Shown: positions 1-64,000 of the stretch, piece by piece
Numbering within the stretch: the stretch's first letter is position 1
How the letters are laid out: every line of letters begins with the position of its first letter
NCBI GenBank assembly: GCA_019454045.1
Contig: SKCR01038919.1
Coordinates: forward strand, 33,260-97,259
Direction: 5' to 3'
Origin: Zanthoxylum bungeanum
Lineage: Eukaryota; Streptophyta; Magnoliopsida; Sapindales; Rutaceae
DNA length: 64,000 bases
The notes under the pieces: model-generated
Databases searched by the model: none
What the model saw: only the letters and a program-made list of their open reading frames with translations
What the model was told of the DNA's origin: nothing
Translations under genes and position numbers: made by a program

Positions 1-1011
1 CCCATGAGATCCCCGGATAATCTGGCAGTAAATACGGTCGTCGGAGTATCCGAATCACGTACGTACCAAGTACTACGTTCTACCGACTTACGAGACAAGG
101 TCGACTCCTAGCAAAGCACCAAGTCTACCCAATTCTCCGGACATATCCATTAAGAATATTAAGATCTGTATCAAGCGTAGTATACTAATGTATTGTGCAT
201 ATCGGTCCAGTATCGGATAGTCACGTGCTAGGGCTGGGGCTGGATAAGTGTCTGCCCCGTCCGAAACACATATCGGATGTCTGGTAACTAGTCTCTATAA
301 TCGGATATTCATGACCTGGTCATAATATCACGATTGGATGCGTATCTCTTAAGAGCACTAATACCGTATCCTGCGTGACATCATCTCCACTATGACTGGA
401 GTGATACTTCCATCTTGACATCACATCCAATACACTACGATTCTCAATATACCCGGCATTGGCGTACACAGAACCGGTTAGAGTCCTAGACGACCTCAAC
501 TAAAGTATATCGATTGTCGTAAGCATTAGCGATGTAAGTCTCAGGTTAAGACTATACACACCTACCTTGATTTCGGCCTCCCATAGACACATATTCATAA
601 TACCAATAGGATTCCGAGGGGTCTTTCCAGAGCGAAGCTGTTTCCATACCATCGGTGAAACACGACCTCCTATCGCACTTGCATAAGCATCCAATACTTA
701 TCTATATGAGAACTATGCCGTTGTGCCCTCACAACGCACACAAGTGCAATACTAGCCTATTCCGCATTATCGATGTCCAGTCTCGATAATACTCCGGCTA
801 GGGATATTTAATGATTAATCCATCGGGGACTGATACTGTCTCATATCATTCTCAGTCCAGGAACTAATCATAGGGACCTCTCTTCATTTATATATCTAAG
901 GTGATCTAATCACAAATGATGAGAGTGCAATTTCCTTGTCAAATAGTTAATTTGCTACAACAACACAATGATCTGTGCAAATAGTGACGCTATGGGTCAT
1001 TTTGTCCAACA
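1..1011 (-). mobile_element. Family H LTR, partial (copy H-a)
   Basis: Reverse-complement LTR matching the LTRs at 35236-37388 and 56278-58367. The outer terminus (TGTTGGACAAAATGACCC on the minus strand) ends at 1011, directly against Ty3 RNase H sequence. The other end lies left of the window. Because the terminus is an outer element edge and not followed by the polypurine tract seen in H-b and H-g, this is either a solo LTR or the 5' LTR of a minus-strand element inserted into the Athila-like element. The conserved hairpin with stem CGTTGTG/CACAACG is at 719-736. Confidence 0.85.
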
Positions 1012-1690
1012 AGCAGCACCAGACTGGACCCTTCCATTTGAGGTAATGAGCGATACTAGTGATTTTACTGTAGGAGCAGTTTTGGGACAACGTAAAGAAA
1101 AGATTTTCCACACCATTTACTACTCCAGCAGAACTCTGAATGACGCTCAACTCAACTACACAACCACTTAAAAGGAGTTGCTTGCAGTTGTGTTCGCTTT
1201 TGACAAATTCCGCTCTTATCTGTTGGGTCCCAAAGTGGTGGTCTACACAGATCATTCAAACAATCAAATATCTGATCACGAAAAAAGATGCCAAACCCAT
1301 ATTGATCCGTTGGATACTTCTTCTACAAGAATTTGATGTGGAGATTCGAGACAGGAAAGGGACAGAGAACCAGGTGGCAGATCATCTATCGAGGCTCGAG
1401 AATGGAGAAACAGCTGACAAAGATCTTTCAATCAAAGATACTTTTCCAGATGAACAGCTGTTTGCCATGAAACAACAGGAAGTCCCTTGGTATGCTGACT
1501 ATGTCAACTACATTGTGTCAGGAAAATGGCCGTTGGAATGGACAACTCAGCAACGGAAGAAGTTTTTAAAAGAAATCAAGCATTATGTCTGGGATGAGCC
1601 TTACATGTTCAAAAGTTGTGCTGATCAATTATTGAGACGATGTGTTCCACAGGAGGAGGTCAACAGTGTTCTGCAGCACTGTCATTCATA
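1012..1690 (+). pseudogene. Ty3 pol remnant: RNase H and integrase N-terminal region
   Basis: Translation shows the Ty3 RNase H start (DWTLPFEVMSDTSDFTVGAV) with the catalytic Asp context. It continues through [11 protein letters not shown] and YTDHS to the tether ending in [13 protein letters not shown], then the region leading to the integrase zinc finger. It is broken: an in-frame TAA follows the run of Thr codons near 1171 where Glu is expected before [10 protein letters not shown]. The frame changes near 1256-1260, and a TAA at 1689-1691 falls inside the CHS-PYGGH zinc-finger region. Further frame changes occur between about 1798 and 1845. The protein would have copied and degraded template RNA during element replication; it cannot be made here. 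Confidence 0.9.
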
Positions 1691-1843
1691 ACCATATGGC
1701 GGACACTTGAGCAGAAACAAAACTGCAGCCAAAGTCCTTCAATCAGATTTGTTCTGGCCCACTCTTTTTAAAGATGCTTATCTTTTTGCTAATGTGATAG
1801 GTGCCAGAGAACGGGAAATATTTCCAGGAGAAACGAAGGACCG

Positions 1844-2770
1844 TTGCAAAACATTCTAGAAGTGGAAATATTCGATGTGTGGGGTATAGATTTCATGGGA
1901 CCGTTTGTTCCATCATTCGGAAACCTGTACATTCTGGTTACTGTGTACTACATCTCGAAATGGGTTGAAGCAATTGCATTGCCCTCCAATGATTCAAAAG
2001 TGGTGATCAAATTCCTGAAAAAAAATATTTTCACTCGGTTTGGAACACCTCGTGCAATCATCAGTGATGGTGGCTCTCATTTCTGCAACAGATACTTCGG
2101 TGCACTCATATCCAAATACGGAGTTACTCACAAGGTTACCACAGCTTACCATCCACAGTCAAATGGACAGGTTGAGGTTTCAAACAGGGAAATCAAAAGA
2201 ATCCTAGAAAGAACCGTTGGATCAACAAGAAGGGACTGGTCAACAAAACTAGATGATGCATTATGGGCCTACCGGACAGCTTACAAGACACCCATTGGTA
2301 TGTCCCCATATCGATTGGTGTTTGGGAAAGCGTTCCATCTGCCAGTTGAGCTTGAGCACAAGGCATACTGGGCACTGAAGAAGTTGAATTTTGATTCACA
2401 ACCTGCAGGAGAGAAAACACTTCACCAACTCAACGAATTGGAGGAATTTCGCCTACAGGCTTATGAGAATGTCAAATTGTACAAGGAAAAAACTAAAAAA
2501 TGGCATGACCGAAAAATAGTGCACAGACAGTTGGAACCAAGGAAGCAGGTGTTGTTGTACAAATCGAAGTTGAAACTTTTCCCTGAAAAGTTGAAATCTA
2601 GGTGGTCAGGTCCATTTATGATCACTCAGGTTTTACCTTATGGAGCGGTTGAGTTACTGGATCCCAATACCAACAACACATTCAAAGTTAATAGTCAGCG
2701 TGTCAATCACTATTGGGGAGAATCATTTGAGCGACAAAAAGAAAGTGTTACACTTTCAGATCCAGCTTAA
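1844..2770 (+). pseudogene. Ty3 integrase core and C-terminal domain
   Basis: An uninterrupted 308-codon stretch encodes the integrase catalytic core: [12 protein letters not shown] (first catalytic Asp), [10 protein letters not shown] (second Asp) and [16 protein letters not shown] (catalytic Glu). It is followed by the [20 protein letters not shown] segment and a C-terminal region with WSGPF and VNHYWGE. No chromodomain follows, which fits Athila/Tat rather than chromovirus lineages. The reading frame is intact but is cut off from the rest of pol by upstream frameshifts, so it is a polyprotein fragment, not an independent gene. The Met at 1844 is only the first in-frame ATG. Integrase inserts the cDNA copy into chromosomal DNA. 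Confidence 0.92.
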
Positions 2771-2796
2771 CATTCGAGAAGTCAAGTCTGGCTGAC

Positions 2797-2892
2797 GACT
2801 CTAAACTTAGCGCTAGCAGGGAGGCAACCCATGCAATTTTTGTATATATTGTGATCTGGTGTGTTTTATTTTTGTGTGTTTAATTTTTGCAG
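2797..2892 (+). promoter_or_regulatory. pol/3'-ORF junction with candidate splice acceptor
   Basis: Just after the integrase stop is the block around 2797-2830 (CTTAGCGCTAGCAGGGAGG and CAACCC) often found downstream of pol in Athila-type elements. A T-rich tract then ends in TTTTTGCAG at 2892, 16 bases before the ATG of the next ORF. This fits expression of the downstream ORF from a spliced subgenomic RNA. The splice use is inference. Confidence 0.5.
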
Positions 2893-2908
2893 GTTTAGTC
2901 ATTTCAAG

Positions 2909-3457
2909 ATGGAAGAAGCTCTCGCAAATCTTCGCAAGCAATTTCCTTCCCTCCCTCAAAAATCTCTGATGAAAGTTTACAAAGCTCGCTTGGAACGGAT
3001 GAGGTTACTGATGATCAAAGGTATTCCTACTGACATTCATTGGTTAATTGAAGCACGGGTCCGATTGGCAGGTGACTCTTATGACTCTTTTATTTCACAT
3101 CTGCCTGGTTTAGGAAAGAGCGCATATGCTAAAAAGAGAAGAGCCAAAAGAATGTGTGTTTGTTATAAATGTGCTCGTATGTTTTGTAATACTCTTTGTC
3201 GTTCTTTAGGAATGGTGTCTGATAACCGCGAAGATAAGATTTATTTCATTAGGGATGGCTTAAGTAAGGAGTCTTTGGATGACATATCTAAAACTCTTGA
3301 GACGCATCCCAGTGGATGTGTGTATCATGAAATTCGCATGTTATATGCATAATTCCAAAAGGAAAGACAACTGTTAAGTCTCGGGAATCTGACTCAAAAA
3401 GACCTTGTTTGCCAATTTATAAGAAAATTGGATGGGAAGCTTGTCCCTGACGCATAG
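2909..3457 (+). pseudogene. Unknown ORF in the env position of the Athila-like element
   Basis: Starting at the ATG at 2909 (MEEALANLRKQFPSLPQK) the frame runs to a TAA at 3350-3352. It then continues in the same frame for 34 more protein-like codons to a TAG at 3455-3457, so one nonsense change probably shortened a protein of about 180 residues. It is basic, with a central Cys cluster (CVCYKCARMFCNTLC) that could bind zinc; I see no transmembrane segment or signal peptide, so it does not look like an envelope protein. The in-frame upstream Met at 2861 lies before a candidate splice acceptor and is unlikely to be the start. I do not recognise the family. A second T-rich tract ending in CGACAG at about 3560 precedes the LOG-like sequence. 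Confidence 0.55.
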
Positions 3458-3715
3458 ACGTCAATCAAGCCGTTACTTTTCTTGTAAATATTATATCTCT
3501 TTGTCTTTTCTTAATAATTGTGATTTGTTTTGTTGTTTTTCTTTTGTTTTCTTCGACAGGATCTAGACCTTTTTGACTATCACGATATTATTTCGTTACT
3601 AATCGTCCTCTGGAAGATACTTGTGCTATTTTTACTCACCCTTTTCAGGTACTATAAATTCAGCCTGTCATTGCACTTTTGAAGGCATCCAGAGTTGAGA
3701 AAGAAATACATAAAA

Positions 3716-4664
3716 ATGGAAGCCACTTCAAGAAGACGAGTTGAAAATATCTGTGTATTTTGCGGTACTAGTGTTGGAACTAAGCCACAATACATAGAAG
3801 CAGCACAGGAATTGGGTCGAGTCTTAGCTGCAAGGAATATGCACTTAATATATGGCGGAGGCAATCTTGGACTAATGGGGATCGTTTCAAAGGCCGTACA
3901 GGAAGGAGGCAGTCATGTTTTGGGAATCATCCCAAAACCCTTGGCAGAGGCAAATCTTATTGGATCATCAAACGGAGAGGAACTGATCGTGCCAGTAGTG
4001 TTGGTGTTGGTGTTAAGCCATTTGTTGAAAACGAGTTGAAAACAATTGTGTGTTTTACGGTAGTAGTGTTGGTGTTAAGCCACAATACGTAGAAGCGGCA
4101 CAAGAATTGGGTCGAGTCTTAGCTGCAAGAAATATGCACTTAATATATGGCGAAGGCAATCTTGGACTTATGGGGACCGTTTCAAAGGCCGTACAAGAAG
4201 GAGGTAGTCACATTTTGGGAATCATTCCAAAACCCTTGGCAGAGGAAAATCATATTGAACCATCAAACAGAGAGGAACTGATTGTGCCAGGTATGTCTGA
4301 ATGACTGGTAGAAATGATTAACCGTGTTAATGCTTTTATTGCTTTGCCATGTGGCTTGGGTACATTGGAGGAAATTTTTATTGTGCTATCTTGGGCGAAT
4401 CTGAACATACACCATAAACCAATTGGGCTGTACAACGTTGATGGATTTTATGATTTTCTTTGTGTATTTCTTGATGATGCCCGGAGAAATGGGTTCGTGT
4501 CAAAACCTTTGAAAGAACTCCTATTTACTGCCAGAACTGCTCCGGATCTAATTTACCAACTCTTAGCCTATGAACCACGAGTTGACTCTATCCTTTCAAA
4601 GATAAATTGGTCCGAGGACGATCGTGGTAAGAGGCGTCGTGTTAATCTGGATCTTAACGTTTAA
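3716..4664 (+). pseudogene. LOG: Captured LONELY GUY-like cytokinin phosphoribohydrolase, duplicated and broken
   Basis: The family releases active cytokinin base from cytokinin riboside 5'-monophosphate. Seen here: the N-terminal half (VENICVFCGTSVGTKPQYIE, then YGGGNLGLMG and GSHVLGIIPKPL), then the same half again from 4031. The C-terminal half follows once (NAFIALPCGLGTLEE, PIGLYNVDGFYDFL) and ends LDLNV at 4661. No introns interrupt it, whereas plant LOG genes are spliced, so it looks retro-copied. It is broken: the frame changes after the first half, and a TGA at 4302-4304 stands where the conserved Arg before the Glu-Met helix is expected. The nucleotide-binding motif PGGYGTxxE reads PCGLGTLEE. 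It sits between integrase and the 3' box of the Athila-like element, so it is cargo of that element, not a neighbouring host gene. Confidence 0.85.
3736..4290 (+). repeat. Tandem 260-bp duplication inside the LOG-like sequence
   Basis: 3736-3995 and 4031-4290 are equal-length copies offset by 295 bases with no indel between them, differing at roughly a tenth of positions by eye. A 35-base spacer rich in TTGGTG repeats separates them, and itself resembles the start of the unit. The duplication repeats the Rossmann-like N-terminal half only. Its divergence implies it predates the present insertion. Confidence 0.85.
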
Positions 4665-5156
4665 TTTCCTGTAGATTTTCAGCTAACCAGGTACGACCTT
4701 CTTAACTCTCCTTTTACTGTTAAAGACATTGGGGACAATGTCTCATTTAGGTTTGGGGGAGGTAATTAGTTGATCAGTACCTTGTTTTTAGTTTGTGCTC
4801 TTTTTATTTTTAGTCCAAAATTTTTCGAAAAATACAAAAAAAAATTTTGAAAAATTGAAAAAATTACAAATTTTTTTTGTGTTTTTGTGTTTTTATTTTG
4901 ACTAAAAAGGGTGAAATTGGTGAGAGATAACTGAGTAAGGAGTTTCCACTCCTGATACGTATCTCAAACCTATATCGGAACAAGTTAATTTTTGTTTATT
5001 TCCTTTTGAATTATTTAATTTGTAAATTCTCCATAAAATTGACTAAAATGGATCTTCATATGTTCAGTTAGCAGATATTATCAACATACATAGAAACATA
5101 CGGACATGAACTAAAATTAATTGGAGTAAGCATCTAAAAAAAAAACATATGAGATC
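4665..5156 (+). other. Athila-like 3' untranslated region, first part
   Basis: Non-coding. Contains GACATTGGGGACAATGTC, a self-complementary stretch, followed by an AGGTTTGGGGGAGG box near 4749. This resembles the polypurine tract but lies 1.2 kb before the LTR. Then come A/T-rich runs at 4815-4880. Confidence 0.5.
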
Positions 5157-5385
5157 CGAGTTATTAAGTCTGTAAAGGTGTTTTAACACCTAGTGCCCTA
5201 AAACCAACTGGTTTGGGAGTCACTGGCCCAAAGCTCGTTACATGGATCAAAGATGTTGCAAAAATATATATATCTGAAGTCTGAGTAATTGAGTCCGTAG
5301 GGGTGTCTTAACACCTGGTGCCCTAAAGCCAACTGATTTGGGAGTCACCGACCCAAAACTCGCTACATAGACGGAAGATATTGTA
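5157..5385 (+). repeat. Two ~110-bp direct repeats in the element's 3' UTR
   Basis: Units from about 5157 and 5280 share ordered blocks (GTGCCCTAAA, TTTGGGAGTCAC, CTCG-TACAT, GA-GATGTTG or GATATTG). Both include a short hairpin around GGTGT(C/T)TTAACACC. They are diverged and non-coding. Confidence 0.7.
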
Positions 5386-5929
5386 TATAAATAAAAAAAA
5401 TCAAAAATAAAAAAAAAATCAGAAAAATCAGAAAAATTATTCCATTGCTGCAAAAAGATGTGAATTCTGATAAAACTTTAGGACAAAAATATTACTCTCT
5501 TATCAACTACACTTGTGACTGTTGTGGGCAAAAATGAGTTGATTAATATTTTGTCGACTGTATATATGGAGAATGGTAAATATAATCGGAGAATTTACTT
5601 ATTCGGTAATTTAGAATGAAACAAAACAACTGTTGACTTGGTGTAGAAGTTTCACCTGATTAGTCACTAACTTCTTTATTCTCTTTTCTCTTGTCTTTTT
5701 GCTTTTGTGTGCATTAGTTTTATTATCTTTTTACTTTTGTAAAACGTTTGTGGGTATCGTTGCTGTAAGCCCTCACGAGACTATAACTCATCTACTAGGG
5801 ACACCTAGGGGTTTAAAGGCTTGTTGCATATGCTAAATGCAACTGTGATCCCTACGAAAGTGGCTTAGTTTAATTTTAATTGTTTATTGTATTGTATTTT
5901 ATTTTTTTGCTCGAGGACTAGCAAAATGT

Positions 5930-5943
5930 TAGGTTTGGGGGTG
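5930..5943 (+). other. Polypurine tract of the Athila-like element
   Basis: TAGGTTTGGGGGTG immediately precedes the LTR start TGATGAGCGG. The upstream CGAGGACTAGCAAAATGTT is the usual lead-in in plant Ty3 elements of this kind. It primes plus-strand cDNA synthesis. Confidence 0.8.
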
Positions 5944-6523
5944 TGATGAGCGGAAAATATATCAATATTTACCGCCCCTTTTACTTAATATTTTGTTTAG
6001 TTTCTCAGGTTTGATGAACGTTTTGATGTGTTTTAGTTTATTTTGCAGATAAAATAATATTGGGACACAATGAAATCATTTAGGACGAAATGTGGGTCAA
6101 ATAAGGGCAAAAAGTGGACTGGACATATTAATTTTGGAGATTGGAAACTTGAAAGGGCGTTTTAACGAAGTGCAGTTTTGGAAATTCCAGTTTTGTCCAT
6201 CTGTCGTAATTTGGGCATAAATTTTTACTCCGATATCGAATTGAGCTGATTCAAGTTCCAGATTAAAGAAGACTCAAAGATCTACAGCTTTAAAAGACAA
6301 AATAATTTCGAATTCTGAATATTTCATTCCCGAAATTGATAAACCATCCATAAGGGTGTTGTGTGTAATTATTAAAGTAACTTTCAATCATTTTCAAAGC
6401 AAAAAATAAATTAATAAATAAATAAATAAAAAAATTATCAAATCATCACCAAACATGATAAGAAATTAGTGGAGCAATTAATAATTGATTTGGTGGATGA
6501 TTTGATGGAGGCAAAATTTTACC

Positions 6524-6531
6524 TATAAATA
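6524..6531 (+). promoter_or_regulatory. TATA box in the Athila-like LTR
   Basis: TATAAATA about 580 bases into the LTR, followed within 30-40 bases by a likely transcription start region near 6560. Spacing and the TATAAATA consensus support a Pol II promoter at the U3/R boundary. Confidence 0.6.
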
Positions 6532-6835
6532 CCAAGTCATTTCATTTGTAAAATTCATACTTTCTTCTAAAGAATTCCTTAAGAATACTAAGAAGATTGT
6601 ATATTGTTTGTTTATTTATAGCTTTCAGTAATTAATTTCCGCTTTCGCACTTTCTTTTCTTTACTTTTCAGTTTTTACTTCCGCAATTTACTTTTACGCA
6701 CAATACTTTTCTTTCTTTAATTTTCAGTTTTTTTTACTTTTCAGTAATGAGGAGGTAACTCCCCTTTGCTGGGGTAAAGGTAAAACTTTTATTACTAATA
6801 TTTAGATTAATCTCCCTTAATTATAATATATAAAC

Positions 6836-7010
6836 TAGTTAAAACCTGACTTAACGAGGATACCGCCATATTGGTCGGTTGGTAATTATTTAAATTGGTT
6901 TTAACCTGACTAAACTGGATACCGCCTGATTGGTCGGTTGGTAATTAATTATTAATTTGACTTCATCTGGATACCGCCTATATGGCTTGTTGGTAATTAT
7001 CATGCAAAGT
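6836..7010 (+). repeat. Three diverged ~60-bp repeats within the LTR
   Basis: Three units each contain GGATACCGCC, a variable spacer, GG(T/C)(C/T)(G/T)GTTGGTAATTA. After 7060 there is a run of short TTTCAGTATTTA-type repeats to about 7195. Confidence 0.75.
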
Positions 7011-7966
7011 TAATATATTATATTAAGGGAGATATCTAAAATAGAAGTAATAAAAGTGGATCTTTTTACCTCAGCATTTTCTTTTATTGTAATTTTACTT
7101 TATTTACTTTCAGTAATTTACTTTCAGCATTTACTTTCAGCATTTAATTTTCAGTATTTATTTTCAGTATTTAATTTTCAGTATTTTACTTTATGTCTTT
7201 TATTTTATTTAAGTTTTTTTACTACTCGTATATATGTGGCGTAACTAAGCCAGTTATCTGGGGTTGTGATGAAATCCAATATCACCGGTTTATAAGGGGT
7301 TGAATTATAGTTTGGGTAATTTAAAGGTTTACTTATTAAGTCTTAAGCTTAATGCGTCTTGTTAATTGGCCGCTAATAAGATTGATGTGGTAAATCTAAA
7401 ATAAACTTGACAAGGAATTTTAGGTTTCAGCCTTAGACTTAATAGCCCACAATCTTCCTTGATGATAGATAATCCTTTAATAGATTTCCTTACAGGATAG
7501 ACATATACCTGTCGGGCGGGGATAGCCATAATTGGAACTTAAACTTAATGAATCCACATAATTTGGTTGACATAGACATATGGTTCAATTGGGTTAAACT
7601 GGGTATTTGCGTCTGACCATCGACAGAGGCTTTTGCATAATTTAGTGTTCCAGGTTAGTAAACCGATTTATTACACAAACATAAAATAACCACTTCATCT
7701 TTAAAATGATATTGGAAGAAATCACAACCCTAGATAGTTTTTAATATTGAATTTTCTTAAACCTACATTCGAGCAATTTTATTTACTTGTTTTTAAATTC
7801 AAAACCTTCATCATTTCAAATCAATCAATCAACATGTTAGATACTAGTAATCATTTGACCTCATAAAATTAATGGATTACGTATTAAGTCCTCGTGGGAT
7901 CGATTCTTTTTATACTACTTGAACGATACGTGCGCTTGCGTTTTACGCGTGTGTAAGCACCGGTCA

Positions 7967-10900
7967 CTTGACATCACACCCAACACACTACGATTCTCGA
8001 TATACCCAGAAGAGGCGTACACAGAAACCGGTTAAAGCCCTGGATGACCAAAACCAAAGTATATTGATTGTCGCAACTATTAGCGGTGCAAGTCTCAGGT
8101 TAAGACCAAATACACCTACCCTAATTTCGGACTTCCATAAACACATAGTCATACTACCAATGGAATTCCGAGGGGGTCTACCCAGAGCGAAACTGTTTCC
8201 CATACCATCGGTAAAACACAACCTCCTATTACACTTGCATGAGTATCATATACCCAAATATATGAGAACTATGTCGTTATGCCCTCATAACGCGCACAAG
8301 TGTAATACTAGTCTTTTACACATTTATCGATGTCCAATCTCGATAATACTCTGACTAGGGATATTTAATGATTTATCCTTCGTGGACTGATATTGTCTCA
8401 TATCATTCTCAATCCAGGAACAAATCATATGGACCTCCTATCATTTATACATCTTGGTGATCTAATCACAAATGATAAGAGAGCAATCTCCTTTGTCACA
8501 TAGTTAATTTGTACAACAACACCATGATCTGTACAAATAGTGACGCGATGGGTCATAACTGTCCAACAATCTCCCACTTGGCCTATAGCCAGTCACTCGA
8601 GTGTCTTACACCCGATCTATGTACGGTTGGCTCAAACTGCTGAGGAAAGGCTTTCGTCAGCGGATTTGCATTATTATCATCTTATGCAATTTATTCGATC
8701 ATCACATCGCCACGATGTATGATCCGAAAGAATCAGATGAATATTCGAAGTATATATCTGGATCGTTGATGAGACCATTAATTCTTTAGCTTGTGCTGAC
8801 GTCTAGCTCAGCTGCTAAGAGAATTATATCTAATCTAATTAGATTTAGTACCGACCCAGAAGGCTTCTATTGCTGCCTCAGCTGCATCAATAATCCACTT
8901 TTGTTGTTTATTCGATAACAGTATCTTGCTTGGAAGATTTCCAGCTCACTGTACCGTTATTTCAAATTGTATAGTACCGTTTTACGACTCACAATCATTT
9001 TATCGGTTGGGAAACTTGCAGTAGTGATCTCAGTCACTTCAAATTATCCTTCTCCATAGTATAAGACAGCATCCTTAGTTCTCTAAGATACTAAAGGATG
9101 TTCTTAAAATCAATCTTGTGACTATCACTTGGATTGGCCTGTTTGTGAATCCATATGCTCAAAGCGTATGAGACACCAGGTCGCGTACATTTTTCAATGT
9201 ACGATTTATCGGAGAGTTTAATGAAAGCCAAGCTTTCACCGATAATATTATGGGAATATCATTTCCAAGAAATGACATGTCATCATTATTTATAGGACAT
9301 TTATTGTCAGTGCGCTCCCACTAACCTCCTTATATACACAAGAATCATTTCATTTTGAATTAAATCATAAACTATTATGATTACATCAAAACGGTAATTC
9401 CAAGAACCTAATGTTTGCTTCAATCCAAACATGGATCGAATAACCTGCAAACCTTGTTTGCCAGTTTTGGTACGATAAAACCGACAGGATGTTGTAAACA
9501 TCCTCCAATAGGTTTCCTTTTCAGGAAAACGATTTTCCCGTTCAACTGTCATATTTCATAAATGAAACATGTAGCATTAGCAAGCATTATCCAAAATGGA
9601 TTTACCGTGGCAACAGGTAAAAGGTTGAATCGTAATCAACACAATGTTGATAACGATAGCTTTCCGCTAAAAGCCTAGCTTTATACGTTGGTATATTGCC
9701 ATCCATGTATGTCTTCCTTGAAGACTTATAAAGTACCAGTAGGCACAATGCTCTGCGGTACATCAACTAGTATCCAAACTTGTTGATATACATGGAATCC
9801 ATTTCGGACTCATGGCACTTTGCCATAATAGGGAGTCGATACCTTGTATCACTTCCTCATACGTAGTCAGTTGGTATTCCTCAATAAGATAGACATCTTT
9901 ATGAGGGGAGATCAGAAACCCATACCCATGGTTGTTTTCTGACTCTCTCCGACCTACGCGGTTCTTGTGTATTCGAAGATTATTGGTAATAGTTTCATCC
10001 TTGATGAACTATTTATGTTCCATTAAGATTCGGTGCCTTGGAATAGTATTACTCTGATTTTCATTGAGTTTTACTATCCTCCCACTTACCACTGCATATC
10101 GGTATTCCTCTTAGGAAAACCGTATGGTGAGCAACAATTAAATTGTTCTCTCGTGAGTTGTATAAGTATTATACTTTGGTATCCCTATGATAACCTACAA
10201 TTTGGCACTTATCCGATTTGGGTTTTAGTTTGGTATCATCCAAACATATGCCTAGCATACCCAAATTTACAGGATTAAGAAACCCGGTTTCTTTCTTGTT
10301 CATATCTAATATGATATCTGTCAAACAGATTTTTATGGAACCTTATTCTAAATAAGTTTTGCACTGTTTATGCTTATCCTGTTGAAGGAAATGGTATCTC
10401 AGAGCGACTCATGATTAGCCTTATCATGTCCAACAAAATTTGGTTACTCTGTTCGGACACACCGTCAAATTGACGTGTTCCGGGAGGAGTCCTCATTGAA
10501 AGAATACTATACTCTTTCAAGTATTTGAGAAACTTATTGCTTAAGTATTTTCCATTACAGTGACAGTTTAATACTTTAGCCGATCTGTTTATCTATTTTG
10601 TGTCGAAACTATAAAAGTTTCTGATTTGTGTTTCAAAAGAGACACATAACCATAACGCGATGCCACATCCGTATAGGTCATGAAATATCCATATCCATCT
10701 CTAGCCTAGCTAGACATGGGCCCACTTTCTTCATTATGAACTAGGACTAACAGATCGGTGGCATTTACACTTTTACCAAGTAAATGTGTTATAGTCACTT
10801 TGCCCAATGAACTAGATTCGTAGACTTTATTTGATTTGAATCAAAACAGTCCTAGTACCCACTCTTCAAAAGTGTGGATATACGATTCTTGTTTAATTCT

Positions 10901-11155
10901 GTCCCAGACAACAATTCCACTAATTAGTTTCTTCTGATCAAATCAGTTTGAGCTGTTTGTTTGTCGTGTTATACGTTTGAGATTTTATTTATATTCAAAA
11001 TATAAATGTTGTTATTCACATCTAATGTGTTTATCTCAATATCATCTATATATAATAAAACACTTTAGTGTTCTAGGATATAAAGGTTCACCCGCAGCGG
11101 GTTAAACACTAATATAGAGATAATGTTTCTAGTCAAACTAGTTACATTATAACAG
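7967..11155 (-). mobile_element. Family H copy H-b: partial LTR plus internal region
   Basis: 7967-8568 is the start of an LTR in reverse orientation. It is followed by the polypurine tract (ATCTCCCACTTGG on the plus strand, i.e. CCAAGTGGGAGAT) and an internal region colinear with 40870-43092 of H-c. The Athila-like element cuts the LTR on the left and an unrelated Copia fragment abuts at 11155. The internal part carries the same pol remnants as H-c and H-g, so the defects were inherited by the whole family. Confidence 0.85.
8569..10560 (-). pseudogene. Copia pol remnant in H-b (RNase H, reverse transcriptase, integrase traces)
   Basis: Minus-strand reading. At 8780-8900 are traces of the RNase H segment. 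At 9307-9552 an 81-codon stretch contains SMFGLKQTLGSWNYRFD, matching the Copia reverse-transcriptase motif YGLKQASRSWNLRFDE, then VYIRRL. From about 10240 to 10470 a trace of the integrase segment around DMIR is visible. There is no YVDD motif or continuous frame, so nothing functional can be made. The sequence is dominated by short inverted repeats that replace expected coding sequence. Confidence 0.75.
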
Positions 11156-11913
11156 ATCGGTGGCATGGAATTCATTTGTCTAAAGAATAGTCTCCTAAGA
11201 CACCTCAAGGAGTTGAGGAGATGAGACATATATCATATGCTTTAGCAGTTGGAAGTCTTATGTATGTTATGTTATGCACGAGACCGGACATCTGTTTTAC
11301 AGTGGGAGTATTCAGTAGGTTTCAATCCAACCCAGGATTAGATCATTGGGTAGCGGTGAAACATATTCTCAAGTATCTACGGAGAACGAAAAATTATATG
11401 CTTGTATATACAAGTCATGATATGATTTCGAGAGGATATACAGACTCTGATTTTCAGACCAATGTCAATTCTAGGAAATCCACATCTGGATCAGTGTTCA
11501 CCCTAGGTGGTGTGGCTATAGTATGAAGGAGCATAAAGCAATCTTGTATTGCTGACTCCACCATGGAGGCTAAATATGTAGCAGCTTGTAAAGCAGCTAA
11601 GGAATCAGTCTGGCTCCGTAAGTTCTTAGCAGATTTGGAAGTTGTTCCAGATATGGGTAAACCGCTCACACTTTATTGTGATAATAGTGGTACATTGGCG
11701 AACTCCAAAGAACCAAGAAGCCACAAGAGGGGTAAACATATTGAGAGGAAATATCACCTCATCAAGGAGATAGTGCAGAGAGAAGATGTTATTGTCACGC
11801 AGATTCCATTCGCAGACAACCTGGCTAATCTGTTTACAAAGACCTTATCAGCTAAAGTGTTTGAAGGTCACATAAAGGGTTTAGGATTACATGACATGTC
11901 CCGTTTGCTCTAG
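11156..11913 (+). pseudogene. Copia RNase H and end of reverse transcriptase (C2)
   Basis: Plus-strand Copia tail from GMEFICLK (about 11165) through YALAVGSLMYVMLCTRPD and GYTDSDFQTNVNSRKSTSG. RNase H follows (STMEAKYVAACKAAKESVWL, LYCDNSGTLANSKEPRSHKR, KYHLIKEIVQR, DNLANLFTKTL), ending at a TAG at 11911-11913. One TGA at about 11524 replaces the Trp expected in the VVWRS context, and the upstream frame is lost near 11220. The polypurine tract TCCAAGTGGGAGTT follows directly, so the end is the true pol end. All upstream gag-pol is absent. This copy is much less hairpin-rich than family H, so it is a useful comparison. Confidence 0.92.
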
Positions 11914-11927
11914 TCCAAGTGGGAGTT
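11914..11927 (+). other. Polypurine tract of Copia C2
   Basis: TCCAAGTGGGAGTT between the pol stop and the LTR start TGTTGGGATTTATG; standard Copia arrangement. Confidence 0.8.
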
Positions 11928-13912
11928 TGTTGGGATTTATGTCCTAAAGCTTCATGTATTGTAAACGAAATTGATTATTGTAATAATAATAAATGCATTA
12001 TTCATTTTATCAAAGTTGTTTGATTTATATCGCATATTGTCCAATTGTCTTGTTTACCTTGATTACTATTGTACCTTCAGACTTAGTGTATGTTTGAAGC
12101 ACAAGAGGATTTAAGTCTGAAGTTAGTAATCTAAATAATCCATAGAGAGCAAACAAATATGGTACTTTGTTTGTGGTTTATCTATAGCTTCGGTCCATTC
12201 TATACTTGTATGATAAACTAGATCCGGGATCTTTCATGTAGTGAAATGGGAATGGAGGTACCTTGTATGATGATATCACATAGTACTGGACTCAGATAAA
12301 TATGAATTTCTTTTAATATCCGTTAACCGAAGAAATTCATTTTATCTAATATATGGTCATATATGGATTCGATCTTAATCCTGAGTGTACTACGAACTCC
12401 TGCATGACATGCTATGTCCTTCGATTTAATATGGTGAGGTTGGTGTTGCATTCCCATCCAATAACTACGTATTTTGGGGATATGGTTTGGTGTGTAGCTG
12501 GGAACGTTTTACATAGATATGGAATTCACTCCTTCTTACGAGAAGCAAAAGAGTATCTCTTTTAAGAGTTGATTTGGGACTTGAACAATTTGAGCGCTCA
12601 ACTTTTTTTATTACGAATATAAAGTTTTATATTCATAATTGTTATGAATTAATTGTTCGTTATAGAATCAATGGTGTTTAAGAGACAAAATATTTAGAGG
12701 GTTTTAACGGACTTTTGACCCGGCTCTATTTATGAGATATTCGTGGAGGGCTATATCCATATGTAATGACTATATTGATGGATACCGAAGTTGTTCGGTT
12801 TATTTTATCCATCTACGGTAACGGGAATTCAAGTTCGAGTTTTTAGTGGAATAACGCGGAGTTAATAATTAATAATATATTATTAAAGAGTTTAATTAAA
12901 ATTTCGGAATTATTGGAGCTCGGAACCCTTGGTCCATTTAGTCTCCGTGCTAGCTCGATTAACTGTAGCAAACCTAATATAATTAGATTGTCTAATTATA
13001 TGCTCACTTTATATTTATATATTATTAATGAGATTAATAATATTTATTGTCACAAATGAAAACTATGTTAAATTAGTTTAACTTAATGTATTCTAGAATT
13101 ATTTGAATATGAGATAATCAAGTATTGATTATGAGATAATCAAGTTAGTAATAACTATGAGATAATTACTACAACATAATTGAAGGTAAATAAATCATTA
13201 TTAAGATATTGATTTTTATTTACCATTGGAGACAAAGCCATATGGCTTACCATGTCATCCAAGCAATTATGTCTATTAAGTGGCATGTATACACCTAATA
13301 TATTTTTCATTGGCTAATGCATTTTATACTTTGGTATGGCCTCCGTATTTATATGTTTGCCATTCAAAGAAAGCATTAGATGCTTAATCACAAAAACATT
13401 GTCTTTAGCTTATCATTTCATATGTTTTGGTATGGCATTCACATTTTTGTGTTGGCCATTGCAAGAAAGCATTAGATGCTTAATGACAAGGTTAGTCGGC
13501 TTCTGTAAGAGAATATAATCTCTACCATTTCTCTCACTTCATAAGGTTAACATTTTGCAATCATTCACACAAGTGTTGTGAGAAAGAACTTGAGAGAAAA
13601 TAGAGATAGTTCAAACATTCACAAGTGTTGTGAGAGTGTTTGAAATTCCGAAAAGCCAAACACAATTGTGACATCTTAATTCTCTAAATAGTTTAGAGGT
13701 TTGATCTTTGTGAGTGAAGCCCACACTTTGGTTTGTTGGTTTCGAGTCATAGTTTGGAAGATCGAGTGGTTGATCCAAGCGTTGCACATCAAAGGATTGA
13801 TTTCAGCTACTACAACAAAGGGAGAAGGCAAAGAAAATTTTAAAGATCCATACCGGACCAAGTGCCACCACAAGTAACTTCTGCCGCGCTAAGGAAAGTC
13901 GTTTCCTACATC
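11928..13912 (+). mobile_element. 3' LTR of Copia C2, right end unclear
   Basis: Starts TGTTGGGATTTATGTCC after the polypurine tract. The right end is not a clean CA terminus with a duplication. Sequence typical of a Copia LTR end (AAAGTCGTTTCCTACA) occurs at about 13894-13910, after which the sequence changes to a Ty3-type LTR. The last bases are probably lost. It is AT-rich with a near-duplicate pair around 13335-13400 and 13430-13490. Confidence 0.65.
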
Positions 13913-15622
13913 TGTCATCCCTAGTCCTGAATTACGTGTGCAAATGTTTTCTGAGTCCGTCAATTCCATATATGTATCAAGTTACATCTGAGGTGGGATT
14001 TTTCCTCATGCCTCCAAAAATCATAAAACTCATGCTCTTAAATCAATATTTCTAAAAAAAAATTCAATCGTAAAATAATTGTAAACAACTTGGCTAACTC
14101 TCTAAAGCATTTAAAAGTAAGTTTCAATTCAAAAACATATATGTAAACACAACTTGAGAAAAGAGTCCACTCACAGATTTTTGGATCTGTCTGATATTAC
14201 TTCGCTTCGTCGAAGAATATTACGGTTTATGCGATGATCTATAATTAAGAAACTTAATTAGAATATAAGGTGTGTAACATATTTCCGAATTCGTCTAAGC
14301 TTTTTAATTCAACACGACTATAAACATCACATATTGTATTATACTTGCGACTTGCCATAATGCGTGTATATGGGTCCATACGAAACCTTAGGGTGGTCTC
14401 TAACTTTCTATGCTGATTATGAAATTGATTCTGCCTTGCGTAGTGACGCCAGGTCTGTCACGTCGCGATGCCTATGCAAGCATACCCATACAGAGAGCAT
14501 GTTTTGTTTCATGTCGCGACGTTAAGGGTTCCACATCGCGATGCCCACCTCACCAGACTCGAGGCAGAGCCTCTGCTTATTATGAGTCGCGACGTCAAAT
14601 ACTGAGCGTCCCGACATTCACACGATCAGGCCTGAGGCAGTGAGCCTCTGATTCTTACACGTCATGATGATGGGTGTTGAGCCTCGCGATGCTAAGCCGA
14701 TTTTAGGGCCTAGCATCAACTCTTCAATGACATACCCCGAAACAAACCCAACACCTTCATTTTTATACAAGTTAGATCTACGCACATTCAAATTATCATA
14801 ATTCTACCATTGTATCATTATCACAACTTCAAATTCCTATAACCTCAATTTAGCTTATTCTTTAGGATTTCCTACTTTGGGGATTTCTCAAAATCGAATT
14901 TTCTTAACGCCATAACCATATTAACAACATCATTTACAACTCAACAACATTCATTTATCATCAAATCATTAAAACATCAATATTTTGAATTTGGGTCAAG
15001 TCTTCCTTACCTTATTTTACTTGATTTCCTTCACCAAATAAGTCTTTTAAGCTTTCCATTCCTTTTCTTAGCTTGTTATGTGTTGATTTGCCTTTGCTTC
15101 CTCATTACATTTGGTTAGAAAATGGTTTCCCTATTTCTCATTCTTTCTCTCCCTTTCACATTTTCTTCTTCTTCTTTCCTCTCTTTTGGAGATGAATGAA
15201 TAATGTCCATATTTATAAAAGGGGCTGAATTGTTTAATGATTTAAGGACAAAAAAATCAGAAGTTTGGAGAATTTTCTAGATTAGTCCTCGGGTACTATT
15301 CATCTGAATTTGTGAGTTGCCTTTTTGACTTATTTTGGATTCGAATTTAGAAAAATATACAACGGAGAAGTTGTAGGTCTCAGTCTTAGCATTTCGACAA
15401 TATAAAATTCATGAGAATATGAGATCGTATGAAAAGGTTGTGCCCCAGATACTAAGGGTTATTTGGAATAGAACATAGAGTGAATTGTGTATCGAAACTT
15501 GCAAAGAGTTTGTCGAGTGTCCAAAAAGTAATTTCATAAGCATATACATGCTTGAACATGATTTATATCATGCACCATGCCTCCCATAATGTAATAGTTA
15601 TCGGGATTATCGGGGTGTTACA
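13913..15622 (-). mobile_element. Ty3-type LTR, reverse orientation
   Basis: The right end reads CGGGATTATCGGGGTGTTACA, which is TGTAACACCCCGATA on the minus strand, the usual start of plant Tekay/Del-type LTRs. The interior holds repeated GTCGCGACGT / CGTCGCGATG-type blocks at 14450-14700, also common in such LTRs. The left end is uncertain. I found no matching target-site duplication (right flank CATTC) and no polypurine tract or primer site beside it, so it may be a truncated solo LTR. Confidence 0.6.
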
Positions 15623-16150
15623 CATTCCTTTGTAGCCAAGTGACTTAGATGCTTGGGGTTGGTCTTTTCCCAATGCCTCTCTTTGTCAGATTGGCTCGGG
15701 GCTGGATTACGTCCCATCGAGACCCTATTGCTATGTGTTGGCGCAATAAGGGATCATTCCCTTGCAGCCAAGCATCTTAGATGGCTTGGGGCAGTCTTTT
15801 CCTAAGGCCTCTCTTTGTCAGATCGGCTCAGGGTTGGGTTACATCCTGCTGAGGCCCTATTATTTTCTGTTGGCATAAGGAGGGATCATTCCCTTGTAGC
15901 CAAGTGGCTTAGATGGATTAGGGTCGGTCGTTTCCTAAGGCCTCTCTTTGTCAGATCGGCTCGGGGATGGGTTACGTCCCGTCGAAGCCCTAATACTGTG
16001 TATTGGCACAAGGATGGATCATTCCCTTGTGGTCTAGTGACTTAGATGGCTTGGGTCAGTCTTTTCCCCATGGCCTCTCCTTGTCAGATTGGCTCGGAGT
16101 TGGGTTATGTCCCACCGAGGCCCATTTCTATGCGATGGACCGATGAGAGG
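15623..16150 (+). repeat. 132-bp tandem repeat, about four copies
   Basis: Units start with CATTCC(C)TTG at 15623, 15755, 15887 and 16020. Each contains TTAGATGG, CCTCTCTTTGTCAGAT, GGCTCGG and GTTACGTCCC-type blocks. The last unit degrades after about 16140. Short ORFs across it have no family resemblance. The array begins at the edge of the Ty3-type LTR. Confidence 0.85.
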
Positions 16151-17062
16151 TTTCCCTCATGGTTTGTTTTTGCTTTGCGGGTCTTTGCAGGTCATTCCCT
16201 TCCAGGATTGCAGCATGTCAAGAGCTTACATCAGCCCGATATGACACAAGATGAGCTTCTTCAAGCGAAGTAGCCGAGGGATTGACTGACTAGAGTTAGT
16301 TCCGATCGATTTCTTCAGTCTGAGGAGGCCTAGTAGGAGAGATGACTATGTTATGAATCAGAAGCAGATGTGCTAGGTCAGGGTTACGAACCCGACATGG
16401 ATCTTTACAAGGAACACTGAAGCTTGCTGTCGTGGAACCCATTCTGAGATGGGAAAGACTTGAGATGCTAGATTCGATCAAGATTGAGTATCAGCATTAG
16501 ACGAAATAACCATCTTGTTTTTTGAAGTTCCTGGCATCAACTCACCAAGTCGTTAATACCAAGAACTAGGGGACAGATATTGATGGTGATTTTCAACCCC
16601 GAGGAACTGTGAAGCCTGAAGAGGGATATAATAGGTTTTTGGAACTTAATAGATGAAAGTCCAAGATCATCGTGAGGATGAGAAGTCAGATAGAGTACCA
16701 GAGCCCGAGGCACAGATGAAGACCGACTCGATGAGGAGGATCAGATCCGATAATATTCATGCAGATGAAGATAGACTCGAGGTTGTCATGAGATATGTTT
16801 TATGCTTGTAACAAGGGGAGTGAGATTTGGAGTAAGCCAACTGAGGCACGGTCACATATGCCTGAGAAAGCTTTATCAGAAACAAAGAAACATAGGAAGG
16901 TGATCATCAGAAGATGCAAGCTAGAAGAAAATCATAACAGCTCAGACTTTCATCAAAGGAAACTATTTCTGAATATTTCTACATGCCCATAACTAAAGCG
17001 GCCAATGAGCTTAATGTTGGCTTGATCCTTTTGAAGAGAAGTTGATGGAAGTAAAGGCATCT
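16151..17062. other. Unassigned stretch
   Basis: No ORF, terminal repeat or recognisable family. Moderate GC, several GA-rich segments (16640-16800). It may be the decayed interior of the Ty3 element whose LTRs flank it, but no gag or pol motif is visible. Confidence 0.3.
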
Positions 17063-17880
17063 CTAACGACCCGACCTGGTAAGAGGAGCAAGGGGGAGCG
17101 CCCCCCCTGTTTTGGTACACCAACCCGAGGATATGGGCCGGGGTTGTAGCATTATGCTCGCGTATGGACGACGTAAGCCCTAAATAGAAGTTCAAGCCTC
17201 CCAAGGGCTGATGAGATAGGAGTAAGCCAGCGGCTGATGGGATGGAAGAAGGCCTCAAGCTTGTCCATTGACACACGAAACCGCTTGAGTGGTTGGAGTA
17301 CAGGTTGGCACATGGGCAGAGTGTGTAGCAGTTACCAAAAAAGGGTGAATTAATGAGATTCAGATGGCAGAGAGTGGCTTTGTCAGACAGTAAAGTTACT
17401 ATTTGTAGAGTGATTGGGGAAATGAGCCTAGGCAATGATAACAAGCTAACGTGACTGACGTCACGAATTGGTGAAATAGTGGATCTAGACACGCTATATA
17501 AAGGGGTTGAAGACTCCGAGGGAAGGGTTCTCCTTTTTTGGTTCAAAAAACTCTATGGCTGGCTAATTATTTTCTAGCACTTTGTAGTATTTACTCTACT
17601 TGTAAAAGAGAGAAAAAGCTTAGTGTAAGTGAGAGACAATGATGTCGGTCTGATCCGAGGTGGTAATAAAAGTTCTATTTTTTTGTTCTAGTGGACGTAG
17701 GTTGAATCCATTCCGCCGAACCACGTTAAATCTTTTGTCTTGTCTGTATTTTCTGATTTACTTGCCAAATTTACTTTGGTTCCCAACTAACCAAATAAAT
17801 TTACTGCTTGGAAGAGGTTTGTTCGAGAAGTAATTTTTTCCGAATTATCCCTGAAATCAAAAACAATCGTCAACAACAGG
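17063..17880 (+). mobile_element. LTR-like block with promoter
   Basis: Opens with CTAACGACCCGACC. It contains GCTATATAAAGGGG (TATA box 17495-17502) and a leader with GTGGACGTAGGTTGAATCC and CCGAACCACGTTAAATC, the arrangement common in plant LTR R/U5 regions, and ends near CGTCAACAACA. No primer-binding site follows and no partner LTR is present. Boundaries are approximate. Confidence 0.5.
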
Positions 17881-18423
17881 ATTTTTGAGATTGGAGTTTT
17901 CAACAGATACATATAACAACAAATATATAGCAGATGCGGTCTTGTGGGTTCACCACGTAAAAGACATTTTGGTTTCCGTGAATAACAAGATTGCCATTCA
18001 TTTCACTATGTCTTGACGTTGGTCAGCTTAAATTGAAGAGAATAAGAAATAAATAGCAAAAGTGTATTGTGATAAGAGAGAGAATGTATCTTATAACAGG
18101 GAAAATAATATAACAAAAATCGTAACATTTTTAAAATTTTGCCAAATGTATTACAATTAAAATAAGATCAGAGTTGTTAAACATAATCTAGTATTAATGA
18201 AAATTTAGTATCCGAGTCTTCTCTCATAGTCTTCCTCTCTGTTATGCAGTAGGAAGCACGAGTGGAAGTGTGACTTAGAGCCCTGGTAGCTCTTTTTTAC
18301 TCACTTATTTTGTAAGTGCTTACTTGTTTTGGCTTTGTTTTTCGGTTTTCTTTACATTCTATCTATCCGGTAGCGATATCTTAGTAGTGAAGGCAGAGAC
18401 TGAAGCAGGTGAGAGCTGGTGTT
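17881..18423. other. Unassigned stretch before the CACTA end
   Basis: AT-rich, no coding capacity. GAATAAGAAATAAATAG and GAGAGAGAATGTATC segments at 18040-18090 are reminiscent of Copia LTR sequence but not enough to call one. Confidence 0.25.
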
Positions 18424-19805
18424 CACTACAACAAAACAGTTTTTTACCAACTGAATTATAATTATCAACTGATTACTGACCATAATATTATGTCGGTAAA
18501 TGTCTCGTCAGTACCAAAATACTGACCAAATATATTTCCGTCGGTGATTTACCGACCGATTATTGACTAAATAAATTTATTGTCGATAAGTGTTACTGAC
18601 AGATTACCAACGAAAAATGAGAAGTAATTGGTGGTTAAATAAATGAATTTCGGTCGATAATAACTCAAAATATTACCGACCAACATATAATACAGTCGGT
18701 AAAAAAAAATTTACCAACCGTTATTTCGGTCGATAATATCTTGATTTACTGACCGTATAGTGTTGTCAGTAAGGTTTACACATTTTAATATAGTTACCAA
18801 TCAAATTTTCAATCCGTAATTATATTATATTTTTTTAAAAAAATTGATTTTTTCTATTAAATTATATTTTATTTTACAATTAAAATTTAATATTATAAAT
18901 AAATAATTAATAAAAAAAAAATATTATAAAATAATAATGTTACATTAATGTACTGTATTACATTAAACAAACACTATGAGAAGGATGATGCGGAGGACCA
19001 CCCGGAAGCAACTGCATCTGCTACTGCATCAACTGAAGAGCTAGTCGAACCTGCTCCTGTATCTGCATATGCCCATGCTGTTTCTGCATTTGCTCTTGTA
19101 TCTACTCATGTATCTGCTCCTACCGTTGCCGCATTTGCTCATGTTGTTGCTGCAACTGTTGGATCTTTTTCTGCATTTCCGCATGTGAAACCGAGGCAGT
19201 AAAAGATGAGGAACTACCCTCAGGTACATACTGGGATCCCATACTGTAGACATACTTCTTCCTCTCTCCTCCAGCAATCTTAATAAACAATCGGTCCTCA
19301 TCTATCAACTCCCCAGTCTGCAACAACTGATCCCAGAAAGCTATATAGTGCTCCTATGACAAATGAGAGAAATGTTAGACTGTAATAAAAAATTTTAAAA
19401 GTAATAAAAGAAAAAAACACAAATGAACATAAACATATATAAAACCTTACATGCATGTCCTGAGATCAGTGATCGACGAACGTGTGTTCATCGTTCTTCT
19501 TCGTGCGTGTATGCACAAAGAGCTCAAAGGCAATGGACTGGCAGCCCAATTGTTTCTCCTATCCATTTGCAAACAATGTAATAGTAATTAACTATAAAAA
19601 TGAAGAAGTAATTCAAAATAATATTTATTACTTGCAATTTATAGACTTACAAGATGGCGACCATGGTCGTAATGCGATCTGGTGCCTCCCGTATGCCTGA
19701 CCATTTATATTCCTTCAATGGCGGATCGTCGTCAGTTATAGGAGGCCGCTTCTGAACGTACACGAAAGTCAGGAGATTCCCAATATTGATTTAAATTATT
19801 CCATA
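18424..19805 (-). mobile_element. CACTA (En/Spm) transposon, one end
   Basis: The terminus CACTACAACAAAACAG at 18424 matches the CACTA end consensus. Subterminal repeats built on ACCGAC / GTCGGTAA in both orientations fill 18430-18800, typical binding sites for the transposase. Minus-strand transposase remnants follow. The other end (TTGTAGTG) is not found; a Copia integrase fragment replaces it at about 19806. Confidence 0.82.
18960..19805 (-). pseudogene. CACTA transposase-like protein (plant Ptta/En-Spm family) remnant
   Basis: Minus-strand reading in several frames: NQYWESPDFRVRSEAAS, then RHTGGTRSHYDH (matching the family HTGGSRSF motif). Next are a segment with QLGCQSIAFELFVHTRTKKN, then ELIDEDRLFIKIAGGERKKY and VYSMGSQYVPEG, and finally a Gln-rich coiled coil (MQKKIQQLQQQHEQMRQR). 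The AT-rich gap 19360-19470 looks like an intron; 19560-19650 may be another. Stops and frame changes interrupt it. Proteins of this family are encoded within CACTA elements and are thought to act in transposition. Order and orientation agree with the CACTA end at 18424. Confidence 0.75.
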
Positions 19806-20400
19806 GTGGATCGTCTATGAAACATGGTTACTTCCCTTCTACAAGAAGATCAGAGTTGCTCAGTGCGGTACAATATGATATTTGTGGTCCATTGGAGGTT
19901 AATTCACTAAGCGGTAACAAGTACTTTCTGACTTTCATTGACGATGTTTCTCGGATTGTGTGGGTATATTTCTTAAAGACAAAAGATCAGGTTTTGGATC
20001 ATTTCAAACTGTTTCATGCCATGGTAGATCGTGAAACAGGGAAAAAATTGAAATGCCTCGCACAGACAATGGAGGCTATTACACATTCAGAGAGTTTGAT
20101 GCCTACTACGAAAGACGCAGCATTAGACATTAAATGATTGTTTCACGCACCCCACAGCATAATGGTGTTACTGAAATAATGAACCGCTCCATTATGGTGA
20201 AAGTCAGAAGCATGATAAGCATGGCTAAATTGTCAGTCATTCTAAGGAGAAGCTGTTCGCGCCGCCTGCTACCTGATCAACAGATCACCATCTGTACCGT
20301 TGAATTTTGAGATTCCGAAGAAAATATGGTCTGGTAAGAATCCTTCTTACTCGCACCTTAGAACATTCAGCATGGGTGTATTTTTAAATATTTTAATGAA
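19806..20400 (+). pseudogene. Copia integrase remnant (C3)
   Basis: Plus strand. YDICGPLEVNSLSGNKYFLT and FIDDVSRIVWVYFLKTKDQV are the integrase core with the first catalytic Asp. The next block should be RTDNGGEY but reads AQTMEAIT. After a frame change come VSRTPQHNGVTEIMNRSIM (catalytic Glu region) and AACYLINRSPSVPLNF. It is the same family as C4 at 45268-46132, in opposite orientation, so the host gene lies between inverted fragments of one Copia family. No LTR accompanies it. Confidence 0.85.
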
Positions 20401-20885
20401 ATACTCTCAATCAACACTTTCTATCAAACGGTGCACTAAGGTTGACAATTTAACAAAGACACAATTAGCTAGGCAGTTGCCAATTAGTTCAGTAGCAATT
20501 GAGTTTACAGCAGGTTAAGCATAACAAATCATAATTTGACAGAAGCAAATTATGAGTTTGGCAGGATCCATAGATAAAATATCCACCATCAGGGGATGTG
20601 TGTTTCTGCTTAACAGATGCATTTCTGGGTTCCGCTATTCAGTACCAGAACGAAAAACTATGCCCAAGAATTCATTTCACATGGGTTTTTATTAATTCAG
20701 AATCAATCAGAGTATGTTTTTACAAATGCATAGTAATATTGAGAAGAATTTCATCAATTTGACACCAATTATGTGCCCTAATACCTAAAATTTGGGCTGT
20801 CACCAGTGAGGAGAATAAATAACAGTGCTTTTTCTAGATCTTTAGGGCATTCTTTTCAATTTGGGAGAACAGATTACAGCGGCTC
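20401..20885. other. 3' flank of URH1
   Basis: No coding match. It lies downstream of the minus-strand URH1 stop and probably contains its 3' UTR. I could not identify a convincing polyadenylation signal. Confidence 0.4.
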
Positions 20886-23800
20886 TCATGGTTTCATCAG
20901 CACCTTTTTAACATAATTAAGGACTTCGTCCACATCGACTGTCCAAGCAACTGAAACAGGGGAATAGCCAGTCCACGGGTTGCTACTGTTCCATCTATAC
21001 CAAAATTCCAGTAGCATTATTGCTACAAGCAATAACAAATCGAAAACAGTTCTAAATTCATAAAGAGAGTATGTTTAAACTACACTCACCCTTTCAGTCC
21101 CTGATCCATTAGTGTATGTCCCATACATACTCCCTGTGTCTCAACCCTGACAACTTCCTTCTTGAATGTGAAGAGATCTGGCCGAACTAATGCCACAAAA
21201 CTAACAGGGTCGTGAAGGAAAATTCCTGCAACCAAATTTCAAGGAATTAATCAAGAAAATACTTATTAAAGAAGTTAAAAAGGGATGTTCAAGTTCAAAA
21301 GCAATTATTGTATATTCATCTGAACTTTTAAATGAAACATTACCATGGACACCATCAGACTTCACATGCCAGTCTCTGTAAAATTTGCACATGTCACTCA
21401 ATAGCTGGGCATATTTTCCTTCAGATTGCCTCAATTCAAGCAAGTCGGCATCTAATGCATAAGAGAATATAGATGATCAGAAGTTGTTATTTACCACAAA
21501 ATAGTAAAAGGCAAGCAAGCACAGAAAAGAAGATGAAAATGAACTACGATCCACCTGTCATTTTGACTTGTGTTGTAATGTTTATTCCAACAACTGCGAT
21601 GTTTGCCCCAGAGGTAAACACAACATCTGCTGCTTCAGGGTCTCCATATACCTGCAAGTTGGACAAATTAATGGTCATTCTGACGGCACCTGATTGGTGT
21701 GATGTTAGTTCAACCCAAACCCAAGTTTCTAACAACTTGTTACTCAGAACTACAATTAACCATGTTTTAGAGCAGAACTTCTTTCTAAAAAATAAATAGA
21801 CTCCTTTTGCTGCAGTGATAACCTTTTGACTACTGTAAAGATATAAAAGGGATAATGTGATGATGCTTTGAAACAAGAAACATCGAATATCAAGTATATA
21901 GTTGAAAGCAACTTGTGCAAAATCTGCAAAGACAAGTTTCGCTTCAAAGACAAAACATTTAGCTAAGTTATGATTTATGAATATAGTTTATGGAGGCAAC
22001 AAATCCACACTGGGAAAACATTTTCAATTTAGAGAAGCATCTTACTTTGCTTGGTGTATAAATCATAAATGTTGGGAATGCTAGCTCTTACATTCGCTTC
22101 AGCAGCAGGATTGACATTTCCCAATGTGAAGAAAGCACCGCCAAGTATAACAATGTTTTTTACCTTGCTTGCAAAGGATGAGTCCCTTTTGATTGCCTGA
22201 TTTCAGAACAGCAGTATGCATGAACTTGTGAATTCTGAAATCTGAAATATGAATTTCAAATAAGCAAACTGAGAGGCGCAAAAAAAGAACTTACCAGAGC
22301 CAAGTTTGTTAGTGGTCCAAGAGCAAGTATAGATACTTCCCCTGGATATTCTGAGACCTTATCAACTAGATATTCAGATGCATTCTTATCACATTTCTTT
22401 GCTTTTGGAGGAGGAAGAGATGTGTTTCCCATTCCATCAGAACCATGAACAAAGTCAGCAACCCGAGGCTTCCATCCCTTTTCAAGAAAAACCATGGTTA
22501 ATTAGGCTAAAATAACAAGAGGATGTCATAACCAAAAGAAAATAAGTTAGAAAAAAGAAATTACAAAGTACTAAAACTAGTCCCAGTTGACCAGCTGACA
22601 TGATAGACACAAATCTATTCACGGGAGGGCTTACAGAAGTACCATAAAAATTTAGCCCTAGCCAGATAGCAATGAAGTAATGAACTTGGAAAAAAAAATA
22701 ATAATAAGATAGATCATCTACTAGGACTAACATATTACAAAAATAGAAGTTAAAAGAAACTTAGCTGCGACATTTAGGACCTTTAACTAAAAAGTAACAT
22801 CAGGCAGATCAACACAAACGTACATCATCTAAGTTGCAAGTTGCAACTTAATAACCTATCTTTGGTCCAGGCAGCTAACACAGAACAAGGTAAGTAACCT
22901 AACTTTGGTCAAGCTAGGAAAATATTTTAATCATGGAACGAGAGAAGAGAAACAGACATACCTTCAAAGGCCCAGGGCTGCCCTCTGCCACAGGAACACC
23001 AGGACACCCTGCGATCTCACACTATCCTTTTACATATCAAAAACAGGAAATTGATCATGAATATGTTCCAAAAAGAAGACAAAACCTGAAATATGGAGAA
23101 ATAAAACAGAGTAAAAACAAACAGGGTCAACTGAAACAAATACATACCAGAATCAAGGCATTGCGAGTGGCATCTTCAGTAGTGACATTACCAAAGACTG
23201 TTGTCAACCCTAAGATCTCCCACTCCGGAGTTTGAAATGCCATTAAGATTGCCATGCTATCATCTGTTAATTAAAGAAAACACATTCATGTCACCAATAA
23301 GAACCAATTTTCACAAAATCATACCTATACAATAATCGACACAAAATGATTAATTGAACAACCTAAACAAAGTGGTCCAGAAATTCCCAAAGCATCGCAG
23401 TTAACACCCACTTTGAATATATTGATTATCAAAGTAATTTATTTCCCCCCTATTTTGACTCTTATGTATTTTCTCTTATTGAAAATTCATCCATTCCCAA
23501 TTTTCAGCACTTGAAAGTCATTTTTTAAACAGCATTTAATTCAGCTAATATTTACTAGTTTTTTGCAATTTAGGATGTGATTTGCATTCCTTTTCCTTTC
23601 TAATGCAACGACCGCTAATAATGCTCTTTCAAATTATTTACCAATTTTTGTGCCTTGATTACAAAGTACATTTCAGTGACACAGTCTTATATCACTGAAA
23701 TGGATAAATAAAGCTGTTAAATCTTTAAAACATTAAATTAAAATGAATTTGTTATTTCTCATTTAGTCATTCTGGAAAAGTATTTTCTTAATCTGTAGTC

Positions 23801-24764
23801 AAACCTCGCGTTTTCTGATTTTTACTTCCAAAAACAAAAGAAAGAACTTTTAGATGCCATCCAAAAGATCCCGTATTGCTTTCAATAGTTGCTACTCAAA
23901 TATCTCTCACTTTATAATCACCTTTAATTCTAAAACAAACAAGTGGAATTGGTGCTCTGTTTATTCCCAGAACAGATCAACAACGAAATAATTATTTTAA
24001 AAGAAAAAGAATTTAAAGCTCCAACAGCCTATAAATTTAACTAACACAAAATTATACCACCCAATTAAAGTTGAAACATTTGATTTTACCTTAGTTAGAC
24101 TAATCTAACCAAAAAAAAAAACGAAAAAATGATAATTTTCAATTAGTTGACTTCAAATTAAATAATTTATATTTATATATATATATATACTAGTTTTTGC
24201 CCGTGCCTACGGCACTGTGTTACAGTATTTGCTCGTGCCTACGGCACGGTGTTACAGAATTAAATGATTTTATTTTTTAATTAAATAATGTCCGTGCCTA
24301 CGGCACGGTGTTACAGAATTAAATGATTTTATTTTTTAATTAAATGATTTTATTTTAACTTTCGATTTTTTAATTTGAAAATTTAAAAATTTTTGACCAT
24401 TTCCATCGATCAATTCACTCTCTTTCCTCCCATTACCAATGAAATGATCTGAGCCGTCAATTAAGCCACATAAAGAGAGCCGTTGGATACACTCTCTTTC
24501 CTCCAACACCATTCTCCTTTATTATATAGATATATTCAAAGAATGCAAAAGGACAGATAAATAAAAGCACAAAGTTGGCAACAACGAAAATGTAATCACA
24601 ATCACATTCTACAAGTAGAAAGTTGTTTACAAATCTATAAGAATATCGAAAGAAAAAGGAAAAGGAAACTGACCGATTCCGGGGTCAGTATCGATAATGA
24701 GCTTGGCATGCTTAGCGGAAGATCCCAAAACGACGTCGCCGCCGTGAGAATTCTCATTCGCCAT
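20886..24764 (-). CDS. URH1: Uridine nucleosidase 1 (inosine-uridine nucleoside hydrolase), nine exons, intact
   Basis: Cytosolic nucleoside hydrolase: splits uridine (and usually other nucleosides) into base and ribose for pyrimidine salvage. Exons, in transcript order: 24764-24674, 23263-23148, 23021-22962, 22477-22295, 22196-22092, 21651-21555, 21451-21344, 21225-21090, 20994-20886. All introns are GT-AG and phases join exactly, giving 334 residues, close to plant URH1. Motifs: DTDPGIDD at 25-32 (calcium and ribose binding, split by intron 1), FVHGSDGMGN at 98-107, ILALGPLTNLA in exon 4, LGNVNPAAEAN ending exon 5, and FLHDPVSF with the catalytic His at 258. The start is the only nearby in-frame ATG upstream of the DTDPG motif. 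Intron 1 (1410 bp) carries a Helitron. It is the only gene in the window that looks functional, and assignment to URH1 over URH2 rests on overall resemblance. Confidence 0.94.
24190..24530 (-). mobile_element. Non-autonomous Helitron in URH1 intron 1
   Basis: On the minus strand it begins TCTATATAATAAAGGAG and ends with a hairpin GTGCCGTAGGCAC followed by GGGCAAAAA and CTAG. The flanking bases are A on the 5' side and T on the 3' side. That is the Helitron signature: 5' TC, 3' hairpin then CTRR, insertion between A and T, no duplication. Three copies of the GTGCC-TAC-GGCAC hairpin occur near the 3' end (24203-24215 and two more by about 24310), two of them in ~60-bp direct repeats. Length 341 bp, no coding capacity. 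It is in the same orientation as the gene. Confidence 0.85.
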
Positions 24765-25000
24765 AACGCCTATACGTTATTATAAAAAATAAAAAATAAA
24801 TAAAAAAATAAAAAAAGACAAAAGACAAAAGGGATTTGTAGACAGTGAAAGAAATAGCAGACGTGGTGATTTTATGCTTCAGAGACGAGGAAGCGGAATG
24901 GGTGATGGCGCCCCCGCTCTCAAGTCGAGATTTGATTAGCTGGACCAATATCACAAATTAATTTCTACGTTTGTGATGGACTAACACGTGGATTCTTTTA
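24765..25000 (-). promoter_or_regulatory. URH1 upstream region with a G-box
   Basis: An A/T-rich run (24777-24820) precedes the ATG. A palindromic CACGTG at 24985-24990 lies about 220 bases upstream and could bind bZIP or bHLH factors. The transcription start is not apparent. Confidence 0.35.
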
Positions 25001-25177
25001 ACTGGCTGACTCTTCTAAATTTCTACCTTTTGACTCTTAGCATTTGCGATGCCACCACCAACCAACACCATGATCTCTGCAATTTATATATATTTTTATA
25101 AATAGCCAGGCCGAATATTATAAATAAAATAAAGCAAATCAGAGAATGTCATGTGACTACTGGCCTGGCCCGGCAAT

Positions 25178-25178
25178 T

Positions 25179-25210
<32 letters not shown>

Positions 25211-25236
25211 CTAATTTATATATATATATATATATA
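25178..25236. repeat. (TA)n microsatellite
   Basis: Nearly pure TA dinucleotides with two short interruptions, between the URH1 upstream region and Copia C4. Confidence 0.9.
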
Positions 25237-25499
25237 TTAATTTTTGGCCTGAATTGAGTAAATATTTTTTTCGGCATACAGTATATTCCAGAAAAGCGGG
25301 CTCTTAGAAACAAGATCTACAAGAAAGCAAGGGAAGATCCGTGACAGTGATAAAATTATGTTAAAATCGAATAATAGATTTGAAATCCTGGAATCAAACA
25401 AGAAGCATTTCAATTGAAAAAAATTGTTGTACATCTTGAAAGACAGAGCACATGCTGACAAGGAACCACGTATTTCTTATAATATGCTCCTCCATGTGC

Positions 25500-26242
25500 A
25501 AACACATGATTCATTCATTCTAAACTCTTTTACGGGTTTCAAGACCATATGATAATTTATCCCTCAACATGTGCTGTTATTCCCCTTCATTACCAAGACT
25601 CCCAGCAAGCATCATATTATCAAAATAAACTGCCTCCCCAATATCTTCGACAACAAATATCATATTGGTGCAACACGATTGTGGACTAAGATCACCAAAT
25701 TTTGTGCAAAATTCATTTTATAAAATGTCAATTCTCTTACATTTGCAGGCAATATGAATACAAAAGGAATGAATTTTGTAGCTTTCCGGAAACCTTTGAA
25801 TGTAAACACATTGGCATGCTGCAGTTCTTTTGTACCCTTGACTCACCATGAACGAGTCAAACTTCTTGTTCCACTGCCTTGATGCTTGCTTGAGGTCGTA
25901 CAAGCTCTTCTTCAGCTTGCAAACAAGGTTCTATTTTTTTGAAACCTTGAAATCTTCTAATTGCTCCATGTAGATCACCATGAAGAAATGTTGTCTTAAC
26001 ATCCATCTGTTCAAGCTCTAGGTTCAAACTAGCTACCAATCCTAGGATAACTCAGATTGAAGCCATTTTTACAACTGGTGAAAAAATTTCATTAAAGTCG
26101 ATTCTTTTTTTCTGTAAGAATCCTTTGACTACTACCCGGGCTTTGTGTTTCACCACAATTCCTCTGCCATCTTTCTTCAGCTTGAACACCTATTTGTTCT
26201 TCAATGTCTTCTTACCTTACGGGAGCTTAACGATCTCATAAG
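25500..26242 (-). pseudogene. Copia C4, reverse transcriptase part
   Basis: Minus-strand reading. NLELEQMDVKTTFLHGDLHG is the Copia reverse-transcriptase core with the catalytic Asp of the LDVKTAFLHG motif. A diverged stretch and then MYDLKQASRQWNKKFDSFM follow. A further trace resembling the YVDDMLVAG motif reads YFDNMMLAG near 25650. Several frame changes and stops are present. Upstream pol continues at 35048-35230 and 45268-46132; the gaps are two later insertions. The left limit is gradual decay. Confidence 0.85.
26238..26242. other. Target-site duplication ATAAG (left)
   Basis: ATAAG directly before the LTR start. The same five bases follow the other LTR at 35048-35052, and the Copia C4 reading continues across the two sites. 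Confidence 0.95.
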
Positions 26243-28484
26243 TGTAGATAACAGAACCTGGGCGACGCTGTTCTAGGCTCGCGGCCTAGTTGGGAGTACG
26301 AAATAACATGGAGTCGCCACCCGGTGTGAACCGGGACAAAGATTTAAGGCCGCACTCACCCCTCGCAAGGGAAGACCTCAAACCGTTGGGTTCGGAATGG
26401 TCCCTTACTTATGTCACTTGTGATGATATGATTTGTGCAATAAACTAACCGAATATATTCAACATTCATGCTCAAGGGTAATCTACGCCTAAGTCCGCAT
26501 GCATATTAATAACAATGAGAACCTATATCTAAGTTCGTATACTTCAAAGTAAGTTGTCATAACGGCAAACACGCAATAACATACAATCATCACACAAGCA
26601 TGCTCAATTATCTAATGCGGAAAATAAATAGGAATCTAAGCATAAATTTAAATTTAAATCCCTAATGTGAAAACAACCTAATCATGCATAAAGAAATAAC
26701 TTTCCATCGACTAAATCATGCTTAAGATAAATAAAATGCTAATAACCTAATCATGCTTTAATAACAAATAAATAACCTACGAACTACAACATGCTCAAAC
26801 ACAAGTTTGGATGAGACGAAATACGTGTCTCTTAAGTGGTACGTGGCGTTGTATCCCAAGTACAAACCGCACTACCGTCCATTCGGATTCGGCTACGGAA
26901 TTTACGTCCGGGTTTCCATCCTATATACCACAAAAGGGAACACATATTCCGCTCATCCAACAATCACATCATGCCTCAAACGACTCTCATGCGATAATTT
27001 TCAGATTAAATAAAATAAACGAAAGATGATGAATGAAAGGGTGCCCTCAGGTCTAACCTCTTTGGTCGTCTCAAGAAATGGCGTTACACGTCCGTTGGAA
27101 GGGTGAATGATCCGCAACTCTTTTGGTTCACTAACTCAACGTCTTTCCTCGCTGTTTTGCTGCTCGGGCTGCTGTCTTTACTCCGTTTCGCTGCTGTCTT
27201 GCTGCTGCGTTTCAGGTCACTGTTTTGGTTATTTAGGGGACTGTTTTGGGCGATTTGGAGGGCTAATTGGCTTGCGGTTTTAAGGGGTTTTAGGGGAAAC
27301 CTTGTGCAGTTTTTTAGTGCAGTTTTAGGGTAGTTTTAGGGCTGTTTTATGGGTTAAAATCGCAACAAAAACTGGGCAGAATGGGGAGGCAGAATGCGGC
27401 AGTTTAGGTGCAGTGCAGTGGGTGTTTTAGGCTTGGTTTCAGGCGTGCAGTGAGGCTATGTGTAGGGGCTGTTTGTGGCGACTTTAGGGCTGTGTAAGGG
27501 GCTATTTTGGCGTGGATTAGGGGCTGTGAAAGGAGGTTTAGGTGCGGCAAAGGGGCTGATCCGTGAGGGGGCAAGAAGTGCGCAGATGTTGCTTCTGTTG
27601 TGAGGAGTGGGGCTGGATAATAGCGTGAAGGTCACGTGTTGTGTTATGTGGCTAGTTGAGTGAAGGTTACGTGTTGTGCTATGTGGCTATTTAAGTGAAG
27701 GTTACCTGTGTGGGCGTGAATTTAGGCATCAACGTGAGGGGGGCAAGGGGCTTATGCGGCTTGGGTGCTTGCGTGAGAGTTGGTGGAGGCAATGTGTTTA
27801 CCGTGAGGAGTGTGAGAGCAGCTAGGTTATTTTCTTCCTGTTTTTTTTGTGAGAGTGAGCCAGCCAGCCAGGGTTTTGAATGTATGGAGAGGGGTTATTT
27901 TTATAGGTAAGGGGATGGGTTTTACCTTGTTAGGGAGGAATAAGATTTGTGAGATATTCTTTTATTAAAATGTGATAGGGGAAATCTTTAATTAAGGGAA
28001 GTGATTTGATTTATTCTTTTTAGTTAAGGATATGATTTATTTAAATTGGTAGGTGATTTAATTAAATTAGGAATGTGATTTATGTATTTTAGGAAAGGGA
28101 TTTAATATAATTTAGGAAGGTGATTTAATTTAATTTGGGAAGGTGATTTAATTTGTGAATGTGTTTTAATTTAATTTAATTTTGTTTTAATAATTATTTA
28201 ATTGTGAGATGTGTTTTAAATATTTTATTATTTATTTTTGAGATGTGTTTTAAATATTTTAATTATTTAATTTGTGAGATGTGTTTTAATGGGTTTGGTG
28301 TGTTTTAAAACAGAGGTCCAACAAGCAACCCGAAGCCAAACAACGAGGTTAAATCCAACGAAAATTCCATTTTCCAACTTTACCCTTCCAACGTCCGTTT
28401 CCCGCGACTTTCATGACTAAAGAGGTAGTTGCCTCCATACGAGACTCATCATTGGGCTAATGTGTAAAAAATGCAATGCCTACA
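26243..28484 (-). repeat. 3' LTR of the Tat/Ogre-like element
   Basis: Partner of 32811-35047. The two differ more often by one- or two-base indels than by substitutions. A TATA box (TATAAAAA on the minus strand) is at 27898-27905. The AT-rich segment 28140-28310 contains 3-4 units of about 37 bp with GTGAGATGTGTTTTAAATA. Identical short ORFs in both LTRs are not genes. Confidence 0.93.
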
Positions 28485-28499
28485 GTCGCCCCCACTTTG
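28485..28499 (-). other. Polypurine tract of the Tat/Ogre-like element
   Basis: CAAAGTGGGGGCGAC on the minus strand, directly before the LTR start TGTAGGCATTG. Confidence 0.85.
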
Positions 28500-28619
28500 A
28501 TGGGACTTTTGCAGTGTGTGACAATGACAATCCTATCAAAGTACGTGCAATGCATTTTTACTTACCTGGCTCGCCAGCTACCACCTGGTTTACCTGTTGC
28601 TCCGAACTGTATTTGATGA

Positions 28620-28830
28620 TGTGCCATTCCTGGCGTGCTAAACCCCATACCTAGGGCGTTGCGGTAGTCCACAATAGTCCATATGTCGTACTTGGCGTGC
28701 TAAACCCCGTACCTAGGGTGTCGCGGTTGCGTCTCCATACCTAGAGTGCCGCAGTTGTCTGAATGCCGTACCTGGCGTGCTAACCCCGTACTTGGGGTGT
28801 CGCGGTAGTCCACATAGTCTGATCTGAATT
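28620..28830 (-). repeat. VNTR block 1 (about 80-95 bp units)
   Basis: Two to three diverged units containing TGGCGTGCTAAACCCC, GTACCTAGGGTGTCGCGG and a GTCCAC or TCTCC link. Confidence 0.7.
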
Positions 28831-28844
28831 AAGTTGTGTTGTGG

Positions 28845-29625
28845 GTCTTGTTCCCAATCTGAGTTTGTTGTGCTGTGGGTCTTGTTCCCAATTTGTGTTG
28901 TGGGTCTTGTTCCCGATCTGAGTTGAGTTGAGGGTCTTATTCCCTTAATTGTGGGTCTTATTCCCGTGGGTCTTGTTCCTGAAGTGAGTTGAGGGTATTG
29001 TTCCCTGAATTGTGGGTCTTGTTCCCGAAGTGAGCTGAGGGTCTTGTTCCCTGAATTGTGGGTTTTGTTCCCGTGGGTCTTGTTCCCGAAGTGAGCTGAG
29101 GGTCTTGTTCCCTGAATTATGGGTTTTGTTCCCGTGGGTCTTGTTCCCAAAGTGAGCTGAGGGTCTTGTTCCCTGAATTGTGGGTTTTTTTCCCGTGGGT
29201 CTTGTTCCCGAAGTGAGCTGAGGGTCTTGTTCCCTGAATTGTGGGTTTTTGTTCCCGTGGGTCTTGTTCCCAAAGTGAGCTGAGGGTCTTGTTCCCTGAA
29301 TTATGGGTTTTGTTCCCGTGGGTCTTGTTCCCAAAGTGAGCTGAGGGTCTTGTTCCCTGAATTATGGTTTTGTTCCCGTGGGTCTTGTTCCCAAAGTGAG
29401 CTGAGGGTCTTGTTCCCTGAATTGTGGGTTTTGTTCCCGTGGGTCTTGTTCCCGAAGTGAGCTGAGGGTCTTGTTCCCTGAATTGTGGTTTTTGTTCCCG
29501 TGGGTCTTGTTCCCGAAGTGAGCTGAGGGTCTTGTTCCCTGAATTATGGGTTTTGTTCCCGTGGGTCTTGTTCCCAAAGTGAGATGAGGGTCTTGTTCCC
29601 TGAATTGTGGGTTTTGTTCCCGAAC
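28845..29625 (-). repeat. VNTR block 2: 61-bp tandem repeat, about 11 units
   Basis: Each unit contains GAGGGTCTTGTTCCCTGAAT, GTGGGTTTTGTTCCCGTGGG and CCCGAAGTGAGCT, with units of 60-62 bp. Because 61 is not a multiple of three, all three minus-strand frames stay open and give the same peptide-like string in rotation (GTRPTGTKP...). That is periodicity, not coding. The first units (28845-28975) are shorter and more diverged. Confidence 0.95.
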
Positions 29626-29637
29626 TGTTGATGTGAT

Positions 29638-29925
29638 GTGGTCCATTCCGAACTGTATCTCCATTCTTGGAGTGCCATTCCCAGCGTGCCATTCTCGACG
29701 TGCTCATTCTTGAGCTGTCCATTCCCGGACTATATCTCTATTCTCGGAGTGCCATTCCCGGCGTGCCATTCTTGGCGTGCTCATTCTCGAGCTGTCCATT
29801 CCCGGACTATATGTCCATTCTCGGAGTGTCATTCCTGGCGTGCCATTCTCGGCGTGCTCATTCTCGAGATGTCTATTCCCAGACTATATCTCCATTCTCG
29901 GAGTGCCATTCTCGGCAGAACTGAT
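29638..29925 (-). repeat. VNTR block 3: about 77-bp tandem repeat, 3.6 units
   Basis: Units start near 29650, 29728, 29804 and 29880 and contain GGACTATATCTCCATTC, GGAGTGCCATTC, GGCGTGCCATTCT and CTCATTCTCGAGCTGTCC. Confidence 0.9.
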
Positions 29926-30440
29926 CTGATATGATGCGGGCCTCGCCCCCAGAATGCCATGCCCGGCAGAAACTGATCTGATGCTATGTGGGCCTTCCCC
30001 CTAGAATGCCATACCCGACAGAAACTGATCTGATGCTATGTGGGCCTCGCCCCCAGAATGTTATATCTGGCAGAACTGATCTGATGTCTTCATACTCAGA
30101 GTACCGTACCTGGCTGATCTAATATCTCCATACTTGGAGTGCCGTACCTGGCAAAACTGATCTGATATCTCCATACCTGGAGTGCCGTACCTGGCAAAAC
30201 TGATATTGATGTCTCCATACTCGGAGTGCCATACCCGGAAAAACTGATGCTAATAATGATGTGGGCCTCGCCCCCAGAGTGCCATACCCGCCAAGACTGA
30301 TACTAAACTAATGTGGGCCTCGCCCCCAGAGTGCCATACCCGGCAACACTGATACCGATAATGATGTGGGCCTCGCCCCTAGAGTGCCATACCCGGCAAG
30401 ATTGATACTGATGCTAATATGGGCCTCGCCCCAGACTGAT
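29926..30440 (-). repeat. VNTR block 4: 55-65-bp repeats
   Basis: Two interleaved unit types: GTGGGCCTCGCCCCCAGA with GCCATACCCGGCA and ACTGATCTGATG, and a CTCCATACTTGGAG / GTGCCGTACCTGGCA variant at 30060-30240. CTCCATACTTGGAG is a short hairpin. Confidence 0.85.
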
Positions 30441-30870
30441 GCTGATGTTTGATATGGGCCTCGACCCTGGGACTCATTCCCGAAACTGCTGACAAGGTGG
30501 GCCTCGACCCTGAGATCCATTCCAGGATTCATTCCAAATTCTGACGACGTGGGCCTCGGCCCTGGGATTCATTCCCTGGATTCACTCCAAAACTCTAGCG
30601 ATATGGGATTCATTCCCCTGGGATTCATTCCCGAAACCCTGACGATGTGGGCCTCGACCCTGGGATTCATTCCCCAAACTGTTGATAAGGTGGGCCTCGA
30701 CCCTGAGTTGATACTGATGTGGGCCTCGCCCCAAACTGATACTGATGTGGGCCTCGCCCCCAGACTGAAACTGATGTGGACCTCACCCCAAACTGATGTG
30801 GGCCTCGCCCCAAACTGATACTGATATGGGCCTCAACCCCGAGACTCATCCCCAAACGGATACTGATACG
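30441..30870 (-). repeat. VNTR block 5: short repeats with GGGCCTCGACCCTG
   Basis: Irregular 30-60-bp units built on GTGGGCCTCGACCCTGGG, ATTCATTCC and ACTGATACTGATGTGG. It shares the GGGCCTCG core with block 4, so the blocks probably grew from one another. Confidence 0.85.
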
Positions 30871-32790
30871 TTGCTGATTCTGGTTGGCTTGTCTTTGCCG
30901 CTTTCTCTTTTTCTTCTTTGAAATATGTGAATACAAAACAAAACAAACACAAAAAAAAGAATGCAAAATATGTTACGTGTATGCATGCATGCATGAATGA
31001 ATTTCCTATTCCGCTGGGTTAGGTCTTCCGCCAGTTCTCCAAGTGATGCTCAGTCTTCTCTCTGCTCTCATGGCTCAATTTCTCGTTATTCTTCTTATTC
31101 ACGGGGTGGTAGACTGGTCGCTCCCTGTCTTAATTTAGCTTTCTGTTCTCCGCTGTTTGCACTTGGTCAAGATGAACCACATGGTGGGGCCTTCCATATC
31201 ATCATACATATCACATGCTATGCTACGAAATAGTCTCAATAGTTATACATATTATCGTCCTCAAGGAATGCCCAGTAATGAAACCAGAGAACCTTCAAAA
31301 CACTCGATGCAACTCAAATCTGAGTTTTTGAATAAATGATCTATGCCAGACTCAAAGTGTGTGTGGTGCAAAAGGTTCTTTCACAGCTTGATCCTTAAGC
31401 AAGCCAACTCAATGATTTCGTTTCAAAAATCGGGATTGGTGGGTCAAACCAACCTAGATGTCTCAATTATGCTCTGTAGTTGCTTTTCTGTGCTCAATGT
31501 GGTATGGTTTTCTTTCTCTTTTATCTCTTTCTTTTTTTCTTTTCATTTTGAACTTCTTTTTTTTTTTTTTTTTTTTTTCTTTTTCTCTTTTTTTTTTCAA
31601 CACACCTACCCTTTAAGGTAGCATTTCTCCTCATGGTGGTCCTAATACTCGCCCATGGGTAGCTTCACGCTTATTGGTTATAAGTGGTTTAATTCTTTTC
31701 TTTAGAGACTTTTCTTTCATTTTCAACCATACCAACATCATAACATAAGCAAATCAAGATAGACATCTAAGCAAACGGTCATTCACCGACCTACAATTTC
31801 TTCAACTAGTCACCTTGCCAACTACTCAGGTTTTCACCGCTAAGAACCTATAGTGAAGTGCTTACAAGTCTATCATAGATCAATCACTCAAAGTATCAGA
31901 TGAAAGTACATCAAGAGTTTATCGTTTCTAAGGTTTCACCTTAAAGCAATCAATTTCATCATCGGACTTATGTCTAACTATCAAAGACTAAAAACAAACA
32001 ACAATTTTTTTTTTCTTTTTTTTTTCTTTTTTTTTTTTTTTGGCCCACCATGGTCTTTCTATCCTTGTCGTAAGGTTCTCTGTTTCTTGGCTTCTTTTTT
32101 CCCGATGTCAATGTTTGTTAAACTCTTCTTTGACAAGTCTTTCTTTTTTTCTAACCCAACGGATATCTCTTTGATGGCTTTTAAGACACGAGGGTTAACA
32201 TGATGCATGTATGCATGAGATGCATGTGATGTATGAGACATAATATGCATGGGGTTATCAAAAGCATAAAGGGTGGCCCCAATAGGTCATACAACTATGG
32301 TTCACATGTGGGTTTACGAGAGTGTGGACAAAGGCTCTTGTTTGACGAAGGATTACCCACAACTAGGACTCCCAACTCAAGGGTTCAAGCGACCAAGTGA
32401 GTGCACCTTTTTTATACCTTACGGTACGTGCCAACGAGTTACGGTGTGTGACTAACTGTCGAATGGATTTCTCATTGTAGATTCCCCAGAGGGAGGGTGG
32501 AGCGAGGCTCTCTTAAGTACCCAAGCCCCTTAGGCTCTTATCGCTTGGTGTCAGGAATAAACAACGAGTCTTCCAAACTAGTCTGTCACAACGAGCTACA
32601 AATAATGATTATCTCGATGTCTTCACAGCTTTTCCTTATGAAAAGGTAGTGAGTGAAGGAAGACATCGAACCATTACCTAGCCTTAACAATGCCTTTGGT
32701 TACACCCTTTTCAACCCACGGTAAACACGGTTAACTAAAGCACAAATCATACACATCACAAGACATGATTTCGAGGCCAATTCTTTAAAT
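30871..32790 (-). other. Interior and leader of the Tat/Ogre-like element
   Basis: No gag or pol similarity in any frame. Long T runs at 31557-31600 and 32003-32042, a TGCATGCATG-type run at 30982-30995 and ATGCATG repeats at 32200-32255. In element sense this is the 5' leader after the primer site. ORFs crossing the T runs are low complexity. Confidence 0.6.
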
Positions 32791-32807
32791 CCCCAGTGGA
32801 GTCGCCA
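32791..32807 (-). other. Primer-binding site, tRNA-Arg type
   Basis: TGGCGACTCCACTGGGG on the minus strand, three bases from the LTR end at 32811. From general knowledge, Tat/Ogre elements use a tRNA-Arg primer with this type of sequence. Confidence 0.8.
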
Positions 32808-32810
32808 GAC

Positions 32811-35047
32811 TGTAGATAACAGAACCTGGGCGACGCTGTTCTAGGCTCGCGGCCTAGTTGGGAGTACGAAATAACATGGAGTCGCCACCCGGTGTGAACG
32901 GGACAAAGATTTAAGGCCGCACACTCACCCCTCGCAAGGGAAGACCTCAAACCGTTGGGTTCGGAATGGTCCCTTACTTATGTCACTTGTGATGATATGA
33001 TTTGTGCAATAAACTAACCGAATATTTCAACATTCATGCTCAAGGGTAATCTACGCCTAAGTCCGCATGCATATTAATAACAATGAGAACCTATATCTAA
33101 GTTCGTATACTTCAAAGTAAGTTGTCATAACGGCAAACACGCAATAACATACAATCATCACACAAGCATGCTCAATTATCTAATGCGGAAAATAAATAGG
33201 AATCTAAGCATAAATTTAAATTTAAATCCCTAATGTGAAAACAACCTAATCATGCATAAAGAAATAACTTTCCATCGACTAAATCATGCTTAAGATAAAT
33301 AAAATGCTAATAACCTAATCATGCTTTAATAACAAATAAATAACCTACGAACTACAACATGCTCAAACACAAGTTTGGATGAGACGAAATACGTGTCTCT
33401 TAAGTGGTACGTGGCGTTGTATCCCAAGTACAAACCGCACTACCGTCCATTCGGATTCGGCTACGGAATTTACGTCCGGGTTTCCATCCTATATACCACA
33501 AAAGGGAACACATATTCCGCTCATCCAACAATCACATCATGCCTCAAACGACTCTCATGCGATAATATTCAGATTAAATAAAATAAACGAAAGATGATGA
33601 ATGAAAGGGTGCCCTCAGGTCTAACCTCTTTGGTCGTCTCAAGAAAGGGCGTTACACGTCCGTTGGAAGGGTGAATGATCCGCAACTCTTTTGGTTCACT
33701 AACTCAACGTCTTTCCTCGCTGTTTTGCTGCTGCTCGGGCTGCTTCTTTACTCCGTTTCGCTGCTGTCTTGCTGCTGCGTTTCAGGTCACTGTTTTGGTT
33801 ATTTAGGGGACTGTTTTGGGCAATTTGGAGGGCTAATTGGCTTGCGGTTTTAAGGGGTTTTAGGGGAAACCTTGTGCAGTTTTTTAGTGCAGTTTTAGGG
33901 TAGTTTTAGGGCTGTTTTATGGGTTAAAATCGCAACAAAAACTGGGCAGAATGGGGAGGCAGAATGCGGCAGTTTAGGTGCAGTGCAGTGGGTGTTTTAG
34001 GCTTGGTTTCAGGCGTGCAGTGAGGCTATGTGTAGGGGCTGTTTGTGGCGACTTTAGGGCTGTGTAAGGGGCTATTTTGGCGTGGATTAGGGGCTGTGAA
34101 AGGAGGTTTAGGTGCGGCAAAGGGCTGATCCGTGAGGGGGCAAGAAGTGCGCAGATGTTGCTTCTGTTGTGAGGAGTGGGGCTGGATAATAGCGTGAAGG
34201 TCACGTGTTGTGCTATGTGGCTAGTTGAGTGAAGGTTACGTGTTGTGCTATGTGGCTATTTAAGTGAAGGTTACCTGTGTGGGCGTGAATTTAGGCATCA
34301 ACGTGAGGGGGGCAAGGGGCTTATGCGGCTTGGGTGCTTGCGTGAGAGTTGGTGGAGGCAATGTGTTTACCGTGAGGAGTGTGAGAGCAGCTAGGTTTTT
34401 TCTTCCTGTTTTTTTTTGTGAGAGTGAGCCAGCAGCCAGGGTTTTGAATGTGTGGAGAGGGGTTATTTTTATAGGCAAGGGGATGGGTTTTACCTTGTTA
34501 GGGAAGGAATAAGATTTGTGAGATATTCTTTTAATTAAAATGTGATAGGGGAAATCTTTAATTAAGGGAAGTGATTTGATTTATTCTTTTTAGTTAGGAT
34601 ATGATTTATTTAAATTGGTAGGTGATTTAATTAAATTAGGAATGTGATTTGTATTTTAGGAAGGGATTTAATATAATTTAGGAAGGTGATTTAATTTAAT
34701 TTGGGAAGGTGATTTAATTTGTGAAATGTGTTTTTAATTTAATTTAATTTGTTTTAATTATTTAATTTGTGAGATGTGTTTTTAAATATTTTAATTATTT
34801 ATTTTGTGAGATTGTTTTAAATATTTTAATTATTTAATTTGTGAGATGTGTTTAATGGGTTTGGTGTTGTTTAAAACAGAGGTCCAACAAGCAACCCGAA
34901 GCCAAACAACGAGGTTAAATCCAACAAATTCCATTTTACCCAACTTTACCCTTCCAACGTCCGTTTCCCGCGACTTTCATACTAAAGAGGTAGTTTCCTC
35001 CCGACTAGACTCATCATTGGCTAATGTGTAAAAAATCAATGCCTACA
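32811..35047 (-). repeat. 5' LTR of the Tat/Ogre-like element
   Basis: Matches 26243-28484. TATA box (TATAAAAA on the minus strand) at 34466-34473. It starts 35047 (TGTAGGCATTG) and ends 32811 in element sense, followed by the primer site. TSD ATAAG at 35048-35052. Confidence 0.93.
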
Positions 35048-35230
35048 ATAAGTTGATTCTTTTGCAGAGATTCCCATTTAATCTGCATTGCTTGCAACTA
35101 TTTTGCCTTTGTCTTTATAAGATACCCCTTTGAAATTTTTTGGCTCCCCTTCGTTAGTAAGTCAGAATATAATCAGATCCTGAGTATCCGGTTGATAGAA
35201 TCCGGCCTCGCTCAGATCATTGTAATTGAG
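35048..35230 (-). pseudogene. Copia C4, segment between integrase and reverse transcriptase
   Basis: A 180-bp island between two insertions. Minus-strand reading across the ATAAG site gives a trace of the Copia linker (AMQ-KWESLQKN, then LVKLP-type sequence), and its other end joins 45268 across the GTTCA duplication. This fixes the order of events: both elements entered C4 independently. Confidence 0.75.
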
Positions 35231-35509
35231 GTTCATGTTGGACATTATGACCCATAGCGTCACTATTTGCACAGATCATTGTGTTGTTGTAGCAAATTAA
35301 CTATGTGACAAAGAAATTGCACTCTCATCATTTGTGATTAGATCACCATAGATATATAAATGAAGAGAGGTCCCTATGATTAGTTCCTGGATTGAGATGA
35401 TATGAGACAGTATCAGTCCACGAAGGATTAATCATTAAATATCCCTAGCCGTAGTATTATCGAGACTGGACATCGATAATGCGGAATAGGCTAGTATTGC
35501 ACTTGTGCG

Positions 35510-35527
35510 CGTTGTGAGGGCACAACG
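35510..35527 (+). ncRNA. Conserved hairpin HP1 in family H LTR
   Basis: Stem CGTTGTG / CACAACG with loop AGGG. Aligned stems in other LTRs, in element sense: H-a 719-736 identical; H-b 8275-8292 CGTTATG/CATAACG; H-e 47641-47658 TGTTGTG/CATAACG; H-f 51551-51568 TGTTATG/CGTAACA; H-g 58079-58096 CGTTGTG/CACGACC. The fifth pair is G-C, A-T or G-T and the outer pair C-G, T-G or T-A, so pairing is kept (one mismatch in H-g). Whether it acts as RNA is inference. Confidence 0.7.
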
Positions 35528-35584
35528 GCATAGTTCTCATATATATAAGTATTGGATACTTATGCAAGTGCGATAGGAGGTCGT

Positions 35585-35607
35585 GTTTCACCGATGGTAC
35601 GGGAAAC
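35585..35607 (+). ncRNA. Conserved hairpin HP2 in family H LTR
   Basis: Outer stem GTTTC/GAAAC enclosing an inner ACC-GAT-GGT hairpin. H-e (47716-47738) has GTTTT/AAAAC, a change on both arms. H-f (51626-51646) has GTTT/AAAC, one base lost from each arm, with the inner stem ACT/GGT. H-b (8195-8217, minus strand) has GTTTT/GAAAC, a T-G wobble. Confidence 0.68.
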
Positions 35608-36289
35608 AGCTTCGCTCTGGATAGACCCCTCGGAATCCCATTGGTATTATGACTATGTGTCTATGGGAGGCCGAAATCAAGGTAGGTGTGTATAGTCTTA
35701 ACCTGAGACTTACATCGCTAATACTTACGATAATCGATAGACTTTGGTCTTGGTGGTAGGGGACTTTAACCGGTTTCTGTACACCACTTCTGGGTTTATC
35801 AGAGAGTCGTAGTGTATTGGGTGTGATGTCAAGATGGAAGTGTCACTTCAGTCATTTGGAGATGATGTCACGCAGGATACGGTACTAGTGCTCTTGAGTG
35901 TTGCGCAACCAATCGGGATATTGTGACCAGGTCATGTATATCCGATTATAGAGACTATGTTACCAGACATCCGACATGTTTTCGGACGGGGGAGACACTT
36001 ATCCACCCCCAGCCCTAGCACGTGATTATCCGATACTGGGCCGATATACACAATACTACGGTATACTACGCTTGATACAGATCTATATATTCCTGTAAGA
36101 ATATTTCTGGAGAATTGGGTAGGCATGGCGCTTTGCTAGAAGCCAACCTTGTCTTGTAAATCGATATAAACGTAGTACGAGGTACTTACGTGTTCGGACA
36201 GTCCGACGATCGTATTTACTACTGCCAACATATCCGGAGATCTCATGGGTCGCTTCCTGAAGATTCACCGATGACGTATGACTCGCACT

Positions 36290-36640
36290 TTGATTAATCT
36301 GGGATTAATTAGAAGAGAGAGAGATAGAATTAATCTGGGATTAATTCGATGAGAGAGAAAATTAATCTGGGATTAATTGCGGAGATATTTTATCTGGGAT
36401 AAAATATTAATTAAAGAGAGAGAACGATTAATTTGGAATTAATCGATAAAATAATATATTCGATATATTATCGAAATTGGATTTCGACGCGAAATTAAAA
36501 TTAGATTTTAATTCGGGCGAACGAATTAATTTAGAATTAATTCGTTAGCGACGTGAATAGTGAATTCGCTAGGCGTAATCATTTAATTACGACGCGACGG
36601 AAAATTCGTTAATTTGGAATTAGCGAACCCGAGCCCGAGA
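36290..36640 (+). repeat. Inverted-repeat chain upstream of the LTR TATA region
   Basis: Consecutive hairpins with 3-5 nt loops: ATTAATCTGGGATTAAT three times, TTTTATCTGGGATAAAA, CGATTAATTTGGAATTAATCG (as stems CGATTAAT/ATTAATCG), ATATATTCGATATAT, GAAATTGGATTTC, AATTAAAATTAGATTTTAATT (stems only partly listed) and CGAATTAAT/ATTAATTCG. The loops favour TGGGA, TTGGA or TTAGA. The chain is present at 44150-44500, 46640-47020 (minus), 48415-48720, 52325-52640 and 56990-57310 (minus). One hairpin unit (AATTAAATT/GATTTAATT type) is present in H-d and H-f but absent in H-c, so units come and go whole. Confidence 0.85.
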
Positions 36641-37389
36641 GTGATTGCGAGCGCATTCGCATTTCGAATTCGAGTGCGGCACGCAAGTCACATCAAGCGT
36701 CAAATCGTTTATCACATCAATCGTCAAATCAATTGTCACTTTGAGTGATGTGACTTGACAACATGTCACTTTATTAAAGTGATGTGATATGACTTAATTA
36801 AAGTAGAAATGATTGTGAAAATAGAAAAGCATTAATAGACTTTTGCTTTTTACTTTTGATATATAATGATATGATTTATATTATTTATTTTTGGAAATGA
36901 ATTAAATATATATAACTAAAGTCTTCTCTCTCTCCTGCTGCAGACTCACGGTCCTTCTTCTTTCCCTCCCCTCCTTTTCTCTTCTCTCTCCGTTCTTGGA
37001 CAGTTTTTCTTCTCCTTCTTGTTCTGTTTCTGCCGAAATGGAGAAGCAAGATAATGATTTGTTGCAAAAATCAAGTGCTAGCACACCTTGAGCATACTTA
37101 GGTGATAGGGAAACGAATTCATGTGCTTGGATGATTTTGGAGCTTGAAGCTTGGAGCTTCAATGGAGGTCACTCATGGCCGAAAATTGGAGATGCAAAGA
37201 CGTCCAAAACCGAGCAGCCCCACTGTCAAGGGCCTTGCCGAGCTTGGAGGGAGCTCAAAAACGCACCTTGTTCTTCATCCATCAAAACCGAAATTCAATG
37301 TGAGTTGATTCCGCCACCTCCTTTGATGTGTTCATATGTGATTTTTATGCATTGTTTGTGATCTTGTGGACTTGATTAAACTCCAACAT

Positions 37390-37403
37390 TGGTATCTAGA
37401 GCC
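37390..37403 (+). other. Primer-binding site of H-c
   Basis: TGGTATCTAGAGCC, one base after the LTR end, matches the initiator tRNA-Met primer consensus TGGTATCAGAGC with a one-base insertion. H-e has the exact form at 49390. Confidence 0.88.
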
Positions 37404-39169
37404 ATTGATGCATGAAATCCGAAATTAGGGTTCTTGGCAATTTGGGGCTTTTTGATTTTGGCTTGATTCTGACAAATTGATTGTGTAAGAATGCTTATAT
37501 ATGATCTAATTTGAGATATATGTAATCAATTTGACAAAAAAATCATTGGATTGATTTTCCCCAATTTGCAAATTGGTCAAAACTTTAATTTGGGTAAACT
37601 CGATTTAGGCATGATTTGGTTGAATTGTTTGATGCATTATGCTTGAATGAGGTTGAATTGAAGTTGTGCATGATCAATTTCAAGAAAATTGGATTAGATC
37701 AATTTTCCCCAATTCTTAGGTTGAAATGAAACTTGAAATTGGGTAAAATGTGTTTAAGCATGTTTTAATTGAATTGGATGTTTAAGTATGCTTAGAACAT
37801 GTTTAATTGAGATTGTGTGTGATCAATTTCATGAAATTGGATTGGATTCATTTTCCCCAAATTGGAGGCTTGGCCGAAATTGGAAGAACCTAATGTCTTG
37901 GTAATTTTGTTTGTTTGATCATTGGATGACTTAAAACAATTGGTTAATGTTGTTTTGAAGTTCAATTGGATTGAATTTTGATTTGGAACATTTTTCCCTT
38001 TTAAGTGGCTTGGCCGATTTTAAAGAACATGAATTCTTTGTGATTTTGTTGTTTTAATTCATTGGATGAATTGAATTGATTTGGGAAATTAAGATTGTGG
38101 ACTCAATTGGATTGAAACCGAATCGAATTGAAAAACCCCTAATTGCCGAGACTTGAAAGCATGTTAATTGGGTTTGATTTTAATTGAATTGTGTTGGACA
38201 CTATTTGGTTGTTAAAGTGCATGATTAATTAGGCTAATTGATATTTTAGAAATGTTAATTGGGTAATTGATTGTGTATTACACTTAGGTTAATTAATTGT
38301 GAAATTTGGAATTTTATAAGTTAATTAATTTGGGCTTGATTTTGGAAATTGGGCTTGTTAGGGTTGTAATTGGGCTTTTGGGCTTTGTTGTAACAAAGTT
38401 GGGTTTAGGCAAATTGGTTGGATCCAATTAGGCCCAAACCGAATCCAAAAGGTCCAATTATGACTTAATGGACCTTAATTATTTAATTGGGCCTAATGGG
38501 CCAAAATTAATTTAAAGGCTTATGGGGTAACTCCCGGATTGGATTTTGGTTGTTCGGTTTGACCCGAGTTGACCAAAAGTCCACGCCTATAGAAATTAAT
38601 TAAAAGCCCATTGGACTTTAATTAAATAAAACATTAGATGTTAATCGGGCTTTGAGACCCGTTGCGATTAAATTTGGAATTTAAGTCGTAAAGGTTCGTT
38701 AATAAAAGTGTAATATTTAATTTGGAATTAAATAATGAATTAGAATTAAATACGTATTAAATTGGATTTAATTATGAATTTAATTTAATTAATTCGTAGA
38801 AATTGTACTTTGAGTACGTGTTTGCAATACGAGTTTGACTCGAACAAAATCAAATCTTTGTTTGAACATTGGATGATCACTAATAATCAAGATTAATTAA
38901 TTTGATTGATTGATTGATAACATGCTTGTATGAATACATGGTTGTGATGTTTGAATAATGTATATCGGATGGATATTAGTCGGGTTGGGCGATTTTGGAA
39001 ATTGTAATAAATTTGATTTATTAAATTGGACCTGCGTGTCCAGCCTTATCTCCTATTTCTTTGTATTCTCTTCTCACCTATTCCCCTCCATGTAAAGAGG
39101 TTTCTTTAGAAGTGTAGTGTAACGGGTAGAAGTAATACAAGTGCTAGCGGGAGAGAGAAAGTGAGAGAT

Positions 39170-39184
39170 TTGATCTAGGATCAA
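39170..39184 (+). ncRNA. Conserved hairpin HP3 in family H leader
   Basis: TTGATC-TAG-GATCAA here and in H-g (62708-62722, minus strand). H-e (50740-50754) has TTGTTC-TAG-GAACAA, an A-T to T-A exchange on both arms. H-f (54539-54553) has TTGTTC-TAG-GAATAA with a G-T wobble. The loop TAG is unchanged in all four. Confidence 0.68.
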
Positions 39185-39949
39185 TGTAAAATATCCATCC
39201 GCATATCATTATTATTTTATTTCATACTCGCTTTATTATGTGTTTAGAATGCATGCTTAAGGGTGTATGATGATGAGACCTTAACAAAGATAATTAAATT
39301 GGTAGCCAATTTGCACGCGAAAAACCCTCGTTATATCATGCGTTTTTCCTTCCATTGAGTGATTCTTACTCAAGATCCGAGATTGGCAGGGGTTGTTGGC
39401 CAAAGTCAAGCCCTTGTCCATCAAAGATGTGTTTAATCACGAGGCTTTGTTCCATATCGGTGTCGTGTCCAAGTTGTGGTTTTTGGCCAAAGTCAAGACC
39501 ACTTCTTGTCCATTGACATTGATTACGAAGCTTCCATGTCAATGGGTCCGCGCTTGACTGGGATCACTAGGTTTGTTGTGCCAAAGCCAAGGCCTAGTTG
39601 ATTCAGAGGAAATAGGTTAGGGTATACATTCGATGTATAGGCATATATAAGATATATGTTTGGGACTTGGATGTCCACCTACTGGATCTAGGAGTTGGAT
39701 GAGATCCAATTGATCTTCGAGATCTACCTAGTTAATTATCATACAATTTGTTGGCCAAAGTCAAGATTGTGTGATATTTAACGGGATCCTAGCCCACTAG
39801 GAAACACGGTTTCCCGAGTACTCGACAGAGGGTTAGAGGCTCGACGAAAAATAGTGGGAGGCAAGTATTGAATTTGCAACATTCGTTCGAATACTCGCTA
39901 AACACGCTCATTTATTTTATTCGTCATTAGATTAAAGTATTAGTTAGAC

Positions 39950-40230
39950 TAATATTTAAATTGTTGTTTTAATAAACAGTTGGACTGTATTATACTTGAT
40001 TATATATAATTGGATTATATTAATCAATATATTTGAATTAATTAATTTCAGTTTACAGTTGATTTTATAATTGGATTATAGTAATCAATGTAATTGAGGT
40101 TAATTAATTTGGATTATATTTGATTATATAGTTGGACTATTATAATCATTATAATATATAAAGTACCACTAATCGTTGATTAAATAGTTGGACTATTGTA
40201 ATCAAGATAAATTGAAAAGTTGAATATTTA
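39950..40230 (+). repeat. Diverged ~60-bp AT-rich tandem repeats
   Basis: Four or five units containing (A)TAGTTGGACTAT(T)-TAATCA or its variant AATTGGATTATAGTAATCA, separated by TTAATTAATT-type links. The mirror copy in H-g is 61690-61920. Confidence 0.75.
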
Positions 40231-40599
40231 AAATATAATCTGGATTAAAATATTTTAAATGATTTAATTTTCAAATTGGGAATAAATAATAGGTTACTTT
40301 ATTTGATAAAATAACTTATTATACCTTAAGCCCAAAATTAAGCAAATAGTAGAGCATAAAATCTTTGGAAGATTTATGTGATGATGACTTTAATGCTTAA
40401 TTAATACTTATAATAAATCTATCTTTAGATTTAAAAGTATTAAAATTGCAATTAATAATTCTTGGAGAATTAATTGACTATTCTAGTGGAGAAAAGTCAA
40501 AGTTTGCAATTGGGCATGTAGCACGAGGTGCACATCGTTTCGATATTCCAAAAACCCAAGGCTTGGCCTAAGGTTCCTAAATATTGAAAAGGATAATTG

Positions 40600-42862
40600 A
40601 CATATCCCAAAGTGACTACCATTTGGATATGGAAGACACGAAGGAATTAAAGAAAGGGCGAGGCTCTAACTTAAAAATATTTGTCTTAGTTATGTTCACA
40701 GCTAGTATTGAAATTAGATTTTAAATACTTAGTGTGGTACATAAAATATATGTATTGATATTCAGAATCTGCTTTGAGCAGGATACTGACTTCAAGCTGA
40801 GATTCCTCTGCGAATCGGAAACGGGACGAAAGTCGCTGTTTCGACCGTAGATACCTAAGTTTAGGAACTAACCTGGGGTGTGTACTTAAATTAGGAACTG
40901 TTATAATGTAACTAGTTTGACTAGAGACATTATCTCTTTATCAGTGTTTAATCCGTTGCGGATAAAACCTTTATATATAAAACACTGAGTGTTTTATTAT
41001 ATAAAAAGATGATACTGAGATAAATACATTAGATGTAAATAACATAATTTATATTTTGAATATAAATAAAATCTCAAACATATAAATGACAAATAAATAG
41101 CTCAAATTGATTTGATCAATAGAGACTTATTTATGGTATTGTTGTCTAGGACACAATTAAACGAGACATGTCAGTTAGACGGTGTGTCCGAACAAAACCG
41201 AATTTTGTTGGACATGATAAGGTTTATCACGAGTCGCTCTGAGCTATCATTTCCTTCAAACAGGATATGTATTAACAGTGCAAACTTATTTAGAATAAGG
41301 TTCCATATAAATCTGTTTGACAGATATCATATAGGATATGAACAGGAAAGAAACGAGGTTTCTCATTCCTGATAATTTGGGTATGCCAGGCATAAAGTTT
41401 GGATGATACCAAACTAAGAACCAAATTGGATAAGTGCCAATATAGGTTATCCTAAGGGAAACCATAAGTATAGTACTTATAAATCTCACATGAGAACAAT
41501 GTGATTGTTGCTCACCATGCGGTTTTCCTGAGAGGAATACCGATATGCAGTGGTCAGTGGGAGGATAGTGATACTCGATGAAAATCGGAGTAATACTATT
41601 CAAGCACGAAGTCCTTAATGGAACACAACAGTTCATCAATGATGAATCTGTACCATTAATCTTCAAATACACAAGAAACCGCGTAGATCGGAGAGAGTCA
41701 GAAAACAACCTGGGGTATGGGTTTCTGATCTAACCTCATAAAGATGTCAATCTTATAAGGTACACCAACTGACTACGTTTGAGGTAGTGATACAAGGTAT
41801 CGACTCCCTATTATGGCAAAGTGCCATGAATCGAAATGGATTCCATGTTTAACAACTATTTTGGATACTAGTTGTTGTACCACAAGGCATTGTGCCTATG
41901 GTACATTAAACGTCTTCAAGGAAGACATACATGGATGGCAACATACCAACGTACAAAGCTAGGCTTTTGACGGAAAGGTATCGTTATCAACATTGTGTTA
42001 ATAACGGTTCAACCTTTTACCTGTTGCCATGGTAAATCCATTTTGAAGATGCTTGTTGATAACTGTATATTTCATTTGTGAAATATGTCAGTTATAAATC
42101 AAAATCGCTTTCCTGAAAAGGAAACCTTTTGGAGAATGTTTATAACATTCTGACGATTTTGTATAACCGACAAACAAGGTTTGCGGATTATTCAATCCAT
42201 GTTTGGATTGAAGCAAGCATAGGTTCTTGGAACTGACGTTTTGAAATAATCATAATGGTTTATGATTTAACTCAAAACGAAATAATTCTTGTGTATATAA
42301 GGAGGTTAGTGGGAGAGGGCACTGACAATGAAATTCCCATAAAACAATTGGTGAAAGCTGGCTTGGCTTCTTTCATAGAAATTCTCCGTAGAATTCTGGG
42401 GAGTAACAACCTTTATTCAAGGAATAAAGATCTACTGGGCTAGATTTGGAGTTGGTAACACTCTCTGAGAAATTGTACATTTAAAATGTACTTGTATTGG
42501 TGTCTCATACGCTTCGAGCATATGGAGTCACAATCGGGTCAATCCAAGTGATAGTCACTGGATTGAAGTTAAGAACATCTGTTAGTATCTGAGAGAACTA
42601 AAGATGTTATCTTAAACTATGGAGATGGAGAACTTGAAGTGACTGGGATCACTGCTGCAAGTTTCCAAACAATTAAATACTGCGGTACTATAAAGTTTGA
42701 ACACTGGGACAGTGAGCTGGAAATCTTCCGAGCAAGATAACTGTTGCCGAATTAACAACAAATGCGGATTATTGCTGCAGCTGAGGCAGCAATAGAAGCC
42801 ATTTGGATCGATAATAAATCTAATTAGATTAGATATAGTTCTGTTAGCAGCTGAGCTAGGCG
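40600..42862 (+). pseudogene. Decayed Copia pol in H-c: protease, integrase, reverse transcriptase, RNase H
   Basis: Colinear traces in shifting frames. Protease side near 40720-40860: LQAEIPLRIGNGTKVAVSTV resembles the Copia DLRVGNGARVAA region after the CGSHIC motif. Integrase at 41128-41250: DGVSEQNRILLDMIRFITSR matches NGVSERRNRTLLDMVRSMMS with the catalytic Glu. The core with the first two Asp residues is missing, since a TYLW-LGH trace joins it directly. Reverse transcriptase near 41930-42450: KARLLTERY, SMFGLKQA-type and QLVKAGLASFIEI-type segments. RNase H near 42590-42860: NYGDGELEVTGITAASFQT, then AAAEAAIEAIW. YVDD is not preserved. Stops abound, and short perfect inverted repeats overlie these segments. 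Confidence 0.8.
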
Positions 42863-43080
42863 TCAGCACAGGCTAAAGAATTAAAGGTCTCATCGACGAT
42901 CCAGATATATACTTCTATATCATCTGATTCGTTCGGATCATACATCGTGGCGATGTGATGATCGTGTAAATCGCGTCAGACGATAATTAAACAAATCCGC
43001 TGACGAAAACCTTTCCTCAGCAATTTGAGCGAACCGTACATAGTTCAGGGTGTAGGACACTTGAGTGACTGGCTATGTGC

Positions 43081-43092
43081 CAAGTGGGAGAT
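43081..43092 (+). other. Polypurine tract of H-c
   Basis: CAAGTGGGAGAT directly before the LTR start TGTTGGAC; the standard Copia form, also present (reversed) in H-b and H-g. Confidence 0.85.
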
Positions 43093-45267
43093 TGTTGGAC
43101 AAATGACCCATAGCGTCACTATTTGCACAGATCATTGTGTTGTTGTAGCAAATTAACTATGTGACAAGGAAATTGCACTCTCATCATTTGTGATTAGATC
43201 ACCATAGATATATAAATGAAGAGAGGTCCCTATGATTAGTTCCTGGATTGAGATGATATGAGACAGTATCAGTCCCCGAAGGTTTAATCATTAAATATCC
43301 CTAGCCGTAGTATTATCGAGACTGGACATCGATAATGCGGAATAGGCTAGTATTGCACTTGTGCGCGTTTGTGAGGGCACAACGGCATAGTTCTCATATA
43401 TATAAGTATTGGATACTTATGCAAGTGCGATAGGAGGTCGTGTTTCACCGATGGTACGGGAAACAGCTTCGCTCTGGATAGACCCCTCGGAATCCCATTG
43501 GTATTATGACTATGTGTCTATGGGAGGCCGAAATCAAGGTAGGTGTGTATAGTCTTAACCTGAGACTTACATCGCTAATACTTACGATAATCGATAACTT
43601 TGGTCTTGGTGGTAGGGGACTTTAAACGGGTTCTGAGTACACCACTTCTGGGTTTATCAGAGAGTCGTAGTGTATTGGGTGTGATGTCAAGATGGAAGTG
43701 TCACTTCAGTCATTTGGAGATGATGTCACGCAGGATACGGTACTAGTGCTCTTGAGTGTTGCGCAACCAATCGGGATATTGTGACCAGGTCATGTATATC
43801 CGATTATAGAGACTATGTTACCAGACATCCGACATGTGTTTCGGACGGGGCAGACACTTATCCAGCCCCAGCCCTAGCACGTGATTATCCGATACTGGGC
43901 CGATATATACACAATACTACGGTATACTACGCTTGATACAGATCTATATATTCCTGTAAGAATATTTCTGGAGAATTGGGTAGGCATGGCGCTTTGCTAG
44001 AAGCCAACCTTGTCTTGTAAATCGATATAAACGTAGTACGAGGTACTTACGTGTTCGGACAGTCCGACGATCGTATTTACTTGCCAACATATCCGGAGAT
44101 CTCATGGGTCGCTTCCTGAAGATTCACCGATGACGTATGACTCGCACTTTGATTAATCTGGGATTAATTAGAAGAGAGAGATAGAATTAATCTGGGATTA
44201 ATTCGATGAGAGAGAAAATTAATCTGGGATTAATTGCGGAGATATTTTATCTGGGATAAAATATTAATTAAAGAGAGAGAACGATTAATTTGGAATTAAT
44301 CGATAAAATAATATATTCGATATATTATTAGAAATTGGATTTCGACGCGGAATTAAAATTAGATTTTAATTCGGGCGAACGAATTAATTTAGAATTAATT
44401 CGTTAGCGACGTGAATAGTGAATTCGCTAGGCGTAATCATTTATTACGACGCGACGGAAAATTCGTTAATTTGGAATTAGCGAACCCGAGCCCGAGAGTG
44501 ATTGCGAGCGCATTCGCATTTCGAATTCGAGCGCGGCACGCAGTCACATCAAGCGTCAAATCGTTTATCACATCATGCGTCAAATCAATTGTCACTTTGA
44601 GTGATGTGACTTGACACATGTCACTTTATTAAAGTGATGTGATGATGACTGAGTAAAGTAGAATGATTGTGAAAAGTAGAAAGCATTAATAGACTTTTTG
44701 CTTTTACTTTTGATATATATGATAATGATTTTATATATATTTTTTTTGGAAAATGATTAAATATATATAACTAAAGTCCTTCTCTCTCTCCCTCTCCTTC
44801 CTGCATGCAAGACTCACGGTCTTCTTCTTTCTTCCTTTTCCCTCCCTTTTCTCTCTCGGTCTTGGACCGTTTTTTTCTTCCTCCTTTGTTCTTTTTTTTC
44901 CTCTTCTTCTTTTCTGCCGAAAATGGAGAGCATGATAATATTTTTGTGGCAAAATCAAGTGCTAGCACACCTTGAGCATACATAGGTGATAGGGAAACGA
45001 ATTCTGTGCTTGGAAGCATTTTGGAGCTTGAGCTTTGAGCTTCAATGGAGTTCCATCAGGCCGAATTTTGGAGATGCAAACCAGTCCCAAAACCGCACCC
45101 CACTGTCAAGAAGCCATTGCCGAGCTTGGAGGGAGTCAAAAACGCACTTGTTCTTCAAACATCAAAACCGAATTCAATGTGAGTTGATTCCGCCACCTCC
45201 TTTGATGTGTTCATATGTGATTTTTATGCATTGTTTGTGATCTTGTGGACTTGATTAAACTCCAACA
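43093..45267 (+). repeat. 3' LTR of H-c
   Basis: Partner of 35236-37388 and near-identical over its first 1.4 kb. Many one-base indels occur after about 44500. HP1 carries an extra T in its 5' arm at 43366-43384. Confidence 0.95.
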
Positions 45268-46132
45268 GTTCACTGGTTTCAAAGGTCTGTCCGTCATCCA
45301 AAATAATTTGGATGTCAATGTAGCCTCTGAGGATCGGGTTAACGGCTCTCCTACTCGACACTCTTTTCCCACTCCTCTGTTCTACTTCTTACTTTCAATC
45401 ATGTACTCCTCTTATCTGTTGCCACTCGTGTTGGGTGTTGGGGTGTTTGTATGCATTCGAATTAGTTTTTTTGTTTGTCGGCACTGGAATTAGAGATATC
45501 TGAGATTTTCAATGCCTTCTATTGTCTGGTCTTCAAGAAACACTACATCTTTGCTTCTGATGAGCTTCTTTTCCTTCGGGTCCATAACATGTACATCTTT
45601 GAATTCCTCTCCACAGCCTATGAAAGATGCATGGAGTGGTTGCACCAACTTCTGCTGAGCCCTTAGATACATTGTCAAAGGCTAATAGCCGCATTTTCTA
45701 AGGTGAGAACATGAGAGATTTTTTATCAGACTATACTTTTGTCTCTTGGAATCTCAAAATTCATGGTACAGATGGTGATCTTGTTGATTAGTAGCGATGC
45801 GGCACGAAAACTTCTCTCCAGAATGGCTTGGCAGCTAGCCATGCTAATCATATGCTTTGACTTTCTCCATAATGGTGCGGTTCATTTTTTTAGCAACATC
45901 ATTAAATGTTGTGTCTTTCGCTGTAGGCATCATACGCTCTGGAAGTGTACTCGCCTCCATTATTTGTGCAAAGGCACTTCAGTTTCTTCCATGTTTCATG
46001 TTCTACCATGGCATGAAACGGTTTGAAATGATCCAAAACCTGATCTTTTATTTTCAGAAAATACACCCACACTTTTCGAGAAGAATCGTCAATCAAAGTC
46101 ATAAAGTATTTGTTACTGCCTAGTGAATTAAC
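45268..46132 (-). pseudogene. Copia C4, integrase
   Basis: Minus-strand reading. NSLGSNKYFMTLIDDSSRKV and WVYFLKIKDQVLDHFKPFHA are the integrase core with its first catalytic Asp. NNGGEYTSRAYDAYSERHNI is the second block, where Asp of TDNGGEY reads Asn. Further down, SFIGCGEEFKDVHVMDPKEK and KLIRSKDVVFLEDQTIEGIE are the C-terminal region. Frame changes separate the parts. The same family as C3 at 19806-20400. The upstream part of C4 is cut by family H copy H-d at 46133 and lies beyond it. Confidence 0.88.
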
Positions 46133-47367
46133 TGTTAGTCTCTAAGACATGCCACAAGATCCTAAACATGATTATATGTGTGAAATAACAAGAAAAGTGG
46201 CGGAATCACTTACATTGTTAAATGGAGAAATTTCTTCTTTGGATGAAGCTCCAAGCTTGTTATTATGTTATTTTTTACCTTGGGTGAGTTTCCCTATCAC
46301 CTTATTGGACTCCTCCAAGTGTTAGCTATGTAGAAATTTTGAAGCAAAAATTTCACTAAAAGGAATAGAAGTAATCGGCAATGGTGGGAAGAAGAGAGGA
46401 GAGTGTGTTGTTTCCAAAACTTGATTGTTTTGTGTTAAAATGATGTATTTAATTTTAAGCCAACTACTTACATCAACAATAGACCTTTGATGTAAGTCAT
46501 GTGGTCCCACCACCTTTTAAATTAAAAATTTGAGTTGGCTTCCTCAACACACAACTTGACTTGGGCCCACCAAAGTCAAAGATATTTTGTGTTCCCAAAA
46601 CACAAAAAGACACACGCAAAGTCACGGGCAATTTTATCGGGTTCATTTAATTCCGATTAAACGAATTTACCGTCGCGCCATAATTAAATCCAATTTAATT
46701 AAATAATTATGCCTTACAAAATTATTACGATAGTCACTTTCGAATTAATTCTAAATTAATTTGTTCGCCCGAATTAAAATCCAATTTTAATTTCGTATTG
46801 AAATCTGATTTCAATTAATATATCTGATATATTATTTTAGCCACAAATAAATAAATTAAATAGAAAAATCTAATTTAACTATTAAATTTATATTTTATCG
46901 ATTAATTCTAAATTAATCGCGTTCTCTCTTCTATATGAAGTTAATCCCAGATTAATTCTTGCCTTAATCCCAGATTAATTTTCTCTCTCATACTTAATCC
47001 CAGATTAATTCTATCTCAGTCAAATATCATTGGTGAATCTTTGGGAAGCGACCCAAGAGATCCATGGATATATTGGCAGTAAATAAGGTTATCGGACTAT
47101 TCGAACACGTGCGTACCATGTACCATGTTCTCACCGATTTACAGGACTTGGTTGGCTTCTAGCAAAGCACCGTGCCTACCCAATTCTCCAGAAATATTCA
47201 CTGAGGAATATCATATGTATCAGGCGTAGTAATACTAATATTATGTAATACGTAATACGATCCAGTATCGGATGTCACATGCTAGGCCTAGGGCTGGCTC
47301 TGTGTCTGCCCCGTACGAAGCATATATCGGATCCCGAGTAACTAATCTCTGTAATCGGGAAGTCATG
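46133..47367 (-). mobile_element. Family H LTR, partial (copy H-d)
   Basis: Begins TGTTAGTCTCTAAGAC (LTR 3' end, reversed) right inside Copia C4 integrase and runs to 47367, where H-e begins. It is an older, more diverged copy: the inverted-repeat chain at 46640-47020 has different stem sequences, e.g. TTGAAATC/GATTTCAA in element sense versus GAAATTGGATTTC in H-c. Confidence 0.8.
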
Positions 47368-50300
47368 TGTTGGATAGTTATGATCCATAGCGTCACTATT
47401 TGTACATATCATGGTGTTGTTGTACAAATTAACTATGTGACAAAGGAAATTGCTCTCTTATCATTTGTAATTAGATTACCAAGATGTATAAATGATAGAA
47501 TGTCCTTATGATTAGTTTCGGATTGATAAGATATGGGACAGTATCAATCCACGAAGGTTTAATCATTAAATATCCATAGTCGTAGTATTATCAAGATTGG
47601 ACATCGATAATGCGGAATAAACTAGTATTACACTTGTGCGTGTTGTGGGAGCATAACGACATAGTTCTCATATATTTTGGTATAGGATACTCATGCAAGT
47701 GTAGTAGGAGGTTGTGTTTTACCGATGGTACGGAAAACAGCTTCGCTTTGGATAGACCCCTCGGAATTCCATTGGTAGTATGACTATGTGTCTATGGAAG
47801 TCCGAATCAGGGTAGATGTATTTGGTCTTAACCTGAGACTTGCACCGCTAATACTTGCGACAATCAATGTACTTTGGTTTTGGTCGTCCAGGGCTTTAAC
47901 AGGTTTTGTGTACGCCTCTTCTAGGTATATGGAGAATCGTAGTGTATTGGGTGTGATGTCGAGATGGAAGTATCACTCCAGTCATAGTGGAGATGATGAT
48001 CACGTAGGATACGGAACTGGTTCTCTTATGTACTGCAGTCATCGGGATAATATGACTAGGTCATGATTATCCGATTATAGAGACTAGTTACCAGAGATCC
48101 GATATATACTTCATACGGGGCAGACACATTTCTAGCCCCAGGCCTAGCACGTGACATCCGATGCTGGATCGAAATACGCAATACTACGTATACTACGCCT
48201 GATATAGATCAAATATTCCAGTAAGAATATTTCTGGAGAATTGGGTAGGCATGGCGCTTTGCTAGAAGCCAACCTTGTCTTGTAAATCGGTACAAACGTA
48301 GTACTAGGTACATACGTGTTCGGATAGTCCGACGACCGGATTTACTGCCAACATATCTGGGGATCTCATGGGTCGCTTCCCGAAGATTCACCGATGACGT
48401 ATGACTCACACTTTATTAATCTGGGATTAATTAGATAAGAGAGAAAATTAATTTGGGATTAATTACGGAGATATTTTATCTGGGATAAAATATTATTTAA
48501 AGAGAGAGAACGATTAATTTGGAATAAATCGATAAATAATATATTCGATATATTATACGAAATTGGATTTCGATGCGGTATTGAAATTAAATTTTAATTC
48601 GGGCGAACGAGTTAATTTGGAATTAATTCGTAAGCAATGTGAATAATGATTTTGCTAGGCATAATTACTTAATTACGTCGCAACGAATAATTCGTTAATT
48701 TGGAATTAGCGAACCCTAGCCCGAGAGTGTTTGCGGCGCACTCACATTGCGAATTTAAGTGCGGCCGACAAGTCACATCAAGCGTCAAATCACTTGTCAC
48801 TTTGAGTGATGTGACAACTTGTCATTTGAGTGATTGATGGAAGTAGTTGGTTGGCTTTAATGCCATTTACCAATTTTGAATTTGGTAAATCAAGTAATTG
48901 ATTTAGGAAAATCAATATTGTGTATTAGATACACAAACCAATTAATTCATCACTCTCTCTCTTCAAGACACACGGTTTTGAGACATTTCCCTCATCTCTC
49001 TCACGGTCTTGGACCACATTTCTTCTTCTGTTTTTCTTCTACTGCCGTGAACAAAGGAGAAGTAAAGTGAAGATTTTGTTGCAAAATCAAGAGTGCTAGC
49101 ACACAAAGGAGTCATCCTAAGGTGATAGGGAAACCAACTTGTGAGCTTGGAATCACCATTTGAGAAGCTTGGAGCTTGGAGCATCAATGGAGCACACTTG
49201 GAGGTGATGATCGAAAATTTGGAGGCCAAATTTCTGCCCACTGCCGAGAGCTTCATCACCTTGGAGGAAAAGATTTTTCTTCGTCGCATCGCTCAACCGA
49301 TCATTGTAAGTATTCTGCAACTTCCTTGTTGTATTCGCACATGGTTTCTTTGCTTAAATGATCCTTGGGACCTTAGAGAAACCCAACAATGGTATCAGAG
49401 CGAGGTTGAACATGAAACTTGAACTTCGGGTTAAAATTTGGTAAATTGAATTTGAGCATGATTTGATAAAATTCTTTGATTGAGTATACTTGAATGATGT
49501 TTAATTGAAGTTGTATTGGATCAATTTCATGAAATTTGATTGGATCAATTTTTGCCCAAAAATATTGGCTTGGCCGAATATGAACAAGTGCCATATGTCA
49601 TGGTATTTTTTGATTTTGATCATTGGATGAGTTAAAATCATTTGGGAAATGTTGATTTAATGTTGATTGTGGATTTATTTGGATTTAACCCGAATCGGAC
49701 ATGAAAAACCCCAAATTGCCGTGAGTTATAGCATGTGAAAATGAGTTGATTTCTGATTAAAATGTGTTGGACATGTTTTGATGTTAATGAGCATAATCAA
49801 TTGTGTAAATTGTTGTTTTAGACATGTTAATTTGGGTAATTAATTATGGCTTACACTTTGGTTAATTAAGTTATAAAATTTGGAATTTGGTAATTTAATT
49901 AATTGGGCCTATTTTGGAAATTGGGCTTTAAAAGTTGTAATTGGGCTTTAATGGGCTTGGTTGTACCAAGATGGTTTAAGCTAAATTGGTTGGATCCAAT
50001 TGGGCCCAAAACCATATCCATAAAGTCCAATTATGACTAATGGACCTTTAATATTTAATTGGGCCTAATGGGCCTAAAATGGTTTCTTGGCATATAAGGG
50101 TGATTTCTTAAATGGACTTTGGTATTTGGGTTTGACCCATATTGACCAAAATTCCATGCCTTAGAAATTAATTAAAAGCCCATTTGACTTTAAATTAAAT
50201 TGACATTGGATGTTAATCGGGCTTTGAGACCCGTAACGATTAGATTTAGAATCTAAGTCGTAAAGGTACATTAAAAGTGTAAATATTTAATTAAATAAAT

Positions 50301-51321
50301 GAGTTAGTATTAAATACAAATTAAATTGGATTTAATGTTGTAGTTTAATTTAATTCAAGAGTTCGTACTTTGAGTACTTATTCGCAAAACGAGTCGGACT
50401 CGCGCAAAATCAAATCGTTATTTTAACATTGGATGGTCATTAATATTCAGATTAATTAATTGGATTAGATTGATTGATAACATGCTTGTGTGAATACATG
50501 GTTGCGATGTATGAATAATGCATATCGGATGGATATTAGATGGGTGGGGCAATTTTGGAAATTGTTGTAATAAATTTAGAATTTATTAATTGGACCTGCG
50601 TGTCCAGCCTATTACCTATTGACTCTGTGCATTTCTCTTCTCACCTATTCCCCTCAATATAAATGAGGTTTCTTTAGAAGTGTTATGTAATCGGGTAGAA
50701 GTAATACTTGTGCTAGCGGGAGAGAGGAAAGGGAGAGATTTGTTCTAGGAACAATATGTTTAAGTATCCATCCGCATATCATTATTATTTTATTTATATG
50801 AGCCTTATTATGTGTTTAGAATGCATGTTTAAGGGTGTATGATGATGAGACCTTAACAAAGATAATTAATTGGTTGCCAATTACACGCGAAAAACCCTCA
50901 ACATCATATTAAGCGTTTTTCCTTCCATTGAGTGATTCTTACTCAAGATCCAAGACTGGCATTGGTTTGTTGGCCAAAGTCAAGGCCTTTGTCTGTCGAG
51001 GATGTGTTTGAATCATGAAAGCTTTGTTCCATATTAGTGTCTTGTCCAAGTTGTGATTTGTTGGCCAAAGTCAAGATCACTTCTTGTCCATCGACATTGA
51101 TTACGAAGCTTTCCAAGGTCAATGGGTTCCGCTTAACTGGGATCACTAAGTTTGTTGTGCCAAAGCCAAGGCTTAGTTGATTCAGAGGAAAAAGGTTAGG
51201 CAATATATTGGATATATTGGCATATATAAGATATATGTTTCGGACTTGGATGTCCACCTACTGGATCTAGGAATTTTATGGGATCCAATTGATCTTAGAG
51301 ATCTACCTATTTATAAAAGAC
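47368..51321 (+). mobile_element. Family H copy H-e: LTR plus leader
   Basis: LTR 47368-49388 (TGTTGGATAG...ACCCAACA), preceded by TCATG within the H-d LTR. Primer site TGGTATCAGAGC at 49390, then the family leader to about 51321. The leader stops abruptly at ATCTACCTATTTATAAAAG and is followed by LTR sequence of H-f lacking its first ~45 bases. The pol part is absent. Confidence 0.85.
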
Positions 51322-54300
51322 ATTGTGGTTTTTGTACAAATTAACTATGTGACAATGGAAATTGCATTTTATCATTTTGCAATTAGATTACTTAAATAAA
51401 TAAATGATAAAAGTCCTTATGATTAGTTCCAGATTATAAGATATGAGACAATATCAATCCACAAAGGTTTAATCATTAAATAACCATGGTAGTAGTATTA
51501 TCGAGACTAGACATCGATAATGCAGAATAGACTAGTATTGCATTTGTGCATGTTATGGAAGCGTAACAACATAGTTCTCATATATTTAAGTATTGGATAC
51601 TTATGCAAGTGTGATAGGAGGTTGTGTTTACTGATGGTACGGAAACAGCTTCACTCTGGATAGACCCCGTGGAATCCCATTGGTAGTATGACTATGTGTC
51701 TATGGGAATCCGCTTCAGGGTAGGTGTATTTGGTCTTAACCTGAGACTTGCATCGCTAGTACTTGCGACAATCAATACGCTTTGGTTTTGGTCGTCCGGG
51801 ACTTTAACAGGTTCTGTGTACGCCTCTTCTGGGTTTATTGAGAATCGTAGTGTATTGGGTGTGATGTCAAGACGGATGTATCACTTCAGTCATATGAAGA
51901 TGATGATCACGCATGGATACAAAATGTGTTCTCTATTATGTTGCAACTATCGGGATAATATGACAAGGTCATGATTATCCGATTATAGAGACTAGTTGCT
52001 TGCGATCCGATATATGCTTCGTACGGGGCAAACATTATTCCAGCCCCAGGCCTTGCATGTGAAATCATATACTGGATCGCAATACGCAATACTACGTATA
52101 CTACGCCTGATATAGATTATATATTCCTTAAAGAATATTTCTGGAGAATTGAATTGGGTAGGCACGGTGCTTTGCTAGAAGCCAACCATGTCTCGTAAAT
52201 CGGTAAAATATGGTACTATGTACGCACGTGTTCGGATAGTTCGACGACCGGATTTACTGCCAACATATCCAGGGATCTCATGGGTCGCTTCCCAAAGATT
52301 CACCGATGACGTATGACTCACACTTTATTAATCTGGGATTAATTAGATAAGAGAGAAAATTAATTTGGGATTAATTACGGAGATATTTTATCTGGGATAA
52401 AATATTATTTAAAGAGAGAGAACGATTAATTTGGAATTAATCGATTAAATAATATATTCGATATATTCAAACGAAATTAGATTTCATAATGGAATTAAAA
52501 TTATATTTTAATTCGGGCGAACGAGTTAATTTAGAATTAATTCGCGAGCGAATTGAATAGTAATTTTGCTAGGCATAATTGTTTAATTAAATTTGATTTA
52601 ATTACGTCGCAACGGAAAATTCATTAATTCAGAATTAACGAACCCGAGCCTGGAATGTGTTTGTGGGCCCACTCTGATTTTGAATTCAAGTGGGGGCCAC
52701 ACAAGTCACATCACTTGTCACTTTAATTTCCTTTTTGGTGATGGAATTTGGTGAGTTGGTGATGACTTACTAAACACTCAAACTTGAAAAGTGATTGACT
52801 TTTACCAAATATTATATATTTTGGTATATCATTATTTTTTTTTTGGAAATCAAATACACAAGTCAACATTTTCACTCTCATCTCTTCTCTCTCATTCACG
52901 CCCAAGTGAAGAATTTCCTCTCCCAAATTTTCTTGGCTTGACCGAGAACTTCAAGAACCAATTGTAAGATTTGTTGCAAATTTTTCAAGAGCTAGCACTC
53001 AAATGGATCATACAAAGGTGATAGGGAAACCATTCCCATTGAGCTTGGAATCAAAGATCAAAGCTTGGAGCTTGATATACAACTTTGGAGGAGCTTGGAA
53101 CAACTTCAAAGAGAGCAAAAGTTTTTTGTTATCAACACATCCTACAACCGATCTTTGTAAGTATAATTCTGATATACTTCTCTTTTCGTATTCACACTTT
53201 TATCATGCTTTAAATGTTCTTGGGATGATCTTAGAGACCAAAAATGGTATCATGAGCCTATTTTGAGCTTGAAATGAACTTAGGGTTTATATACTTGAAT
53301 TTGGGTATTTTTGATTTGAGCATGATTTGATCAAATTATTTGTTTGAGTATGCTTACATAATGATAACTAAGTGTTATGCATGATCAATTTTTGAGGCTT
53401 GGCCGAATGGTAGTAGAACACTAGGTCATGGTGATTTTTTGTTTTTTAAATCATTGGATGTGTTTAAAGACATGATATATATTGATTTGTGATTTAATTG
53501 GATTGAAATCAAAATCGGATATAAAATCATCAAATTGCCGTGAGCAAAAGAGCATGAAAATGACTTAATTTTATTTCAATAATGTTGGACATGTATTGAT
53601 TATAATAAAGCATGATTAATTGATTAAATTAGCATTTTGGAAATGTTGATTTAAATAATTAATTATTGCTAAACACTTTAATTAATTAAATTGTGAAATT
53701 TGGAATATTAGAATTTAATAAATTGGGCTTAATGTGGAATTGGGCTAAAATTGTTGTATTTGGGCCTAATGGGCTTGGTTGGGCCAAGTTGGTTTAGGAC
53801 AATTGGATTGGATCCAAATTGGGCCTAAAACCATTCCATTAAGTCCAAATATAATAAATGGGCATTTTGGAATTTAATTGGGCCTAATGGGCCAAAATTA
53901 ATTTTGTGGCAAATTGTGATTCCTTATTAGGCTTTGGTTGCCAAAGTCCATGCCTTAATAAATTAATTGAAAGCCCATTGGACTATAATTAAATTGACAT
54001 TGGATGTTAATTGAGCTTTGAGACCCATTAAGATTAGATTTAGAATCTAAGTCGTAAAGGCGCATTAAAAGTGTAATTATTTAATTTGGAATTAAATAAA
54101 GAATTAATATTGAATACAAATTAAATCGGATTTAAAATTGTAGTTCGATATAATTCAAGAATTCGTACTTTGAGTACTTATTCTTAAACGAGTTGGACTC
54201 ACGCAAATCAAATCGTTGTTTGAACATTGGATGATCACTTAATTCAAAGATTAACTAATTGGATTAGATTGATTGAATAACATGCTTTGTGTGAATACAT

Positions 54301-56277
54301 GGATGTGTTGTATGAATACTGTATATCAGATGGATATTAGATGAGTGAGGGAAATTTTGGAAATTGTTGTAATAAATTTAGAATTTATTAAATTGGACCT
54401 GCGTGTCCAGCCTTTATCTCTCGATTCTTTGTAATTCTCTTCTCACCAATTCCCCTCAATGTAATTAGGTTTTTTTGATGTATTATATAATTGGGTAGAA
54501 GTTAGAATAGTGCTAGCCGGGGAAGGAAATGAAGCGATTTGTTCTAGGAATAATTTGTGAGATATCCATCCGCATATCATTATTAATTTATTTACCGCGC
54601 CTTATTATGCTTTTAGAATGCATGCTTAAGGGTGTATGATAAGACCTATTCAAAGATAATTAGTTGGTTTCCAATTACGCGAAAAACCCTCAACAAATAT
54701 TAAGTGTTTTCCTTCCATTGAATGAATCATTCTCAAGATCCAAGATTGACACTGGTTTGTTGGCCAAAGTCAAGACCTTTGTCCATCGCGGATGTGTTTG
54801 AATCATGAAGGCTTTGTTCCATATCGTATGTCTTGCCCAAGTTGTGATTTGTTGGCCAAAGTCAAGATCACTTCTTGTTCATCGACATCGATTACGAAGC
54901 TTTCCAAAGTCAATGGGTCCGCTTAATTGGAATCATTAAGCTTGTTGAGCCAAAGCCAAGACTTAGTTGATTCAGATGAAAAAGGTTAGGAAAATATATT
55001 GGATATATTGGCATATATATTGTATATATATTTCGGACTTGGAGGTCCACCTACCGGATCTAGGAATTGGATGAGATCCAATTGATCTTAGAGATCTACC
55101 TAGTTAAATATCATACAGCTTGTTGGCCAAAGTCAAGGTTGTGTGTTATTTAACGAGATCCTAGCCCACTAGGAAACTAGGTTTCCCGAGTACTCACAGA
55201 GGGTTAGAGGCTTACCGAAAAATAGTGGGAGGCCAGTATTGAATTTGCAATTTCGTTTAAATACTTGGCATTGCGCGCTTTCAAATTTTTTCGTCAATTA
55301 TATATTTATTAGTTGGACTAATATTTTATTATTTTTCTTGTAACAGTTGGACTGTACCCAAATATAGTTAATTGAATAGTTTGACTATTGCAATTAAGAT
55401 GACTGGAAGATCGAAGTTAGAGACATTATCATGGGCGAAAATATCTTTAATGTCGCGAACTTTCCTGATTGGGATATGAACCTCAAGATTGTCCTTGGGG
55501 ATGAGAGGATACTCTATACGATAGAGAGACCCCTCGGGCCTAAGCCCGGAATGAGCAGCCGCTTGAGCTTGAGATTTGGAAGACTTATAGCGATGACAAC
55601 TCAACTAATCAATTTGTCATGCTCACTGCGATGACCCCTTAATTTCGTCGCCAAAACAAGGGATTGGATCCCTATACTATGATGGAAAAATTGAAGGACC
55701 TTCTTCGATCTAACCTTAGATCGCAGAGGTATTAATTGCAGAAAAAGCTCTTTCGCTCACGAATGTCAAAGGGTACATCTGTTGAGCACCATGTGTCACA
55801 GATTATTGCTGACATTGAACAGCTAGGTCAGCTAGGCATAACCTTTGAGGCTGAGACTTCTATAGATTTAATCTGCAGTCTCTTCCTGATAGCTGTAGCG
55901 GGTTCATCATGAACTACAATATGATGAACCAAGCCCATACTCTTGGAGAGCTGATGGCAATGCTGCGCGTGAAGCATAAAAAGAGCTGTTGAAGAGCAAA
56001 AAACGCGAGGCGCACTTCGCTTCAACATCTCAGTCTCCGAGGGCTTGTGTTGGATAATATGACCCATAGCGTCACTATTTGTACAGATCACGGTGTTGTG
56101 TGTACAAATTAACTATGTGACAAGGAAATTGCACTCTCATCATTTGTGAGTAGATCACCATAGATATATAAGAAGAGAGGTCCATATGATTAGTCCTGGA
56201 TTGAATGATATGAGACAGTATTATCCACGAAGGATAATCATTAAATATCCCTAGCCAGAGTATTATCGAGACAGGAC
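51322..56277 (+). mobile_element. Family H copy H-f: LTR, leader, gag, start of next LTR
   Basis: LTR 51322-53243 (5' end missing), altered primer site TGGTATCATGAGCC at 53245, leader 53244-55430, gag 55431-56040, then an LTR start TGTTGGATAATATGACCC at 56048-56277 cut by H-g. No polypurine tract stands before 56048, and the gag reading runs right up to it, so pol was removed by deletion or recombination. Confidence 0.8.
55431..56040 (+). pseudogene. Copia gag in H-f
   Basis: Starts ATGGGCGAAAATATC. The reading NFPDWDMNLKIVLGDERILY, TIERPLGPKPG, then (after frame changes) an MLTAMTPEF-like segment matches the Copia gag (UBN2-type) pattern. Next come EKLKDLLRSNLRSQR-like, SRMSKGTSVEHHV and IIADIEQLGQLGITFEAET segments, and finally FIMNYNMMNQAHTLGELMAM. 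At least three frame changes are needed, so it is broken. No zinc knuckle remains before the LTR. This is the only gag visible in family H here and shows where the coding region begins in the ancestral element: directly after the leader. Gag forms the particle that packages element RNA. Confidence 0.82.
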
Positions 56278-58367
56278 TGTTGAGTTCAATCAAGTCCCAA
56301 GAATCATCAATCATCATAAAACAATATGAATACACATCAAAGGAGGTGCGGAATAAACTCACATTGACGGTTTTGGTTGCGAAGAAGAACAAGATGCGTT
56401 TTCTGCCTCTCTCTGCTCGGCAGTGGCTTCTTCAAGCAGTGGGCTGCTCGGTTTTTGGCCTCCAAAGTCCCTCCAGAATCGGCCATGTGAGACTCCATTG
56501 AAGCTCCAAGCTTCAAGCTCCAAAATGGATTCCAAGCTCATAAATTCGTTTCCCTATCACCATAATATAACCCAAGGTGTGTGCTAGCACCACATCTCTT
56601 CCTTGCTTCACTTCTTCATTCGTCAAACCCAGATTTTTGAAGAACAAGAATCGGTTTCCAAAACCGTGAGGAGAAGGAAGAAGAAAATGAGAGGGAAAAG
56701 AGAGAATACGTAAAGGTGGAAAGAGAGAGTAAAGAAAAAGAAATGTATTTAGTTTTTTATAATTTCTAAAATTATAAAAAAACAATTACCAATTCTTTTA
56801 ACTTTACATTAAATGCTAAAGTCAAAAGTAAAAGCAAAAGTTGCTTTTTCAACTTCTACCAATCACTCAATCAAGTGACAACATGTCATATCACTCAAAG
56901 TGACATTTGATTCGACGCTTGATGTGACTAGCGATTTGACGCACGATTTGACTTGCGTGCCGCACTCGAATTCGAAATGCGAATGCGCTCGCAAATAATC
57001 CCGGGCTCGGGTTTGCTAATTCCAAATTAACGAATTTTTCGTCGCGTCGTAATTAAATGATTACGCCTAGCGAAATCACTATTCACGTCGCTAACGAATT
57101 AATTCTAAATTAATTCACTCGCCCGAATTAAAATCTAATTTTAATTCCGCGTCAAATCCAATTTCTAATAATATATCAAATATATTATTTTATCGATTAA
57201 TTCCAAATTAATCGTTCTCTCTCTTTAATTAATATTTTATCCCAGATAAAATATCTCCGTGATTTATCCCAGATTAATTTTCTCTCTCTTCTAATTAATC
57301 CTAGATTAATTAAGTGCGAGTTATACATCATCGGTGAATCTTCAGGAAGCGACCCATGAGATCTCCGGATATGTTGGCAGTAAATACGGTCGTCGGATTT
57401 CCGAACACGTAAGTACCTCGTACTACGTTTATACCGATTTACAAGACAATGTTGGCTTCTAGCAAAGCGCCATGCCTACCCAATTCTCCAGAAATATTCT
57501 TACAGGAATATATAGATCTGTATCAAGCGTAGTATACCGTAGTATTGTGTATATCGGCCCAGTATCGGATAGTCACGTGCTAGGGCTGGGGCTGGATAAG
57601 TGTCTGCCCCGTCCGAAGCACATGTCGGATATTTGGTAACTAGTCTCTATAATCGGATATGTATGACCTAGTCATAATATCCCGATGGTTGCGCAACACT
57701 TAAGAGCACTAATACCGTATCCTGCGTGACATCATCTCATCTTCAATATGACTGAAGTGATATTTCCGTCTTGACATCACACCCAATACACTACGACTCT
57801 CTGGTAAACCCAGAAGTGGTGTACGTAGAACGGTTAAAGCCATGTACCACCAAGACCAAAGTCTATCGATTATCGTAAGTATTAGCGATGTAAGTCTCAG
57901 GTTAAGACCATACACACCTACCTTGATTTCGGCCTCCCATAGACACATAGTCATAATAATACCAATGGGATTCCGAGGGGTCTATCCAGAGCGAAGCTGT
58001 TTCCCGTACCATCGGTGAAACACAACCTCCTATCGCACTTGCATAAGTATCCAATACTTAAATATATGAGAACTATGCGGTCGTGCCCTCACAACGCGCA
58101 CAAGTGCAATACTAGCCTATTCCGCATTATCGATGTCCTGTCTCGATAATACTCCGGCTAGGGATATTCAATGATTAATCCTTCGTGGACTGATACTGTC
58201 TCATATCATTGTCAATCCTGGAACTAATCATAGGGACCTCTCTTCATTTACATATCTATGGTGATCTAATCACAAATGATGAGAGTGCAATTCCCTTGTC
58301 ACATAGTTAATTTGTACAACACCGTGATCTGTACAAATAGTGACGCTATGGGTCATTTTGTCCAACA

Positions 58368-61300
58368 ATCTCCCACTTGGCACATAGCCAGTCACTCGAG
58401 TGTCTAACACCCGAACTATGTACAGTTCGCTCAAATTGGTGAGCAAAGGTTTTCGTCAGCGGATTTGCGTAATATCTTCTGACGCGATTTATACGATCAT
58501 CACATCGCCACGATGTATGATCCGAATGAATCAGATGATATAGAAGTATATATCTGGATCGTCGATGAGACCTTTAATTCCTTAGCCTGTGCTGACGCCT
58601 AGCTCAGCTGCTAAAAGAACTATATCTAATTTAATTAGATTTATTATCGATCCAAATGGCTTCTATTGCTGCCTCAGCTGCAGCAATAATCCGCATTTGT
58701 TGTTAATTCGGCAACAGTTATCTTGCTCGGAATATTTCCAGCTCACTGTCCCAGTGTTCAAACTTTTATAGTACCGTAGTATTTACCGGTTTGGAAACTT
58801 GCAGCAGTGATCCTAGTCACTTCATGTTCTCCATCTCCATAGTTTAAGACAACATCTTTAGTTCTCTCAGATACTAACAGATGTTCTTAATCTTCAATCC
58901 AGTGACTATCACTTGGATTGACCCGATTGTGACTCCATATGCTCGAAGCGTATGAGACACCAATACAAGTACATTTTAAATGTACAATTTCCAGAGAGTG
59001 TTAACAACTCCAAATCTATCCCTGTAGATCTTTATTCCTTGAATAAAGGTTGTTACTCTCCCCAGAATTCTACGGAGAATTTCTATGAAAGAATATCTAT
59101 GAAAGCCAAGCTTTCACCAATTGCTTTATGGGAATTTCATTGTCAGTGCCCTCTCCCACTAACCTCCTTATATACACAAGAATTATTTCGTTTTGAGTCA
59201 AATCATAACCATTATGATTATTTTCAAACGACAGTTCCAAGAACCTTATGCTTGCATTAATCCAAACATGGATCGAATAACCCGCAAACCTTGTTTGTCG
59301 GTTATACAAAATCGTCAGGATGTTTAAGCATCCTCCAAAAGGTTTCCTTTTCAGGAAAGCGATTTTGATCTGCAACTGACACATTTCATAAATGAAATAT
59401 GCAGTTATCAACAATCAAGCATCTTCAAAATGGATTTACCATGGCAACAGGTAAAAGGTTGAATCGTTATTACACAATGTTGATAACGATACCTTTCCGT
59501 CAAAAGCCCAGCTTTGTACGTTGGTATGTTGCCTTCCATGTATGTCTTCCTTGAAGACGTTTAATGTACCAATAGGCACACTGCCTTGTGGTACAACAAC
59601 TAGTATCCAAAATAGTTATTATACATGGAATCCATTTTGGACTCATGACACTTTGCCATAATAGGGAGTCGATACCTCGTTCACTTCCTCAAAACGTAGT
59701 CGATGGATATACCTCATAAGATTGACATCTTTATGAGGTTAGATCAGAAACCCATAACCTAGGTTGTTATCTGACTCTATCCGATCTACTCAGTTCTTGT
59801 GTATTCGAAGATTAATGGTACAGATTCATCATTGATGAACTATTTGTGTTCCATTACGGACCTTGTGCCTTGAACAATATTACTCCGATTTCATCGAGTA
59901 TCACTATCCTCCAACTGACCACTGCATATCGGTATTCCTCTCAGGAAAAACCGCATGGTGAGCAACAATCACATTGTTCTCATGTGAGATTTATAAATAC
60001 TATACTTATGGTTTCCCTTAGGATAACCTATATTGGCACTTATCCAATTTGGGTCCTTAGTTTGGTATCATCCAAACGTTATGCCTGGCTACACCCAAAT
60101 TATCAGGAATGAGAAACCTTGTTTCTTCCCTGTTCATATCCTATATGACATCTGTCAAACAGATTTATATGGAACCTTATTCTAAATAAGTTATTGCACT
60201 GTTAAAACTTATCCGTTGAAGGAAATGGTAGCTTAGAGCGACTCTTGATTAATCTTATCATGTCTAACATGATTCGGTTAATCCGTTCGGACATACCGTC
60301 ACTTTGACGTGTTCCGGAGGATCCTCATTTGAAAGAATACTATACTCTTTCAAGTACATATGAAACTTACTATTTAAGTATTTTTCCAATACGGTCTTAC
60401 CGTGACGGTATAATACTATAGCCGATCTGTTTGTCTATTTCATGTCGAAACTCTAAAAGTTTCTGATTTGTGTTCTTCAAAAGAAACACATAACCATAAC
60501 GTGATGCCACATCCGTTAAGTCACGAAATATTCATATCTACATCTAGCCTAGCTAGACATGGCCCACTTACTCACCATGAATAGGGCTAACAGATCGGTG
60601 GCCCTTTTACTATTACCAAGTAAATAGTATTTTAGGTACTTTACCTAATAAACTATATTCGCAGACCTTATTTGAATAGTCAAATCAGTCCTAGTACCCA
60701 CTCTTCAAAAGTGTGGATATACGAGTCTCGTTAAATTGTGTCCTATACAACAATGCCACAAATAAGTCTCTATTGATCAAATCAATTTGAGCTATTTATT
60801 TGTCATTTTATATGTTTGAGATTTTATTTATATTCAAAATATAAATTCTGTTATTTACATCTAATGTATTTATCTCAGTATCATCTTTATATTAAAACAC
60901 TTAGTGTTCTATAATATAAAGGTTTTATCTGCAACGGATTAAACACTGATATAGAGATAATGTCTCTAGTCAAACTAGTTACATTATAACAGTTCCTAAT
61001 TTAAGTACACACCCAAATGGTAGTTCCTAAACTTAGGTATCTACGGTCGAAACAGCGACTTTCGTCCCGTTTCCGATTCGCAGAGAAATCTCGGCTTGAA
61101 GTCAGTATCCAGCTCATAGCGGATTCTGAACATCAATACATATATTTTATGTACCACACTAAGTATTTAAAATCTAATTCAATACTAGCTTTGAACATAA
61201 CTAAGACAATATTTTTAAAGTTAGAGCCTCGCCCTTTCTTTAATTCCTTCGTGTCTGCCATATCCAAATGGTAGTCACTTTGGGATATGTCAATTATCCT
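58368..61300 (-). pseudogene. Decayed Copia pol in H-g
   Basis: Same traces as H-c, reversed. RNase H is near 58600-58860. Reverse transcriptase is near 59090-59420, e.g. NGYDLTQNEIILVYIRRLVG followed by EIPIKQLVKAWLS. The integrase Glu segment is at 60220-60330 and protease side at 61015-61100 (IGNGTKVAVST-like). Stops and frame losses agree with H-c, so they were inherited, not independent. Confidence 0.78.
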
Positions 61301-61929
61301 TTTCAATATTTCAGAAACCTTAGGCCAAGCCTTGGTTTTTTAGAATATCGAAATGATGTGCACCTCATGCTACATGCCCAATTGCAAACTTTGACTTTAT
61401 CTCCTCTATAATAGTCAATTAATTCTCCAAGAATTATAAATTGCAATTTTAATACTTCTTAAATCTAAATAGATTTATGACAAGTATATTAAATTAAGCA
61501 TTAAAGTCATCATCACATAAATCTTCCAAAGATTTTATGCTCTACTTATTTTGCTTAATTTTGGGCTTAAGGTATAATAAGTTATTTTAATCAAATAAAG
61601 TAACCTATTATTTATTCCCAATTATTTAAAATATTTTAATCCCAGATTATATTTTAAATATCCAACTTTTCAATTTTATCTTGATTACAATAGTCCAACT
61701 ATTTAATCAACGATTAGTGGTACTATACATATTATAATGATTATAATAGTCCAACTATATAATCAAATATAATCCAAATTAATTAACCTCAATTACATTG
61801 ATTACTATAATCCAATTATAAAATCAACTGTAACTGAAATTAATTAATTCAAATATATTGATTAATATAATCCAATTATATATAATCAAGTATAATACAG
61901 TCCAACTGTTTATTAAAACAACATTTTAA

Positions 61930-64000
61930 ATATTAGTCCAACTAACATTTAATCTAATGACGAAATAATTTAAATGAGCGCGTATGCCGAGTAATTGAAC
62001 GAGTATTGCAAATTCAATTCTTACCTCCCACTATTTTTTCGTCGAGCCTCTAACCCTCTGTCGAGTACTCGGGATACCGTGTTTCCTAGTGGGCTAGGAT
62101 CCCGTTAAATATCACACAATCTTGACTTTGGCCAACAAATTGTATGATAATTAACTAGGTAGATCTCTAAGATCAATTGGATCTCATCCAACTCCTAGAT
62201 CCAGTAGGTGGACATCCAAGTCCCAAAGATATATCTTATATATGCCTATACATCGAATGTATACCCTAACCTTTTTCCTCTGAATCAACTAGGCCTTGGC
62301 TTTGGCACAACAAACCTAGTGATCCCAGTCAAGCGCGGACCCATTGACATGGAAGCTTCGTAATCAATGTCAATGGACAAGAGTGGTCTTGACTTTGGCC
62401 AACAAACCACAACTTGGACACGACACCAATATGGAACAAAGCCTCGTGATTCAAACACATCTTCGACGACAAGGGCTTGACTTTGGCCAACAACCCCTGC
62501 CAATCTCGGATCTTGAGTAAGAATCACTCAATGGAAGGAAAATAACGCTTGATATTTAACGAGGGTTTTTCGCGTGCAAATTGACTACCAATTTTAATTA
62601 TCTTTGTTAAGGTCTCATCATCATACACCCTTAAACATGCATTCTAAACACATAATAAAGCGCATATGTAAAATAATAATGATATGCGGATGGATATTTT
62701 ACACACATTGATCCTAGATCAAATCTCTCACTTTCTCTCTCCCCGCTAGCACAAATTTTCTTCTACCCGTTACACTACACTTCTAAAGAAACCTCATTTA
62801 CATGGAGGGGAATCGGTGAGAAGAGAATACAAAGAAATAGGAGATAAGCTGGACACGCGGGTCCAATTTAATAAATCAAATTTATTACAACAATTTCTAA
62901 AATCGCCCCACCCGGCTAATATCCATCCGATATACATTATTCAAACATCACAACCATGTATTCATACAAGCATGTTATCAATCAATCTAATCCAATTAAT
63001 TAATCTTGATAATTAGTGATCATCCAATGTTCAAACAGATTGATTTTGTTTCAAGTCAAACTCATTGCGAAACACGTACTCAAAGTACGATTTCTACTAA
63101 TTAAATTAAATTACATGATTAAATCCAATTAATACGTATTTATTCTAATTCATTATTTAATTCCAAATTAAATATTACACTTATAAATAACCTTTTTCGA
63201 CTTAAATTCCAAATTTAATCGTTACGGTCTCAAAGCCCGATTAATATCCAATATTAATTTAATTAAAGTCTAATGGGCTTTTAATTAATTTCTTGAGGCG
63301 TGGACTTTTGGTCAACTCGGGTCAAACCGAAAACCAAAATCCAATCCGGGAGTTACCCCATAAGCCCATAAATTAATTTAGGCCCATTAGGCCCAATTAA
63401 ACGTTAAAGGTTCATTAGTCGCATTTGGGCCTTTTGGAAGCGGTTTTGGGCCTAATTGGATCCAACCAATTTTCCTAAACCAACTTTGTACAACAAAGTC
63501 CAATAAACCCAACAACACTTTGAAAGCCCAAATCCAATTTAAAGCCCAATAATTTAATTCCAAATATTCCAAATTTCCAATTAAATTACCTAAAGTGTAT
63601 AGCATTATTAATTGCCCAAATCAAAGTTTCCAAAACATCAATTTGTCCAATTAATCATGCTTAACATCAATTAATCATGTCCAACATAAATAAATCAAAA
63701 TCAAACCCAATTTCATGCTTCAAGAGTCTCGGCCAAAGGGAAAATATGCCCAAATCAAATTCAATCCGAATTGAACCCAATCAAACATAAAATTCAACAT
63801 CCCCAAATGATTTCAAGTCATCCAATGAACAAAAAATCAAAAATCCAAGACATTAGGGAGCTATCAAATTCGGCCATCACAAGCAAATTGGGGAAAAATT
63901 GTTCCAAACACTTTTCATCAAATTGATCTAATCAATCATCAATTAAACAACATTCAAGCATTCTAAATCATCCAATTTCATTAAACATGCTCAAAATCAA
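61930..64000 (-). other. Family H leader in H-g
   Basis: Reverse copy of 37600-39945. Contains the CTTGACTTTGGCCAACAA motif at about 62112, 62390 and 62478, and HP3 at 62708-62722. No coding capacity; short minus-strand ORFs such as 62285-62527 are not conserved as protein between copies. Confidence 0.75.

Follow-up and report, generated by a model that had tools for sequence, protein, structure and literature searches.

A 64-kb stretch of plant genomic DNA (the window) contains an element, E (35236 to 45267), crowded with short inverted repeats, and the question is what E is and how its sequence came to be so rich in hairpins. An earlier note on this DNA had taken E for a Copia-derived element whose coding sequence was progressively converted into hairpins, either by template switching or by selection for a folded RNA.

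Element E and related copies

The two LTRs of E are direct repeats with 94% identity (94.8% without gaps), and the element is flanked by a 5-bp target-site duplicate, GTTCA, at 35231 to 35235 and 45268 to 45272. In the following features, an NNG hairpin is one whose three-base loop has G in third position, counted at a stem of at least 5.

35236..37398, + strand: 5′ LTR with TGTTGGA...CCAACA ends, read directly
37399..37413, + strand: primer binding site (PBS) TTGGTATCTAGAGCC, read directly, adjoining the 5′ LTR
37399..40700, + strand: leader, without a gag match; 28 NNG triloops (stem of at least 5) versus 1.3 in shuffled sequence
40718..43062, + strand: broken Copia pol, from gag-pre-integrase to RNase H, located by tblastn
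43093..45267, + strand: 3′ LTR, read directly and by LTR comparison

We take TTGGTATCTAGAGCC at 37399 to be a PBS of the initiator-Met-tRNA type, and AAGTGGGAGAT, directly upstream of the 3′ LTR start at 43093, is presumably the polypurine tract. E thus has the direct LTRs, TG..CA ends, short target-site duplication, PBS, and polypurine tract of Ty1/copia elements, and its Copia origin is borne out by protein matches, with the integrase lying 5′ of the RVT_2-type reverse transcriptase (RT) and RNase H in the tblastn order of both E and a second copy, C2. No gag match to E was found among the tblastn matches listed for five query proteins. A Pfam scan of four broken translations gave a match in C2 alone (SH3_retrovirus), 7 of 26 in-frame stop sites are common to E, C2, and a third copy, G, and the changes of E or G against C2 show no clear codon-position bias. 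E does not encode a functional Gag-Pol and is non-autonomous, because it has no gag match and carries in-frame stop sites. It belongs, as a broken copy, to a large Ty1/copia family of the plant genome. The window also holds the following copies and a second Copia family, copia2.

1..1012, − strand: C1, partial LTR copy, hairpin-poor part; 2 NNG hairpins
7967..11158, − strand: C2, partial LTR plus remains of pol (2590 bp), which contain 25 NNG hairpins
11164..11910, + strand: copia2 coding tail (RT end and RNase H); 0 NNG hairpins
11929..13911, + strand: copia2 LTR, 1983 bp long (genome copies confirm its ends); 11 NNG hairpins versus 0.67 shuffled
46637..47367, − strand: inverted LTR fragment of E's family; 10 NNG hairpins versus 0.33 shuffled
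47368..51306, + strand: F1, LTR and leader of a related copy; 29 NNG hairpins versus 1.2 shuffled
51307..55400, + strand: F2, LTR and leader; 30 NNG hairpins versus 1.3 shuffled
55428..55980, + strand: gag remnant after F2, matching P0002 residues 18 to 200 in three pieces
56278..64000, − strand: G, with an LTR (56278 to 58367) and an internal region running past the window end; 16 and 47 NNG hairpins versus 0.5 and 2.0 shuffled

Abundance, loop type, and polarity of the hairpins

The hairpins in E are confirmed as real and far above chance, and most of them are of the NNG type. All seven inverted repeats quoted in the earlier note are present, six with perfect arms where it had placed them and the seventh as a nested pair at 42540 to 42565, and tblastn agrees that such hairpins overlie recognizable pol. 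One LTR plus the internal region of E contain 69 NNG hairpins versus about 2.6 in shuffles, including 24 in the pol stretch (40701 to 43092) versus 0.7. Perfect inverted repeats per kilobase (stem of at least 6, loop of 3 to 8) exceed those of dinucleotide shuffles in the 5′ LTR (8.8 versus 1.6), at 37.4 to 39.25 kb (9.2 versus 3.1), 39.25 to 41.0 kb (11.4 versus 2.4), and 41.0 to 43.1 kb (13.4 versus 1.9), and in the 3′ LTR (6.0 versus 1.5). The z-scores of these five segments range from 4.9 to 13.5, whereas the controls at 1012 to 2770 (3.4 versus 1.9) and 11156 to 11913 (2.6 versus 1.3) each reach 1.2. The predicted excess over shuffles and controls is less clean at a stem of at least 5, where 37.4 to 39.25 kb has just 16.3 versus 10.8 (z of 1.9) and the control at 11156 to 11913 is itself raised (15.8 versus 5.5; z of 4.2), yet the latter holds 0 NNG triloops. 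The claimed contrast with an ordinary Copia tail stands for the coding part of copia2 but fails for its LTR. A hairpin every 20 to 40 bases, also claimed, is too dense for the NNG type, which has a median spacing of 55 bases with gaps of up to 815, and the first kilobase of the LTR is nearly devoid of it (2 in 1012 bp of C1 and 1 in 602 bp of C2).

A loop length of 3 shows by far the largest excess in E (48 versus 2.4 shuffled); the shuffled numbers are exceeded 2- to 6-fold at lengths of 0, 1, 4, 6, 12, and 13, and the others within 2 to 15 differ from shuffles about 2-fold or less. Pooled over E, F, G, and C2 (stem of at least 5), the leading loops are TGG (70; 92-fold over shuffles), TAG (51; 74-fold), TTG (41; 33-fold), and AAG (22; 30-fold). 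Among closing pairs, T-A (101) and C-G (34) outnumber A-T (16) and G-C (11), a pyrimidine-purine bias. The array is strand polar, lying on the sense strand of the element, and its densest run in the LTR is as follows.

36293..36546, + strand: triloops with stems of 6 to 12 and loops mainly TGG and TAG

In copia2, the motif occurs in the LTR and some leader flanks, and the LTR loops are GAG, TAG, TTG, GTG, and CGG. An Ala-rich hairpin in the pol of E (42770 to 42794) looks, by eye, coding derived.

The array in open reading frames and its conservation

The search of the source genome proposed in the earlier note was productive: the 3.96-Gb host genome contains open autonomous relatives with a Gag-Pol of 1294 to 1320 amino acids. 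Eighteen ORFs were found, 17 of them with one CCHC knuckle, and seven were tested, representing about five groups and including L014, a 1036-amino-acid part. The L022 ORF, to which P0107 of Hibiscus sabdariffa is 61% identical, has Copia gag, CCHC, gag-pre-integrase, integrase (rve, 493 to 589), SH3, and RVT_2 (823 to 1068) domains. The seven tested ORFs hold 15 to 22 NNG hairpins versus 2.0 to 2.6 in synonymous shuffles, a number reached by 0 of 500 shuffles in each case. They are also polar, with 12 to 19 NNG loops lacking an initial C (1.6 to 2.0 in shuffles) versus 1 to 5 C-first loops lacking a final G (0.8 to 1.0 in shuffles), although in L028 the C-first loops are enriched too (5; 0 of 200 shuffles reach this). 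There is a mild excess of triloops whose third base is not G (8 to 19 versus 3.4 to 4.5). Chance, AT-richness, or Copia pol codon content, to which some hairpins such as that at 42770 to 42794 might by eye be ascribed, has a negligible probability, being refuted by the dinucleotide and synonymous-codon nulls and by other Copia ORFs, which lie near the null. The array is absent from six other Copia loci of five types (0, 0, 2, 2, 2, and 0 NNG hairpins) and from three Ty3 loci of one family (0, 2, and 0) in the same genome. Two other Copia types and one Ty3 locus have a CCHC knuckle without the array, and thus the knuckle alone is no predictor of it.

Both stem and loop motif are conserved in E's family. 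In noncoding alignments, 56 of 1374 comparisons (4.1%) show a change at loop position 3, versus 14.4% for G outside hairpins (Fisher p of 4e-35, the comparisons not being independent), and loop position 2 changed in 29.8%. Among 736 pair columns (stems of at least 6, loops of 3 to 4, any loop sequence), 39 have two-sided Watson-Crick changes, versus 7 to 14 with the partner slid by 1 to 3 columns, and G-U-only columns outnumber A-C-only columns (79 versus 27). Single transitions in stems make G-U in 151 cases and A-C in 44, versus 3461 and 3530 in unpaired sequence, and a bootstrap over 150 noncoding NNG positions (GU 91, AC 39) gives a log2 ratio of 0.70 to 1.81. Internal stem mismatches within single sequences are G-T in 9 cases, A-C in 6, and other in 15. 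In the ORFs, the G-U over A-C bias is not significant (15 versus 12 columns), and loop positions 1 and 3 are equally conserved (3.7% and 3.4%, versus a background of 9 to 10%). In copia2, none of 110 pairs has changed on both sides, and G-U columns do not outnumber A-C columns (7 versus 10). Compensatory changes, G-U tolerance, and loop-G conservation in E's family all accord with selection for a folded RNA, one of the two routes first suggested.

A mutational by-product of RT snap-back, template switching, or quasipalindrome correction would explain minimal three-base loops and perfect arms; strand-specific cDNA synthesis could give polarity, and the copia2 stems change without compensation. 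However, among 279 triloop-hairpin comparisons (stem of at least 7, few gaps), 134 were unchanged, 52 had changed at one stem site, and 22 at one site per arm, and 4 to 5 changes confined to one arm, as block replacement would leave, appeared in just 7. The excess of G-U over A-C and the 4% versus 14% loop-G change are not expected from such an origin, and the array is absent from the Ty3 family and other Copia types examined. A mutational origin is thus very unlikely, and template switching in particular is not favored because scattered point changes fall on both arms, one-arm blocks are few, and the loops are polar.

Selection for RNA structure in general, whereby any local fold would serve stability or the avoidance of double-stranded-RNA sensing, is quite unlikely. 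It accords with the mildly raised numbers of other loop lengths and non-NNG triloops, with the G-U bias of noncoding hairpins with other loops (51 versus 17) and compensation in non-NNG triloops, and with the strongly negative z-scores that folding gave for internal regions (mean of −3.7 at 39.7 to 41.0 kb of E). The excess is, however, focused on loop length 3, a third-position G, and a pyrimidine-purine closing pair, and predicted folding is no better in sense than in antisense (mean z of −2.3 versus −3.3 in E pol; LTRs about equal). The E leader has a mean z of −2.6 in sense and −1.5 in antisense, and E hairpins have a lower local pair probability in sense (0.61) than in antisense (0.75).

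The ORFs also bear on when the hairpins arose. Of the 24 E pol hairpins, 13 recur as stems of at least 5 in one or more of five intact ORFs, 3 reach just 3 to 4 bp there, and 8 have no triloop stem there (compared with 9 of 26 in G and 8 of 25 in C2). The idea that hairpin-free coding sequence was remade is therefore not supported, since intact Gag-Pol ORFs already hold 15 to 22 NNG hairpins and the array is older than coding loss; the 3 weak and 8 missing hairpins indicate that others were strengthened or added afterward. Some of the 8, at 41813 and 41912, are former five-base-loop hairpins made into triloops, as the following site illustrates.

41912..41926, + strand: GTCTTC-AAG-GAAGAC, from alignment with intact ORFs

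Three aligned intact ORFs have a five-base loop (AAGAA) here, and in E, G, and C2 the sequence is shorter by two bases, leaving an NNG triloop. By sequence comparison, NNG density is higher in copies without coding capacity.

Candidate readers of the array and known systems

The array, its polarity, and the conservation of loop G and pairing can be read from the sequence itself, as can its presence within ORFs in excess of the needs of protein and codon usage. This suggests a repeated RNA "label" read by some protein, perhaps the element's coat protein. The sense RNA of the family bears dispersed hairpins with stems of 5 to 12 bp, a pyrimidine-purine closing pair, and a triloop with G third, which would be selected as RNA and putatively bound at many sites by a protein reading the unpaired G, most likely the family's own Gag with its single CCHC knuckle; we give this account an even chance. 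Gag on many hairpins would favor packaging, and also annealing or reverse transcription, of that RNA. Several observations count against this model: the first kilobase of the LTR is in the RNA yet lacks the array, predicted folding does not favor the sense strand, the pair probability of E hairpins is lower there, the G-U bias is not significant in the ORFs but is shared by noncoding hairpins with other loops, copia2 stems show no compensation, and a knuckle also occurs in elements without the array. Alternatively, the reader may be a host RNA-binding protein acting in export, stability, translation control, or silencing evasion; the loop G and closing-pair bias demand a sequence-reading partner but name none, and some Copia and Ty3 types have a knuckle without the array. 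A host reader is nevertheless rather unlikely, since among the loci examined the array is limited to one Copia family and copia2, which better fits an element-encoded reader, and loop preferences differ between them (TGG/TAG versus GAG/GTG/TTG).

With Gag as the reader, broken copies such as E would need packaging in trans and would therefore benefit from retaining sites, or acquiring more, after the reading frame has ceased to matter. We tentatively propose, at somewhat less than even probability, that two codes share one RNA, Gag-Pol and an element-long NNG array of putative Gag-read packaging sites, and that parasitic protein-less copies, freed from the constraint of the protein code, add or perfect sites, so that packaging selection would convert old coding sequence to hairpins. 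Packaging choice among plant LTR retrotransposon RNAs and competition between autonomous and non-autonomous copies are poorly known. If Gag reads the array, both questions could be addressed using short synthetic hairpins together with a small protein domain, and the family would clearly exemplify a transposon RNA that a single recurring RNA motif has molded, even within its open ORF. Annotated LTR retrotransposon collections could readily be screened for so simple a motif.

Plant Ty1/copia elements such as P0107 share with E's family TG..CA LTR ends, a 5-bp target duplicate, a PBS, and Copia domains, but the six other Copia loci of this genome have no dense NNG array over LTR, leader, and ORF. 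LARDs, the large retrotransposon derivatives of Triticeae, are non-autonomous, with long LTRs and a conserved noncoding internal domain of reported RNA structure. E resembles them in being non-autonomous with long LTRs and a noncoding structured interior, but it retains pol remnants, and its structure consists of a single recurring motif that the autonomous partner also has. Some RNA viruses have genome-scale ordered RNA structure, local structure that overlaps coding sequence genome wide, as in E's family, which instead has a single polar loop motif.

Many stem-loops with a common loop motif, above chance, are found in E's family, and in the available parts of the source papers, dispersed packaging signals with such an arrangement are described across the genomes of hepatitis B virus (RGAG loops; PMC7612645) and STNV (PMC3593212). 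E differs in being a plant retrotransposon with a G3 triloop, 69 of them in LTR plus internal region. Retroviral NC knuckles bind an exposed G in solved complexes, and their sites include the HIV-1 GGAG and GGUG tetraloops, MoMuLV UCUG, and the RSV SL-C loop, in the portion of the source available (PMC7599994). Like these retroviruses, E's family pairs a knuckle-bearing Gag with a G exposed in a short loop or linker; the retroviral sites described there belong to the packaging-signal region, whereas the motif in E's family extends over nearly the whole element.

Inverted repeats and triloop hairpins of element E

As a transposon, E (35236-45267), a broken Copia-derived element with both LTRs, a leader and a pol remnant, is an ordinary Copia member, with the following features:
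35236-37398 and 43093-45267, LTRs of a full LTR element
GTTCA, target duplicate, flanking E on both sides
37399, PBS of E

E gave no gag match by tblastn among the matches listed for five query proteins, and a Pfam scan of stop-ridden frames of the family returned a match in one of four, RT being detected by tblastn instead. An earlier note had described E as a Copia element whose coding sequence was progressively converted to hairpins, and the inverted repeats it quoted as examples are present in the sequence. With stems of at least 6 and loops of 3-8, five parts of E hold 6.0-13.4 inverted repeats per kb versus 1.5-3.1 in dinucleotide-shuffled sequence (z 4.9 to 13.5), and the controls at 1012-2770 and 11156-11913 lie close to their own nulls. 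At stems of at least 5 the density claim holds less well, the leader at 37.4-39.25 kb being weak (z 1.9) and the control at 11156-11913 being raised as well (15.8 versus 5.5 per kb). Chance or AT-richness as the source of the hairpins is ruled out, as the null models are exceeded.

Among perfect stems of at least 6 in E, three-base loops number 48 versus 2.4 expected, and loops of 0, 1, 4, 6, 12, and 13 are up 2- to 6-fold. Apparent loops of 12 and 13 nt within 35238-43092 (13 and 9 versus about 2) are possibly interrupted NNG hairpins, that is, perfect stems closing a three-base loop that ends in G. G ends 43 of the 48 triloops, and oppositely oriented copies read CCA, CTA, and CAA, which assigns the motif to the sense strand. 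When the loops of E and of the related copies F, G, and C2 were pooled (stems of at least 5), TGG (70), TAG (51), TTG (41), and AAG (22) led, with 92-, 74-, 33-, and 30-fold enrichment, respectively; because the copies are related, these enrichments do not count as separate lines of evidence. In 135 of 162 cases, a pyrimidine-purine pair closes the loop. Smaug-type loops have the form CNGG; this type was rejected, since the C-TGG-G members alone fit and the closing pairs are mostly T-A.

One LTR plus the internal region of E carries 69 NNG hairpins with stems of at least 5, versus 0 to 0.4 per kb over roughly 29 kb elsewhere in the window; a further three lie in two short stretches at 45.3-46.6 kb (1.9 and 3.0 per kb). 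The first kilobase of the LTR (35236-36290) is almost free of them despite being in the RNA. A very high inverted-repeat density was also seen at 24001-26000 (30.5 per kb at stem 5), where a unit bearing CGTGCCTACGGCACG is repeated in tandem at 24192-24345; this peak is a separate phenomenon, with no NNG hairpin within 24.0-25.6 kb. Large tandem arrays of 61-, 52-, and 105-bp repeats with GTGGGTCTTGTTCCC and TGGGCCTCGCCCC units occupy 28824-30840, between two 2.2-kb repeats that are 97.8% identical (26243-28484 and 32811-35047).

Open relatives and other elements

A search of the source genome (3.96 Gb, 51,709 contigs) with the pol piece yielded 4077 first-look candidates; the 40 that were scored, the window among them, are 94-100% identical. 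In a search with a related Copia protein, 35 of 496,583 first-look candidates were scored, and 30 of these 35 have no internal stop. Twenty loci were cut; among the matches listed, their LTR and leader are about 78-86% identical to the window family. An ORF of at least 900 aa is present in 18 of the 20, and 17 of these ORFs are 1294-1320 aa long, each with one CCHC knuckle (CLNCGKRGHWKRDC type); the ORF of L014 is a 1036-aa part without the knuckle. The L022 ORF comprises Copia gag, the knuckle, gag-pre-integrase, integrase, SH3, and RVT_2 domains. Several of the Trifolium repens records P0005-P0021 are Copia polyproteins that their source calls "secreted RxLR effector protein"; this looks like a mislabel, given precomputed domains of the gag, integrase, and RVT_2 types.

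Sense-oriented NNG hairpins occur within the coding sequence of the open ORFs. Seven ORFs were compared with 500 shuffles of synonymous codons that kept the protein and codon usage. NNG triloops with stems of at least 5 number 19 in L010, 22 in L011, L014, L022, and L024, 21 in L018, and 15 in L028, versus 2.0-2.6 in the shuffles, none of which (0/500) reached the observed count; the seven ORFs are not independent, as L018 and L022 are 98% identical and L010, L011, and L014 about 95%, leaving about five sequence groups. When the classes were made exclusive, NNG loops not starting with C numbered 12-19 versus 1.6-2.0 and C-first loops not ending in G 1-5 versus 0.8-1.0; triloops whose last base is not G show a mild enrichment (8-19 versus 3.4-4.5). 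At one ORF site, different groups carry CGACA-TGG-TGTCG, CAATA-TGG-TATTG, and CGACT-TGG-AGTTG, the third of which contains one G-U, and the encoded residues differ.

The array is not a general Copia property, which is ruled out by L001 and six other Copia loci. The ORF stretches of these six loci of the source genome, 32-38% identical in protein to E's family and with a partial ORF in four, hold 0, 0, 2, 2, 2, and 0 NNG hairpins, counts reached by 300, 300, 72, 16, 71, and 300 of 300 shuffles, respectively (16/300 is L051); since L050 and L051 are 95% identical, the six represent five types. Three Ty3 loci, which form one family (80-98% identical, with L045 and L046 shown to be Ty3-type), have 0, 2, and 0 versus 1.2-1.6 expected. 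A CCHC knuckle without the array occurs in two of the other Copia loci and one Ty3 locus. L001, a plant-like Copia element, has no NNG hairpin in its coding sequence and one in its LTR part. Its plant-type Copia pol and LTR lie on a contig labeled Solirubrobacter (NZ_QPKJ02000033.1), probably as plant contamination; the same may apply to P0128, labeled Salmonella enterica, which shares 67% identity with the L022 ORF.

A second Copia family of the window, copia2 (coding tail 11164-11910), also carries NNG hairpins. Its LTR (11929-13911) gave 11,147 first-look candidates, 40 of which were scored, and the 15 copies cut have 8-14 NNG hairpins each, led by GAG, TTG, GTG, and TAG loops rather than TGG. 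Their downstream flanks hold 8-12 in six cases, 4 in L033, 2 in L044, and none in seven, and the upstream flanks hold 0-6. In the window LTR, a single NNG triloop at 12220, about 290 bp from the start, precedes the rest, which lie from 12631 on. The copia2 stems show two-sided changes in 0 of 110 pair columns and no G-U bias. No relatives of the copia2 tail were confirmed in viral contigs.

Probable selection on structure and the history of the pol hairpins

The window copies C1, C2, E, F1, F2, and G were aligned in four blocks (identity, 75-96%), and pair columns were taken from stems of at least 6 with loops of 3-4 of any sequence. Two-sided changes that keep Watson-Crick pairing occur in 39 of 736 unique pair columns versus 7-14 with the partner column slid, and G-U-only columns number 79 versus 27 A-C-only columns. 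Single transitions in stems make G-U in 151 cases and A-C in 44, versus equal numbers of the two classes outside hairpins (3461 and 3530). Because these change counts reuse sequences, a bootstrap over hairpins was applied. At 150 noncoding NNG positions, drawn from the window copies and from the flanking sequence of six open elements, log2(GU/AC) is 0.70 to 1.81; the G-U bias is also present at 66 noncoding positions whose loops are of other types (51 versus 17). In noncoding loops, position 1 changes in 16.0% of comparisons, position 2 in 29.8%, and position 3 in 4.1% (background G, 14.4%). Thus, constraint acts on the stem and on loop position 3 of NNG hairpins but not on position 2. The latter changes roughly twice as often as background (29.8% versus 14%), mostly from G to A and back.

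In coding sequence, two-sided pair columns number 7 of 178 versus 0-2 when slid, and the G-U bias in the ORFs is not significant (15 versus 12). Loop positions 3 and 1 change alike there (3.4% and 3.7%; background, 9-10%), so conservation does not set position 3 apart in this test. Selection on RNA structure is very probable.

As read from the sequence, the pol of E, G, and C2 is broken. The remnants are 74-78% identical to the open ORFs, and 7 of 26 in-frame stop sites are common to all three. Codon positions 1-3 reveal no coding pattern in the differences from C2 (36/260, 44/264, and 44/263 for E; 58/388, 71/396, and 65/391 for G), and those between E and G (16/259, 10/264, and 23/263) are slightly more frequent at position 3. 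E is broken and without a gag match, yet its pol piece has thousands of genomic candidates, which suggests that E-type copies would be mobilized in trans.

The conversion of coding sequence to hairpins from nothing is ruled out, as the open ORFs already have NNG hairpins. Of 24 hairpins in the E pol, 13 have a stem of at least 5 in one or more of five intact ORFs, another 3 appear there as stems of 3-4, and 8 have no triloop stem; the same split is 14/3/9 of 26 for G and 14/3/8 of 25 for C2, where the last class means no triloop stem in the same register, 5-base-loop hairpins included. NNG density in pol is 10.0 per kb in E and 9.7 in C2 versus 3.8-7.1 in the seven ORFs. At 41912 and 41813, E has NNG triloops where the ORFs listed have 5-base-loop hairpins; at the first of these sites, E, G, and C2 are two bases shorter than the ORFs, giving the triloop, and at 41464, C2 looks intermediate. 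Progressive conversion, as the earlier note proposed it, is therefore real as a second stage laid over an ancestral array, and its hairpin-free starting point is not borne out.

A candidate reader and known systems

The retention of stem and loop, the polarity, and one nearly unvarying loop base point to a protein reading the sense RNA. That the putative reader would be the family's own single-knuckle Gag is, by analogy, an evenly balanced proposition. Counting against it are a predicted folding no better on the sense than on the antisense strand, the null coding G-U test, the lack of covariation in copia2, and the knuckles without arrays. No description of such a hairpin array in an LTR element was found in the open-access literature searched, a body that takes in few subscription journals and no preprints. 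An exposed G is gripped by the NC knuckles in complexes from three retroviruses, HIV-1, MoMuLV, and RSV (PMC7599994), and dispersed loop-motif stem-loops of hepatitis B virus regulate nucleocapsid assembly in vitro (PMC7612645); these two systems make the single-knuckle Gag the first candidate reader.
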